55,525 nucleotides of DNA from a virus: IMG/VR virus record IMGVR_UViG_3300000116_000024, positions 1 to 55,525 of that record. One strand, 5' to 3'. Of this stretch, positions 1 through 55,525 are shown one piece after another (position 1 is the stretch's first letter; the number at the start of each line of letters is the position of its first letter). The notes under the pieces are model-generated. The model was not told where the DNA came from. It saw only the letters and a list, made by a program, of their open reading frames with translations, and made no database searches. A program made the position numbers and the translations under genes.

Positions 1-1036
1 ATAAATGATACTTTGTACCCAACACTCTCTTAACTTCATTATCTGCTTTTTCTGCTTCAGTAAATACTTTGGATCCAAACTTACCTCTATACCATTCTTT
101 AACTCTATCAGTTACCCTTTTATTAATTCTTTCATATTTACCATTAACTAGCATCTCATAATAACTAGTAGCTTTTTCTTCATCTAACAATAAAGGATCT
201 GCAACTTCATTAGTTTCTATCTTTCTAAGATTTGCTTTTGTTTCACCTAACTTATTTAGGAATTCTTTTTGTGCATCTGTAGTTTGATAATACACTTCTG
301 TATCACTTAATTCTAAAATGTTTCCTTCAAATTGACCTCCTATTACTCTTTCTGCAGTCTTAGAAAATATATCAATATTAGCTGTTTGATACTCTCCTCT
401 AAACCAGTCAAGTATAGCATTCCACATTCTTCTTACTAAAGATTGTTCCTCTTGTGTGTAAGCTTCTACATTACCTTCTGCAATAATTTCTGCAATAAGT
501 TTATCTACAGCCTCTTTCTTTATCTTACGAATATTTGGTTTACCATTAGGTAGTTGGTAGGCTTTTAAATCTCTATACTCAGCAAGTGTATCTTTATATA
601 TCTTAAACCTATCTATCTTAGATATAAGCTCTGTAATAAGTTTAGGATCTCTTTGTTCAATAATAGCTGTTGCAATATGCACCATCTCTTCTACAAGAGC
701 TACATCTTCTTTACCTTCAGCTATAGCAATTACTCCAGCAGATAAATCAGCAACAGCATTTACAGTGGAAGCATCTACATCAGTATTATCTTTAGCGTAG
801 TCAACAAGCTCTTGCATGTTTACGCCCATCTTCTCAATAACTTCCTTTGTCTTAGCTATAACTTCTGGAGATGCTGCAGTACCTTCTGTTCCAGCTACTT
901 GGTTCATTACATTGTACTCAGACTGAGGAACATTTCCATTATATTTATCCCATAAAAAATAAGCCATATCTTCTCCTCTAGAAGACGATAGTTCTTTCCA
1001 CTCTTTTAAATTTGTATTTGGACACGTTGTTGCCAT
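1..1036 (-). CDS. Giant virion-protein candidate, N-terminal 345 codons only (runs off left edge)
   Basis: An uninterrupted minus-strand frame starts with ATG at 1036 and is still open at base 1, so only about 345 residues are visible. The start overlaps the stop of the 4664-aa gene as TAATG, the same arrangement seen at 15030 and 26771, which suggests translational coupling. The protein begins MATTCPNTNLKEWKEL and then has a Ser-Arg-Gly-Glu-Asp stretch followed by AYFLWDKYNGNVP. The remainder is charged and helix-rich (for example a Glu/Lys-rich stretch around residues 65-80) with no signal peptide or membrane segment. I recognise no enzymatic domain in the visible part. Position directly after the RNA polymerase polypeptide suggests another late cargo or RNA-polymerase-associated protein. 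In crAss-like phages two or three giant proteins are normally adjacent. The gene is certain; the function is inferred from context only. Confidence 0.8.
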   Translation of the reverse strand, partial: MATTCPNTNLKEWKELSSSRGEDMAYFLWDKYNGNVPQSEYNVMNQVAGTEGTAASPEVIAKTKEVIEKMGVNMQELVDYAKDNTDVDASTVNAVADLSAGVIAIAEGKEDVALVEEMVHIATAIIEQRDPKLITELISKIDRFKIYKDTLAEYRDLKAYQLPNGKPNIRKIKKEAVDKLIAEIIAEGNVEAYTQEEQSLVRRMWNAILDWFRGEYQTANIDIFSKTAERVIGGQFEGNILELSDTEVYYQTTDAQKEFLNKLGETKANLRKIETNEVADPLLLDEEKATSYYEMLVNGKYERINKRVTDRVKEWYRGKFGSKVFTEAEKADNEVKRVLGTKYHL

Positions 1037-4000
1037 TAGCCTTTACATATTAGTTTGATTAATCTTCCTGTTACATCTTCTGGGTAGCCCATTTCTAATA
1101 ACATTTCACTAGTAATTTCACTAGGTCTATACTTTGCATTATCTGCTAATAAAAAAGTACCATCGTTAAGCTTATTAAAGTATGTTTCTCCTGACTCTAG
1201 TACACTTGGAAATGCTTTACCAAGACTTCCATCCCATGCAGAACTAACTATAAGATCACTCTTTTCATTCGCTTTCATAAGACCATTGTCAATAACAGAC
1301 TTTCTAGCATTAGTATAAAACTCTTGAGCTCTATAAGAATCACCAAAAGCATTTATATGTTTGTATATATAATACTTATCTACAGTTCCCTTTTTCTTAT
1401 TTTCACTGTTGTGAACAATTGGTAACCCTTCAGGATCTCTTACTATTTTAAAAAGTCCCTTTTTTACATAGTCATAGTTACCTGCTTTTCTCATTGCAGC
1501 AACTTCTGTTCTACTATAGCTTAAATCAGTCCAAGAAAAAACCATTGTATCATCACCTGCTTTAAAATTAGAAACATTCTGAGTAACTGTAAGAGGTATG
1601 TTTCCATTTTGAAATGCAGTGTTTACACTATCTGGACGAGCCCAAGCTGCGATTGATGGAAAAGATGCAGACTTAACATTGTTAGTTGCTTTTGGTGTTA
1701 GCATAAATAAGCTATCTGCTCTTACAATGGTATCATCTTGCCAATTATTTCTTTGAAACATATTTAGATCTGCAAAGTCTTGTAAGTTAGGAAGATTTTC
1801 TAACAAAGGTAAGGTATATTTATATATCTTATCTACATCCTCTTGTGGTAAATATGAAGTAAATGATATTGGACTACTACTTAACCCTGACTGTAAAACT
1901 GAAAGTTTAACAATGCCATCATATAGTTCAGACTGACCCATCTCTTCTAAGAATGTTCTAAGTTCACGGAATGAATAAATAATAGAATTTACCTCATATG
2001 CTTGTGTACCAATCTTACCAAGTCTTAAGTTGTTAGGAACAGCACCTGCTTTTCTAGATGGTAAAACCTCTAGGTTACTTACAACTAAATTATTAATCAT
2101 TGAGAAGTAAGGACTTCCTTTCTTAGATGTTTTAATTTTATTAATTAACTCTCCTACTTGCGCAGCCACACCATCATCATTTAAAAGAATCTTTTCTATC
2201 TGAGTATTTAAACCTTTTGTTTGCATTGCCCAGTCAAATAAATTATTTACAGCTTTTCTAGCAATACGTACAAATTCTTTATCTGGTCTTTCAGTGTAAG
2301 GAAGAAGAACTGTCTCTAAAACTGTTCTTACATTACCCCTATCAGATAGTAAAAAGTTTGATAGTGCGTCTCTAGTGTTACCCTTCCCTTCGTCATTAGG
2401 TAATATTCCAAGTCTTTGACCTAGCTTTCTTACAAAACCACTAGCTAACTTAGATTCAGCACCTGCAATCACTGATGATTTTGCTTTACCATAAGCTACC
2501 TTTTTCTTAAATATTAAAAAAGGATCATTAAGCATTGCTGTGTCAAAGTTTGTACCAGCAGTAAACGTGTAATATTGACTAGACATTCTAGAATACTTTA
2601 GGAACTCCATCAAGTATGCACCTTGTTGATTTGCTTCCTTTTCTGAAAAGTTAGTCTTGCCTAAATTCTCTTCTAGTGTCACTGCATCTTCAATAACAAA
2701 ATCATTCTTGGTATTAGCGTTGAAGTCTGTTACATTATACTTACTAAGTAAATCCTCCATAATAGCATCATTGTATATCCACCTCTTACCTTTGTTCTCT
2801 AAAGTAAGTAAGTACTCTCTAATGATTGGTTGATTTATAAAAAAGATTATTTGATCTATAGGTACACCAATTGAATTTAAGAAAAGTATGGTAGGAGCAG
2901 CTTGTGGTGTAGCACCCATTTCCATAATCCACGGACCTTTAGATATATCTACATACCCATCCATAAGTTGACTATTAATATTAGATATTAATTGTCCATC
3001 AGCATTATATATTCCTGAAAGGGAAGCTTTACCATCTGACTTATTATAGTTCTCAAACTTAACTTGACCATCTCCTAACCAGTACTGGTCTTCTAGTGTC
3101 ATGTTTTCAATTTTATCTGTATCAACAGTTATAATAGTTTTCTGATTTTGAGAGTGTCCTGTTTGGGCAACAGCAGCAATACCAATTGCTCTTTTACCTG
3201 AAACAAATGCTTGTCTCAATCTAAGCATAAATCTATTGTTTAACAAGTTGTCTACCTTAGTATAATTAAATGGTTCACCAAAAAGCTTATTAACTACACG
3301 CTTAGATAGATCTTGCAGTTGCTTTGCTGAGTTAGGTCTAATTAGATTTTCAAAGTTCTGAGGGTGAGATACAATGTTTCTAGAAGAAGTTATGTATCCA
3401 TTTTCTAGAGACTGTTTGTACAATCTATTAATGATTGTGTCTCTTACACCTATTTCAGATAGTTCGTTTATGAATGTCTCTAAAGAATCTTCTTGTTCAA
3501 CAATACCTAACTGAGCTAACAAGTCTCCAAACCCTAGATCAGTTTCCTCATTGTTAATTAACCCCTGAACTTCCCAACTTTTTAATTGACCCAATGCATC
3601 TAATTGTTTTTTCTGTGAAGATGTGAGTAACTGACCACCATCAAACATTTTTGCAAATTCATTCTTAGCTTCAGAGCCTGTACCAAAGAAAGGAACTACT
3701 TCAAGTTTACCTTTTCTATAAAATACATTCTTTAAGTATATAGCAAGTTTATCAATATCAAAGTCACTCCCCACCTTCTCTACAATAGCAGATGGTACAA
3801 CTACGTTATCTCCAAACTCCCTTGGTAATAACCTAGCCACTCTAATTACATCAATTGAGTTTTGAGCCTGTGTTGGTGTACGGAAAGCTAATCCTTCTAG
3901 TATTCCTTGATTTTCTTCTTTATTTAAATATTCTAGTAAGTCTTTATCATTCATGTCACTCTTGAACCAGCGACCAACCATAATCTCCATAACTCTTTTA

Positions 4001-7000
4001 CCATCTTCATCTACATAAAAATCAAGAGTATCTGAAGTATATCCATTTAGTTTGTCATTATATTTAGTTTTAGTAGATTCAAAAAATGTAGAAGGTATCT
4101 GAGTTTTTAATCCTCCAGATATCTTAGGCTTAACTAACTCTTTATTTACAATAGAGTATAATATATTCCTAACTTGTTGATATACAGGAGTTGTTTCTAG
4201 TGTAGTACCTTTGTCTAAGAAGTTAGTTAAAGCATCTGAAATGTTATCATTAACCTCTCTTTTAAACAACTCACTACGAAGAGTTTTCGTAGCTTCTGAG
4301 AAGTCTTCAATAACAAATCTACCATCATCAGTTTCAACTATTCCCAAACGTCTAAGGACTCTTTCATATGAATCTTCTGTAAGAGCATCTAGTATCTCAG
4401 TATTATTTTCAGATTCTTTAAATATATCTGACTGTTCAAGTCTTTCTTCATCAGTAAGTAAAGCCCATTGCTCTTCTCTAGGAGCATCGTTCTTACCTGT
4501 AAAATGTTTAAAATCTATAGGTACACCATTATCAAACATATCTAATGTAATAAGCTTAGTTGGTTGAGAACCTCTTGTAACTAAATCCTTTTCCTTAGAT
4601 GGAACTTCTGATTGTATTCCCATTATAGAGAACGGTACCTTTATAGTTTCTTCATATGGTTCATTATTAAACTCACCTGTTTCTTTATTATATGTTTCGT
4701 GTGCTTTTTCTGGAGCTCCTACTTTTCTAGCAGATCTAAATATTATATAATCTACAGACTCTTTCTGCATTTTGTTATATAAATTAATTGCATTGTCAGC
4801 ATTCATCTCTTTCATCACTCTGTACGAAAGTGGATAAAGAGAATACTTATCAAGTACAATATTGTTAAAGCTTGACTTTCCTCCATCTTTAGCTAACCTA
4901 GATCCTGACACAATAGGTTTTTGATCAGGGTATGCAGACTTAACCATTTTAAATGTTTTGTCATTTAACAAAGCTTTCTCTTCTGGCGTAAGTTTTATAC
5001 TCTTATCTTTCTTTTCGTAAGCTATATCATATCTATATTGCTTTTCCTCAGCATCGTTCCAGTTATCAGCTTGTATTCTCATAGCTCTGTATGCTGGAAA
5101 AGATATAATACCTGCACCATCTGTTTCTTCGTAAGCTTCGTATCCAGGTAAATCAATTGCACCTATAACATCTTCATGAGTAGCTGTATTAAAATAATCT
5201 TTCATTAAATTATAATAACCTATATCACCTTTCTCATATCCTTCGTTCCAAACTATATTTTGTTGAGCTTGAAATAAAGGAGAATTGTTTACAAGAACCT
5301 GACTTGGAGACAAGAAACTCTTAGTACGCTTAAGTTCATCTTTATATTGGTATGGGTCTGAATAAAGAAGTTTGTGCATTTCAATATTAGCAACCATATA
5401 GTTTATACCCACTGCAGTTAATTCTCTAGTAAGCTTATCAGCACTCATGTTTTTAGGAAATGCTACATTCTCTATATTATAATTATTTACTATATCCCCT
5501 GATACATCAATCATTTCAAATTTATCTAAGTAAGAATAGTTTTTATTTACCCAACCTTTAATATACTTAGTAATAGATTCATCTATCTTGTTTTTATAAA
5601 GCTCATAAACTTCTTCAGGTGTACCTTCTTGAGAAACTACTTCATTATGTAAAGTTTCACCTAGTATACCCTTAAAAAATCTTAAGTCTGTATTCTTTCT
5701 TTTATCAAATTCTGGAGTACCTTCTTCATATTTTAGTTCTGGTATATAACGATCTGCTCTAGAAAGATTTATCTCAGAAAGTAAGTACGGTTTAAATATG
5801 TTAGATATTACCCTTGCAAGACCCACATCACTTAATTGAGAAGCTTTTACAGCCTTACCCATATTAACCATGTGTTCAAGAGATGCATCTCCTGGAACTA
5901 AGTTCATGAACCTACCATCTAAGTTAAGATTTAATTCCTGTATATACCTTTCCTTATCAGTAAGTCTTGTACTAGCACTGTTTTTCTTTTTCTCGTATAC
6001 AATACCACCAGCTATTCCTGGTTTTAATAACTCGTCTGTATTTGCTTTTTTACTTCCGTCACTAGCAAACATTCTAGACATTAAGTTAGAACCTTGTGAG
6101 AACTCATCAGTAAGTAAGTATTCAAACTGAGTACCAGCAAGTTCACTTTTATTTTTAACATTTTGTAATGCTACAAATAGTTTATCAATAGCATTAACTC
6201 CAAAGTAAGTTTGTACTTTTTCACCTGATACATTATTATATGTACTGTCAAAATCTGGATTAGTTGCAGTCACTTGTAGAAATGCAAGCTGTCTCAATCT
6301 TCCACTAATGTCTAATGATCCTTGTGAAAAGGTAGTAACTGATTGTATTGAAGATACACTATCCTTAATACTTTGAACTACTTTTTTCAGATCTTCTTGC
6401 TTTCCAATTCTGTAAAGCTTTCTCATGTCAGTATCAGAAAAAGCAATACCTAATCTTAAAAGAAAGTTAGACATTGCTGTAGGTGTATTTAAAGCTACAT
6501 TATTTAATTCTAATCTCTTAGGTGTGTATTTTCCATTAGCTGGATTATAATTAAAGAATCCATTATTAGACTTTGCTTGTGAAGAAATACCATTTAAGTA
6601 ATCTGCTTTTACTTGCTCTGATGCTGTAGAGTATGCTGCAGGTTGTACAGTAATACCATCTTCAAAAACATAAGTGTTTAATACTTCAGGAGCTTGTTTC
6701 TTTAAAGTTCTCCACATTGCAGTAATCATCCTAGACTTTTGTTTTGTAACATTATCAAAGGTAGGAGCTCCCTCATTAATTCCTTTACCCATTATACGAG
6801 CATACAAAGGAGCGTACGTTGCATTGTTTTTAGCTAACTCTTGCAACTTAACCATCATTTCATCTGGACTTTCAGAAGTATGCAAGTTTGCCATTAATGT
6901 TATAGCTGTTTTACTATACGGTTGTAAAACACTTCCATTAATACTACTTATTATTGGTTTTCCTGTTTCATTATTTCTTACCTGTAATGTAGATAATAAA

Positions 7001-10000
7001 AGTTTTAATGAAACAGAAGCAGCTTTAAGACTATCTATTTTAGATGCATCAAATTTATTACTTTCTCGTATTCTATCATTGTCCTCTAATTGATCTTGAG
7101 CACCTTGATCAAAAGAAATATTAAATGACTGAAGATATTGTTTATGTCTTTCTATTAATACTGGCCAAGACTGTAATATATTCTTTTCTAATTTTTTATT
7201 CTTAGCTATTAGTACATTAAGATTAGATCGATCTTTATCAGTTAACTTAGATTCATTTGCTATAATATATTTGTTTATAGCAACTTGTTTTTGTCGAGCT
7301 ATTTGTATAACTCTAGTCTGAAGTCTTTTATAAGTTTCAACCTCAGTACCTACTAGTGCATCTAGGTTAAATAAATTATCATCATCTTTTATCACCTCAG
7401 TTACAAGCTGATATGTCATCTCTTGTATAGTATCGTAAATCTCTTTATCGTTTAAAGGGATAACTCTAAACTCAGCATTTTCAGAATTAGGAGCGTATAA
7501 CATATCGTTTATGTTACCATCTCCTATTTTATAACCTTTTAGTTCTGAGAACTTTTTAACTTCTGGACTTGCATAAAATCCTGTATTAATTCTATCAAAC
7601 AACTCATTAGTATAAGTATCTGAGTTTGAGCTTGTAAACCATTTTTCAATAAGATCTTTTAACTGCTTAAATACTTTTGCAAAAAATCCTTTAGGTTGTT
7701 TATTATTTTTAACGTAATCTCTAAACTCCTCAGCTAAGTGCTCTTTCATTTGTTGACCTGTAGCTTCAGAAAACTTAATCTCTTGTCCTGTAGGTCTATC
7801 TACAAATGTACCTTTACGTTGTTTAAAATCAGTTCTTAATTTACTAACTTCTTCAGCACTTAGGAATTGATTAAATACAGCTTCAAATGCTTCATGATAA
7901 AGTGTACCAACTTCTGCATTTTCATATACATAAATAGCATTTGATTTAAACATACCCCAAGCAAGTCTACCTCCACCAGCTTGTATAATATTTTTAACTC
8001 TATTAAGTTGTACAGTTGGCAAGTTCTTCTTCATCCAAGAAGCAACTTCTTTCCAGTTCTCCTCTTCAAATAAAGACATTTCTGCTTCAATCACTTCACG
8101 AAAATGTTCATCATTCATGTCAGATAAAGCATCTTCAATACTATCACTAAAGTTTAAACCTCCCTGTGAAGGAGTGTCTTCAGTTGGGTCTAAAGATAAA
8201 GTTTGATTTTTGATTTCATTTAATATAGTTTCTCTAACACTCATACCTTGAGCAATTGTGTTAAATAAATCTGTACCTACTTGACCTGCGTTATCTTTTC
8301 TTTGACTAGGAGTTAGACTTTTGTTGTCTTCTATAATCTGAGCTACTGATCTATTGTCTTCGCCTGTTACAGGATTTTTTCTGTTATAGATTAAAGCAAA
8401 CTTAGATGCTGATTCTTCTGCAGTTTGGTTGTCTAAAGAACCTTCCTCTGTTTGTAACCATGAGGAAACTACACTACTCATAGATGATTCTTTATTTAAA
8501 GCAACCTCACTAGTTTGTAGTGGAGACTCTGATCCTTGTTGCATTGTTGCTAAATCCACAATAGTACTTCCTAAACTAGAAGTAGAATCTATAACTTTTC
8601 CTGTTTTTAAATTTGTTATTGTTCCACTGCCGATATTAAAATCAACTGAATATTTCGTACCATTGTAATTTACAGTTTCAACATTACTAGTTTGTTCTGC
8701 TGGTGCAGGTGTTACAGGTGCAATATCATCAAACAATCCTCTACCACCACCTTCAGCTTCTCCTTTTTCAACAGCTGCATCACTAATTTCAACAGAGAAA
8801 GCAAATTTTGCTTTTTCATATGCTAACTGTGCCTCAATTGCTGTAAAGATTAAACCCTTAAGGTAATCTGATTTTTTCTTTTTTATTTCTTCAGGAACAT
8901 TAGTGCTCTTAACTGGTATTGCATCAATTATTTCTTGAAAGTTATCTCCAGGTTGATTGTATATTACTATCTGTTCTTTTGCAGGTACAACTCCTTTTTG
9001 CTGTCTCCACTTAAAACTTAGTATCTGACCATCAGCAAACACATATTGGTTCATAGTTTCACCATCGAACGTATAGAATTTACTTCCTTTAGATTGTGTA
9101 GGCGTTGATGGGGTTGAAGGTGCTGAAGGTGTAACTACAGCCTTACCTTCTTTCGTTATAGGTAAATTTGTTGCTTGGTTAACCTTTTGTCTTTGTGCTG
9201 CAGGACTTGGTACAGTATAGTTTTCCTGACCTGTTTTGCTAAAAAAGTAAATGTTTTCTCTACTTACTTCTCCCTCTTCTTTAACTTTCAGATTAGTGTG
9301 TAGAGGTAGCTCATAACTCTCTCTAGCACTCCCATCAGGATTTGTATTAGATAATAGGTAAGTTTGATAGTTAGGCCAAATAACATCCTGTATCTCACCA
9401 TCTTCTACTCCAACTATTTGTTGAAACTCAGCATCAAGATCATTAAGTATTTGATCATAAGCATTAACGTTATTATATGTATTTTCAAGAACAGATATAA
9501 TCAAGTCTTTTTGCATCTCTAATTCAGATGGAGCAAAGTCAAATTTAGAGTCAGGACTTTTTCCTATTACTAACTGTAGTTTAGTAAACTTTAAGCCTCC
9601 ACCAGCATCAGGATCAGTTCTTTGAAAAAATACACTATTTCTACCTGGTTCTTTTCTTTCACCATTGCTATCTAATGGCATTCCCCAATATGTTACACGC
9701 TTTAGAAAGTTTAATAAATCAATAGATGAATCACTTTCTACTCCTTCCCCCTGAGTTATATTTTTAGACAATTGAAGAATAGTTTCAAATATAACTGTAG
9801 CTTCTTTTCTTGTGTGTTTTCTATTTCTAAGAGGTACATATGCATTAGGCATTCTTAAAAATACTCTACCTAGAGGTGAGTCATAAGATACAGTTCCCTC
9901 TGATACGGTTCCTTTAGACTTAGGAACAAATATTAATGGTTTTTTCTCTAATGACACTTCATCTATTAAACCTGCATCTTGTACAGATGTAACATCAGTA

Positions 10001-13000
10001 TATACATTATTACCATTGCTATCTATACTATATTTAGGAGATCCAAAAGATGCTTCAATAACTTGAGGTATACCCAATGCTGATTGACCTAATACAGCTT
10101 GTCTAAACTTAGCATATTGTTCTGTGACCGATGTCTTCACTGCTTCATCAGTACCCTCTCTAAACATGCTACCTTTAGTGTTGGTAAGACCTGCTTCAGG
10201 CATTGCTTGGTATATAGCATTGTCTAACGAAGATTCACCCTCTGGTATAGGTTGTCCGTCTTCTCCAACTAGCTCACCATTCTCATTAACCATCACCATG
10301 ATAATCATTGAGTCTTTAAATCTCTTAATTAGATCTGGATCACCATCTAGCATTCTTTCTACAACACCTGGTAATAACTGATCTTGGATAGCACTTGTTA
10401 AATAGATACCACGTATATCATCTCTATTCTCAAAAGAGTTTAGGTTTGCTCCAAACGTATTTGCTCTAGTCTGATGATCTTTACCTTCGTTTATAGGATT
10501 TGTTGCAACAGGAAGTATGTCTGTTGATTTTAACTTAATAGGATTATAAGGACCTTCATACTCTTTAAGAGGTACAGCTTTAATTCCTGTATCTAATATT
10601 TTGTCTAGAAGCTTTTGATCATTTATTATCTTTTGTTCTGCAGCTTTCTGAGCATTGTATTCATTCATGATAGATTGAAACCTATCTAGTATAATTTTTC
10701 TAGCTCTGTATTCATTTCTTAACTCAGTTATGTCTGACTCTAACTTTCTTACCTCAGATACAGTATTCTCAATATCTGCCTCATTAAGGTTTACATCTTT
10801 AGATATGTCATTGGTAAGTTGGAAATTAACTATTTCTTGTTTAAGTGCAGGCCAAGTTACATCTAAATCTCTACCAGCTGCTACATCACTTAATAAATCA
10901 TTTAAAGATTGTGCATAAGTATCATCTACTATGTACGTGCTCTTAATTGCTTTCTTAAATAAACTTGCTGCTTTTTTAGTAACCTGTCTTAAGGTGGTAC
11001 CCATTTTCTTAGCAGCCTTGATAATGTTAGCTAAGTTTTTACCATTGTCAGCTAGTATCTTTACTTGACTCTTAAGTTCTTTTAAAAACTCACCACTGTC
11101 TTCAGGAGCATCAGATATCTCATTAGCGTATTGTTCAAAGTAAGAAATGTCATTTAGCACTTCTTCTCTTTCAGCTTCAGCTAACTTTATAGTTTTATTC
11201 AGATCCTTTCGCATCTGAGTTAATTTATTAATAGATCTTGTAAATGACTTAGTTGCTTTAGAAAAAGTAAGTTTAATCTTAGGACCATCAGGACCAGCCT
11301 TCTTCATTTTTCTAATGTTTGCTAAGTCTTCTTTAACTTTGGCTAAATCTTCTGAAGCCTTAGTTATTGTTTTTTCTAGTTCAGCAATGTTTTGTTTACC
11401 TTCTTCACCTAGTTGCGTAAGTACTTCAAGTCTAGCCTCTCTATTTTTAGCAAGTGTTTTTTTATTCTTTGCAATCTCTTGAGGACTAGTAAATTGTTGT
11501 TCAGAAGCTTTTTGATCTTTACTTTGAACACTTCCAACTCTTGTAATCCTAGGAAGATCATAACCTTCTTGTGGAACAAAGAATGAGTTGTCTAGTTGTT
11601 TTCTTTTTATGTTACTATTTGAAACTTTAGTTTTAGCTTTAGGTGCAGCCTTTTTATATGTAGTTAATTCTTTTTTTAATTTAACTTCAGCACCAGGTTT
11701 TGTAAAGTTTGCATCATCATATTCTTTAAGAGCTTTTTTTGCTGCATCATATCTACCTCTAGTACCTTCTAAATCTTTTGGGTCCAGAGCATTTTCTGCA
11801 TCTTTAAACTCCTGTAATAGTATATCTCTTTCTTCTGTAGTTCCTGTACCTACTAGTACATCATATTTTGCGCTTTGTACTTGCTTACCATCTACTAATC
11901 TTCTAGGTCTGACAATTTTGTTTACAATTGTAGTTCCTTTTGGAACACTATCACTTTCCCTTTGTAATGCAAATTCTATAGTTTCATTGTCAAATATTTC
12001 TCTACCAATCTCATTATCAATAATGTATCCATCAGCCTCAACTTCTTTCTTTGCATTATTAAACCAAGCCATGTCCTCTTCATTGACTGATTCATCAGTA
12101 TGGTGAGCATTGTTTAGAAAGAATATTAGAGCTTCAGCTTTCTCAGCACCTGTTTTTGCATTAGCAAACATTGACTTAGCCCTGTTGATTCTTTTTTCTA
12201 ATTTTGAAACTTTTTGTTTAACATCAGCTTGTGTTGTTTCAACCTTAGTAGTTTTGTCAGATCCTTTAGTTTTATATACAAAGTAAAGCTTACCATTATC
12301 ATATTCAAGTCTACCTCTTACTCTTCCACCAAAGTTCTTACCACGGTTAAGTTCAAAGATTTCGTTTCTATGATTATAAAAGTAGTTAGCAGTTTTATTA
12401 TTTCTTGTAGTGCTAACTTTACCAAGTTTAAGTTTATTGAACGTTCCCCTAGTTAAATTTCTTTCTTCTCCTGTTTTAGTGTTTACTATTTTTAAAGTAC
12501 CATCTTCATTATATCCCTTAACTATAAGTGTACCTATCTTAAATATTTCATCTAAACCATCTTCATTATAGTCTACACTATTTCCAACAAAGTATTCTGT
12601 TTCTACCTCAACATCTACTACACCCTTTTCTGTTTGAACTTTAATAGTTTCTGGAGCAACATCAGGAGTATCTGTTTGTTCTTGTTTTATAGGTTCTGAA
12701 AGATATTTGCTAGGGTTCTCCTTAATATCTTCGTATGTTTTTATAAATGTTTGACGTTGAGCTGCAGCATCAGCTATATCATCTAAGTAAGAGCCAAGTG
12801 TATCTTTTTTCTCACCTAATATATCTAATGATTTAATTTGCTCAACAGCTTTGTTATATGCCTCAAAGTTTCCATCTACTACACTTTTAAGAACTTCTGA
12901 TGTATTTATACCTGCAGCAGTTAACTTTCCTTCTAAGGTTATTATCCTTTGATCAAAGTCTTCTGTTTTAAGAGCAGTATATAACATCTTGTTCATTACA

Positions 13001-15030
13001 GAAGGTGGGTACTTTAATGTACCCTTTCCATCTTTATCTAATATAGGCTCATCATCTTCATCTACATTAAAAGCAGATCCATATCTAAGATTTAAAGATT
13101 GATAAAAAGAGTAAGCAGAGTTAGCAGTTTCTTCAAAACGTTGAAGTCTTGCTGCATACGCTTCTTTAGTATCTGTCTGATTAGCTTTGCCTTCTTTTAC
13201 TAATTGTTCAAAACCTGCATCTGTACTAGCAAGTGTCTTGTATTCATCTATTTCAGACTTTACTAAATCAAATCTACCATACTTGATTCTAGGAGTTAAA
13301 TAGTTTATAATATAATCAGCTTCTAGATTTTTACTTGTAAATATATCTCCAGCTTTAAGACTAGCCTCTCTTTCAGTTTGTAAAACTGTTCCTCTATTTA
13401 CAGCTTCCTTAGTTTCTTCAGTGAAGTTACTAAGTTGAAACTTCATTTGTTTTAAAGCTTCTGGTAAATTAGAACTATTAAATTCATTAACTGCTTCATC
13501 TGTTTGTCTTGACAGTCTTTGGTTTTCTGTTTCGTAATTTTTATCAACTAATGATCTTACACTTGGTATACCGTTTATCATTATAGCACCAGATAAACCA
13601 CCTATAAGAGCATTCTTAGCACCTTCGTTACTAAACATCCCTTGTGTAATACCTACACCAACAGATTCCAACCAGTTAGTAGCTTCACCATTGTAAGCTT
13701 TATCATAATAGTCTTCTGTAGCGGTACCTATTCCAAATTGACTTGATTCCTCAAGTGCTTCAGAGTAAGAAAATATATAAGGTTTCCTTACTGCATTTAC
13801 AACTCTTCCTAATTTAGAAACTTGCTTCCTTGAAGCTCTACCAGCCTCATCAAAGATTATATCTTTTGTTTCTTTACCTAGTCCATTAAGTAATGTTTTT
13901 TCAGAACCGTAGGAACTTGACATTATCTTTGGTAACTGAATGTAATTTGTTGCAGTTAACAACATCATGTTTGAAAGCATTGAATAGTTACCTGCAGAAT
14001 CCGCTATTTTATTTATTTCAGCAAGATCTTCTCCATTAGGAACAACACCTTTTTCTTCTCTATATTTAGAAATTAGTTTCTGTCTGAAGTCATTCATGTT
14101 GTGTAAGCCCTCAAACCCTGCTTCACCTGTTGTAGACAAACCTGAAACTAATACTCGTTGACCTTTATTAAGAGTGTTGTACCCACCTGCTACTTTTAAA
14201 AATTTATCAGCTAAAATTTTTAGTTGTCCATATATACCAGAAGCTCCTTTACCTCCTGCTAAACCTGCTTCTGTTGCAGCAATTGCTTCACCTGCTTTAC
14301 CTGTAGAAAATAACTTAGATGCAAGTGGAATACCTTTTAAAATATTAGTATAAACACCAGCACTTAAATATGTACCAGCTGCAAATCCCATGTTTTTAAC
14401 AACCCCATCCCACAAAAAATTACCTGTCATCCAATAGTCAGGAGAATACCAATCAGCATCTCTTGACACTGCTGTATAATAATTAGGTAAAGCGTCTTCT
14501 AGTTTTTTATTAAACTTATCCAATGCTCTATTGAAATCGTTATCATAAAATGAAGCCATTCTACCATCACTTATTGCTTGAAATGTACCATTAACTAATC
14601 CAACTGTATTCTGTAAAAATGTAGTACCTGTAAGAGCTAACCCTTTTGAAACACCATTTACCATTTGAGCTCCCCAACCTTGACCTTGAGCTGCAGCATC
14701 TTCATTATCCCAACCTGCATCAGGATTAAAGTAATCATATCTTTCTGAACCTACATATTGATCCCCTGTTCTAGTCATAGGACCAACACCTTCACCAGAA
14801 GAAGTAGACCTAACTTTATTCATTAATGCTTCAACAGAATTTACCTCTGGTTCAGAACTTCCAATTGGAGCAGCAGTAACAGTGTCAAATTGAAACTCTG
14901 GCATTCCAGTAGGAGCTTTGTATCCTCCAAACCTTTCCTCCATAAAACCTTCATCCAACATAGGCTTAGGAATGCTTGGTGCAGGAATGCTTGTTCCTGT
15001 TTGAGCCTTTGGTAATTTATCTTTTGCCAT
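1036..15030 (-). CDS. 4664-aa giant virion protein with C-terminal crAss-like virion RNA polymerase
   Basis: This is the largest gene in the window. The motif V-G-S-D-F-D-I-D-K-L places D-F-D-I-D at residues 3756-3760, with 904 residues after it. Crassvirales virion RNA polymerases (for example gp66 of Cellulophaga phage phi14:2, about 2,200 aa) use a DxDxD triad to bind catalytic Mg and transcribe early genes after ejection into the cell. Upstream stretches such as FRSARKVGAPE and LYPLSYRVMKE fit the same domain. The polymerase should occupy roughly the last 2,000 residues. The first ~2,500 are extra: an N-terminal KAQTG motif (K8), hydrophobic Gly/Ala segments around residues 205-240 and 470-490 that could be membrane-active, a long charged coiled coil around 1185-1300, and HEAFE at 2379-2383 resembling a zinc-protease helix without its second His. 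Start and stop both overlap neighbours as TAATG. Polymerase assignment is strong; N-terminal roles are inferred. Confidence 0.9.
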   Translation of the reverse strand: MAKDKLPKAQTGTSIPAPSIPKPMLDEGFMEERFGGYKAPTGMPEFQFDTVTAAPIGSSEPEVNSVEALMNKVRSTSSGEGVGPMTRTGDQYVGSERYDYFNPDAGWDNEDAAAQGQGWGAQMVNGVSKGLALTGTTFLQNTVGLVNGTFQAISDGRMASFYDNDFNRALDKFNKKLEDALPNYYTAVSRDADWYSPDYWMTGNFLWDGVVKNMGFAAGTYLSAGVYTNILKGIPLASKLFSTGKAGEAIAATEAGLAGGKGASGIYGQLKILADKFLKVAGGYNTLNKGQRVLVSGLSTTGEAGFEGLHNMNDFRQKLISKYREEKGVVPNGEDLAEINKIADSAGNYSMLSNMMLLTATNYIQLPKIMSSSYGSEKTLLNGLGKETKDIIFDEAGRASRKQVSKLGRVVNAVRKPYIFSYSEALEESSQFGIGTATEDYYDKAYNGEATNWLESVGVGITQGMFSNEGAKNALIGGLSGAIMINGIPSVRSLVDKNYETENQRLSRQTDEAVNEFNSSNLPEALKQMKFQLSNFTEETKEAVNRGTVLQTEREASLKAGDIFTSKNLEADYIINYLTPRIKYGRFDLVKSEIDEYKTLASTDAGFEQLVKEGKANQTDTKEAYAARLQRFEETANSAYSFYQSLNLRYGSAFNVDEDDEPILDKDGKGTLKYPPSVMNKMLYTALKTEDFDQRIITLEGKLTAAGINTSEVLKSVVDGNFEAYNKAVEQIKSLDILGEKKDTLGSYLDDIADAAAQRQTFIKTYEDIKENPSKYLSEPIKQEQTDTPDVAPETIKVQTEKGVVDVEVETEYFVGNSVDYNEDGLDEIFKIGTLIVKGYNEDGTLKIVNTKTGEERNLTRGTFNKLKLGKVSTTRNNKTANYFYNHRNEIFELNRGKNFGGRVRGRLEYDNGKLYFVYKTKGSDKTTKVETTQADVKQKVSKLEKRINRAKSMFANAKTGAEKAEALIFFLNNAHHTDESVNEEDMAWFNNAKKEVEADGYIIDNEIGREIFDNETIEFALQRESDSVPKGTTIVNKIVRPRRLVDGKQVQSAKYDVLVGTGTTEERDILLQEFKDAENALDPKDLEGTRGRYDAAKKALKEYDDANFTKPGAEVKLKKELTTYKKAAPKAKTKVSNSNIKRKQLDNSFFVPQEGYDLPRITRVGSVQSKDQKASEQQFTSPQEIAKNKKTLAKNREARLEVLTQLGEEGKQNIAELEKTITKASEDLAKVKEDLANIRKMKKAGPDGPKIKLTFSKATKSFTRSINKLTQMRKDLNKTIKLAEAEREEVLNDISYFEQYANEISDAPEDSGEFLKELKSQVKILADNGKNLANIIKAAKKMGTTLRQVTKKAASLFKKAIKSTYIVDDTYAQSLNDLLSDVAAGRDLDVTWPALKQEIVNFQLTNDISKDVNLNEADIENTVSEVRKLESDITELRNEYRARKIILDRFQSIMNEYNAQKAAEQKIINDQKLLDKILDTGIKAVPLKEYEGPYNPIKLKSTDILPVATNPINEGKDHQTRANTFGANLNSFENRDDIRGIYLTSAIQDQLLPGVVERMLDGDPDLIKRFKDSMIIMVMVNENGELVGEDGQPIPEGESSLDNAIYQAMPEAGLTNTKGSMFREGTDEAVKTSVTEQYAKFRQAVLGQSALGIPQVIEASFGSPKYSIDSNGNNVYTDVTSVQDAGLIDEVSLEKKPLIFVPKSKGTVSEGTVSYDSPLGRVFLRMPNAYVPLRNRKHTRKEATVIFETILQLSKNITQGEGVESDSSIDLLNFLKRVTYWGMPLDSNGERKEPGRNSVFFQRTDPDAGGGLKFTKLQLVIGKSPDSKFDFAPSELEMQKDLIISVLENTYNNVNAYDQILNDLDAEFQQIVGVEDGEIQDVIWPNYQTYLLSNTNPDGSARESYELPLHTNLKVKEEGEVSRENIYFFSKTGQENYTVPSPAAQRQKVNQATNLPITKEGKAVVTPSAPSTPSTPTQSKGSKFYTFDGETMNQYVFADGQILSFKWRQQKGVVPAKEQIVIYNQPGDNFQEIIDAIPVKSTNVPEEIKKKKSDYLKGLIFTAIEAQLAYEKAKFAFSVEISDAAVEKGEAEGGGRGLFDDIAPVTPAPAEQTSNVETVNYNGTKYSVDFNIGSGTITNLKTGKVIDSTSSLGSTIVDLATMQQGSESPLQTSEVALNKESSMSSVVSSWLQTEEGSLDNQTAEESASKFALIYNRKNPVTGEDNRSVAQIIEDNKSLTPSQRKDNAGQVGTDLFNTIAQGMSVRETILNEIKNQTLSLDPTEDTPSQGGLNFSDSIEDALSDMNDEHFREVIEAEMSLFEEENWKEVASWMKKNLPTVQLNRVKNIIQAGGGRLAWGMFKSNAIYVYENAEVGTLYHEAFEAVFNQFLSAEEVSKLRTDFKQRKGTFVDRPTGQEIKFSEATGQQMKEHLAEEFRDYVKNNKQPKGFFAKVFKQLKDLIEKWFTSSNSDTYTNELFDRINTGFYASPEVKKFSELKGYKIGDGNINDMLYAPNSENAEFRVIPLNDKEIYDTIQEMTYQLVTEVIKDDDNLFNLDALVGTEVETYKRLQTRVIQIARQKQVAINKYIIANESKLTDKDRSNLNVLIAKNKKLEKNILQSWPVLIERHKQYLQSFNISFDQGAQDQLEDNDRIRESNKFDASKIDSLKAASVSLKLLLSTLQVRNNETGKPIISSINGSVLQPYSKTAITLMANLHTSESPDEMMVKLQELAKNNATYAPLYARIMGKGINEGAPTFDNVTKQKSRMITAMWRTLKKQAPEVLNTYVFEDGITVQPAAYSTASEQVKADYLNGISSQAKSNNGFFNYNPANGKYTPKRLELNNVALNTPTAMSNFLLRLGIAFSDTDMRKLYRIGKQEDLKKVVQSIKDSVSSIQSVTTFSQGSLDISGRLRQLAFLQVTATNPDFDSTYNNVSGEKVQTYFGVNAIDKLFVALQNVKNKSELAGTQFEYLLTDEFSQGSNLMSRMFASDGSKKANTDELLKPGIAGGIVYEKKKNSASTRLTDKERYIQELNLNLDGRFMNLVPGDASLEHMVNMGKAVKASQLSDVGLARVISNIFKPYLLSEINLSRADRYIPELKYEEGTPEFDKRKNTDLRFFKGILGETLHNEVVSQEGTPEEVYELYKNKIDESITKYIKGWVNKNYSYLDKFEMIDVSGDIVNNYNIENVAFPKNMSADKLTRELTAVGINYMVANIEMHKLLYSDPYQYKDELKRTKSFLSPSQVLVNNSPLFQAQQNIVWNEGYEKGDIGYYNLMKDYFNTATHEDVIGAIDLPGYEAYEETDGAGIISFPAYRAMRIQADNWNDAEEKQYRYDIAYEKKDKSIKLTPEEKALLNDKTFKMVKSAYPDQKPIVSGSRLAKDGGKSSFNNIVLDKYSLYPLSYRVMKEMNADNAINLYNKMQKESVDYIIFRSARKVGAPEKAHETYNKETGEFNNEPYEETIKVPFSIMGIQSEVPSKEKDLVTRGSQPTKLITLDMFDNGVPIDFKHFTGKNDAPREEQWALLTDEERLEQSDIFKESENNTEILDALTEDSYERVLRRLGIVETDDGRFVIEDFSEATKTLRSELFKREVNDNISDALTNFLDKGTTLETTPVYQQVRNILYSIVNKELVKPKISGGLKTQIPSTFFESTKTKYNDKLNGYTSDTLDFYVDEDGKRVMEIMVGRWFKSDMNDKDLLEYLNKEENQGILEGLAFRTPTQAQNSIDVIRVARLLPREFGDNVVVPSAIVEKVGSDFDIDKLAIYLKNVFYRKGKLEVVPFFGTGSEAKNEFAKMFDGGQLLTSSQKKQLDALGQLKSWEVQGLINNEETDLGFGDLLAQLGIVEQEDSLETFINELSEIGVRDTIINRLYKQSLENGYITSSRNIVSHPQNFENLIRPNSAKQLQDLSKRVVNKLFGEPFNYTKVDNLLNNRFMLRLRQAFVSGKRAIGIAAVAQTGHSQNQKTIITVDTDKIENMTLEDQYWLGDGQVKFENYNKSDGKASLSGIYNADGQLISNINSQLMDGYVDISKGPWIMEMGATPQAAPTILFLNSIGVPIDQIIFFINQPIIREYLLTLENKGKRWIYNDAIMEDLLSKYNVTDFNANTKNDFVIEDAVTLEENLGKTNFSEKEANQQGAYLMEFLKYSRMSSQYYTFTAGTNFDTAMLNDPFLIFKKKVAYGKAKSSVIAGAESKLASGFVRKLGQRLGILPNDEGKGNTRDALSNFLLSDRGNVRTVLETVLLPYTERPDKEFVRIARKAVNNLFDWAMQTKGLNTQIEKILLNDDGVAAQVGELINKIKTSKKGSPYFSMINNLVVSNLEVLPSRKAGAVPNNLRLGKIGTQAYEVNSIIYSFRELRTFLEEMGQSELYDGIVKLSVLQSGLSSSPISFTSYLPQEDVDKIYKYTLPLLENLPNLQDFADLNMFQRNNWQDDTIVRADSLFMLTPKATNNVKSASFPSIAAWARPDSVNTAFQNGNIPLTVTQNVSNFKAGDDTMVFSWTDLSYSRTEVAAMRKAGNYDYVKKGLFKIVRDPEGLPIVHNSENKKKGTVDKYYIYKHINAFGDSYRAQEFYTNARKSVIDNGLMKANEKSDLIVSSAWDGSLGKAFPSVLESGETYFNKLNDGTFLLADNAKYRPSEITSEMLLEMGYPEDVTGRLIKLICKG

Positions 15031-17678
15031 TATTGTGGAATGTTAAGTGGTTGATTCTGTAATAATTTTTTTTCTTCTAATGTCATATCTCTTCCTGTAT
15101 AAAAACGAAAAAGAGCATCATCTGTCAATGAGTTCATAAAAGTTACCATTTCAGCTTTATTTAACCCTCTCCCACCTCCAAAGTCTATTTCAAAATTTGA
15201 AGTACGATTAGGAATCGTTGGATTAAGTGGGTCAGTTCCTTGAAGTTTTGGATCTAAGTAGTCAAAGTTTATTTGTAGGTAAACCTCTGGATCATTGTTC
15301 CTAGGGTTTCTTTTTGTTATTAAATTACCTGACACATTTCTTAAAAGTTTAATACTTGGAAAGTCCATTTGTTGTAGGTATGCATTTTGTGGAGTTGTAA
15401 CTCTAGAAGATTTACCAAACTCGTCAGGAATTGCTGTTGTAAAGAAATCTTTTTGATTAATGCTAGGATTAGTAGAAAGAAGTTGAGGCATGTACTTGCT
15501 ATCAAATGAAGCAACCTCAGGAGTTTTTTCTACTTTAATATCAAAAGACTTTGTAAGTAGTCCATATTGTTCGTCTGTTAATGGTATTGGTATATTAAAA
15601 CCTGCACCACTAACCCTAAGTTCTTGCACACCTGTATTTATAGATACATCATTTATTTTATCTTTTACAGCCATTATGTTTGCAGCTGTAGATTTATCTA
15701 GTCCTGGCCAACCACCTCTACCATTAGCAACAAGCTCGATTGTTCCTAATACAGACTGTAATTGATTTTTAACTTCTTTATCAGACATGTTAAGTGGTAC
15801 AGCAACATTTTGGTCTAGTGGTGTAGCTTTTAATATTAACTCTGACTCTAATTTATCTCTTCTTGTATTAATTTCTTGAAGTTGTTTTCTAACACCTTTC
15901 ATCATTTCATAACCAAGAGTTCCATCACTTGCTCTCCAATCTTTATATAATTGAAATGCTTGATCATTATTTAATGTACGTCTTGCTAACTCGTCATCCC
16001 ACCTTTTAACAATACCGCCAGATACTGCTTCCATTTTTGCAAAATCTTGAAAAGACTCTAGTAAAACAGCTGTTTGTTCAGCATTAAATCCTCCAAAGGT
16101 TGCATTTTGATATTCTACAGGAATTATATTAGATAAATCTATAGGTAGCTGTTTATCAACCACATCTGAAATTGATTTATTTTTAAATAAAGAACTATCA
16201 GCTCTACGTTGTGCATTTATGTAACCTTGTACATCTCCTACTGAAGAAGGTGATACTGTAGAAAACCCATTAGTTTTCGCTGTATTTAACAATCTATCAA
16301 ACTCAGTAAGTCCTTTTTCTTCTGATTCATAATCACCTTCATTAAATATCCCATCATTATTTACATCTACAAATCTTAATTGGTCATCCCAACCCATTAA
16401 ATCTGCAACTCTTTTTCTTTCTGAGGTAGCTAAATTTACTAAGTTAGTTCTCTTTGTAGTGTCATCTTTAATTATACTATCAGGAGTTATGTTCTCTCCA
16501 GGAATAGGAAAAGAATCTCCAGTTTTAGGTGTTTTAAGCAAGTCAACCTCTTCTCGTTTAAGACCTTGCATTATTTGATTATTTCTTACTTGCTCGTTAT
16601 GTTTTGCTAAAGCTAAAGCTCTATTGTCTTTTTGCATTTGAACAGTAAAATAAGGACTTACTTTTGAAGTTGTATCAACATCTCTACTAGAAAATGATTG
16701 AGATATATTCTCCATCCATTTTATTGTATAAAATTCTGCTTTTGAACCAGCTACATTACCTTCTTCAAAACCTTTAGAAACAGAATCATACTCTCTTTTA
16801 TTTGCTGTAATTAATGCATCTTGCATCGTTAGCTGTTGTTCAATTTGTAACTTTTGTGCAGGTGTTTGTACATTTTCTAATAAGTTTACAAGCTCAGATC
16901 TTTTTTCATTTAAAAATGTAAATCTTTTTTTGTAACCACTATTTATTTGATTAATGTAATCCTCAGTAGTAGTATTAGAATACTTATATTCTCCATCTAA
17001 TGATAGTTGTCTCCATGCTTGAGGGCTTAGACCAGATTTGAGAGCTGTTTGTATTTTTTCTGGTGAAAGTTCCTTTATAACTTCTTTAGTCATTACATCT
17101 ATGTACTTGTCTGTCACAGGATCAAACATTATTTCATTTGAAGTTACGTCTTGAGCAAGAGCTTTTATTATCTTTTGCGCATCTTCTTGAACATTTACAT
17201 ACGGAGAAACATTATTACTATACCTAGAACCATCAGTGTTAAACCACTTACTTACATTTTGTTTAAATTTTGCATCATTAGAAGGTGCCCATTTTCCTTC
17301 TAGTTGAAGTTTTTCAACAGCTGCTACATCCTTTTTATACTTAGCAGTATCTGAAACAGCGCCTATAACCTTAGGATCTTTTGATATTTGATTAGTCATT
17401 CCATTTACAGAATTAACTAAAGCAAAGTTAGAAAAGTCACCTCCTGCTACATTGGTTAATTGACTACCTAATGCATTAAGCTTTGACTGTAAGTATTGTT
17501 TATCTTCAGGTTTAGCGATTTCAAGTCCAGCAATATTATCAATACTTTGTTGTATCTTCTCTACTCCTTTGTCATAACGCTCCTGTTTGTATTGTCCAAC
17601 CTTTGCCATAGCCTCCACAGGAAGTTGTTGTACATAGGGATTGAACTTAATATTAGCTGGGTCTTTATATGATGCCAT
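15030..17678 (-). CDS. 882-aa virion cargo protein upstream of the virion RNA polymerase
   Basis: The protein opens MASYKDPANIKFNPYVQQLP and continues with helix-rich, Gln/Lys/Asp-rich sequence, a style I associate with the internal (cargo) proteins of crAss-like phages. No signal peptide, membrane helix or catalytic motif is visible. One local feature stands out: D-V-N-N-D-G-I-F-N-E-G-D at residues 438-449 matches an EF-hand/dockerin-type Ca-binding loop. The gene lies immediately before the RNA polymerase gene, its TAA overlapping that ATG, so the two are probably co-translated and co-packaged. A promoter-like TTG-N20-TACATTTG ends only 7 nt before the ATG, giving a very short or absent leader. 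Function is inferred from position: ejected or muzzle-bound cargo, possibly a partner of the polymerase polypeptide. Confidence 0.75.
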   Translation of the reverse strand: MASYKDPANIKFNPYVQQLPVEAMAKVGQYKQERYDKGVEKIQQSIDNIAGLEIAKPEDKQYLQSKLNALGSQLTNVAGGDFSNFALVNSVNGMTNQISKDPKVIGAVSDTAKYKKDVAAVEKLQLEGKWAPSNDAKFKQNVSKWFNTDGSRYSNNVSPYVNVQEDAQKIIKALAQDVTSNEIMFDPVTDKYIDVMTKEVIKELSPEKIQTALKSGLSPQAWRQLSLDGEYKYSNTTTEDYINQINSGYKKRFTFLNEKRSELVNLLENVQTPAQKLQIEQQLTMQDALITANKREYDSVSKGFEEGNVAGSKAEFYTIKWMENISQSFSSRDVDTTSKVSPYFTVQMQKDNRALALAKHNEQVRNNQIMQGLKREEVDLLKTPKTGDSFPIPGENITPDSIIKDDTTKRTNLVNLATSERKRVADLMGWDDQLRFVDVNNDGIFNEGDYESEEKGLTEFDRLLNTAKTNGFSTVSPSSVGDVQGYINAQRRADSSLFKNKSISDVVDKQLPIDLSNIIPVEYQNATFGGFNAEQTAVLLESFQDFAKMEAVSGGIVKRWDDELARRTLNNDQAFQLYKDWRASDGTLGYEMMKGVRKQLQEINTRRDKLESELILKATPLDQNVAVPLNMSDKEVKNQLQSVLGTIELVANGRGGWPGLDKSTAANIMAVKDKINDVSINTGVQELRVSGAGFNIPIPLTDEQYGLLTKSFDIKVEKTPEVASFDSKYMPQLLSTNPSINQKDFFTTAIPDEFGKSSRVTTPQNAYLQQMDFPSIKLLRNVSGNLITKRNPRNNDPEVYLQINFDYLDPKLQGTDPLNPTIPNRTSNFEIDFGGGRGLNKAEMVTFMNSLTDDALFRFYTGRDMTLEEKKLLQNQPLNIPQ

Positions 17679-17685
17679 AATTTAA

Positions 17686-17716
17686 CAAATGTAATGGGAT
17701 TATACTCCTTATCCAA
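17686..17716 (-). promoter_or_regulatory. Bacteroidota-type promoter candidate before the 882-aa/RNA-polymerase pair
   Basis: Read on the minus strand the site is TTG, 20 nt, TACATTTG. It matches the -33 TTG and -7 TAnnTTTG elements of flavobacterial and Bacteroides housekeeping promoters. The -7 box lies 7 nt upstream of the ATG at 17678, implying a leaderless or near-leaderless mRNA. The -33 element lies inside an inverted repeat (17713-17736). It occupies the only sizeable gap in this stretch of the array. Confidence 0.5.
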
Positions 17717-17736
17717 ACTAGACTAACTAGTTTTGG
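17713..17736. repeat. Inverted repeat overlapping the -33 element
   Basis: CCAAACTAG at 17713-17721 and CTAGTTTTGG at 17727-17736 form a stem of nine pairs with one bulged base and a 5-nt loop. No T-run follows on the minus strand, so a terminator is unlikely. Overlap with the promoter -33 element suggests an operator, or an RNA hairpin ending the upstream 1226-aa message. Confidence 0.45.
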
Positions 17737-17758
17737 TAAAGTTTTATAATCGATTTTA

Positions 17759-20700
17759 TTATAAATTTCTTATTGCTCTTAGAATATTACTATTCTTATT
17801 ATTTTTTGTAACCTTCTTTCCGTACTTACCACTTTCTGGAATTTCTTCTAGCTCTTCTACTTCTTTTGTTTTTCCTTCTTCTTCTTTTATTTCCTTTTTA
17901 AATGGATTGTTTTGAGAAAACCAACTTAATAAAGAGGCAGCATTGTTAACTCCTTGATTCCCACCTGTAATTCCTTGTACCATACTTAACGGACTAATAC
18001 CTGTCATACCTTGACCTGTATTAAATTGAGTAGGATTTACAACATTTAATCTTTGATTGTTATCATATTTAAAAGTTGGATACATGTTAGCATATACTTT
18101 ATTCATAACATTTTCTAACTTGTTTTTAGAGTACTTGTCACTAATAGAGTTCAGTATATCTATATTTTGTGTACGTGTATTAGCTGCAGCCTGAGCTTGT
18201 CTATCTGCTTGCTGATCATAAATACCCAAGTTCTTTAACATAGCATCATTTAATGTAGCTTGATTTCCTGAATAAACATTATCTTTCATTGCTTGATTCT
18301 GTCTAAACTCTTCAGCATTAATTTTATTCAACGCATCATAAGTTGGAGCTTGTGCTAAAGCAAGTGCTGCAGGATTATTTTGCAATGTAGCATTTCTTTG
18401 CATTGCTCTAGATTGTGACGTTACATCATTTCTCATATCTTGAAGAGAAATATCATAAGGAACTCTTAGCTGAGGTTGAAAACCTTGAGCTTGTACAGGT
18501 TGTACCTGATTAGTAGCCATTGCATAATATTCTCCAAGAAGTTGATTCTTGTCAAGAGACTGATCTTCTGGTGAATTATTAAAATTAACACCAGGACCTA
18601 TATTTCCTTTAGGAGCAACAGTTGTTGTTTCAGTAGTAGTATCGGTATCACCAAGCATTACTTTCTCCTCTGTGTAGTTTGTTACTTCCTCAGCTTCCTT
18701 AGCAGGTGTAAATACAGCATCTCTAGTTTCTTGCCCAAATATTCCATCAACTTTAACAGGGTCAATACCTGCCTCTTTAGCTCTTTTATTAAATTCTTTC
18801 TGAAATTTTAATATAGCTGAAGATACTTTCTTACCCTTGTATGTTACCATTTTATTAGGATCAGTTTTACTCCAATCAAACCAAGGATTGTTTTCTTTCA
18901 AAGTATCATAATCTTCTTGTGTAACACCTCCAGCAAATGATGTCTTTGGATCAATCGCTTGACCTTCAGGCGTATATCCTAATGAGCTACCTGACATTTC
19001 CACAGCCTCTGTTGTATTTGTTTCAGGGTTTCTTCTTATATAAACATTTGGATTGTTAGGATCTACCTTATAGCCTGCTGCCTCTAACTCTTCCTCAGTC
19101 ATGTCAGTTAAAGGAATTTGTTTTTTATTAAAATCATTTGCACTTGGAGGATTGGTAGTTTCATTACCAGTAGTCTCAACACCATCTTCGCCCATCTTCA
19201 ATCTTGCTCCATACTTAGCATTTTCTATCCTCATAGGATCTTCAACCAATTTTCTTTTATTTATAAACTCATTTGCTTTTATTCCATAGTCATCAAATGT
19301 TTCATTCATAGCTTCTTGTAAATCAGCTAATATACTCTTCTTCTCAGCAATGTTTTTTAATTTCATATCTGCACCTTTTAATACTACATCCGCAGTTCTT
19401 CTTTCTAACTGTCCAAACACTGTATCATCTGATTCTAATCCTAAATCAGCAACCTTTGCTTGTGTTCTGTTAATACTAGCTTCGTCTTTATTTAAAACGT
19501 TAGCAACATAGTTTTTATACTTTTTACCTTTTGCTCGTTCATCCCCTATTTCTGAAATGTATTCTTCTGGAATCTTCATATCCCCATATACAACTAAGCT
19601 ATCATCTATTTCTTGTGCTGGTTCATTTTCCACCTCTACACTTGCGTTAGATGTTATATCTCCACCCATAGACATCTTTTTAGCATCATCACCATAAGCA
19701 ACACCTATTCCTGTTTGTCCTGTACTAGGATCACGATAGTCATGAGAGTTACCTTTAAATTGAATACTCTCTCCACCAGCATAAGGATTGTAAGAAACTG
19801 TTTCAGCTTTCCCACCCCATAGTGTTTTAAGATTTCCTCCCATTTTCATTGTGTCTAATGCAGAAGGGTTGGGTGAAACATAATCACCTCTCATGTTACC
19901 ACCACTTCTATAAGAAGGTACGTTTCCTCCATCACGCACGTATGAAGAATATCCTGCCTGAATAGAAGGAGCTATAGCACCATATGACATTTCTTTAGTA
20001 TTTTTTGCAGTAACCTCATTTTCTAACCTTTGTCTTCTATCGTTTCTATCAAGCAAATCTCCTGCAGCAGATCCAAGGAAACCACCTACAGCAGAACCTA
20101 AAGGACCAAAGGCACTACCAATAGTACCACCAATTTTACCACCAATGTTACTTCCAGCATCATCATTTACACCAACCATTCCAGCAAGTTGAGATCCTGC
20201 TGCACCGTACATTCCTCCACCATATGAAGCATTTCCAGCATCAAATGAGGTAAATCCTTGTGCAGCTTGTTTTAAGTAACCACCTTGACCAAATGATTTT
20301 TGTTGATTAGGATTAACAAGAGGCATGTATTCACCATTAAACATTCCACCATCTTGTGCTTTATTAAAACTACGTGCATTCTTAGCAAAGTTTGCCATTT
20401 TTACAACTTCTTTACTATATTTACTTTTATTAGCCATCACTTTATCAGCTGCTTCAGCTACAGACATTCCTCTTTTCTTAGCCCATGCTGTAAACTTACC
20501 TTCATTTTTAGGATTAATATTAATTCCACTTTTAGCTAGAACATTTGTTCCTACACCATATACTGGAAAGAACTCTTCTCCTGTATTTGTAAAATCTTCA
20601 GGACGTACATATGACCTATCTACTTTTTCTGGTGTTGTTTTAGATGCTTGTAAAGCAATATCAGACACTTGTCTAGCTTGCTTTGCAGAACCTAATGCTT

Positions 20701-21439
20701 CTTTTTGAGCTTCTATTTGATCTGCAATTTCTAAAGCATCACTTACAATAGGAACTCCCCAGTTTTGAACTGCGTCAGAATTCATAACATCCCCAAACTG
20801 ACTCATAGTATCACCCCCTTTAGCTTTTGGTGGGTTATGTCCCCAACCTTTTTTCTTAAGAGCTAGATGTTCCTTTAAAGTTTTAACTGTTTTAACTTCT
20901 CCTTTAGGACCATACATTTTATGTGCCTTAAACTTCTTAGTTGTTCCACCATTTTTAAAGTTACCACCTCCACCTAAAGAAGAACCTATGTCAAACCCTG
21001 TTCCAGACGTGTCTGAACTTGCAAATTGTGAAAATTGACTAGTGTCACCACCACCGCTACCACTACCTAAACCACCAAGCATACCACCAAGTTGACCAAG
21101 CATACCACCAAGTCCACCACCACCTTGTGGATTAGCAGTTTGTTGATTTGCTTCTAATTTGGCTCTGTATAACTCATCATCCTTAAGTTCTTTAGTACTT
21201 TTACCACCCATTAACTTAGCAGCACTATCATCCATATACTCCTGATCAATACGAATAGGTGTAAGATTTGATTGTGGGGTGCTTATGTTAGGAACCATAG
21301 TACCTATCTTTGCTTTTTTAGCTTTAAGTTTTTTTATGGCTTTTCCATGTTTTTTCATAAAGGCTTCCTCAGAAGGAAACTTCTTGTAAAACTCTGCTTC
21401 AGACTTAACGCCTGCTATTTTTAAAAATTCAGATCTCAT
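17759..21439 (-). CDS. 1226-aa virion/ejection protein with peptidoglycan-binding-like segment
   Basis: The N-terminus is basic (around residues 24-45, many Lys) and is followed by a Gly-rich stretch near residues 105-135 and a glycine-zipper stretch near residues 430-475 (repeats such as GGKIGGTIGSAFG). Glycine zippers are typical of membrane-inserting or pore-forming segments. Around residues 867-909 the sequence LKFQKEFNKR...VDGIFGQETRDAVF matches the PG_binding_1 fold, which binds peptidoglycan in many cell-wall hydrolases. The C-terminal third is Gln/Asn-rich. A KAQDGG motif at K360 links it to the 1776-aa and 4664-aa neighbours. The gene starts 1 nt after the 1776-aa stop. Together this suggests a protein ejected into the envelope that helps the genome cross the peptidoglycan and inner membrane. 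The peptidoglycan-binding call is fairly good; the pore role is inferred. Confidence 0.75.
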   Translation of the reverse strand: MRSEFLKIAGVKSEAEFYKKFPSEEAFMKKHGKAIKKLKAKKAKIGTMVPNISTPQSNLTPIRIDQEYMDDSAAKLMGGKSTKELKDDELYRAKLEANQQTANPQGGGGLGGMLGQLGGMLGGLGSGSGGGDTSQFSQFASSDTSGTGFDIGSSLGGGGNFKNGGTTKKFKAHKMYGPKGEVKTVKTLKEHLALKKKGWGHNPPKAKGGDTMSQFGDVMNSDAVQNWGVPIVSDALEIADQIEAQKEALGSAKQARQVSDIALQASKTTPEKVDRSYVRPEDFTNTGEEFFPVYGVGTNVLAKSGININPKNEGKFTAWAKKRGMSVAEAADKVMANKSKYSKEVVKMANFAKNARSFNKAQDGGMFNGEYMPLVNPNQQKSFGQGGYLKQAAQGFTSFDAGNASYGGGMYGAAGSQLAGMVGVNDDAGSNIGGKIGGTIGSAFGPLGSAVGGFLGSAAGDLLDRNDRRQRLENEVTAKNTKEMSYGAIAPSIQAGYSSYVRDGGNVPSYRSGGNMRGDYVSPNPSALDTMKMGGNLKTLWGGKAETVSYNPYAGGESIQFKGNSHDYRDPSTGQTGIGVAYGDDAKKMSMGGDITSNASVEVENEPAQEIDDSLVVYGDMKIPEEYISEIGDERAKGKKYKNYVANVLNKDEASINRTQAKVADLGLESDDTVFGQLERRTADVVLKGADMKLKNIAEKKSILADLQEAMNETFDDYGIKANEFINKRKLVEDPMRIENAKYGARLKMGEDGVETTGNETTNPPSANDFNKKQIPLTDMTEEELEAAGYKVDPNNPNVYIRRNPETNTTEAVEMSGSSLGYTPEGQAIDPKTSFAGGVTQEDYDTLKENNPWFDWSKTDPNKMVTYKGKKVSSAILKFQKEFNKRAKEAGIDPVKVDGIFGQETRDAVFTPAKEAEEVTNYTEEKVMLGDTDTTTETTTVAPKGNIGPGVNFNNSPEDQSLDKNQLLGEYYAMATNQVQPVQAQGFQPQLRVPYDISLQDMRNDVTSQSRAMQRNATLQNNPAALALAQAPTYDALNKINAEEFRQNQAMKDNVYSGNQATLNDAMLKNLGIYDQQADRQAQAAANTRTQNIDILNSISDKYSKNKLENVMNKVYANMYPTFKYDNNQRLNVVNPTQFNTGQGMTGISPLSMVQGITGGNQGVNNAASLLSWFSQNNPFKKEIKEEEGKTKEVEELEEIPESGKYGKKVTKNNKNSNILRAIRNL

Positions 21440-21440
21440 A

Positions 21441-24400
21441 TTAATTGTATTTGTCTAACCAGCCTCCTGATTGTGGGGTGTTGTAATTAGTAAAGTTAGT
21501 TAATTGATTTAGTTCTACCAAGGAACTACCGTTTTTTGCCATAGGATACTCTGTAAACTTAGTAGCACCAGGGAATGTTTGTGTACCTGTATTAGCTTGT
21601 ACCATTCTTGGTTCTCCTACATCTGGTACAACATATAATGGATTATCTCCATAACCATGTGTAGCCATAGTGTTTCCTGAAATCTCCGTTACTTCTCCTG
21701 GGTGTGCCCATTGTCCCATATCATCTTTTATAACTCCTCCTTTTTTGAGTTTTCTTAAACCATATTGAGGAAGCATTACTTCACCACTTGAATTTTGAAA
21801 AAAAGGTCTTAGTAGATCATCAGGAAGTTTTATTTTAGATATATTAGTATCAATTTGATTGTTTAAATAAGCTGCTATGTTTTCATTTATTCCCCTAGTC
21901 ACTGATCTAGAACTATTACCTGCTGCCCTATTTATGTTACCCATAGGATTCATTGGTTTATATCCCAAAAATATAGGATCTGCAACACCTTTCATTTTAG
22001 GACTAAAAACTTCATTTAATTGAGGTAAGTAAGATTGGTAAGATGTATCAGTTGACCCTGTAAATATGTCTCCTCTATTACTCATTCTAACTCTAGCTCT
22101 AGCATCTTTAACCATGTTTGCATAATCTCTTTTACTAGTATGTGGGCCTAGTTTCACTAATGGAACTAACTCTTCTGTAAAACCACCAGGTTTAACATAA
22201 GGGTACGATGATATATTAGCTAAGTCTTGACCACTTAAATCCTCTACATCAGTAGTAGAGTTTTTAGGAGCTGGTTTAGATTGTCTTACTCTATTTGGAA
22301 TTTCTGTTACAGCTTCATTGATTTGTGACGTTTTAGTAGCTACATTACCAGTAACTAGATTATCTACATTATCTACATCATCATAAATGTTACGAACCAT
22401 AGTATCAATATCTACACTAGATCGTGAAGGTGTTGAAGGTCTATTTAAACTAAATCCACTAATATCTGGATTTAGTTGAACAACACCGTATCTATTAACA
22501 TTTTCTATAGCCTGTTCTACACCTTCTTCAGTAGAATCTAAAGTTCCAACTACTTTTTTAGGTTTAGGAATAGTAGAGGTAAGATCATCTAACTCGCTTT
22601 GTAATTGTTTTTTATTTTTATAGAATATTGATTCTAAAATTGGATCATCAAGATTACTTTTTAAAGCTCTTTCTAACATAACCTGTCTGCTTCCACCCAT
22701 TTCTCTAAGAGTCATTACCTCATCTATGTTCTTAAGTATATCAAACTCAGAAGGATCTAACCTAGGTAAATCACTAGCTTTTGTAATCCCCTTAACTCTA
22801 GATGCATAAGTTTCTCTAACTTTTTTAGGTAACTTATCTAAAATCCTAGAAAAAATATTATTCATCTCTACATCTGGCTTGTTAACTCCTCCAAGCTCCC
22901 ACCATTTAGGATCAATATCAGAAAAGTCTTTTGCTAAATCTGAATTAAATTTAGATATGTTTTTAGTTTTGTCAATTAAATCATCAGAATATTTTCCAAA
23001 AGTTTTAGCAATAGAGTTTAGTTTAGGAGTAGCTTTTAATCCTAACTTAACAATATCGTCATAAAGTCCAACACCAACAAGATTTGTTGGATCAGCTACA
23101 ACATCCATAGCTGTATTTATAGAACCTCCTAAATCCCAACCTGGCTTATCTTCAAATCCAAATGCTTGAGATGGCAATCTTTGCATACCACTTCCAGGTA
23201 AAGCGTTAGAGAAATTATAATCATTTCCCCTTAAAGCTTCTATACCTTCGACCATAGCAGCTTGAGGTGCTTGTGCAGTTTCTAACGCTCCTTGTAAAAG
23301 TTGTCCTGGTATAGCTAAAGCATCTTCAGCAAGTCCTCTTTTAGTTTGAGCTTTTCTTCTAACAGCGTTTCCAATTGGACTATAATCGTTGTGATAAAGA
23401 TCTTTTTCTTGATCTGTTAAGGTATCATAATAAATATCTTTATTATAATCTACACCACTATTTATAACAACTTCATCTAACTGATTAGGATATGTAGCAA
23501 AAGCACCTCCTTCATATGTTTCTTTATACCTATCATCGTAGTTAGAATCATCAGGGAATACAAGCTCATACGCAGGTTCTTCAGAAGTCGCAGATTCTCC
23601 AGAAGTAGTTTGTACATCAGTATTCACTCCTCCAAAGTTTCCATTTTGAGCTTTAGGAACATCACCGCCATCTTCATATTTATCTAACCAACCACCATTT
23701 TTCTTTTTAGAATATAAATTGTTGTAAGTTGAGGCATCTGCTTTAAAAGATGTTCTTCTTTCTTGCTCATCTTTATTACCTCCAGACCAATGTCCAGTCA
23801 CCCAAAAATCTTCAATTGCTTGATCATCTTTATCTCCTGAAAAGAAAGCTTTAAGTTTTGCAGTAGGTTTATCTCTATAGTCAGCTAATAATAATGTTTT
23901 TTGTTGATCAGGTGTTAGCTCTGAAGCTTCTTTAATTTTTTTACTACGAATGTCTTTTATAAATTGTGGAAGTTCTAGTCCAGTTTCCTTAGAATAATTA
24001 TAAGCTCTATTAGCTGCAGTCTTAAAGCTATCTGGTTCAAATTGATATAACCCTCTTCCAAGACCTATACCAGTAGGATTATCTTTAGTTTTCTTTACCT
24101 TTTGTTTAGCTAAAGGATCATTTTTAGATTCATGGTAACTAATCATGCCAGAAAGCTTTTCCCAATCTTCAGTAGTACCACCACTAGATATTACAGCATC
24201 ATTTAATAATGAATCATAAAAAGATTTTGGTTTCTCTTCAATAGGTTTAATAGTTGGTTCAGTAAAATTTTCTAGGAAGGATGGGCTATTTTCTCTAATC
24301 TTCTCCCAATCATAAGTGTCTCCAGTTTGAGCTTTCTTTAATTTACCAGGTTCCATTGATGCATTACTAGATGTACGTCCATACATCATACCTGATGCAC

Positions 24401-26771
24401 CTGGAAGACTTCCACCATTTTTAAAACCGTTACTTAATCCAGTTGCTTCTCCAACTGCATCTTCTATTCCTTGTGTTATTAGTTCTTTTTTTGCAAGTAT
24501 AAGTCCAACATTGGGTATAACTTGTTTTGCGAGTGTGTTAGTAATCAGACTTCCTCCTAAAGTGTACAAATTCACCGCATCAAGTCCTGAACCTGCTAAG
24601 CTATAAAGATCTTGATTTTTTTGGTTTTCATTTAAAAGACTGTTTCTCTTTGGGTTTCTAAAACTATTTGATGATTTAAATCCTACGTCAAAAGGAGAAG
24701 TTATAACTTCACTTAATGTCCTAGGTATCCAAGGAAGTTTGTTTTGCTCCTCTTTCAAATTGTTATAACCTCTAAAAAGAGCTTTTCCTATTCCAGGTTT
24801 TTTAAGATATTTGTTGAATTTAGCGTCATACTCTTTTATTCTATTAGCAAATTGTTGTTGCCTTAGCTTGTACATTTCTTCAGACTCACCTTTTAGTCTG
24901 TTTGGATTAGTTTCTAATTGATCTTTGTGAAACTCTTTCTTTGTTTGATAGCTAGTCTTTTGCTTTCTAGAGTTAGGCGGAACGTATTGGTCCATAGGAA
25001 ATCCAGAAGCTTCTAACTGAACCCTCTTTAGTTGTTCTTCTGGAGAAGGTAGAAACATATCAGAAGATGGTTCATCTTTACCATTTTGTGCTTTTTCTAC
25101 ATCTCCACCATTTTCATACTTATCTAACCATCCACCGCTTTTATACTCAGGTCTCCTAACTTCATTATCTTCATTTTTAAAGTATACATTTTCTGATAAA
25201 CCATCTTCTTCCCCTTGTTCACCTCTTACATACCCATCAGGAAGCATATTATTATATGAAGCATATTTTATAACATCATCTTTTGTTTTATCATCTATAG
25301 GTAACGAACCAATAACAGATCCAAAAAGGTTATTAAGTACATCCTCACCAGACTCTTGAAGTTTTGTTGACCAATCTCTTTTATCTTTGTCACCAAACAA
25401 GGTTGTAAGTTCATGACCTATCCCTAATGCATTAGAACCTAATAAGCCTAAAGCATCAGATATAAGAGGAATGTTTCCTGTTTTGTTTGCTATAGCTTCT
25501 TGAGTTAATCTAGTAGCTTGAGCATGTCTCATATTATCTATATTAGCCAACTCATCTGGATTCTCTGCAAACTCTCTAGCTTCTCCTTGAGGATCTCCTA
25601 GATACTTATTGATAGCCTCTTTTATTCCATTTTGTGCTTTAGGAGGATAAGGAGTGTTGTTTGGGCGTAAGTTATCCTTTCTATAAGCCTCTCTAGTTTG
25701 CATTGTTTTAAAGTTACCATTGAGCTCTTTTATATAATGAAAACCTTGTGACTCAGGATTTTCTATTCCCATTTTTTGTAAAAGTCCTAAAGGTATTGGT
25801 TTATCATTTTGATTATAAGGCTTGTGCTGATAAATAGGTTGTGCTTCTATATCCCCAGATGTTAATAATTCTAAATTTGGTTTAAAAGGTTCTATTCCAT
25901 AACTGTCAAGTTGAGATAGAGGTTCTTCTATAGGTCTTTTAGGTGTCTCTTTAGATGGAGTTAGTTTAGTTTCAATTCTATCTTTTTGTGAGTTTTGTTC
26001 TACTACAACTTTTTGTCTAGGTTTAGCATTAGAATAATTAAAAACACTTCTAACATCTTGAGAACCTCCCATTATATTTAAGCCTACATTATATAAATTT
26101 CCTGTTCCATTAAACTCATAATTATCTGGACTAGTTCCTGTCCAATATTTATCCTTATCTATATATTCTGTAACTCCTATAGGGTCTATGTTTTTATTAA
26201 AAAGTTGCATAGGTAAATTAGTATTTACCATATCATCTTGCAAATCTAAAACCTTATATTTATCTTTATTTATATGTTTAACATATTTAGGTTTTAAATT
26301 TTCTAAAGCTTCAAAAGCTTTACTTCCTCTTTTAGTAAGAATATTAGCTCCTTCACCGTCCCAATTAGAAGCATCAATACCTTTTTCTTTAAGCATTTTC
26401 TTTTTCATTGCAAGATAATCTGGATTAGAAACGGAGTGTCTTTCTAATTTATAATTATTTTTCAATAAACTTTTTTGCACTTTTTTATAATCATTATAAA
26501 CTTCTAAACTATCTTGATAAGCTTTATACCTAGGATCATCTTTAGATTCAACTGTTAGTGTTTCTTCTACTTCTGTACCATCTTGAGCTTTAGTTACAGA
26601 ACCTCCGTCCTGATACTTATCTAACCATCCTCCATTAATGGCTTTCAAAGGCGTAGCCCCACTAGCAATAGCTCCAAAGTATTTTCTTTGCTTTGCTGTG
26701 AGAGGTTTACCTTTTATGTAACCGTCTGTAAGTATCTTTTTAGCTTTAGCTGCTGATAAACCTTTTGCCAT
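21441..26771 (-). CDS. 1776-aa virion cargo protein with lytic transglycosylase domain and repeated GGWLDKY motif
   Basis: A lysozyme/transglycosylase-like domain spans about residues 860-1000. ISYHESKND carries the presumed catalytic Glu881, followed by GRGLYQFEP, a usual combination in SLT-type enzymes that cleave murein glycan strands. The rest is a chain of segments separated by a recurrent unit GGWLDKY(Q/E)(D/N)GG(S/D)V.KAQ(N/D)G with Trp at 49, 548 and 1028; a last half copy ends the protein (Trp1771 to Asn1776). Extra KAQ(N/T)G copies occur at K378 and K813. Near the C-terminus QWAHPGEVTEISGN precedes a terminal TEYPMAKNG segment. The start codon overlaps the stop of the 290-aa gene (TAATG). 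It is most likely packaged and used during entry to open the host wall; the repeated motif may be a processing or docking site. Confidence 0.8.
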   Translation of the reverse strand: MAKGLSAAKAKKILTDGYIKGKPLTAKQRKYFGAIASGATPLKAINGGWLDKYQDGGSVTKAQDGTEVEETLTVESKDDPRYKAYQDSLEVYNDYKKVQKSLLKNNYKLERHSVSNPDYLAMKKKMLKEKGIDASNWDGEGANILTKRGSKAFEALENLKPKYVKHINKDKYKVLDLQDDMVNTNLPMQLFNKNIDPIGVTEYIDKDKYWTGTSPDNYEFNGTGNLYNVGLNIMGGSQDVRSVFNYSNAKPRQKVVVEQNSQKDRIETKLTPSKETPKRPIEEPLSQLDSYGIEPFKPNLELLTSGDIEAQPIYQHKPYNQNDKPIPLGLLQKMGIENPESQGFHYIKELNGNFKTMQTREAYRKDNLRPNNTPYPPKAQNGIKEAINKYLGDPQGEAREFAENPDELANIDNMRHAQATRLTQEAIANKTGNIPLISDALGLLGSNALGIGHELTTLFGDKDKRDWSTKLQESGEDVLNNLFGSVIGSLPIDDKTKDDVIKYASYNNMLPDGYVRGEQGEEDGLSENVYFKNEDNEVRRPEYKSGGWLDKYENGGDVEKAQNGKDEPSSDMFLPSPEEQLKRVQLEASGFPMDQYVPPNSRKQKTSYQTKKEFHKDQLETNPNRLKGESEEMYKLRQQQFANRIKEYDAKFNKYLKKPGIGKALFRGYNNLKEEQNKLPWIPRTLSEVITSPFDVGFKSSNSFRNPKRNSLLNENQKNQDLYSLAGSGLDAVNLYTLGGSLITNTLAKQVIPNVGLILAKKELITQGIEDAVGEATGLSNGFKNGGSLPGASGMMYGRTSSNASMEPGKLKKAQTGDTYDWEKIRENSPSFLENFTEPTIKPIEEKPKSFYDSLLNDAVISSGGTTEDWEKLSGMISYHESKNDPLAKQKVKKTKDNPTGIGLGRGLYQFEPDSFKTAANRAYNYSKETGLELPQFIKDIRSKKIKEASELTPDQQKTLLLADYRDKPTAKLKAFFSGDKDDQAIEDFWVTGHWSGGNKDEQERRTSFKADASTYNNLYSKKKNGGWLDKYEDGGDVPKAQNGNFGGVNTDVQTTSGESATSEEPAYELVFPDDSNYDDRYKETYEGGAFATYPNQLDEVVINSGVDYNKDIYYDTLTDQEKDLYHNDYSPIGNAVRRKAQTKRGLAEDALAIPGQLLQGALETAQAPQAAMVEGIEALRGNDYNFSNALPGSGMQRLPSQAFGFEDKPGWDLGGSINTAMDVVADPTNLVGVGLYDDIVKLGLKATPKLNSIAKTFGKYSDDLIDKTKNISKFNSDLAKDFSDIDPKWWELGGVNKPDVEMNNIFSRILDKLPKKVRETYASRVKGITKASDLPRLDPSEFDILKNIDEVMTLREMGGSRQVMLERALKSNLDDPILESIFYKNKKQLQSELDDLTSTIPKPKKVVGTLDSTEEGVEQAIENVNRYGVVQLNPDISGFSLNRPSTPSRSSVDIDTMVRNIYDDVDNVDNLVTGNVATKTSQINEAVTEIPNRVRQSKPAPKNSTTDVEDLSGQDLANISSYPYVKPGGFTEELVPLVKLGPHTSKRDYANMVKDARARVRMSNRGDIFTGSTDTSYQSYLPQLNEVFSPKMKGVADPIFLGYKPMNPMGNINRAAGNSSRSVTRGINENIAAYLNNQIDTNISKIKLPDDLLRPFFQNSSGEVMLPQYGLRKLKKGGVIKDDMGQWAHPGEVTEISGNTMATHGYGDNPLYVVPDVGEPRMVQANTGTQTFPGATKFTEYPMAKNGSSLVELNQLTNFTNYNTPQSGGWLDKYN

Positions 26772-27643
26772 TATTTATAACTTATTTGTGCAGGTGTTGT
26801 TATGAATTGACTTACCAAGTGTACCGTTGATCTATTATCAAGGATATGTCTTACTTTTAAATCTTTTGCTCTTAGAGGTGACTTTCTGTACGTGCTAGGA
26901 CCATAGTTCATATTCTCCTGATTAACTACCTTATCTAAAGACTTAGATGTACAAGGTGTGTTAAATAGAGGAATACTACTATTTATTTGTAGTGCCCAGA
27001 ACGTATTATATTGATAGAAGTTATCACTCTTTGTATATAGAATAGTTTTACTATCTTCATTAAAGATAGGATAATTTCCGTAAGCTGATAAATTATTTTC
27101 AGGTTTTCGCACAAGCTCTAATATACCTGTAGACTGTTGACCATTAAATAATACAGCTTTGTTAAACCATTCATTGTTTACTTCTACTCTACGATTAGCA
27201 TCAAACTGTTCAGTTTCACTTTGATAATATCTATATGCTTTAGTATAATCTTTTACATTTTGTAATATCTCATCTTGATATTTATAAGAAAAAGGATACT
27301 CAATGATGTAAGGTTCTATATGACCATAGTAATAATTATATCTAGATTGATTAGTTAAATGTGACCATATACATCCTGTACCATTTTCTACATATGGCGT
27401 ATCAACCCATTCTTCATTTGTTATATCTTCTAATGGAAATATTATTTCAAACTCACAACTACCTGTTGACTTAATCTTTACAGAAGTTGCAGCTTCATCT
27501 ATTTCTAATGATATACCTTCAACAAGCTCCTCCTTAGTTACACCAGCTCGTAACATAACATCTTGGATAGTTAATATATCAAATGGTCCTTGATTATTAC
27601 CAGATGATACAACTCTTATTGATATTGTTTTTGTATTTGCCAT
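26771..27643 (-). CDS. 290-aa virion appendage protein with shared N-terminal module
   Basis: The first ~75 residues (pattern: I-S-I-R-V, GPFDI, then SVKIKSTGSCEFEI) resemble the N-terminal modules of the 71-, 111- and 358-aa proteins at 37.5-39.1 kb, which suggests a common docking domain. The remainder is rich in Tyr, Asn and Trp with no membrane segment. It may contact the tail or host, but I do not recognise its family. It sits 9 nt downstream of the 1919-aa muzzle-like gene and its stop overlaps the start of the 1776-aa gene, so it belongs to the tail/cargo block. Call as a virion protein is by context. Confidence 0.65.
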   Translation of the reverse strand: MANTKTISIRVVSSGNNQGPFDILTIQDVMLRAGVTKEELVEGISLEIDEAATSVKIKSTGSCEFEIIFPLEDITNEEWVDTPYVENGTGCIWSHLTNQSRYNYYYGHIEPYIIEYPFSYKYQDEILQNVKDYTKAYRYYQSETEQFDANRRVEVNNEWFNKAVLFNGQQSTGILELVRKPENNLSAYGNYPIFNEDSKTILYTKSDNFYQYNTFWALQINSSIPLFNTPCTSKSLDKVVNQENMNYGPSTYRKSPLRAKDLKVRHILDNRSTVHLVSQFITTPAQISYK

Positions 27644-27652
27644 TTTAATATA

Positions 27653-30600
27653 TTAGGTTTGACACGATGAAGGTTGAACTAATGTTGCTCCAGGTATTGG
27701 TTGATTTGAGCAAACGCTAACTGTTACACCAATTGCTACATTTAATGGTGTCCATTCATTTGTTTCACAAGCTTGATATCCTCCATTAAATGGACCAGTA
27801 ACATCATACTGATTACATTCTAACGGTACACAAATTTCAGTATCAACAATAACTCCATTTTCTACATTAAATACATAAGCATTAAAACCATTTTGGTAAG
27901 TGCTTTCTGTAGAATACCAACCATCTGGAACAAGAGTGCAATCAATTCCTGCACCATCATAAAGAACAGTATCTACATTTAAACCATCTGAAGAATTATA
28001 CATAAAACTTCTAAGTGTAGGAACTCTTGATGGTTGAGGGTCTCCAAAGACTAACGCTGCTGCACTACAAGCATCTTGAGCACTACCTGTACTTATTACT
28101 GGAGGATCTAGATTTTCTTGGTAACCTTCTAATAAAGAACTGTTTATTAAGCCAGAAGGTCTTGAACATGCTGTTGTAGTTGGAGGAATAACTATTGTTG
28201 CAGTTCCTGCTAGTGTACAATTTGTTAGGGTAAATATAGCATCTCCTATTTCACAATCCGCTTGTTGAGTTGTACTTGTAGTTGTAGTAAACAACGGTGG
28301 ACTTGTTGATGTACTTGTTGTAGTAATAGGTATTACAGGTCCTACTTCTCCAGCTATAACATCAAAATTAAGATCACAACAATCATTCTTTCCTGAATAG
28401 AAAAAAGCATTATCTGCTATATAAAAATTAGGAAGGTATGAGTGAAAAGATATCCAGCTTTTTATATTAAAGTCATAAGACATTGTCCATGACTTATTAC
28501 AGAAATACTTTTCGTTATGTAATGATATAGGTGTTCTTCCACGACTTACACTATTATAAAAGAAGTCACCTTCTTCATCGTACGCTATAGAATCTAACAA
28601 AGGAGCATAATCAAGTTTAGTAATGATTATTCTATCAAACTTACTATCGTATACACCATGTAAACCAATACCACTAAAAGCATTGTCTGTTTCTACATTA
28701 GGAAAAAATCTAAGTATATGAAACGGAAGCTCATCTTTCATGAACTTATTTACTCCAGAATTAAACGAAGTTAAATCAACAGCTTGACCAGCTATTATAA
28801 ATATTTGACCTCTCTTAGCATCAGCTGTAATTTGACCTTGTGGTATCTTTAATAAAAACTTATTTTGAGATCCTACATAACCAAGGTCTGTCTCAGCATA
28901 ATCAATTGGTGGAGCCCCATTAAATAATCTAGGATTTCCAACATAAGCTGCTTGAGGGTTACTTGTATCAATTGTTAATAGATTATTATACAGTAATGAT
29001 TTGTTTTCAAAACGAGCAAGTATTGCTTTGTTCTGAATACCATCTAATGATGTAAGGTTTCCAAAGTTTTGAGGAAAGTCAAAAAAGGAAAGTGCTCTAT
29101 ATACTAACCAGTTATTTACTCTATTGTCAGCATTTGTTGAAGCTGGATCAGAATAGATAGTTCTAAATGGGTAATTAGTAAAACATTCATCATCTTTCCA
29201 ATCAGCAGGAAGGTGTGAAAATGAATTTTCTTTATTTTGCTTAGAGAATGTTACATTATAATAATATGTATTGTCCTGAGCAATAGGTACATTAGTTTCT
29301 TGTACCCAATCATCAGGTATTCCTGAACTTACATGTGGCCAGAAATCTCCTTCTTTATTATTAAATGCTTGACGTAAATCTGTATTATATGTACTTTCAC
29401 AATAAAAACTAGGAACACCGTATGCAAAGTTATACATATATCCATCGTAGAAAGTTCTAGCTGAACCATTTGCAATAGTTGATGGATCAGTAGCACAATC
29501 AAAGTTGTGAGCTTTGTATGAAATTATATTTCTCATAGGAACATCACCATCACTTGTTACTAGATAATCTTCTAGTATAGATCTTGCTGAGTGCCAATAT
29601 TTTGGATATCCTACATTACCTATTTCATCATAAAATATATCACTGTCATCAGGGGCATTTACTCTGTTGTCAATAAAGAAAGGAAGTTTAGTTTTATATG
29701 CAAACTTTGAGATGAACACATCTCCACCAAAAACAATACCTGTATCTTCTCCAATAGTAGATGTAAATAAACTAGAGATTATTTCTTGATATCCTGTATC
29801 AATAGTTTGGTAAGAATATATTTGTCCCCATTGATTAGGAACTATATTCTTCATTGATGCATAATAAGAAAGTACAGAAATATCTCTTTCTTTAGCAGGT
29901 GTAGCACATGTACCACTTCCACATTCAGTACCAGTACCAGGATTAGAAGTAATTGTAAATCTAGAGTTATCAAAAATTTCAGATTGGTCACCAGTTGGAT
30001 TTATAGTAGGAGTATCTGTTGGAAGAGGTAGAGGAGGAACTGTTTCATCCTTATCTTCTGTTTTAACAAACACAGAACTCTCTCTATTCCAATTATTAAT
30101 ATCTAACTCATCTTTTCCTAATGATTGAACTCCAGGAATTAAGTATCTAGAAATATCAATTTCTCTTTGTTTAATACCTACATCTTGAGGACTTAACGTT
30201 AATGATGCACTATTTTCAATATCAAAAGAGTAATCATAACTAGCTCTAGAGTTAAATGACATTCCATAGTTTCTTCTAGTAATACCATTTATATAAATTG
30301 TAAGATATGATTGATACACTGTAAACATTACCCCAGCATTAAAATCAGTAAGATCTGCAACTTCTTCAGAACTTTCTAAAGCATCTTGTTGGGCTTCTTT
30401 AGAAAGCAGTTTATATTTAGCATTGTCTTTAACTTCTACAAAATGAGCTTTACCAGCTCCAAACATTACACTCTCTAACTTAAGTACACCACCTAAGAAA
30501 GGTTGTCCAAAAGATGTTTCAGGAGAGTTAAATATTTGTCTATTAGCACTTTCTGATTTTACAGGATCTTGAGGTGTTTCTATTTGACAATTTAGTGTAG

Positions 30601-33412
30601 ATATTCTACCTCTTTGATTTGTAGTAACTTGACCAATAGGCATTTCAATAGATTCTTGTAAACGTGAATCTCTAAAGTCATTGTTATAATCTGTAGCATA
30701 TGGATATGGACCACCTGTAGAAACTCTCACATATATACTTTCTCCACCACTTAACCATTCTTGTAAAAACTCATCAAATGTATTATCATTTGTAAAGGGA
30801 GTAGTCCAGTTGTATCTATACCCATTATCAATACCGCTATCAGCATCACCATAATAAACCTCATAGTTACCAGGACCAATTTCACATCTACCTTTTAATG
30901 TTGTAGGTTTTTCTGTTGAACAGAATTCAATTGTTTCACCTTTCTCAATGCACTTCTCTGCATATTTATTTGTGTTAATGTCACGAAATTGAATTACTGC
31001 ATAGTCTAATGCTGGATCGATTAACTCACAAGTAACTAACCAAGGCACAGCCTCATCGTAATAAGCATTGTTATTTTTTAAAATAAAAGGATCTTCTGCT
31101 AAATCATTATATGGATAATTTGGGTAATAGTAATCTTGCTCTTCTCTAGTATACTTATTTACGTTCCTAAGCATACCTTTAGCAACAATAGATCTATTAG
31201 TACCTCTGTCACCTCTTACTATCTTAAATCCAACTATATCAGCTTTTTGTTCTGCTGTTAAATTTGAAGATGCTATTAATGATTTTATCTGATTGTTATC
31301 TACTCTTATTCCAATTGGAAAAATACCATCATCACGAAGTTCAGGTTGAATTAAACTAATTCTTGGTACAACGTTTGGATCAACTGGACCTGTAGTTATA
31401 GAAGCTGTATAATTTAAGTCTACACCAAACTCATCTCTAAAGGTTGCTCTAACATACCAACTAACAGCAACTTGAGAAAGAAGTGTTAATTCATCAGAAA
31501 GAATTTCTACTATATATTCACCATCTGGAAATAAGTCTTGATATCCATTTTGACTTCCATAAATATATCTTTGTCCAGAACCAGTAGGTAATGAAGCTAG
31601 TACATCTCCATTATTTGCATTTACTACTCTTGCAGAGTATGAATCTCCAGAAGGTACTGAAACTGTTACACGAACTTGTGGGTCAGTATAAATTCCAATA
31701 TCAGCACTTCCAAAATCTATTTTTACTACAGATCCATTATAAGTAGTAGAACCTATAAGTTCTTGAGGATCCTGAGATTCATCACTTTCATTATAGCCTA
31801 CTTGCAACCATTCCCCATCAGAAAAAATTTCACCATTGTCTACAGGATCATCTTTTATTATTGGACCATTCTCAATAATTGGACTTACTAATACATCTGG
31901 AAACTTATGATGTCTAATTTTTTGTCCTGCTAGATCACCCCAAATATCATCATTACATGGGTACTCTTCTAAAGATTCCCAATAAGATAATTCACCATAT
32001 TGGTAAGGACCTTTATAGTTACGTGCGTTAGGATTATAATCTTCAGAGAATCCTATTACAGATCCTGTATTGTATATTTTCCATTGAGGTGAATATCCAA
32101 TGTTATTTTCTGTATACTCTGGTTCACCTATAAAATCATGATTCGTATCAGGTATAGGTATAAGATCTGTTTCATTACTTACTCTACCAGGAATATGGAA
32201 ACCATCTGTTTGCTTACCGTTCTTTAATAAAAATACAAGCTCAAACGCATACACTTCATCACGCATGTATCCACGTAAGTCTGTAGCATTTAACTCATCT
32301 GAGTAATCTTCTCCTGGTGGAATTCTATATGTCTCCCACTGAAAGTTTATATTTGTTGCAATTGATTGATAGTTAGTTCTATCTATAGAAGTGAGGTTAC
32401 TCCAAACAATAACATCTTGTACAGCAGTAACATCATCAGCTATATCATAATAAGGAAACTTTTCAAGTATGTCTAATGTAGAAAGTTGTATAGGAGTTTG
32501 ATTAGCTCCTGTATAAGTTATTTCTTTGGTAATCTCCTCAATGTTATATGTTCCAACAAGTTCTACCGAAGCAATGTTATTTATTGTTTTTATTACAGCT
32601 ATATTAAAATACTGAAATTGACCAGTTAGATCAAGGTTAGACACACCTACAACAATAGACTTTCCTACAGGATAGTTAAAATTAACTGATACTATATCTT
32701 CATCAGCAATAGGAAGTGGGTTAGTTATAGAATAATATGAAGTAAGTTCGTTTCCTGATGCATCTGCATATTGTATTCCAAATTGATATGTACCAGCAAC
32801 TAAGTTACCAGAACTATCTACTCTTACAATATCTAACTGAGGAAGAGAAAAGTTAGGTTGAAGCTTAAGTTGATTACAGTCTAATTCATCACCATATACA
32901 GGATCACAACTAGGTGTACCTCCTACAAGTTTGTAAGGAACGTTTTCAATATCTAAATAACGTCTTGGATTAACTCCATCTGTCCAGTATATCTCTGTAG
33001 TACAGTTAGTTATCCTATGTACAACTTTAGGAATAGTATTTTTTATGTTAAAGTTTAGACAAGGGGCGTTTACTAACGTTTGATATTTACAATCGTTATT
33101 ATCCATAAACCCAATCTCACTTTGTTCTGAAATAGAATTAACTAGAAAAAATATGTGTTTTCTTTTTTCCTGAATATAATGTTGACCAATAAGCTTGTAT
33201 CCTGCTGGAAACTTAAGACACAACTCATTACCTAATTCATTTTGGTAACTTACAGAATTATCGTCAAAGTTCTCAACAGCAGCATTTAGAGCATAAGTAA
33301 CCTTACCTGGTCCAACTTGACTAGTAGAACTATCCAAGTTTAAACCTCCTTGAGCACTATTAGCATTAAGCCTTATATTTCCTAATTCTTTTTTCTTCTT
33401 ATCTTCAGCCAT
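27653..33412 (-). CDS. 1919-aa tail muzzle / P22 gp10-like tail stabilisation protein candidate
   Basis: The opening region (NIRLNANSAQGGLNLDSSTS, then a segment beginning GKVTYALNA) and the beta-rich, Asp/Tyr/Asn-rich body are what I would expect for the large distal tail protein that follows the gp4-like tube protein in crAss-like phages, where the muzzle closes the short tail and holds cargo. Numerous short strand-forming segments suggest a beta-propeller or beta-sandwich architecture. A Thr/Ser/Pro-rich linker (ITTTSTSTSPP...) at about residues 1695-1720 leads to a ~200-residue C-terminal domain with about ten Cys, probably an exchangeable surface domain. It starts 5 nt after the gp4-like gene. 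Family placement rests on size, position and opening sequence rather than a catalytic signature. Confidence 0.65.
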   Translation of the reverse strand: MAEDKKKKELGNIRLNANSAQGGLNLDSSTSQVGPGKVTYALNAAVENFDDNSVSYQNELGNELCLKFPAGYKLIGQHYIQEKRKHIFFLVNSISEQSEIGFMDNNDCKYQTLVNAPCLNFNIKNTIPKVVHRITNCTTEIYWTDGVNPRRYLDIENVPYKLVGGTPSCDPVYGDELDCNQLKLQPNFSLPQLDIVRVDSSGNLVAGTYQFGIQYADASGNELTSYYSITNPLPIADEDIVSVNFNYPVGKSIVVGVSNLDLTGQFQYFNIAVIKTINNIASVELVGTYNIEEITKEITYTGANQTPIQLSTLDILEKFPYYDIADDVTAVQDVIVWSNLTSIDRTNYQSIATNINFQWETYRIPPGEDYSDELNATDLRGYMRDEVYAFELVFLLKNGKQTDGFHIPGRVSNETDLIPIPDTNHDFIGEPEYTENNIGYSPQWKIYNTGSVIGFSEDYNPNARNYKGPYQYGELSYWESLEEYPCNDDIWGDLAGQKIRHHKFPDVLVSPIIENGPIIKDDPVDNGEIFSDGEWLQVGYNESDESQDPQELIGSTTYNGSVVKIDFGSADIGIYTDPQVRVTVSVPSGDSYSARVVNANNGDVLASLPTGSGQRYIYGSQNGYQDLFPDGEYIVEILSDELTLLSQVAVSWYVRATFRDEFGVDLNYTASITTGPVDPNVVPRISLIQPELRDDGIFPIGIRVDNNQIKSLIASSNLTAEQKADIVGFKIVRGDRGTNRSIVAKGMLRNVNKYTREEQDYYYPNYPYNDLAEDPFILKNNNAYYDEAVPWLVTCELIDPALDYAVIQFRDINTNKYAEKCIEKGETIEFCSTEKPTTLKGRCEIGPGNYEVYYGDADSGIDNGYRYNWTTPFTNDNTFDEFLQEWLSGGESIYVRVSTGGPYPYATDYNNDFRDSRLQESIEMPIGQVTTNQRGRISTLNCQIETPQDPVKSESANRQIFNSPETSFGQPFLGGVLKLESVMFGAGKAHFVEVKDNAKYKLLSKEAQQDALESSEEVADLTDFNAGVMFTVYQSYLTIYINGITRRNYGMSFNSRASYDYSFDIENSASLTLSPQDVGIKQREIDISRYLIPGVQSLGKDELDINNWNRESSVFVKTEDKDETVPPLPLPTDTPTINPTGDQSEIFDNSRFTITSNPGTGTECGSGTCATPAKERDISVLSYYASMKNIVPNQWGQIYSYQTIDTGYQEIISSLFTSTIGEDTGIVFGGDVFISKFAYKTKLPFFIDNRVNAPDDSDIFYDEIGNVGYPKYWHSARSILEDYLVTSDGDVPMRNIISYKAHNFDCATDPSTIANGSARTFYDGYMYNFAYGVPSFYCESTYNTDLRQAFNNKEGDFWPHVSSGIPDDWVQETNVPIAQDNTYYYNVTFSKQNKENSFSHLPADWKDDECFTNYPFRTIYSDPASTNADNRVNNWLVYRALSFFDFPQNFGNLTSLDGIQNKAILARFENKSLLYNNLLTIDTSNPQAAYVGNPRLFNGAPPIDYAETDLGYVGSQNKFLLKIPQGQITADAKRGQIFIIAGQAVDLTSFNSGVNKFMKDELPFHILRFFPNVETDNAFSGIGLHGVYDSKFDRIIITKLDYAPLLDSIAYDEEGDFFYNSVSRGRTPISLHNEKYFCNKSWTMSYDFNIKSWISFHSYLPNFYIADNAFFYSGKNDCCDLNFDVIAGEVGPVIPITTTSTSTSPPLFTTTTSTTQQADCEIGDAIFTLTNCTLAGTATIVIPPTTTACSRPSGLINSSLLEGYQENLDPPVISTGSAQDACSAAALVFGDPQPSRVPTLRSFMYNSSDGLNVDTVLYDGAGIDCTLVPDGWYSTESTYQNGFNAYVFNVENGVIVDTEICVPLECNQYDVTGPFNGGYQACETNEWTPLNVAIGVTVSVCSNQPIPGATLVQPSSCQT

Positions 33413-33417
33413 AGCTC

Positions 33418-34386
33418 TTAGTTATTGCGTCTTCTACCGTATCTGTTAGTTCGGTTAGGAAGTTCATACTTATTGAACCTATTTAAATCTTTTTTAATTC
33501 TTCTTTGCTTTTCCCAAGATGTTTGTTTCTTAGATTCAGTAAAGGCCATTATCCAAGCTTCATCACTAAGTTGCTTATAATAAGCTAACTTTGATTGTAA
33601 CTGATTAAACGTTTCATCATTAGTTTGATTAGTTAACGTTTCAAATACTTTATACTTAATAAAAGCTTCAACATATTCTGCAATCCTATAGTTATCTGGT
33701 ATCATTTGATTACCTGTATCATCATAGTCTGTAGAATAGAATAATAAATGAACCACAGCATGTCTGAAGTTAGTTACAAACTTATTGTCTCTAATATCAA
33801 AACTATCAATACTTGAAGAGTGAGGGGTAAATTGACCAACAGGTGGTGCAAAGTTGTTCCAATCATTTCTATAATTTACATCACACTGTTGTCTTGCAGA
33901 TATATTTCCTGGCTTAAGCAAGTAGTCATACCTATAAGATCTTGCAATCTCATTGTTTGTTTTGTATACAGCTTGAACAAGCTCAGGCATACACGTACCA
34001 TCACAAGATGGATGTTGACATGCAGAGTTATCACAAGGTGTACCACCAATAGTTAAAGGTGATATTTGAATGGTTGTTGCATTTGCAGCTTGAGAATAAA
34101 AAGATGTTGCAGAGGGGTAAGGGTTACCTGGAACTTCAGCACACATCCAAGCCTCTCTAACAGCATGAAAGTTATCTGGTAACCTTGCTTGAAAATCTTC
34201 TACAAATAAAACTTGCTCATCTATTTTGTAACTTGTTTTACCTAGCTTATTTAAACACTTGTTCAAATATGTTGGAAACAATAAATCATCTACAGCTCCT
34301 GTATCAAAGTAACTCTTAAGTTCTTCTTTTACTGTAGCGTAGATGGGTTCTGGTGATACAAAATTATATTTATGATAATATGACAT
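33418..34386 (-). CDS. 322-aa tail tube / head-tail connector protein (P22 gp4-like)
   Basis: The protein begins MSYYHKYNFVSPEP and has a helical N-terminus (EELKSYFDTGAVDDLL), a central beta/Cys-rich insertion (CDNSACQHPSCDGTC near residues 118-132) and a long C-terminal helical part ending in a basic tail (RRIKKDLNRFNKY...RYGRRRNN). This layout, with its place directly before the large muzzle-like gene, matches the gp4-like tail tubular or ring protein described for crAss-like phages. It should assemble as a 12-mer under the portal. The basic C-terminus may contact DNA in the channel. The Cys insertion could bind zinc or form disulfides and looks lineage-specific. It is spaced 2 nt from the upstream HU/IHF-like gene. 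Confidence 0.65.
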   Translation of the reverse strand: MSYYHKYNFVSPEPIYATVKEELKSYFDTGAVDDLLFPTYLNKCLNKLGKTSYKIDEQVLFVEDFQARLPDNFHAVREAWMCAEVPGNPYPSATSFYSQAANATTIQISPLTIGGTPCDNSACQHPSCDGTCMPELVQAVYKTNNEIARSYRYDYLLKPGNISARQQCDVNYRNDWNNFAPPVGQFTPHSSSIDSFDIRDNKFVTNFRHAVVHLLFYSTDYDDTGNQMIPDNYRIAEYVEAFIKYKVFETLTNQTNDETFNQLQSKLAYYKQLSDEAWIMAFTESKKQTSWEKQRRIKKDLNRFNKYELPNRTNRYGRRRNN

Positions 34387-34388
34387 TT

Positions 34389-34874
34389 CTAAAATCTTTT
34401 AGTCCATTCGTTATATATGTGTTGGTATTTTTTATCAGTAGTTACATAATGAGATAGTAATCTAGATGTTACTCTTGATGGTTTAAAAAACCAACATGTT
34501 GAGTGTCTAAATCTTGCAGTATCTCTAAACCACATCCAACCAAAAAAGTAACCTTCTGTATGATAGTTAAAGTTATAAATGTGTTTACCTTTCTCTCTAG
34601 TTTTCTTCCAGTCAATAGGTAAATTTATAAAGTCTTTCTCACCATTAGATTTAATTCTTTTTCTCTTCTTCTTGTTTATTGAAAACTCTCCAAATCCACA
34701 AGGTAATCTTTGCTTTTCACCTGTCTCTAGGATATGATGTTTAAACTGTTCGTTAAACTCATATATAATATTTTTCCATTCCTCAAAGGTTAGGCTTACA
34801 AGTGGATGAGTTTTACAAAAATCTTTGTAATTATCTTTACTTGCGCTTCTCCAGTCTACTGCAACTCTTGGCAT
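34389..34874 (-). CDS. 161-aa HU/IHF-like DNA-binding protein (second copy)
   Basis: A helical N-terminal half (residues 10-50) is followed by QRLPCGFGEFSINKKKRKR at about 55-73. The G-F-G-E-F core plus basic strand is the hallmark of the beta-arm region of HU/IHF proteins (typical G-F-G-x-F). The following RKRIKSNGEKD stretch fits the DNA-bending arm. The C-terminal 60 residues (YFFGWMWFRD..., aromatic and basic) extend beyond a normal ~95-aa HU. Crass-like phages usually carry two IHF-subunit-like genes, one near the packaging genes and one among tail genes; the first copy here is at 53849-54199. The two may form a heterodimer that bends phage DNA for packaging or gene regulation. Neighbours: ring protein upstream (4-nt gap), gp4-like protein downstream. 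Confidence 0.65.
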   Translation of the reverse strand: MPRVAVDWRSASKDNYKDFCKTHPLVSLTFEEWKNIIYEFNEQFKHHILETGEKQRLPCGFGEFSINKKKRKRIKSNGEKDFINLPIDWKKTREKGKHIYNFNYHTEGYFFGWMWFRDTARFRHSTCWFFKPSRVTSRLLSHYVTTDKKYQHIYNEWTKRF

Positions 34875-34878
34875 TTAT

Positions 34879-35604
34879 TTAGTTTGTTGGTTGTGCGTTT
34901 GGTGCTTGTCCGTCTATTCCTTCATTACTCATATCAGACTTAATATTAAAGTACGTCTGTAAGAGCTTCTGTGAGGTCATAGCTAACGTTTGTTGTTCTA
35001 AGTATCCAGGAATGAAAGATTGTTTGTCTAAGGGGTTCATACAGTACTCATCTAGTGTGTAGCTTGTACCACATTCACAATCTGGATACATTATGTCTTT
35101 TGGCACATCTTCTTCAAGAAATGCTACAAATCTTACAGAGATTAACAAAGGGTTACTCACATATAAGTATCCATTAGATATCCAAAAATAGCTTTCTTTT
35201 TTTATGATAGGAAGCTTTAATAAGTTTAAATATCTATTTACAGTAATTTCTTTTATTTTAGTACCGTTTCCTCCCATAGCATTTATTGAATAAACACCTT
35301 GTATTACGTATTGATAATTACCTTCAGACACTTTAGGAATCTTATGTTTTGATCTTGCCACTGTACAAGGATCAACATAGTCACAACACTCAGAGATAGG
35401 AACTTCTATCATTTCTAAACAAGGAATAGTGGTAAATAAAGTATCACTAGCCCATAACCTTCTTAAATTAGTTTCTCTTTTAATTAAAGTTATTGCATTA
35501 TTTTTAACTTCAGAGGCTATTGCTCTGTCAGTTATGCGTGCATCAGTAGATAAGATCTTGTGTGTTGATCTTACATCTGAAACTAATTTCCTAAGTGTTG
35601 ACAT
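34879..35604 (-). CDS. 241-aa conserved virion protein, ring/connector candidate
   Basis: Soluble mixed alpha/beta protein. The N-terminal ~50 residues are helical and basic (LVSDVRSTHKIL...VKNNAITLIKRE), the middle is beta-rich with several Cys (IPCLEMIEVPISECCDYVDPC, then CECGTSYTLDEYC), and the C-terminus is a low-complexity Asn/Gln/Pro tail. No enzymatic motif is visible. It lies 2 nt after the phosphoesterase and just before the second HU/IHF-like gene and the gp4-like tube gene. This is a position where crAss-like genomes encode the ring proteins of the connector, so a structural ring role is plausible but not shown by sequence alone. Confidence 0.5.
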   Translation of the reverse strand: MSTLRKLVSDVRSTHKILSTDARITDRAIASEVKNNAITLIKRETNLRRLWASDTLFTTIPCLEMIEVPISECCDYVDPCTVARSKHKIPKVSEGNYQYVIQGVYSINAMGGNGTKIKEITVNRYLNLLKLPIIKKESYFWISNGYLYVSNPLLISVRFVAFLEEDVPKDIMYPDCECGTSYTLDEYCMNPLDKQSFIPGYLEQQTLAMTSQKLLQTYFNIKSDMSNEGIDGQAPNAQPTN

Positions 35605-35606
35605 AA

Positions 35607-36851
35607 TTATATTCTTTTTTCAAATTCACAAACTTTACCTTGCTCTTTGTCATATCCTAAAAGCAGTGCAGCTCGTATAGAGTGTACATATCCACTATCT
35701 CTATGCCATCTATCAGCATCTGATAAACTAGGCATCTGTTGTATTCTACAACCTTTTACTTCTTTAGCCATATAGTGATGCTTATCACCTGTATGAACTT
35801 CTTGGTATTTAGAGTTTCCAAACATCTTTCCCCAAACTGAATGAGTTGCAAATAGTAATGGTAAAGATTCTATTTTACAATTTCCATGATGGTAACCAAT
35901 AAATGTGTTTCCTAAAGTTAATGCTTTTACTGGAGAACTATCTCTTATAAACTCTACATCTTTATCATCTGAAAAGTAAATATCTAAAGCATGTGCTAAA
36001 TAGAATGATTTAGTTTTATCATGATTACCTGGAACAAGCACAACAATCACCTTATTAGAATATGTTCTTTGAATATTAATAGAGTCTATTAGCATTGAAA
36101 AGCCTAACTCATATTCTGAATCATACTCCATAATAGTATCTTGTGGAGTTCCTTGTGTAGTTTGGTTCTGATAGTTATCTGTATGGAAGAAATCATTTGA
36201 TATTGGAAATACAACTGTATCTATATTATAGACCTTTGAGGTTTTAACCATTAAGTCTTCAGTCATGTCGTGAAATAACTTAACACGTTTACCTATATCA
36301 TTGTTTCCTTCAATGTATCTTTTGGCCAAGTGGAAATCAGAAATAGAAAGCTCTACGTCTATTGTATCCTTACCTGACTCTAATTTAGTTTTGTTTATTT
36401 CTATCTTCTTAGGTACAAAGTTTTTTAGAAATATTGAAAAGTCTTCAGCTGTATAATCTGATGGGCCTTTTCTTTTTGAGAATATAGAAGATGTAAACTT
36501 ACCACTTGGTAACATCTTAGACCAATAGTTTGTAATTATATATTCTTCTAAGTTTATCTTATGAAGCTTTGCTAATTCTATATGGTCCTTAGGTTCATAA
36601 TCAGAAGTAACTGTACTTTCAACTGTACCTTTTTCTACATTTACTTTTTTTACAACTTCATTATATCCTTTTCCTGAATTTGCTTTTGATAAAAACTGAT
36701 CACCATCACCTTCTCCTTTATCTCTTATCTCTTTAATTAAATCAATAACTTCTTGTTCAGTAATGTTTAGCTTTTCAGCATAAAACTTTTTACTCTTTTT
36801 CCAATGTAATAAATTCTTTAACTTAAGTAGTAGCTGTGGATCGTTTATCAT
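35607..36851 (-). CDS. 414-aa calcineurin-like metallophosphoesterase with N-terminal HTH
   Basis: The metal-binding signature of the metallophosphoesterase fold is readable in order: D172-x-H174 in SDFHLAK, N219-D220 in SNDFFH, G275-N-H-D278 in PGNHDKTK, H321-H322 in GYHHGN, and H353-x-G-D-x-H in HTGDKHH. These would bind two divalent ions and hydrolyse phosphodiesters or phosphomonoesters, possibly nucleic-acid ends. Residues ~15-45 (KSKKFYAEKLNITEQEVIDLIKEI) look like a helix-turn-helix, so the enzyme may be directed to DNA. It is the first gene after an intrinsic terminator, and a Bacteroidota-type promoter candidate lies 23 nt upstream, so it probably heads its own transcript with the connector and tail genes. 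An enzyme in a structural block is unusual; it may be packaged or act during head completion. Confidence 0.8.
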   Translation of the reverse strand: MINDPQLLLKLKNLLHWKKSKKFYAEKLNITEQEVIDLIKEIRDKGEGDGDQFLSKANSGKGYNEVVKKVNVEKGTVESTVTSDYEPKDHIELAKLHKINLEEYIITNYWSKMLPSGKFTSSIFSKRKGPSDYTAEDFSIFLKNFVPKKIEINKTKLESGKDTIDVELSISDFHLAKRYIEGNNDIGKRVKLFHDMTEDLMVKTSKVYNIDTVVFPISNDFFHTDNYQNQTTQGTPQDTIMEYDSEYELGFSMLIDSINIQRTYSNKVIVVLVPGNHDKTKSFYLAHALDIYFSDDKDVEFIRDSSPVKALTLGNTFIGYHHGNCKIESLPLLFATHSVWGKMFGNSKYQEVHTGDKHHYMAKEVKGCRIQQMPSLSDADRWHRDSGYVHSIRAALLLGYDKEQGKVCEFEKRI

Positions 36852-36873
36852 GGTTTAAAATTTACAAATATCG

Positions 36874-36905
36874 TAAAGATATAAAAATTATTTTGCATAT
36901 CTCAA
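36874..36905 (-). promoter_or_regulatory. Bacteroidota-type promoter candidate before the phosphoesterase
   Basis: On the minus strand: TTG, 21 nt, TATCTTTA, one mismatch from TAnnTTTG. It lies in the 178-bp gap between the terminator at 36954-36983 and the phosphoesterase start, where a new promoter would be expected. The predicted leader is short and AT-rich and has no Shine-Dalgarno site. Confidence 0.45.
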
Positions 36906-36953
36906 TAAAATTGACTATAGCTACTTTTATTTATAATTAACTATGTTAGAAAT

Positions 36954-36983
36954 AAAAACTCCCAAGGGACTAGCCCTCAGGAG
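36954..36983 (-). terminator. Intrinsic terminator after the appendage-gene block
   Basis: On the minus strand CTCCTGAGGG, loop CTAGT, CCCTTGGGAG makes a 10-bp stem (two G-U pairs) followed at once by five T. The plus-strand side lacks a matching T-run, so it acts on leftward transcription. It separates the fibre/appendage genes from the phosphoesterase-to-cargo block. Confidence 0.75.
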
Positions 36984-36984
36984 A

Positions 36985-37015
36985 AAAACCTTGTAAACCA
37001 ACAAAACAAGGTTTT
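36985..37015 (-). repeat. Second hairpin preceding the terminator
   Basis: AAAACCTTG (36985-36993) and CAAGGTTTT (37007-37015) are a perfect 9-bp inverted repeat with a 13-nt loop, directly upstream (in the transcript) of the terminator. A tandem hairpin of this kind may protect the 3' end of the message or strengthen termination. Confidence 0.6.
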
Positions 37016-37029
37016 AAGTATGGTTTATA

Positions 37030-37509
37030 TTAAGACGATTTAGCTTGTGTAACTATCCATTGAGTTCCGTCTGACCAAACAGTAACACCATTAAATGGTT
37101 TATTTAATGTATAGAATCCAGGATTTATATCTCCATCTATACGCTCCCCAACAGGTGCTAATACATGAACCTTATCATTAGCAGATAATGTACCATCTGA
37201 TATTATTTGTATATTTCTATATGGAATATCTGTAGCTGAAGGCAATGTAAGATTATATGTTCCAGAACCACCTGACCAACTTAAGTAAATAATATTTTTA
37301 TCATCAGAGTAAGATGATGAACCTCCTGGCGTAGCTGTTATTAAAAAAGGTGGCTGAGTATTAATTTTATTATTTGCCCAAAGAAAAAGCTCACTTAAAA
37401 GTATCTTTTTAGATTGATTTACGGATACATCTACTACATAAAAAGGATCAGCACCACTTAGTTGATCAGCTGTTATAGGTGTTAAGTCTGTTAATTTATT
37501 GCTTGCCAT
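37030..37509 (-). CDS. 159-aa appendage/fibre protein
   Basis: The N-terminal stretch LTDLTPITADQLSGADPFYVVDVSVNQSKK followed by ILLSEL resembles the short N-terminal attachment motif seen in many tail or head fibre proteins of Bacteroidota phages. The rest is beta-rich with Gly/Ser turns (ATPGGSSSYSD, SWSGGSGTYNL) and a terminal WSDGTQWIVTQ, as in small trimeric fibre heads. It starts inside the end of the preceding 111-aa gene (14-nt overlap) and is the last gene before the strong terminator. A decorating fibre is likely, but whether it sits on head or tail cannot be told. Confidence 0.6.
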   Translation of the reverse strand: MASNKLTDLTPITADQLSGADPFYVVDVSVNQSKKILLSELFLWANNKINTQPPFLITATPGGSSSYSDDKNIIYLSWSGGSGTYNLTLPSATDIPYRNIQIISDGTLSANDKVHVLAPVGERIDGDINPGFYTLNKPFNGVTVWSDGTQWIVTQAKSS

Positions 37510-37831
37510 TTTGTATTTCTATAAAGTTAGTATTTTGTTGCTCTAATGGTTCTTCAGTTTGTAAAAGTAATACTGAAATTTGAATTGTTGTACTTGTAGT
37601 TGTTGTTGTAGCAGGTACAGATATATCAATTGACACATCACACAACACTGTTGTAGACAAAGCTCTTATAATAGTAGTACCATCTGGTATATTATCACTT
37701 GGAAATCCATTTATTAATTGTTGTCTAGAAACATTAGTTTCAAATGCTGATGTATAATTATCTACATCTGAAAATAACAAAAAGTTATCAGCATCTGCTC
37801 CTATGATTAATATTTGTATTATTCCTGTCAT
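37496..37831 (-). CDS. 111-aa protein with shared N-terminal module and Thr linker
   Basis: A longer frame begins at 37870, but ATG at 37831 (MTGIIQILIIG) is preferred. It aligns with the starts of the paralogous 71- and 358-aa proteins and lies just after the upstream TAG at 37833. The module LLFSDVDNYTSAFETNV...TIIRALSTTVLCDVSIDI matches the DLYSDVDGYAVPFETGI module of the 358-aa protein. A short Thr run (PATTTTTSTT) follows, then about 29 residues whose composition is unlike the other post-linker domains. Another frame would give a short NSNFSITFTN ending, so an old frameshift after the linker is possible. Probably a small appendage or decoration protein; function unknown. Confidence 0.55.
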   Translation of the reverse strand: MTGIIQILIIGADADNFLLFSDVDNYTSAFETNVSRQQLINGFPSDNIPDGTTIIRALSTTVLCDVSIDISVPATTTTTSTTIQISVLLLQTEEPLEQQNTNFIEIQNGKQ

Positions 37832-37832
37832 A

Positions 37833-38909
37833 CTATAAAGTGTTACATGTAGTGTTTGGGTTACAATCACTTATTGCTTGAACTTGATTAGTTACACCAT
37901 CAAGTTGGAATACTCTAAATGAAGCTTCTGATTGAGTAGTTGTACTAGTGTTTGCATAAGCATACCATCCTGCAACATTAATAGCTCCACTTATTACATC
38001 TCCCACTGCTAAGTTAATAAATGTATTACCACTAAGTGTAGATATTGCTTTACCTATAGTAAAATTATTTTGACAGAAGTTTGAACAACTTGCTTGAACA
38101 GCTGTAGCTGAAAAGAATAGTCCAGCAGTAACAGCTGTTGATACAGAGTTACTAAAATAAAACTCTTGTGTACCACCTTCCATAGTGTAAGGTGTAGTCA
38201 TTGGAGTTATTAATTGATCTGTACAACTTGGACAAATATCATTTGGTTGATACCATAGACCATTTAATCCCATCTTGTTTGAAAGTTCCCAAATTCCTGT
38301 TTTATCAGTTCTCAATGTTGCATTTACAATTGAGCCAACACTTACAATTATTTGACCACTATTAAAGAGATCTAATTGACTTATTGTACTACTTACAGTT
38401 GGAACACCATCAACAGTTATTGTAAGATCAAGTGTATCAAGTTCTGCAGGAGTGTTAGTTTGAAGTGTCCAATTAAGTATTCCTAATGGATTTGTAGTTG
38501 TGGTTGTAGTTGTTGGTGGTATTGTGGTTGTTGTTGTGGTTGTACTACTGCTACTAGTTGTAGTTGTTGTAGTTGGTGGAACTGTAGTTGTAGTGGTAGT
38601 TGTAGGGGGTATAGTAGTAGTACTTGTTGTTGTACTTGTACTTGTACTAGAACTAGTTGTTGTAGTGGTTGTTGGTTGACATATGTTTTTTAATTCTATA
38701 AATGTCTTACATGTTACTCCATTAGACTGAACTCTTACATAATCTGTTCCAACAGGAGGTGTAGTTATGTATCCAGGTGCTACAAATTCAGAAGCAAGGA
38801 TTCCTGTTTCAAAAGGTACTGCATATCCATCTACATCTGAATATAAATCAAATGGTCCCACTGAAGAACCTGCTGGTATGACTAATGATATCTGTATTTC
38901 TGGTTGCAT
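37833..38909 (-). CDS. 358-aa modular surface protein: docking module, Thr linker, variable domain
   Basis: Three parts are clear. Residues 1-78 form the shared module (GPFDLYSDVDGYAVPFETG... ending VTCKTFIEL). Residues 79-140 are an almost pure Thr/Ser linker built from units like PPTTTTTT. Residues 141-358 are a beta-rich domain with Cys pairs (ICPSC and repeated single Cys). The linker uses ACA, ACT and ACC mixed, so it is kept at protein level rather than being a simple DNA repeat. Such Thr-linker proteins are common on heads or tails of Bacteroidota phages and may be O-glycosylated and adhesive. It is 11 nt downstream of its 71-aa paralogue. Receptor binding or adhesion is an inference. 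Confidence 0.65.
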   Translation of the reverse strand: MQPEIQISLVIPAGSSVGPFDLYSDVDGYAVPFETGILASEFVAPGYITTPPVGTDYVRVQSNGVTCKTFIELKNICQPTTTTTTSSSTSTSTTTSTTTIPPTTTTTTTVPPTTTTTTSSSSTTTTTTTIPPTTTTTTTNPLGILNWTLQTNTPAELDTLDLTITVDGVPTVSSTISQLDLFNSGQIIVSVGSIVNATLRTDKTGIWELSNKMGLNGLWYQPNDICPSCTDQLITPMTTPYTMEGGTQEFYFSNSVSTAVTAGLFFSATAVQASCSNFCQNNFTIGKAISTLSGNTFINLAVGDVISGAINVAGWYAYANTSTTTQSEASFRVFQLDGVTNQVQAISDCNPNTTCNTL

Positions 38910-38920
38910 ATGTTTTTGTT

Positions 38921-39136
38921 TTATGCTAGTTGTATATCTATATAATTAACGCAATCTCCAAGAGCTTGAACTCTCACCTCTGTAGCATTATCAGGAACTG
39001 TAATTTCAGTTCCTTGTAACAAAAAAGCTACAGGTATATTTGAACTTATAGGAGTTAGAAAACTATCACTATCTGAATAAATATCAAATAAAGAAGTATC
39101 TGTCCCTGCTGTTGTTAATGTTATTTCTACTGTCAT
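38921..39136 (-). CDS. 71-aa stand-alone copy of the shared docking module
   Basis: The whole protein is one copy of the module found at the N-termini of its neighbours: MTVEITLTTAG, FDIYSDSDSF, then EVRVQALGDCVNYIDI. It has no linker or C-terminal domain, so it is either a minimal decoration protein or what remains after loss of a variable domain. Its ATG overlaps the stop of the preceding 68-aa membrane protein (ATGA), indicating coupled translation. No enzymatic feature. Confidence 0.6.
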   Translation of the reverse strand: MTVEITLTTAGTDTSLFDIYSDSDSFLTPISSNIPVAFLLQGTEITVPDNATEVRVQALGDCVNYIDIQLA

Positions 39137-39339
39137 TTTTTTAGATTCTTTGTCTTATACTTACAGAAAAAAGATTTAAAATATTTTATCCAGCTACCAT
39201 CATAAACTTTATTTACAACATTGACCTTCAACATTGATCCGTAGTATATAATTGTTATTAGGGCTACTACTGTAGCTAGTAATTCGTTTCCTGCCATTAT
39301 CATAAGTGAAATTAATGCTAGTTCTATTTTATAGTACAT
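39133..39339 (-). CDS. 68-aa single-span membrane protein
   Basis: One strong hydrophobic helix (LLATVVALITIIYYG, about residues 20-34), with the weaker LALISLMIM before it, and a very basic C-terminus (KYFKSFFCKYKTKNLKK). Size and topology are compatible with a holin or other lysis accessory, and a second small membrane protein lies directly upstream. The start could alternatively be the inner Met at residue 15 (MAGNELL). No endolysin gene stands alone in this window, so a lysis role remains a guess from topology and pairing. Confidence 0.5.
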   Translation of the reverse strand: MYYKIELALISLMIMAGNELLATVVALITIIYYGSMLKVNVVNKVYDGSWIKYFKSFFCKYKTKNLKK

Positions 39340-39344
39340 GGTTA

Positions 39345-39587
39345 TTATTTTTTTTTGTTACCTAGATTACCTAGTGTATTTTGAACAATTTTTGCAAATG
39401 CAATTATCTCACCCCATAAAAAAATAATTCCTAATCCAGTAAACACTGTATTGTTTAATCCCCAGTGCAAATTATCATCTGTTATTAATAACGCTGATAA
39501 CGCTGGAGCATATAAACCAATTAGTAAACAAATGTGGCCTAAAATTACAGCTAACCACTTTTTATATTTTTCTACGAATGATGACAT
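39345..39587 (-). CDS. 80-aa two-span membrane protein, holin candidate
   Basis: An open frame continues upstream to 39659, but that extension overlaps the Cys-rich micro-gene at 39595-39732, so the start MSSFVEKYKKW at 39587 is chosen; it lies 7 nt after that gene's stop, behind an A/T-rich leader. Two hydrophobic helices are visible: WLAVILGHICLLIGLYAPAL (about 11-30) and VFTGLGIIFLWGEIIAFA (about 48-65), with a basic end GNKKK. Two spans and ~80 aa fit class II holins, and the adjacent 68-aa membrane protein could be a partner. Function is inferred from topology only. Confidence 0.55.
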   Translation of the reverse strand: MSSFVEKYKKWLAVILGHICLLIGLYAPALSALLITDDNLHWGLNNTVFTGLGIIFLWGEIIAFAKIVQNTLGNLGNKKK

Positions 39588-39594
39588 TTTATTA

Positions 39595-39732
39595 TTATTT
39601 TTTACATGAACAATTACTTGGTGGTGTTTCATCTTTAATATATATAGTTTGACACCCACAAGGCCAATTTAAAACAACTTCCTCGCATTTAGGATTTACA
39701 GGTAAAAACGCGTCCTTGTTACACCCTATCAT
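39595..39732 (-). CDS. 45-aa Cys-rich micro-protein
   Basis: A short frame on the minus strand gives MIGCNKDAFLPV then five further Cys, including PCGCQ and NCSCKK. Its ATG overlaps the TGA of the collar protein (ATGA), a coupling arrangement also used elsewhere in this block, and its TAA lies 7 nt before the 80-aa gene. Cys at 4, 16, 25, 27, 41 and 43 suggest zinc binding or a disulfide-linked mini-protein. No family recognised. Perfect fit in the gap, overlapping coupling and Cys pattern make it likely to be real. Confidence 0.6.
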   Translation of the reverse strand: MIGCNKDAFLPVNPKCEEVVLNWPCGCQTIYIKDETPPSNCSCKK

Positions 39733-40841
39733 TGAACAATAGGTCTAGAACCACTATTTACTGGAATATGAATTATATAATAAACTCCTGTTCCTGGTTG
39801 ATAGTTAAGGTGTCCTTGATTTCCACCTGTTGAATTAATCTTAACTGAATGTGTATGTGATCCAGCAGGTTCAGTTTCTGTAATATCAACAGACTCAATA
39901 TCACTATTACTAGTAAATCTTTGGTTTCTTGCAGCAGAGGAAGTAACTACTGAAACAGGATTTGAAAATCCATGTACGTGATCAGGTGCTTGAGATACAT
40001 TTCCAACAGTGTGTGTATGAGATGGAAGTTCAGACTCATTTAAAATTACTTGATTCGATCCCTTAGATTCATTTAAATTATATCCTGGATTACCATTAAT
40101 TCCTGGCTTTACTGCATTGTTAAGTCCTGCTCCACCCATACCTGAAGTAGTACCTACTAATACTCTTCCTCTTAAATCAGGAGTGCCATTAAAACCGTTA
40201 CATAAAAATATTCTATCCCAGTCACCTATACCAGCTCCAGAAGCATCAAAGTTACTAAGTGGACCTGCATATCCAGTAATTGAATAAGGTGCCATAGAGT
40301 TACTTACTTTTTGTTGACCAGGTGTTGTTGCTAAATAATTTGCTATGTAAGTATTTACATCTGTTATTTTTACATATGTTGAATCTACTAAAGCTTCAAA
40401 AGTAGCTAAGCCTTCAGAAGTTACACATAATTTATCTATTACAAGCTGTAATACTTCATGTGTATCACTAAAGTTTTTAGTAGTAGAAAATAAACAATTT
40501 AATTCATAAGGTGTATTTGGATTTTGTGTTTCAAGAATTGTAATTCTAGAATCTAAGCTACATGCAACTTTAATTAATGTATTTAGATAATCATCTAAAT
40601 TATAAGGACCTACTGCTGGTAAGTTATCTTGTATTAGATTACAAACGTTCTCTTGTGAAATTACAGGAAAAATAGTTCCACCAGTAGATATAGAGAGTAA
40701 GAAGTTAAGTATCTTCTCCTCAACACTAAGTAATGTATCTCCAGTACTTATTCCTAATATAGGAAAGTCTTCACCTGTGTATCTAACACATTTATCTGAT
40801 GTAATCTCTACACATCCATTAAAACAATTTTGACAAGACAT
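39729..40841 (-). CDS. 370-aa collar/fibre protein (phage tail collar, microcystin-dependent-protein type)
   Basis: The N-terminal ~110 residues (MSCQNCFNGCVEI, then CVRYTGEDFPILGISTGD) form an attachment domain I associate with fibre proteins of Bacteroidota phages, followed by coiled helical segments. From about residue 205 the collar domain is plain: WDRIFLCNGFNGTPDLRGRV, then GSNQVILNESELPSHTH, several HTH/HVH histidine repeats, and a GVYYIIHIP end. In phage short tail fibres these His repeats bind iron along the trimer axis. It probably forms trimeric spikes or collars contacting the host surface. Downstream, the stop overlaps the 45-aa micro-gene. Domain assignment is firm; location on the particle is not. 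Confidence 0.8.
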   Translation of the reverse strand: MSCQNCFNGCVEITSDKCVRYTGEDFPILGISTGDTLLSVEEKILNFLLSISTGGTIFPVISQENVCNLIQDNLPAVGPYNLDDYLNTLIKVACSLDSRITILETQNPNTPYELNCLFSTTKNFSDTHEVLQLVIDKLCVTSEGLATFEALVDSTYVKITDVNTYIANYLATTPGQQKVSNSMAPYSITGYAGPLSNFDASGAGIGDWDRIFLCNGFNGTPDLRGRVLVGTTSGMGGAGLNNAVKPGINGNPGYNLNESKGSNQVILNESELPSHTHTVGNVSQAPDHVHGFSNPVSVVTSSAARNQRFTSNSDIESVDITETEPAGSHTHSVKINSTGGNQGHLNYQPGTGVYYIIHIPVNSGSRPIVQ

Positions 40842-40868
40842 ATTTTTTAATTTTATTATTAATTATTG

Positions 40869-41246
40869 TTAAGTAGGAATAACACATGTTATTTCCCCAC
40901 TTGTAATTGCACAACTTATTGTTGTTGTACTGGTAGTAGTTGGTATACATACTTGATTTACTTTAGGACATCTTAATTTACATCCTGCAGTTAATCTAAT
41001 AACTTTACCAGCAATATCTTCTACAGAAAAATGTTCTGCGTAATCTGGATTATTCTGTTTGTTTATGAGAATATCTCTGTATGCTAATAATTGAGTAAGT
41101 TCATAACTAGGTACACATGCGTTTAACATGAATACAACATTGTTGTACATATTATAACTCAACTCTGCAAGTTTGCAATCTATCCTTTTAAGTAGATCTG
41201 CTATGTCGCCACAATTCTCACAATTTGTAAACTTACTTTCTAACAT
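40869..41246 (-). CDS. 125-aa Cys-containing appendage protein with Thr linker
   Basis: The N-terminus contains NCENCGDI, a CxxC pair, followed by a helical region (about 14-60) and a further pair CKLRC near residue 90. A short PTTTSTTT linker (about 102-109) leads to a 15-residue tail with two Cys. It lies 8 nt after the 30-aa zinc-ribbon-like gene and before the collar protein, whose start also has a CxxC motif (MSCQNC). The shared Cys pattern in these consecutive products hints at metal- or disulfide-linked assembly of one appendage. Function not recognised. Confidence 0.55.
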   Translation of the reverse strand: MLESKFTNCENCGDIADLLKRIDCKLAELSYNMYNNVVFMLNACVPSYELTQLLAYRDILINKQNNPDYAEHFSVEDIAGKVIRLTAGCKLRCPKVNQVCIPTTTSTTTISCAITSGEITCVIPT

Positions 41247-41254
41247 ACTATTTT

Positions 41255-41347
41255 TTATTTTTTGGAACCGTTACAGTAAGTGCATAAGCCATTTGTTAAT
41301 TGGCACCCACACCCTACTTTTGCCCCACAATTTGCACACTGAGCCAT
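41255..41347 (-). CDS. 30-aa zinc-ribbon-like micro-protein
   Basis: The gap between the 192- and 125-aa genes encodes a 30-residue protein starting MAQCANCGAKVGCGC and ending LCTYCNGSKK. Cys at 4, 7, 13, 15, 22 and 25 give two CxxC knuckles plus CGC, a plausible minimal zinc-binding fold. The ATG begins 1 nt after the TAA of the 192-aa gene and the stop is 8 nt before the 125-aa start, so it fits tightly into the transcript. Too short for routine gene finders. Function unknown; it may be a metal-stabilised clip between neighbouring appendage proteins. Confidence 0.6.
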   Translation of the reverse strand: MAQCANCGAKVGCGCQLTNGLCTYCNGSKK

Positions 41348-41348
41348 A

Positions 41349-41927
41349 TTATCTAAAGTTTACTAAATAGTTAGTCCCTTGACATCCACATCCACACTTG
41401 TTAAGGTGATGTAACATCTTATTTGCTTGATCGTATAAACGCATAGCTTCTTTGTCTGCACAGTTGTTAGCAGCAGCTATAGCACCTTGAATAAAGAAAT
41501 TAATCGTATTAAGGTTTACACTTGTTTGTTTTGCTAGTTCGCCATCACATTGCATAAGATCTAACTTTAAAAAAGCTTCATTAAACTTTTCCTGTAAGTT
41601 AGCAGTACGTAATATTGTTTTCTTTACTGATATGGTAGCTGGTGGAATTAACTCATTTATCTCTATAGTATATTCTAGGCAATATATGCCATCAGGAATA
41701 TTTTGTTTACACCCTGCTTCAGTTATTCCTAAATCATCAGAACCATAAACATTTGTTCCATTTACTACAAAAGGTAAAACCACCTCATCAAAGCCTGGTG
41801 GTGTAATTGTAATAGTTGGATTAAATGCTACTGGGGGATCTGTAGGATAATATGAAGCATCCGTAATAATAAGGTATAGAGGGTTGTTATTACACCCAGT
41901 TACTAAATCTAAATTATACTCTGTCAT
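41349..41927 (-). CDS. 192-aa virion protein, beta domain plus helical Cys-rich tail
   Basis: Residues 1-110 are beta-rich (LDLVTGCNNNPLYLIITDAS...NPTITITPPGFDE) like a small capsid-decoration domain. Residues 110-180 are helical (NLQEKFNEAFLKLDLMQCDGEL..., then ADKEAMRLYDQANKMLHHL), ending KCGCGCQG. It is the first gene after the hairpin terminator at 41952-41992, so it is probably produced at a lower level than capsid genes or from readthrough. I regard it as a head or appendage component by position; no enzyme motif is visible. Confidence 0.55.
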   Translation of the reverse strand: MTEYNLDLVTGCNNNPLYLIITDASYYPTDPPVAFNPTITITPPGFDEVVLPFVVNGTNVYGSDDLGITEAGCKQNIPDGIYCLEYTIEINELIPPATISVKKTILRTANLQEKFNEAFLKLDLMQCDGELAKQTSVNLNTINFFIQGAIAAANNCADKEAMRLYDQANKMLHHLNKCGCGCQGTNYLVNFR

Positions 41928-41951
41928 GTGCTTAATTTTTTATTTTAAATA

Positions 41952-41992
41952 AAATGCCAGAAAATGAGAATCCATCTCACCCTCTGGCATTT
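41952..41992 (-). terminator. Long hairpin (partial terminator) after the 381-aa head protein
   Basis: AAATGCCAGA (41952-41961) pairs perfectly with TCTGGCATTT (41983-41992). An inner TGAGA/TCTCA stem extends it, and on the minus strand an A/T-rich tract (TTTATTTTAAAT) follows. A weak U-tract suggests partial termination that lowers expression of the appendage genes. No promoter-like sequence is seen between it and the next gene. Confidence 0.6.
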
Positions 41993-42017
41993 ATTATATA
42001 TCTACTTATATATCTAC

Positions 42018-43163
42018 TTAAGAAGTAGTTGTAGTTGTAGTTGTTGGAGGTGTTGGACAAATTGCACCAAACTCCTGACCATTATTAAATTCAACAATCT
42101 CTTCAATCAAAGTATCAGCTAATGCTCCTTGAGGAATCGCAATAATCACTGTTGAATCTTGCATGATATAGTCTCCCCACTGATAAGCTGACTTATCAAA
42201 TTCATTAAATCTAATAGTAATTGTATCATAAATAACACCAGGTGTTACATGAGATTCAAAGTTTTGATTAAATCCATTCATTCTTAGTAAAGACTTTAAG
42301 TAACCAGCTTGGTAACTGTAAAAGTTCTTTTCTAATTGAGCGATTTCATCAGAAGTACCTCTTGGAAAAGAAGACTCTTGAACTTTTGCAGCAACTGCTA
42401 CAATATCACAATTGTCTGCTACTATGAAATCTGCAGTTGTTGCAGGTCCAGCATAAACAAATGTCTCAAAACGCATTTTATCAAACTCAAAAGGATCAGC
42501 TGCTACATCACATGGTTGACCATATTTAGTTACTGGCTTACCTGTAATTACTAATTTTGCAGTTGCATCAACACCTACTCTTTCAAATGTATAGAAAGTA
42601 TTAAAGCTAATGTTGTCTGGGTTGTTACCTGGAGCTTGTTGCTCTAGTTTTGCAATAAATTGATCAATTAATGCTGGTACATCAACGTCTGTACATGGAT
42701 CACCTCCACATTCGCAACATGGTGCATTTACAGTTACTGAACGTGTGAATCCGTTAAAGTAAAGAGTATCGATGTAAGATGAGTGAGCACGTAACGTTAA
42801 AGTTACTACTTCACCACATTGTACATTCCATCCGTCTACTTCAGTAATTTGGTTAAGTGCTGTTGCACAACCTTTTACAGAATAAAGTTCTGATACGTTG
42901 TTAACATTTCTGTTACGAGCATCACTTGCATCAAGAGAAATCTTATCAGATCTTTTAGATCCTTGAAGATAAGTGTTTGATCTACCTTGTGCAACGTAAA
43001 AGTATTTCGTACTAGTTACATCTTCTGCAGCAGGTATTGCTGCATAATTTTCGTCAAAAAATCCTACTTGACCAGCTGTCAAGTCTTGTGTTGATCCAGA
43101 GCTAGGGAGAGTTGTCTGCCCTACTGGGACTACAAATAATGTAGTCAATGAAAAATCCGCCAT
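42018..43163 (-). CDS. 381-aa head auxiliary/decoration protein ending in a Thr run
   Basis: Soluble mixed protein with the start MADFSLTTLFVVPVGQ, a Cys cluster NAPCCECGGDPCTD (about residues 146-159) and a body rich in beta segments. It ends abruptly in TPPTTTTTTTS. In other genes of this window such Thr runs are linkers to a further domain; here the stop follows at once, so the protein may have lost, or may gain by recombination, a C-terminal domain. Position two genes after the MCP fits an auxiliary capsid protein. It has its own hairpin at the 3' end. Role inferred from context. Confidence 0.6.
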   Translation of the reverse strand: MADFSLTTLFVVPVGQTTLPSSGSTQDLTAGQVGFFDENYAAIPAAEDVTSTKYFYVAQGRSNTYLQGSKRSDKISLDASDARNRNVNNVSELYSVKGCATALNQITEVDGWNVQCGEVVTLTLRAHSSYIDTLYFNGFTRSVTVNAPCCECGGDPCTDVDVPALIDQFIAKLEQQAPGNNPDNISFNTFYTFERVGVDATAKLVITGKPVTKYGQPCDVAADPFEFDKMRFETFVYAGPATTADFIVADNCDIVAVAAKVQESSFPRGTSDEIAQLEKNFYSYQAGYLKSLLRMNGFNQNFESHVTPGVIYDTITIRFNEFDKSAYQWGDYIMQDSTVIIAIPQGALADTLIEEIVEFNNGQEFGAICPTPPTTTTTTTS

Positions 43164-43190
43164 TTTATTATATATTTAAGGGGTTATTAA

Positions 43191-43922
43191 TTATTCGTTT
43201 GTTTGTATCCTGAACTGTGCACTTTGTACAGCAGCACTATTTTCAGTATACATTGCTAGGTTCTGAACTGTTAAATCTAAAAGTTCATCCTCTAAGTAAT
43301 CATTTAGTTCAGAATCTGCATTTACTGAAGGGGTACCATCAAATTGAATGTAACCCTCTTTGTTAATGTATACAGGATATCTGAGATACATTATATTAAC
43401 AGTTGTAGGTGTAAATGTACCATCTGTATAAACACTCATTACGTCCGAGCTAACAGCATTTAGAGTTTCTTGATACTCAAAGCTTGGCTTATAATGATCA
43501 TTATTTAATAATATTGATAGATCTCCGTGCTTACTAAGATCTTCGTTAATCCAAAGGATTCTATCTTTACACTTACCTTTGTTTGCTAAAACATAACTAT
43601 CTACATAAAATAGATACTTAGGTTCTAACACTGTTATATCAGCATCCCATTGATTTATTGCTGGGTTAGATTCAGTAAGAGGTAATGGTTGATTAGTATA
43701 ATCTATAATTAGATTTTGTAAATCTTCATACCTCTTCTTAAAAGAATCCATCCCCAATCTACTTGGGACTGAAAAGCCATCAACTTTTTGTTTTATCAAC
43801 TTAATCTGAGCTTCATTCAAAGCTAAGATTTTATCTTCTAGTTGAATTTGCTGATGCTCGTTAGTCGATAGTTTATTTAGTCTTTGATCTATTTTATATA
43901 ATAAACTATCTACAGATATCAT
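43191..43922 (-). CDS. 243-aa conserved head-completion/connector protein candidate
   Basis: N-terminal coiled coil (IDQRLNKLSTNEHQQIQLEDKI..., about 8-45) followed by a mixed alpha/beta body and a C-terminal helix (YLEDELLDLTVQNLAMYTEN). The tail-end feature EYLEDELL...AQFRIQTNE is reminiscent of connector proteins that pack against the portal. It lies between two other head genes in the MCP-downstream cluster. No enzymatic motif or membrane segment. Assignment as a structural head or adaptor protein rests on location. Confidence 0.5.
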   Translation of the reverse strand: MISVDSLLYKIDQRLNKLSTNEHQQIQLEDKILALNEAQIKLIKQKVDGFSVPSRLGMDSFKKRYEDLQNLIIDYTNQPLPLTESNPAINQWDADITVLEPKYLFYVDSYVLANKGKCKDRILWINEDLSKHGDLSILLNNDHYKPSFEYQETLNAVSSDVMSVYTDGTFTPTTVNIMYLRYPVYINKEGYIQFDGTPSVNADSELNDYLEDELLDLTVQNLAMYTENSAAVQSAQFRIQTNE

Positions 43923-43950
43923 ACCTAACTTTTTTTAGTAAAACTAGATA

Positions 43951-44919
43951 CTATACAGCGGCTAGTTTTTTAGATTTAAGTTTTCCTTCTAACACTAATA
44001 ACTCATCTTGGTTATCTTCGTTAATTAAAAACTTTACTAATTCTTCTTCATCTTTTGCTATCTCATATTCTCCTTCATAAACTACACCACTTGGCTTAAT
44101 TCTATAAATTGAATGTTGGATAGCTTGTTTAACTAAATCCTTAATATGGAGTAAATCATCTTTCATGTTAGAAAATCTGTTAAACACCTCTACAGGATTT
44201 AATCCTCTAAAGTTACCAGTTTTAACCTCTGCTTGTTTTAGCAAGGTATCTACTTGATTATAAACAGTTTCCTCTTTCGTGTCACTGCTAATAGGAAGTC
44301 CTAAAAGTCTTGCAACTTTTCTTTTCTTCTCAATGCTCATAGTATCAAAGCTAATAATAGCTCTGTTGATAAGCTGCTTCTTCTTGTAAACAAGTGCAGT
44401 TTCAATCTCATCATCTACTATGTAATACTGTGTATCTGCTGGAAACTCTCCTCGTTCCCAAGCTTGATAACTAGATGCAATAGTTGGATGCACTCTTAAC
44501 CATGCAAACGCTAGTTCTTGAAAAGTTTGACTTAAGTCGAACAAGTTATCACCGTCTAACAGTTTAACAGGTTTAACATGCAAGTCATCATTTGTACCAG
44601 TTGATTTCCCATAGTTCCAAAATTGTGCTCTTGGTCCTAAATCAATATCTCCAATTTCATTTTGAAGTCTATCTCTAAGTTCCGTAACTCTTTCCACTTC
44701 AAGTTCTCTTTCTGTTGGATCCTGAATACGTTTAATGTAAGAAGCTGTAGGATCTAATCCTGTTCTATACTTACCGTCTAATTCTTTATAAGGATACTTA
44801 AAAACTCCTGTTCCAGGGATTCTACTTAATCCTTGGTTAGCAAGTCCGCTATCCATAGTTTGCAACTGAGAACTATTGTACTCTCTCTTGATTGTAGAGA
44901 CTTTTCCTATTTTACCCAT
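43951..44919 (-). CDS. 322-aa conserved virion protein downstream of MCP
   Basis: Helix-rich, charged protein. After a basic N-terminus (MGKIGKVSTIKREY) comes SRIPGTGVFKYPYKELDGKY, then long helices (PTERELEVERVTELRDRL) and a C-terminal Glu/Lys-rich part. It is the first gene after MCP and the hairpin region 44954-45050, so its output relative to MCP may be set by that region. I would expect such a protein in the capsid cluster of crAss-like phages, as a head-associated or scaffold-related factor; a specific role cannot be read from sequence. Confidence 0.55.
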   Translation of the reverse strand: MGKIGKVSTIKREYNSSQLQTMDSGLANQGLSRIPGTGVFKYPYKELDGKYRTGLDPTASYIKRIQDPTERELEVERVTELRDRLQNEIGDIDLGPRAQFWNYGKSTGTNDDLHVKPVKLLDGDNLFDLSQTFQELAFAWLRVHPTIASSYQAWERGEFPADTQYYIVDDEIETALVYKKKQLINRAIISFDTMSIEKKRKVARLLGLPISSDTKEETVYNQVDTLLKQAEVKTGNFRGLNPVEVFNRFSNMKDDLLHIKDLVKQAIQHSIYRIKPSGVVYEGEYEIAKDEEELVKFLINEDNQDELLVLEGKLKSKKLAAV

Positions 44920-44953
44920 AATGTAGTTTAATTAATTTTTGGTTTATTCTTGT

Positions 44954-45050
44954 AGAGTGTCCTGATCAAACAGATAGGATCTAGTCCGACACTCTGGTAT
45001 TTATGAGAAAGCAACCTCCCTCTAAGGAGGGACAGGGTGTGTGAGGGAGG
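44954..45050 (-). promoter_or_regulatory. Competing hairpins after the major capsid gene (attenuator-like)
   Basis: The 162-bp gap after MCP contains AGAGTGTC (44954-44961) and its complement GACACTCT (44988-44995), an 8-bp stem. It also has a G/C-rich set: CCTCCCTC (45015-45022) can pair either with GAGGGA (45027-45032, 4-nt loop) or with GAGGGAGG (45043-45050, 8 bp). The two pairings exclude each other. Neither hairpin is followed by a clear T-run, so mRNA 3'-end protection or partial attenuation is more likely than full termination. Confidence 0.5.
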
Positions 45051-45081
45051 AGCTTCTCTGTAATATTTACTATTACGTTTA

Positions 45082-46638
45082 TTAGAATTGTGGAATCTCT
45101 TCGATCAACACAGTTCTTGATAAATCTTCAATGAAAACATCGCAACGATCTTTCATCCAGATTTCGTATCCTGGGAATTTATTAGCAGAGCTCATTCCTT
45201 GAGATTTTGCAAATCCTAAGTGATGACGAGTTCCATCAATATAACCCCAAGTCATAGAAGGTGCACCCTTCATACGTACCTCACGGATGTTGTTGATCAT
45301 TGAACCATCAGATTCAGGAGATACATCAAATACCATAAATACAGGAGTAGACTTCTTGTTTTGTCCAAATTCTAAGTTAGTTTGTGGTAAATCTAACTCT
45401 TTCAAGTGTACAAGTTCTACACGTCCAGTCTCACGAGTTACCATCGCATCAAATGCAAAGTTGTAAGTGATTGACTGTCCTTCTCCTTGTAGATATCTGT
45501 TTCCAGAATCTGCCATGAAAGTTAATCCAGAGTTCAATGCATCATCTTTTAAAGCTTGTTGGAATACATCGAATCCAGCTTCATTAGTATACATCTTAAC
45601 TCGTCTATCTTTAACATCCACTCGTCTGTAGAATAAATCTCCAAATACTGAACGTATTAAGTTAGCAGAAAATTCTCCACGGTTATATTGTACTAGGTTA
45701 CCGTTATTACGCATTCTGTGATATACACCAGCAGATGTACGCTTTAACTCTTGTCTAGAACCATTAGTCTTAACGGTACCAGGCTTAGCCCAGATCATAC
45801 GCTTAACTTTAAGTTCAATCATAGACTTACGCATCCAGAACTCAACGAAAGGTTCCCATTTAACATCATTACGAGTTAGTGGTAACTGATTACGTCTTTG
45901 TGGAGCATATACTAAGATATCCAAAGCTTGACCTGAATTGTCTCTCAACATTTTATCATCAGCCCATTCTGTAATTTTGTGCTCATAACCATATCCTGAA
46001 CCTAATGATTCAAACATTGTTATTTTCTCACCTAATCTAGGAAGACCTAATAAATCTTGATCAAATTCTCCAATTGCAGCATCAATCAATTCTAGCTCAA
46101 TACCTGGCTGTAAGAATGTAGATGACATAAAATCTACTGTTGGATTATCACTTACTAGTGTAACTGAATATAACCAACCAGCATTCCAAGGCTGTGGATC
46201 TTTTATCACATATAGACGTGGTCCATATTGACGTGTTCCTACAGAAATGATAGCGTTTTTAGAAAATTCATTTGTATCTAATACAATTTGAAATTCTTGA
46301 CCATCAATACCTGGCTTAGCTAGGTCAGATGTAGTTTCTGGAATATCAATGATTTTTGGAAATTTGTATGGTACAGCGATGTCCCATTTCCAAGAGTCAC
46401 TATTCGTATCAATAAAGTACGGTGTGCTCTTATTAATCATATCTAAGAAATCATTGCTATACAATGATGATTGAGTATACAGACTGATAATTTTCTTATC
46501 ATAATCTGCAGGCTCTGTTGAGTGGAAGCTTTCCAAGTGATTTGCATCTGTCAGTTTCCCCACAGCACGCTTATCCATGGACGCAACTCTCGCATAAGTA
46601 AAACCAGTTAATCCTGGTATAGTTTGAACGTTTGACAT
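45082..46638 (-). CDS. Major capsid protein (HK97 fold, crAss-like)
   Basis: 518 aa, close to the usual ~500 of crAss-like capsid proteins. The N-terminus (GFTYARVASMDKRAVGKL, then ESFHSTEPADYDKKI) and the segments SLGSGYGYEHKITEW and VRMKGAPSMTWGYIDGTRHH look like this family. It follows the portal and the acidic scaffold candidate, the normal order, and is followed by a noncoding hairpin region that may protect the abundant mRNA. No N-terminal protease-cleavage delta domain is obvious, and the separate acidic gene upstream likely supplies the scaffold. Forms the icosahedral head. The start at 46638 is preferred because it follows an A/T-rich leader typical of Bacteroidota genes. Confidence 0.8.
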   Translation of the reverse strand: MSNVQTIPGLTGFTYARVASMDKRAVGKLTDANHLESFHSTEPADYDKKIISLYTQSSLYSNDFLDMINKSTPYFIDTNSDSWKWDIAVPYKFPKIIDIPETTSDLAKPGIDGQEFQIVLDTNEFSKNAIISVGTRQYGPRLYVIKDPQPWNAGWLYSVTLVSDNPTVDFMSSTFLQPGIELELIDAAIGEFDQDLLGLPRLGEKITMFESLGSGYGYEHKITEWADDKMLRDNSGQALDILVYAPQRRNQLPLTRNDVKWEPFVEFWMRKSMIELKVKRMIWAKPGTVKTNGSRQELKRTSAGVYHRMRNNGNLVQYNRGEFSANLIRSVFGDLFYRRVDVKDRRVKMYTNEAGFDVFQQALKDDALNSGLTFMADSGNRYLQGEGQSITYNFAFDAMVTRETGRVELVHLKELDLPQTNLEFGQNKKSTPVFMVFDVSPESDGSMINNIREVRMKGAPSMTWGYIDGTRHHLGFAKSQGMSSANKFPGYEIWMKDRCDVFIEDLSRTVLIEEIPQF

Positions 46639-46671
46639 GTTATTCGTTTATTAATTATTAATTACTGATTA

Positions 46672-47949
46672 TTATAAAAACCACGATGGGGCTTTAGATC
46701 CTTTTTTTGTTGACTTGCTACTTTTATCTTTTGTAACTTGTCTTGCAACTTCCCCAAATAATACGTTTGTCTGTTTAGACGCACCTTTTCTTTGTATAGT
46801 AGCTAACGTAGGATCTTTTTCTAACATTTTCATCAAAAGTCCAACCTTTACTTTCATTTCGTGATTTTCAGGTCTTTTCATATCTAAAATAGCACGATCG
46901 AAGTCTGTAAGTGTTTCTCCAGCAGGAGTTTTCCACTTATCTACTAATAGGAAATCTTGTAGTTCGTTTGCTAATTTAGAATTGATTGGTATTCCATCAA
47001 ACTCTTTTTCTTTTACTTTGTCTGATAATATAGACTGAACATTAGATACATACTCGTTTCTAATTTGAGCTTTTTGTTCTTGAGCTTGTCCAGCTTCAGC
47101 TTGTAATTTTTCTAATTTTTTAGCTTCTTTTTTAACTAAAACTTTATGATGTCTTGTAGCAACAGTATCTAAATCACCGTAATTCTGCAATCTTTCAATT
47201 TCTTTACTTATGTCTTCTGATTCAAAACCTTGATCAGATAATGCTTGTTTCATTATTGATATTTGATTTCGCTCACTGCTTAGATCCATTTCTGAAAAAT
47301 TTACAACTTTATTGTAAGCTCCAAAATACTCTTTAGGATCTGCACCTTTTACAAAAATTGCATCAAATGCATTTTGGTAATCTTCTCCAAATTGACCAAT
47401 GAAATCTTGAACTAAATCAGATGCTCCTTTTTTCTTCTCAGCATTGAATCTTTCTAGAAACTCTTCTGGTGTACTAATAGAAACTTCTTCATCTTCTTCT
47501 TTATTAAATACTCCTAATTTAAATAGGTCATTTGATAAAGCAGTAAACTTATTACCACTATCGTCATCATCAGTTGCATCATCAGTTGCATCATCTAAAT
47601 CCTCACTCGCTTTCTTTAAAGCATCATTTGGAGGATCTACCTTAATATCATCATCATCATCATCATCTTCATCACTATCAGTTAAGAAGTCAGCGATTAA
47701 TGATTCTCCTGATTGTTTTTCTTCATCAGTTTTACCATCTACACTATTAGGAGGTGTGATATCTTTTCCTCTTGGAGGATTATCGTTTGTTTCTGCTTTT
47801 GGTGTATCTATTTCATTTACTATAGGTGTAACATCTTCAGGATTACCTGAAGCAGTTTCTGGAGCCATTAAATCATTCAACAGTTGAGCATCACCTGCCC
47901 CTGTTTCCATAGTATTTTGTATACCAAAAGGATTACTCTTGTCAGACAT
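46672..47949 (-). CDS. Head scaffolding protein candidate (425 aa, acidic)
   Basis: Lies between portal and MCP, where scaffolds are encoded. Very acidic: a run of Asp near residue 95 (SDEDDDDDDDIKV) and a DDATDDATDDDD repeat near 122. Its C-terminal half has helical charged sequence with coiled-coil character (HHKVLVKKEAKKLEKLQAEAG), and it ends in a Lys-rich tail (KDKSSKSTKKGSKAPSWFL). Acidic body, helices and basic C-terminus are the classic properties of phage scaffolds that bind capsid subunits through the C-terminus. No protease motif is visible. Sequence is low-complexity, so the call rests on position and composition. Confidence 0.6.
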   Translation of the reverse strand: MSDKSNPFGIQNTMETGAGDAQLLNDLMAPETASGNPEDVTPIVNEIDTPKAETNDNPPRGKDITPPNSVDGKTDEEKQSGESLIADFLTDSDEDDDDDDDIKVDPPNDALKKASEDLDDATDDATDDDDSGNKFTALSNDLFKLGVFNKEEDEEVSISTPEEFLERFNAEKKKGASDLVQDFIGQFGEDYQNAFDAIFVKGADPKEYFGAYNKVVNFSEMDLSSERNQISIMKQALSDQGFESEDISKEIERLQNYGDLDTVATRHHKVLVKKEAKKLEKLQAEAGQAQEQKAQIRNEYVSNVQSILSDKVKEKEFDGIPINSKLANELQDFLLVDKWKTPAGETLTDFDRAILDMKRPENHEMKVKVGLLMKMLEKDPTLATIQRKGASKQTNVLFGEVARQVTKDKSSKSTKKGSKAPSWFL

Positions 47950-48019
47950 ATGTAGTTATGTTTTATTAAAAATTGGTTTATTTGAATAAAATTAGAACAA
48001 CACTATGTATCTACAAAGG

Positions 48020-48043
48020 ATATTTTACTTATTTGTAAAATAT
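48020..48043. repeat. Perfect inverted repeat in portal-scaffold gap
   Basis: ATATTTTAC (48020-48028), a 6-nt TTATTT loop and GTAAAATAT (48035-48043) form a 9-bp AT-only-ended stem in the 136-bp gap before the scaffold gene. It could be an mRNA processing site or operator. No T-run marks it as a terminator. Confidence 0.45.
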
Positions 48044-48073
48044 TTATGCATAATATAGCATTAACTTTTTTGG

Positions 48074-48092
48074 TAACTAACTGGGTTAGTTA
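48074..48092 (+). terminator. Plus-strand-oriented hairpin at the portal 3' end
   Basis: TAACTAAC, loop TGG, GTTAGTTA is a perfect 8-bp stem followed by six T on the plus strand but by CC and A-run on the minus strand. It would stop rightward (antisense) rather than leftward transcription, and it overlaps the portal stop codon. Confidence 0.35.
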
Positions 48093-50668
48093 TTTTTTCT
48101 TCCCTTTGCGTTCATTTTAGCAACAGCTAAATCGTTTGCTTGGTTATCTCTAGCTAGTTTGATTTTCTCTCTTTCAATTTGTAATTTTTGTTGAGCTAAT
48201 CCGCTTTTAGAGTTTATATCAGCCATTTTACTATCATAGTTCTTTCGAGCTATAGTTTGCTGACTAGTTAATTTTTCTATCTCTAAAGAGTCTGGAGTAC
48301 CATTACTATTTTGATCAGACGATGCTCCACCTTCTTTAGACATTGCATTTATCATAGCAATCTCTTTCTTATTAATTCGATCAAGTTCATTGTTAAGATT
48401 ATCATTAGCAGTTTGCTGAGCAGTCATTTGTTGTGCTTGTTGCATTTGAGCTTCAGCTATTTTACCTTGTTGCTCCATTTGAGCTTGTTGTTGCTGTTGA
48501 GCTGCTTGTTGCTGTTGCAATTGCTGATCTCTTAAGTCCTTGAAAGTTTTCTTCATCTCTCTCATAGACTTAGTACTGTAAAGTTCAATGATATCATATA
48601 GACTTCCACCATTTTGAATAAGTGCTTGAGATAATTGTCTAAGCTCATTAAACATTTGTGTATCCTCTGGTCTATTTGTTGGAAATACTTTTAAATCACG
48701 AAGTTTTAATTCATTTCCATTAACTTGAACAAATGCAGATTCTCCTTCTGAAGTTATATAAGATAACGTAGATTCTGGTTTAGAGCTTTGTATTTTTAAA
48801 GATGCATCTATTATTGCTTGATACAACTGACCTGTTACATACTCGTGTGCAACAAATAGAGGCTCTGTTTGAGAGTAACTCTGTTGCATAGCAGTATTTG
48901 TACCTGTAGCTGTTTCTGATGCAGCTACGGAACCCATACGTTGTCTAGACATACCTATTAGTTCCCAACATTCTATCTTCATTTGTTGAGCTAAGTTGTA
49001 ACGAGATTGTATTTCCTGTGTACGTGTAAGATCTAAAGATGTAAATTGGTTAAATGAGCTTGGTGCTTTTAGATTCTCTGGACTATCATCAATAAATACA
49101 ACACCACGTTCTCTAGCTTCCATTTCCCACATATCTAATGCATCTTGTGCATCACCATCTTTAGGAACTGGTATATGTCTAAGTGACATCAATTGCACCT
49201 TACCAACTTCTTTCTCTAGAAGCTTATATAATTGGTTCATACAAACATTATATATAGTTTGGAAAGGTTTCATTAAATCAACTAATGATCTTGCTTCTGT
49301 ATTTTTTACTTCATAAGTAGTTCCAATGATAGGACAGTAATCTAGTAATGTATAAGGTTTTACGTGGTATATGTCTGGACCAATTTTAGTTCCTTGGTAC
49401 CATTGATTAACCCATCCCCATTCTAAAGATATCTGTGTAGGCATGTTTCCTGACTTATAATCCTCAGTAACTAAAGCTGATTGTTCGTTACCCATTTCAT
49501 CTTCATAAATAAGCTTACCGATTTTTCTTTTAGATATCCAGTAGCTTCTTACAACTACATATTTATATCCAAATGAAGATACATTACTTGTAAGTCCTAA
49601 GAAATCACGAAGACCATCGTTGTTCTCCTTCATTTCACTTTCTATAATCATTCGTGTCTGTAACACTAATGGATCATATGTATCATAAATTACAGAGTCT
49701 TGTCCAGGTGTAACATCAGGATTTCCAAGATTAGATTCTCTTACATTAATTAGACCATAGTCTTGTAATGAACTTCTTAAGTGATCTATCTCAGTTTTAG
49801 TTAAGTCTGGAAAAGCTTCTATTATTTCTGATATTTCCATAACCTCCACAGTACCAGCAGCATATGCTCCTCTACTTCTACCTGAAGGATCTGAAATATA
49901 TTTTTTATCTGGTGTAGTAAGAAACCAAGTATTTTTTGGATTAGCCACTTCTACATTAAATCCTGTTTTAGAATTATCTTCATAGATATGATAAAACTCT
50001 CTTGCAGATATAAGTAAATCTCTAAATGCATCTTCACTTTGTTCTTTTAAATGAAAGTCTGCTTTGTTACAAGTAAGTGTATGGTTTGCCCACTTTTCTG
50101 CAACAGATGTATATGAATCAAGCTCTTCTTGAACTTGTTGCATCGTAATTTTTTCAACATCTTCCATTTCAAGTTCTTCACCAGACATAGCTGCTTTTGC
50201 CATAACTTGTTGCTTAACCTGATTGATTACGTAAGCTTTTAGTGTATCAGTTTTAAACTGTAACTCTTGAGCTTTGCTGTCATCATCAAAAGCTTTTACT
50301 CTATAAGAGTCAGGTCTTTTACTTATCTCACCAACAAGTTCGTTAACTGGTGTAGTGATAATTGAATAATGTTTTACATATCCAGGAAGACCTAAGTCTT
50401 TTTCTAGCATATCTGTGAAACTCTTAACCTCAGGCTCATCTATAGCAAAGTCTTCTCTTCTTAGAATACCTTTCATTAAGTCATAGTTAGGTACAAAAGT
50501 ATCTCTATTCTTAATGTATTCTGCATAAGCTTTATTAGAAAAATAGTCCATGGTATTTTTTACCCAACTATCATCTTTCTTTTGCTTTATTGTTTTAAAC
50601 TGATCAGGAAAAATGTTTAAATAAGCATATCTAATGTTTTCCTCTTTTGTATATCTAATAATGGCCAT
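48086..50668 (-). CDS. Portal protein (P22-type, crAss-like)
   Basis: 860 aa with the start MAIIRYTKEENIRYAYLNIF. The sequence then shows the long helices of P22-like portals, such as KAYAEYIKNRDTFVPNYDLM and LVDLMKPFQTIYNVCMNQLY (roughly residues 465-485), plus a GMSRQRMGSVAASETATG segment near 565-585 that fits the crown/wing region. The C-terminal ~150 residues are Gln-rich coiled coil (QQLQQQQAAQQQQQAQ near 712), corresponding to the barrel inside the capsid. The ATG overlaps the end of TerL, so packaging motor subunits are co-translated. It forms the dodecameric DNA channel at one vertex. The order TerL-portal-scaffold-MCP supports the call. Confidence 0.85.
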   Translation of the reverse strand: MAIIRYTKEENIRYAYLNIFPDQFKTIKQKKDDSWVKNTMDYFSNKAYAEYIKNRDTFVPNYDLMKGILRREDFAIDEPEVKSFTDMLEKDLGLPGYVKHYSIITTPVNELVGEISKRPDSYRVKAFDDDSKAQELQFKTDTLKAYVINQVKQQVMAKAAMSGEELEMEDVEKITMQQVQEELDSYTSVAEKWANHTLTCNKADFHLKEQSEDAFRDLLISAREFYHIYEDNSKTGFNVEVANPKNTWFLTTPDKKYISDPSGRSRGAYAAGTVEVMEISEIIEAFPDLTKTEIDHLRSSLQDYGLINVRESNLGNPDVTPGQDSVIYDTYDPLVLQTRMIIESEMKENNDGLRDFLGLTSNVSSFGYKYVVVRSYWISKRKIGKLIYEDEMGNEQSALVTEDYKSGNMPTQISLEWGWVNQWYQGTKIGPDIYHVKPYTLLDYCPIIGTTYEVKNTEARSLVDLMKPFQTIYNVCMNQLYKLLEKEVGKVQLMSLRHIPVPKDGDAQDALDMWEMEARERGVVFIDDSPENLKAPSSFNQFTSLDLTRTQEIQSRYNLAQQMKIECWELIGMSRQRMGSVAASETATGTNTAMQQSYSQTEPLFVAHEYVTGQLYQAIIDASLKIQSSKPESTLSYITSEGESAFVQVNGNELKLRDLKVFPTNRPEDTQMFNELRQLSQALIQNGGSLYDIIELYSTKSMREMKKTFKDLRDQQLQQQQAAQQQQQAQMEQQGKIAEAQMQQAQQMTAQQTANDNLNNELDRINKKEIAMINAMSKEGGASSDQNSNGTPDSLEIEKLTSQQTIARKNYDSKMADINSKSGLAQQKLQIEREKIKLARDNQANDLAVAKMNAKGRKNN

Positions 50669-52686
50669 TATGAGAATATTTTATGTTTAGAGCTGCTAAA
50701 TACACCTCTAGATTTTGTAAATAATTTGTTTTTTTTGTTCTTATGCATAGCTGTTAATCTAACATCGTCCTGTGCTCCTACCTTTCCAATAATTGGATCT
50801 AGTTTCATAGCAAGTCCTATAGCTAACTCAGCTGCAATAATTCTATCAAAGTTACCTGTTTCATTATACTGAATCATTTCTTCTAGTAATAATGGATCAA
50901 GTATTTTAGCCATACCTTTAGTACTAGATATAACCTCACCATCTTCGTTAACTTCAGAAGCTACAATTTCTTCTGAATACTTTTTAAGACATCCATGTAG
51001 GAAGTCTCTAATTTTTTCTGATGATCTGTGTATACCAAAGTCACGTCTTACAGTAGTATTTGGTACAATTTCTTTTAACCAATCTGGTTGTCTTTCTAAA
51101 TATTGACTATCTCCTTTAGCAATCATGTGATCAATAAAAGATATCTCATCATTCTCACACAATGTTCTTGCGTTAAAGTATTTAATAAGGTAACGAGCTT
51201 GGTTCTCCCAAGTTTCTTTCTTATCAGGACGTGCACAGTAACTTGCTACAAACATGTCCTGATATTTTTCACCAGCTATAGCATGCATCCTTTTATATAT
51301 GTATACAGAACCTAATGAACTACTGTATGCAGATTTACCTTGTCTATATGGATCCACTCCAGCCACATATAAGCCATATGGTGGGTTTTCTATAGGGAAT
51401 TCATATATTACTATAGGAGCATCTTTTAAGTCTGTATGCTTTAACGGAAAGTTGCTTATAGGCATCTTATCTGTAAACTCATGTTTCACTCCTTCTCCAT
51501 CATCAAATAGTATAACAGGTGTGCCTGTTCTTTCTCCTTGTAATAGTCTAGTTTTTTGACGCTTTGCAGCTTCTAAGTCAAATATGTTTGTATCTTCATT
51601 TAAGAATATGTCATCCACATCTTGTGGGTAATACATCTTTTCTTTTAGATAAGCTAATCTATCTCCAGCCTTTTTTAACCTTTCCAGGTTATCATTTGTA
51701 ATCTTATCAGCCTTTTTCTTATTAGATACCATCATAGGTATGTCATGTAAGGGAGAACCTTTTGGTTTATCTAAAAATGTGCCAAGACTACTGTCTTCTT
51801 TTGCTTCCATTCTATACTCATGGCCAATAAACAACCCATGAATACGTTTATCATCTTTAGCATTGTTATATGTAAGAAAGTTAAAGTTATCTACATCAAA
51901 CATTAAGGACTTTGCATCCATAAACTTCTTCATATCCCCACCTGTACCTGTAAGTATAGGACTACAACCCCAACCAAATGGTGTTGTGAATCCTGGAATA
52001 GCTGCCTGTAAACCTCTTAAGAAGTTACCTTTACCTATCTCATCAATGATTAATCTTCTAGGCTTTGTACCTGCAATAGCCTCTTCATTGTTACCATCAT
52101 CTAAGTTACGAATAAGTATCTGTGAGAATGGCATTCTTTCACCAGCTCTAGTTTTAATACCTAATGTAACCTGATTCTTCCAGTTATCTTCTACTCTTTG
52201 CCACCTCCAAGCTTTAGGTAAGAAGTTTAATCCTTTATCAATCTTATCTGTAATAAGTTTTATATCAGGAGAGTTTAATCCTGCAATAACGTTTTGTGAA
52301 TTCTCATCAAACGTAGCTCCTTGTGCAATATAACTTGCTTCAATAACAGACTTTGCTAAACGTCTAATTCCTAGTATAACTAGTCCTTTCTTTTCTTTCT
52401 GTGCTCTGTCTATCTCATTAGTTACAAGCCACTCATTATCTCTTAGTAATGGATTTGCATACTTCTGGTTAATTCTACCATATTCATCAAGTATATCTAC
52501 CTCTGTATGCCAAGCATTTAAATGCCAGTATAAGAAAGGATTAATATAAGTACCATCCATCATACAACCGTTCATACTAAGCTCTTTATGAAAATTAAAG
52601 AACTCTGTGTACTCTTCAGAATCCTCATCTGGGACTCTTTTCTGGTTAATGAACCATTCGTTGTAACTTATATTATGTAGTTTCAT
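50668..52686 (-). CDS. terL: Terminase large subunit (ATPase + nuclease)
   Basis: 672 aa. The ATPase domain has a variant Walker A LGIRRLAKS at residues 105-113 and Walker B LIIDEIG with D215-E216 (catalytic Glu). The nuclease domain shows the three acidic positions of the RNase H-like fold: D445 in VAGVDPYRQG, E511 in LCENDE, and D614 in GNFDRIIAAE. The enzyme drives DNA into the head and cuts it at headful or pac sites. The C-terminus is basic (KNKKNKLFTKSR) and may contact the portal. It starts immediately after the small-subunit candidate and its end touches the portal start. Length is usual for crAss-like TerL. Confidence 0.92.
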   Translation of the reverse strand: MKLHNISYNEWFINQKRVPDEDSEEYTEFFNFHKELSMNGCMMDGTYINPFLYWHLNAWHTEVDILDEYGRINQKYANPLLRDNEWLVTNEIDRAQKEKKGLVILGIRRLAKSVIEASYIAQGATFDENSQNVIAGLNSPDIKLITDKIDKGLNFLPKAWRWQRVEDNWKNQVTLGIKTRAGERMPFSQILIRNLDDGNNEEAIAGTKPRRLIIDEIGKGNFLRGLQAAIPGFTTPFGWGCSPILTGTGGDMKKFMDAKSLMFDVDNFNFLTYNNAKDDKRIHGLFIGHEYRMEAKEDSSLGTFLDKPKGSPLHDIPMMVSNKKKADKITNDNLERLKKAGDRLAYLKEKMYYPQDVDDIFLNEDTNIFDLEAAKRQKTRLLQGERTGTPVILFDDGEGVKHEFTDKMPISNFPLKHTDLKDAPIVIYEFPIENPPYGLYVAGVDPYRQGKSAYSSSLGSVYIYKRMHAIAGEKYQDMFVASYCARPDKKETWENQARYLIKYFNARTLCENDEISFIDHMIAKGDSQYLERQPDWLKEIVPNTTVRRDFGIHRSSEKIRDFLHGCLKKYSEEIVASEVNEDGEVISSTKGMAKILDPLLLEEMIQYNETGNFDRIIAAELAIGLAMKLDPIIGKVGAQDDVRLTAMHKNKKNKLFTKSRGVFSSSKHKIFS

Positions 52687-53019
52687 TTACTTTCTGCTAT
52701 CAGCAAAAGCTTTTGCCATTTGACCTAATTCTTGACCACCTCTTGTCTCAAGCTTCTTTTTCTCTTCCTTCTCACGTAGCTTATTTACTTGGTCTAACAA
52801 TGCTAAGTAATTCTTCATCATATCTTGAAGGTATTTACCTTGTTGTTCAACTGTTGCTACAACTGAAGGAACTGCTCCAGATTTAGTTTCTTTATAAGTG
52901 ATTCTATCCTTAAGTTCATGTAAAGGATTGTCTTCAATATACTTTTGCCAGTTGCTTATTTGACTTTCAGCCCAATCAAGCTCTGCGTTAATGTATGTAG
53001 TTTTCTTTGCTGTTGCCAT
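52687..53019 (-). CDS. Terminase small subunit candidate (110 aa)
   Basis: A short helical protein with a C-terminal charged coiled coil (LDQVNKLREKEEKKKLETRG) directly upstream of TerL, its stop adjacent to the TerL ATG. Small terminase subunits are often encoded here and oligomerise through helices. There is no recognisable HTH, so DNA recognition may be supplied by the HTH or IHF-like proteins a little upstream. Small subunits of crAss-like phages are poorly known, so this is a positional guess. Confidence 0.4.
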   Translation of the reverse strand: MATAKKTTYINAELDWAESQISNWQKYIEDNPLHELKDRITYKETKSGAVPSVVATVEQQGKYLQDMMKNYLALLDQVNKLREKEEKKKLETRGGQELGQMAKAFADSRK

Positions 53020-53022
53020 ATG

Positions 53023-53292
53023 TTAATCTTCGTATTCATCAAAGGCTATGTTATAGAGGTTCTTTCCATCCATAAGTATACTTTCTATGTCATCTTCCTG
53101 ATGTGGAATATCCATATCTAAACTAGCTTGATAATTGATTAAGTTGTTATGTAGTTCTTTATCTGAGGTTGCCCATAGGTCATTCATGTTTTTTGAATCT
53201 ATAGCTGTAGCTATATGCTTACCTAGGGATATATCTGGATGTGATGTTTTTAACTCAGTTAATATAGTTATAATTTTTTTGTAAAATTTCAT
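53023..53292 (-). CDS. 89-aa acidic protein, unknown
   Basis: Begins MKFYKKIITILTELKTSHPD and becomes acidic toward the end (EDDIESILMDGKN...FDEYED). It is predicted soluble and helical. It lies between the 96-aa gene (4-nt overlap) and the terminase small-subunit candidate, so a packaging or late regulatory role is possible; nothing in the sequence is diagnostic. Confidence 0.55.
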   Translation of the reverse strand: MKFYKKIITILTELKTSHPDISLGKHIATAIDSKNMNDLWATSDKELHNNLINYQASLDMDIPHQEDDIESILMDGKNLYNIAFDEYED

Positions 53293-53579
53293 ATTAGATC
53301 ATTTATATCTTCATCAGTTAGTTTTTTACTTATCTCAATTTGAGGAAGGAAATCTGATATACCTTCTTGATCCTGTTCTAATTCTAATTCTACTTCTGGT
53401 GGGGTGGAATAATACTCAGGTCTAATTGTCACCTTTATTCTATCACTCTCACCTTTAATCTCGTTTTCTTCTCCTTCTATGTCAATGAAATCCACACCAT
53501 CTTCAAACAAATCTGCTAGTATTTGCATCATTGCTGTTATTGGTATTTTAGTAAGTTTTAGAGTTCTTTTTTTCGACAT
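53289..53579 (-). CDS. 96-aa acidic protein, unknown
   Basis: A basic start (MSKKRTLKLTKIP) followed by a strongly acidic body (EDGVDFIDIEGEENEIKGES and ELELEQDQEG). The start overlaps the preceding zinc-ribbon gene by 32 nt and the stop overlaps the 89-aa gene. Part of the small packaging-region operon; no domain recognised. An acidic DNA-mimic or protein-interaction role is conceivable but unsupported. Confidence 0.5.
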   Translation of the reverse strand: MSKKRTLKLTKIPITAMMQILADLFEDGVDFIDIEGEENEIKGESDRIKVTIRPEYYSTPPEVELELEQDQEGISDFLPQIEISKKLTDEDINDLI

Positions 53580-53859
53580 TCTCTTTTAGTTTTGTCTCTT
53601 CTTCAGATGACATTTCTGCTTTCCATTTGCCTGTAGGGCATTCGCAAGATAAGCATTTTGTTTTTGCTGACAGTGTACAACCACAATTTACACAATGTGC
53701 ATCTGGTCTAACTGACTTGTAATTTTTTGAATGAAACTTACAACTCTCACAAATAGATGTCCTTTCAGTAGATACTTTTTCTATCTCCTTTTTAAGGTGT
53801 GCTGGGGGTATTAAATTATTCCTCCAACCTTCTACTATTTGTCCAAATTTAGTCTTCAT
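53548..53859 (-). CDS. 103-aa zinc-ribbon protein
   Basis: Eight Cys at 37, 40, 56, 59, 61, 69, 72 and 74 form CESC, CVNCGC and CLSCEC groups, enough for two zinc sites in a rubredoxin/zinc-ribbon type fold. The N-terminus is amphipathic and basic (GWRNNLIPPAHLKKEIEKV), and the end is Lys/Glu-rich. Similar small zinc ribbons accompany terminase regions in several phage groups. It may assist DNA binding or the late-gene switch. Start overlaps the HU/IHF-like gene by 11 nt. Confidence 0.65.
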   Translation of the reverse strand: MKTKFGQIVEGWRNNLIPPAHLKKEIEKVSTERTSICESCKFHSKNYKSVRPDAHCVNCGCTLSAKTKCLSCECPTGKWKAEMSSEEETKLKENVEKKNSKTY

Positions 53860-54199
53860 TATTTAACTTTGACTTTAACGAATTAATTGTTAGCGTTAAT
53901 GTACTAATTTTATTCTTAATCCAAGCCTCTTTTTTAGTTTGTTCTATTCCTTCAGCAACATCTTTTTCATAACCCTCTTTAAACCTTTGAAGCTTTACTA
54001 ATCTCTGATTAGCTTTTCTTACATTAAAGGTGAATTTACCAAAGCCACTTATCTCAACAGTATTGTTGTTTTTCAAAGCATCATTTGCACCATTAAACTG
54101 ATGCATCACTACTTGGTTAATTACCTTTTCCGAGATAATCTTATCCCTCGATATCTGCTTGACTATCTTCTCTGATAGCGTCAACTTCTTTGACCTCAT
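53849..54199 (-). CDS. 116-aa HU/IHF-like DNA-binding protein
   Basis: Residues 7-40 form the helical dimerisation part (LTLSEKIVKQISRDKIISEK), and TVEISGFGKFTFNVRKANQR at 47-66 carries the G-F-G-K-F core and start of the beta arm typical of HU/IHF. The C-terminal 45 residues are helical and charged. It begins inside the preceding gene (59-nt overlap), and the helical start is needed for the fold, so this long overlap seems real. Probably pairs with the 161-aa copy at 34389-34874 to bend phage DNA in packaging, late transcription or replication. Confidence 0.7.
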   Translation of the reverse strand: MRSKKLTLSEKIVKQISRDKIISEKVINQVVMHQFNGANDALKNNNTVEISGFGKFTFNVRKANQRLVKLQRFKEGYEKDVAEGIEQTKKEAWIKNKISTLTLTINSLKSKLNNED

Positions 54200-54545
54200 G
54201 TGTAAGCTTGATTACTAAATTTAAATTTTTTTTGAAATCCAATACAATCACTGGATTCACTTCTATCTTTCCATCGTTCTTTAAGAAGATGAATTGCTTC
54301 TTTAACTTAGATACAATATTATTAATAGTAGCTGTTGTTGTATTATACCTTTCACAGAACTCTGTTCTATGGTTAGCATATGATATACTTCCTTTAACTG
54401 CTGTAAAGGCAACAAGCTCTATTTCCCTTTTAGTAAGGTGCAAATTGTTTATTGCAGATAGTATGCTATAATACTTTTCTGCCAACGCATACTCATTAAC
54501 TTGAGTGCTCTGTAGTTGTTGTACTATTTGTGTTGGTTGTTTCAT
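54141..54545 (-). CDS. 134-aa helix-turn-helix protein, first gene of the late array
   Basis: Residues 36-83 (LHLTKREIELVAFTAVKGSI, then TEFCERYNTTTATINNIVSKLKK) read like a winged or LuxR-type HTH with a recognition helix near 68-81, followed by a basic segment and a short beta part. It is the first gene downstream of the late promoter candidate at 54611-54638, a natural place for an autoregulator of the late operon or a terminase-associated DNA-binding protein. Call is by HTH look and position. Confidence 0.55.
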   Translation of the reverse strand: MKQPTQIVQQLQSTQVNEYALAEKYYSILSAINNLHLTKREIELVAFTAVKGSISYANHRTEFCERYNTTTATINNIVSKLKKQFIFLKNDGKIEVNPVIVLDFKKNLNLVIKLTHEVKEVDAIREDSQADIEG

Positions 54546-54610
54546 ATTTAGTTATTGTTTGTTTTTCCTTACCTAGGAATGTGAACAATCATGACTAGCC
54601 CACCCACCCC

Positions 54611-54638
54611 CAAAGATATACAATTTTTTTGATGTCAA
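54611..54638 (-). promoter_or_regulatory. Late-operon promoter candidate (Bacteroidota type)
   Basis: Minus strand: TTG, 17 nt, TATCTTTG, a perfect fit to TTG/TAnnTTTG. It is about 66 nt upstream of the first late gene and points leftward, so host RNA polymerase probably transcribes the structural array. The predicted transcript starts within a G-run (GGGGGTGGGTGGGC) directly after the -7 box, which is unusual and could form a G-quadruplex. Confidence 0.6.
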
Positions 54639-54741
54639 CCAAATTTTTAAAAAAACTTTTTTTTTCAACATGCCCCCACCCATCATGTGAGTAGCAAAGG
54701 AGACCCCTTCTAATACAGACCCCACACAAAGTTTGACGGTT

Positions 54742-54754
54742 GGGGATAGTCCCC
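54742..54754. repeat. GGGGA-TAG-TCCCC inverted repeat, operator candidate
   Basis: Perfect 5-bp G/C-rich arms with a 3-nt spacer, 31 bp upstream of the rightward gene start, between -35-like TTGACG and -10-like GATAAT. Such placement fits an operator or an RNA hairpin in the leader; arm length is short, so confidence is modest. Confidence 0.35.
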
Positions 54755-54784
54755 GCCTGATAATCATCTAAACAAAACAAAAAG

Positions 54785-55201
54785 ATGGCTTTAACATTTC
54801 AAGAGTACAACAGAACAGACCTAGTAAACCTAGGAACAGTAGCAACCAACGCAGGAAAAGACGGTGCAATCACTTTGATTGACAAGAACTTTAAGAATCC
54901 TAACAAGAAGGTTGCGTTAGTGATTAAATTAGCAGACGGGCGTAGTACCGTAGTAGCTTGCTCAACAGCAGTGAGTGCAGGTTTGCGTGAACAGAGCATC
55001 ACCCTTTCACAAGTTCAAGGGTTTCCAATCCTTGAGACTACTTGGGATTCCATTAACGCTGAAACAGGTAAGACTGAGAAAGTTACTGGGAACTTTGTGA
55101 GCATGCCAGCTGGTTCGCAAATGGAGGACTTCAAGATTACTGAGGAGGCAACAGCTTACGTTGCACCAACGAGTAGGCTTGACGAGCTTGTAGCACTTTA
55201 A
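54785..55201 (+). CDS. 138-aa protein of unknown function, first rightward (early-side) gene
   Basis: A soluble, Thr/Ala/Val-rich protein (MALTFQEYNRTDLVNLG..., then ITLIDKNFKNPNKKVALVIK) with alternating strands, possibly an OB- or beta-barrel-like fold; no catalytic or membrane motif. It starts behind an A-rich leader (AACAAAACAAAAAG). Its GC is 44% by my count, well above the roughly one third of the late genes, and codons ending in G/C are more frequent (for example GGG, CGT, GTG). That suggests high expression or a different origin. It is the only gene on this strand here, so it may be the first transcript of the early/replication arm. Confidence 0.8.
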   Translation: MALTFQEYNRTDLVNLGTVATNAGKDGAITLIDKNFKNPNKKVALVIKLADGRSTVVACSTAVSAGLREQSITLSQVQGFPILETTWDSINAETGKTEKVTGNFVSMPAGSQMEDFKITEEATAYVAPTSRLDELVAL

Positions 55202-55212
55202 AAGCTACAAGT
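55187..55212 (+). repeat. Inverted repeat across the stop codon of the 138-aa gene
   Basis: CTTGTAGC (55187-55194) and GCTACAAG (55205-55212) are perfect 8-bp arms with a 10-nt loop that contains the TAA stop. It could stabilise the 3' end of the short transcript or assist termination together with the G/C-rich hairpin 13 nt further on. Confidence 0.5.
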
Positions 55213-55224
55213 TTGAAAGGGAGG

Positions 55225-55260
55225 GAGGGAGGCAGAAGCCTTCCTTCACACCTCTCTTTA
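55225..55260 (+). terminator. Terminator candidate after the 138-aa gene
   Basis: GGAGGGAGGC, loop AGAA, GCCTTCCTTC forms a ten-pair stem (two G-U), followed after ACACC by TCTCTTTATAT, an imperfect T-rich tract. The left arm is part of a GGGAGGGAGGGAGG run that could alternatively make a G-quadruplex. Confidence 0.5.
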
Positions 55261-55459
55261 TATATAGGGTGGGTCAGAGACTTTAGGGTGGGCCTTTAAA
55301 AAAACAATGTAATGTTGTCCTTTATATATATGTAAAACTTTTCCCTTATAGAGAAATAAAGTTTGTTTCTTGATATTCAGTGAGTTATATATACATTCTT
55401 TGTGTGTAAAGTGGTGTACGTCTTAGCACTAATAGGTTAAAGGTGTCATTTTCCTTGTT
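55261..55459. other. Noncoding stretch with direct repeat TAGGGTGGG
   Basis: No credible gene from 55202 to 55459. It contains TAGGGTGGG twice (55265-55273 and 55284-55292, start-to-start 19 bp), each near TTTATATATA-like tracts, and long A/T-rich segments. Such tandem motifs could be promoter or replication-initiator sites. I see no TAnnTTTG box on the plus strand, so early promoters here may be of another class, possibly read by the virion RNA polymerase. Confidence 0.4.
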
Positions 55460-55525
55460 ATGAAAATCATATTCAAGAAGATACATATAGCATTAACTCA
55501 AACATCTTTGCTCTATATGTATTAT
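55460..55525 (+). CDS. Possible start of a rightward gene, cut by the right edge
   Basis: ATG at 55460 opens a frame of 22 codons to the edge of the window (MKIIFKKIHIALTQTSLLYM...). The start is basic and hydrophobic. Too short to judge; it could also be chance in A/T-rich DNA. Confidence 0.2.
   Translation, partial: MKIIFKKIHIALTQTSLLYMYY

What the first reader, a model, noticed from the sequence alone, without database searches (positions are those of the whole stretch)
21441..26771. Repeated GGWLDKY...KAQ(N/D/T)G motif in three neighbouring cargo proteins
Seen directly: the 1776-aa protein has three full copies of a ~16-residue unit (Trp49, Trp548, Trp1028) and a half copy that is its exact C-terminus (Trp1771-Asn1776). 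The core KAQ(N/D/T)G also occurs at K378 and K813 of that protein, at K360 of the 1226-aa protein and at K8 of the 4664-aa polymerase protein. Copies sit between domains or at termini. A shared short motif in co-packaged giant proteins suggests a virion-protease site, a sorting tag for loading into the capsid/tail, or a docking site for the muzzle.
Basis: partly seen in the sequence, partly recalled or inferred. Interest (0 to 1): 0.75.

Follow-up and report, generated by a model that had tools for sequence, protein, structure and literature searches.

The report
Tags bracketing a phage's injected effectors
A short peptide, GGWLDKY, sits at both ends and between the interchangeable modules of one protein in a large group of uncultured crAss-like phages, and a second tag, KAQxG, starts many of their other proteins, so these look like the labels that load or anchor proteins the phage carries into its host.

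Summary
It contains two separable signals. A, GGWLDKY, occurs only in the 1776-aa protein. B, KAQxG, is the part shared with the 1226- and 4664-aa proteins. Both far exceed chance. Relatives in IMG/VR place the 1776-aa gene in a fixed slot between the muzzle-side genes and the cargo genes. The slot protein is a mosaic of 204 to 2069 aa, with changing modules: ADP-ribosyltransferase, peptidase, lysozyme/amidase, acetyltransferase, phosphatase. A ends the protein within two residues of the stop in 92 of 94 complete slot proteins. It also opens the protein or directly follows the N-terminal domain, and lies at internal module borders. Synonymous sites vary freely, so selection acts on the peptide. 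B is a second, mostly N-terminal tag on the virion RNA polymerase homologue, the C1 cargo homologue and about 100 unrelated small basic proteins. Best reading: A is a docking or retention peptide of a modular, injected polyvalent-type effector, and B a T4-CTS-like head-loading tag. Copies at both exact ends argue against A being mainly a protease site. Virion presence and binding partners remain untested. No held paper contains these motifs.

The parts
21441..26771 (-). Slot protein (1776 aa): mosaic, polyvalent-type protein carrying four GGWLDKY and five KAQ[NDT]G
26577..26633 (-). Copy 1, residues 47-65: GGWLDKYQDGGSVTKAQDG, directly after the N-terminal domain
25080..25136 (-). Copy 2, residues 546-564: GGWLDKYENGGDVEKAQNG
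23640..23696 (-). Copy 3, residues 1026-1044: GGWLDKYEDGGDVPKAQNG; left border of a module (1022-1258) that sits directly after the N-terminal domain in relatives
21444..21467 (-). C-terminal copy, residues 1769-1776: GGWLDKYN, exact C-terminus
25626..25640 (-). KAQNG, residues 378-382 of the slot protein
24321..24335 (-). KAQTG, residues 813-817 of the slot protein
26634..26771 (-). N-terminal domain, residues 1-46 (KAKKILTDGYIKGKPLTAKQRKYFGAIASG type), one of three alternative starts in relatives
23724..24218 (-). Candidate lysozyme-like module, residues about 852-1016 (YHESKNDP...GLYQFEP); inferred by eye, no profile above threshold
   Evidence: weak; no PDB match
21543..21743 (-). Conserved beta-like block, residues about 1677-1743 (IKDDMGQWAHPGEVTEI...KFTEYPM), near-universal in slot proteins
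21468..21521 (-). C-terminal block, residues 1751-1768 (SLVELNQLTNFTNYNTPQ type) before the terminal motif
17759..21439 (-). 1226-aa protein, homologue of cargo protein C1 (crAss001 gp45) by position, a shared PHROG chain and a matched Gly-rich hydrophobic segment
20348..20362 (-). KAQDG, residues 360-364 of the 1226-aa protein, just after its phrog_20603 domain
21302..21316 (-). KAKIG, residues 42-46 of the 1226-aa protein, where relatives have KAQxG after the N-terminal mini-domain
15030..17678 (-). 882-aa protein, C2 (gp46) position in the cargo block; no A or B motif
1036..15030 (-). 4664-aa virion RNA polymerase homologue (gp47 position), DFDID at 3756-3760
14995..15009 (-). KAQTG, residues 8-12 of the 4664-aa protein (MAKDKLPKAQTG): N-terminal tag
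26771..27643 (-). 290-aa protein directly upstream of the slot gene in relatives; candidate docking partner
27653..33412 (-). 1919-aa muzzle-type virion structural protein

Best explanation
The 1776-aa protein is an exchangeable, probably virion-borne effector protein of the polyvalent type: a chain of cargo modules (cell-wall hydrolases, ADP-ribosyltransferases, peptidases and others) made and carried with C1, C2 and the virion RNA polymerase and ejected into the host. GGWLDKY is a short docking or retention peptide with glycine hinges, selected at the protein level. It is placed at both ends and between modules so that each module stays flanked by an anchor to the same virion component (candidates: the muzzle-side 290-aa protein, muzzle, tail lumen, portal-bound C1). 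New modules can be swapped in between anchors without losing loading. KAQxG is a second, mostly N-terminal tag that marks proteins for the head or the cargo zone, working like the T4 capsid targeting sequence. Shown here: the two motifs, their positions, the mosaic, protein-level selection, restriction to this phage group. Inferred: virion location, anchoring, loading and ejection.
For: C-terminal copy within two residues of the stop in 92 of 94 complete slot proteins; 17 of 88 non-redundant ones keep it behind other upstream sequences. First copy opens the protein in 33 of 90, follows the Zn-ribbon start in 28 of 29 and the LTDKQRRFFGAI start in 22 of 27. In loci found through the neighbouring gene alone, 46 of 54 complete slot ORFs end in the motif. 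Homology breakpoints within 8 aa of internal copies: 428 of 3015 against 86 for random placement, maximum 147; a window module is found shuffled with the motif as its left border. Synonymous positions vary as in background. One gene-sized cluster per genome, reversed-pattern control zero; WLDKY only in the slot protein of nine ~110-kb relatives. GGWLDKYxTAA in 257 Gb of bacterial genomes: one hit, not the motif (GGWFDKYL). Modules: ART-PolyVal, ADPrib_exo_Tox, Peptidase_M91, SLT, His_Phos, GNAT, LysM+Amidase_2; PHROG 'internal virion protein with endolysin domain'. KAQ.G: 53 observed against 4.3, first 22 residues 16 against 0.2, scrambled controls at or below chance; ~100 small basic proteins start MxxIKKAQxG. 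12 of 14 sampled records of 69 kb or more fetched by that tag carry the full 290-aa-family gene.
Against: No virion proteomics exists for any phage with GGWLDKY that I could find; packaging is inferred from synteny with crAss001, where gp45-47 were detected by mass spectrometry (PMC10172136), and crAss001 has no slot gene. No binding partner was shown. AlphaFold gave no usable model of the slot backbone (mean pLDDT 38 on a shallow alignment). Nothing shows that the tagged small basic proteins are in virions. Flexible-linker and protease roles are not excluded.
Confidence: 0.5

Rival explanations
1. The motifs are cleavage sites: a virion or effector protease cuts the mosaic protein into modules at GGWLDKY/KAQxG, and trims the N-terminal tags of KAQxG proteins, as T4 gp21 trims its targeting sequences.
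For: Internal copies lie at module borders; flanking Gly-Gly is typical of several viral proteases (from memory); polyvalent proteins are proposed to be processed by zincin peptidases (PMC5512222); some slot proteins carry peptidase domains; KAQxG lies 5-12 residues from N-termini.
Against: GGWLDKY is kept 3 residues after Met and 0-1 residue before the stop, where cutting has no effect; no maturation protease recognised by Pfam or PHROG in the window ORFs scanned; the zincin-like helix in the 4664-aa protein reads HEAFE, not HExxH.
Confidence: 0.2
2. The motif is only a flexible, partly unstructured linker that helps modules unfold, pass the tail and refold; its sequence is inherited with the linker and has no partner.
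For: Gly-rich flanks and low-confidence model; ejection is thought to need partial unfolding (PMC10172136).
Against: Trp-Leu are near-invariant while flanks drift, and exact terminal placement is not expected of a linker.
Confidence: 0.15
3. The motif is a DNA-level seam for recombination that shuffles cassettes.
For: Module exchange happens at the motif.
Against: Synonymous positions vary like background at five of six codons; 57 different 21-mers among 151 copies.
Confidence: 0.05
4. Composition or chance.
For: None beyond the motifs being short.
Against: Shuffles and scrambled or reversed controls.
Confidence: 0.005

Closest known systems
Polyvalent proteins (Iyer et al. 2017, PMC5512222)
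   Same: Multidomain phage proteins encoded near virion genes, combining ART, peptidase, lysozyme and other conflict domains.
   Different: No conserved GGWLDKY bracketing or fixed slot was found there; the term crAss does not occur in that paper's main text.
T4 capsid targeting sequence (CTS) of internal proteins (PMC3012670)
   Same: A short conserved tag on otherwise diverse internal proteins, as KAQxG on the polymerase homologue, C1 and many small basic proteins.
   Different: No sequence similarity claimed; encapsidation and cleavage untested; KAQxG also occurs inside proteins.
crAss001 cargo proteins gp45-gp47 (Bayfield et al. 2023, PMC10172136)
   Same: Same gene order: muzzle, C1, C2, polymerase-associated protein. 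gp45 has AFGGWLNTQGG at 425-435, at the start of its resolved portal-bound domain 425-552.
   Different: crAss001 has no slot protein and no GGWLDKY in the region read; the gp45 resemblance is short and not shown to be homologous.
T7-type internal virion protein with lytic domain (phrog_342)
   Same: One slot protein matches it at 2.5e-13: an ejected cell-wall hydrolase.
   Different: Only one module of one member; the mosaic carrier is different.
Encapsulin or carboxysome cargo-loading peptides (from memory)
   Same: Works-like comparison: short conserved peptide at termini or between domains, joined by flexible linkers, that loads cargo into a shell.
   Different: No relation by sequence was tested.

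Membership tests
Crassvirales-type cargo block | Portal, major head protein, muzzle, C1, C2 and virion RNA polymerase in conserved order | tested here: met
   Portal phrog_6547 1e-94, head protein phrog_11589 1.5e-37, structural phrog_37948 1e-97; polymerase hits cr108_1 (Steigviridae) 1e-12; 882 aa hits csAssE-Sib 3e-7. Muzzle link to gp44 weak, E 3e-4; C2 to gp46 not found by hhalign.
C1 cargo protein (gp45-like) | Shared domains with gp45 or Steigviridae relatives | tested here: met
   phrog_20603 in the 1226-aa protein and the cr108_1 protein; phrog_37425 in cr108_1 and gp45; hhalign match of the Gly-rich hydrophobic segment E 5e-5.
Polyvalent proteins | Several effector-type domains in one polypeptide, encoded with virion genes | tested here: met
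   Slot proteins in relatives: ART-PolyVal, ADPrib_exo_Tox, M91, SLT, GNAT, His_Phos, LysM+amidase. For the window protein itself no Pfam match, so membership rests on the family.
Polyvalent proteins | Delivered with the virion into the host | not testable with these tools
   Needs virion proteomics.
T4-type capsid targeting sequence (for KAQxG) | Same short N-terminal tag on non-homologous proteins | tested here: met
   16 against 0.2 expected in first 22 residues; ~100 diverse proteins; the DUF6321 domain occurs in 534 other phage records by matches that, in the rows listed, cover only residues after the tag.
T4-type capsid targeting sequence (for KAQxG) | Encapsidation and removal by the prohead protease | not testable with these tools
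   No virion data for these phages.
Protease cleavage site (for GGWLDKY) | Placed where cutting releases a product | tested here: not met
   Not met for the terminal copies, 0-2 residues from the stop in 92 of 94, or within ten residues of Met in 34. Internal copies remain compatible.
DNA recombination seam | Reduced synonymous variation | tested here: not met
   only the Leu codon is biased to TTA.

The most novel reading that the evidence does not exclude
These phages use a two-signal cargo code: KAQxG at N-termini selects proteins for the head, and WLDKY peptides anchor each module of a swappable effector chain to the ejection apparatus, so that new effectors become injectable by being inserted between two WLDKY anchors.
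Probability: 0.3. Interest if true: 0.85.

Novelty: new variant of a known kind. Interest (0 to 1): 0.7.

Why it matters
If the reading holds, one can find injected effectors of a large uncultured phage group from sequence alone, by reading what lies between WLDKY copies or behind MxxIKKAQxG. It also makes a poorly understood step testable: how tailed phages choose and order the proteins they eject before DNA.

Tried and rejected
Pfam on the window slot protein: no domain. PDB sequence search of the candidate lysozyme module: nothing. AlphaFold of the minimal slot protein (mean pLDDT 38) and of the 290-aa protein (51, only residues 1-80 confident); fold search of the latter found nothing at E below 0.001. 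hhalign of the C2 family with single-sequence gp46: no support, so C2 is assigned by position and the csAssE-Sib match. The 290-aa protein did not align with gp44. tblastn of the tags in 50,697 annotated phage genomes: none, so no cultured phage with GGWLDKY was found; Leptolyngbya phage Lbo-JY46 has only the B tag, on its C1-position protein (MKIRIIGLPKAQIG). Marine virus AG-345-E15, the closest DUF6321 record, has neither tag in the 40 kb read. The DNA-seam idea was tested and rejected. Selection bias: loci L001-L119 were fetched by the motif itself, so rates were re-measured on loci fetched by the neighbouring gene.

Full report
Observation. Shuffles exclude chance. Two motifs must be kept apart: A = GGWLDKY, present only in the 1776-aa protein, and B = KAQxG, shared by the three proteins. 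In three places they adjoin as GGWLDKY-x-x-GG-x-V-x-KAQ[ND]G.

What the phage is. Portal, major head and virion structural PHROGs match strongly. The 4664-aa protein has the DFDID motif and matches the large protein in the polymerase-associated position of uncultured phage cr108_1, Crassvirales, Steigviridae. The 882-aa protein matches a structural protein of csAssE-Sib. The 1226-aa protein shares phrog_20603 with the cr108_1 protein in the C1 position, which shares phrog_37425 with crAss001 gp45; a Gly-rich hydrophobic segment also aligns directly. So the block reads muzzle (1919 aa; link to gp44 weak), 290 aa, slot protein (1776 aa), C1 (1226), C2 (882), polymerase protein (4664). In crAss001 muzzle and C1 are adjacent, and gp45, gp46, gp47, gp49 and gp50 were found in virions by mass spectrometry (PMC10172136). 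That the window proteins are virion cargo is an inference from this synteny.

The slot protein. Nearly every complete ORF with a hit lies in the same gene slot, between a ~290-aa protein ending QISYK and the C1 homologue. In 38 of 48 whole records with hits, all hits of a record fall in one gene-sized stretch on one strand, and the reversed pattern gives none. In nine ~110-kb relatives WLDKY occurs only in the slot protein, with one unrelated FLNKF match. In 257 Gb of bacterial and archaeal genomes the pattern GGWLDKYx-TAA occurs once, and that case encodes GGWFDKYL in a Bacillus hydrolase-like ORF.

Anatomy. Slot proteins range from 204 to 2069 aa. Of 94 complete ones, 92 end in the motif within two residues of the stop. 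Of the non-redundant set, 71 carry the FTNYN block before it and 17 have other sequences there, so the terminal peptide itself is kept. The other end is equally regular: 33 of 90 start with WLDK within ten residues of Met, 29 start with a Zn-ribbon followed by the motif in 28, and 27 with the LTDKQRRFFGAI domain followed by the motif in 22. Loci fetched only through the 290-aa neighbour gave 46 of 54 with the terminal motif. The exceptions are near-variants (GGWLDTL, GGWLDNL, GGWMDKYQ), two inserted ORFs, two fusions to C1, and one protein extended past the motif by LysM and amidase modules.

Modules and borders. Pfam finds ART-PolyVal, ADPrib_exo_Tox, Peptidase_M91, SLT, His_Phos, GNAT and SprT in different slot proteins; PHROGs adds endolysin, lytic tail and internal virion protein families. 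Ends of pairwise homology cluster at internal copies: 428 of 3015 within 8 aa, against 86 for random placement. The window's segment 1022-1258, starting at copy 3, matches the segment directly after the N-terminal domain in L085, L092, L172 and L231, and an internal segment in L169. Modules therefore move with the motif as border. Synonymous sites of the motif vary as in background except for a TTA bias at Leu, so the peptide, not the DNA, is under selection.

The second tag. In 1125 ORFs of the window and nine relatives KAQ.G occurs 53 times against 4.3 expected, and 16 times against 0.2 in the first 22 residues; AKQ.G, KQA.G and G.QAK do not exceed chance. It marks the polymerase homologue, C1 (after a ~35-aa mini-domain), slot proteins and clusters of small, very basic proteins. 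A scan for MxxIKKAQxG found 117 distinct ORFs, about 100 of them 65-260 aa with about 27% Lys+Arg and unlike bodies. Of 14 records of 69 kb or more in a sample of the records fetched by that tag, 12 carry the full 290-aa-family gene. One tagged body, DUF6321, matches 534 other phage records over its domain, not over the tag in the rows listed.

Mechanism. For GGWLDKY the best reading is a docking or retention peptide. The exact terminal copies, near-invariant Trp-Leu, glycine hinges and repetition between modules fit anchors; they do not fit a site whose only use is to be cut. For KAQxG the best reading is a loading tag that works like the T4 capsid targeting sequence, which is likewise the only conserved part of diverse internal proteins (PMC3012670). 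The partner is unknown. One lead: crAss001 gp45 has AFGGWLNTQGG at 425-435, the first residues of its portal-bound domain 425-552. Another: a 14-residue helical segment bound to the muzzle is not assigned to a protein with certainty. Neither is evidence of homology.

Limits. No virion data, no partner, no usable structure. The window's own modules have no Pfam match; the lysozyme assignment of residues 852-1016 is by eye. The literature search covers only the held open-access papers.

Noticed in passing
L290:5878-8407, L277:6125-8314, L270:18499-19532, L262:636-2263: Clusters of small, very basic proteins, many starting M..IKKAQxG and ending CKYGCK or KKKK, with DUF6321 members and, in two clusters, a DUF5856-like ORF nearby; may be internal head or DNA-binding proteins.
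   Followed up: partly
L164 (crAss001 gp45, residues 425-435): AFGGWLNTQGG lies at the start of the portal-bound domain 425-552 resolved by cryo-EM.
   Followed up: partly
L223 and L233, ORFs of 1183 and 1245 aa: Slot protein fused in frame to C1; the junction read in L233 has lost GGWLDKY and is FTNYNTMAKNGKALKKAQRG.
   Followed up: no
L219:10312-16011 (L128 and L238 look alike but run off the contig): Slot protein extended beyond the usual terminal motif by LysM and Amidase_2 modules.
   Followed up: yes
L182, L220: A 174-aa ORF (possibly a homing endonuclease, judged by eye) between the 290-aa gene and the slot gene.
   Followed up: no
window 4664-aa protein, residues 2379-2383: HEAFE in place of a zincin HExxH; the second acidic residue is invariant in four homologues, so the metallopeptidase may be altered or inactive in this group.
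   Followed up: no
L161:9927-11414 (Leptolyngbya phage Lbo-JY46, XAI97386): In a cultured phage the gene after the muzzle-position gene encodes a beta block like that of slot proteins (by eye) plus a lysozyme-like C-terminus (phrog_4067 transglycosylase 3e-4).
   Followed up: partly
GGWLDKY copies in IMG/VR loci: The Leu codon of the motif is TTA in 117 of 151 copies against 45% in background; unexplained.
   Followed up: no
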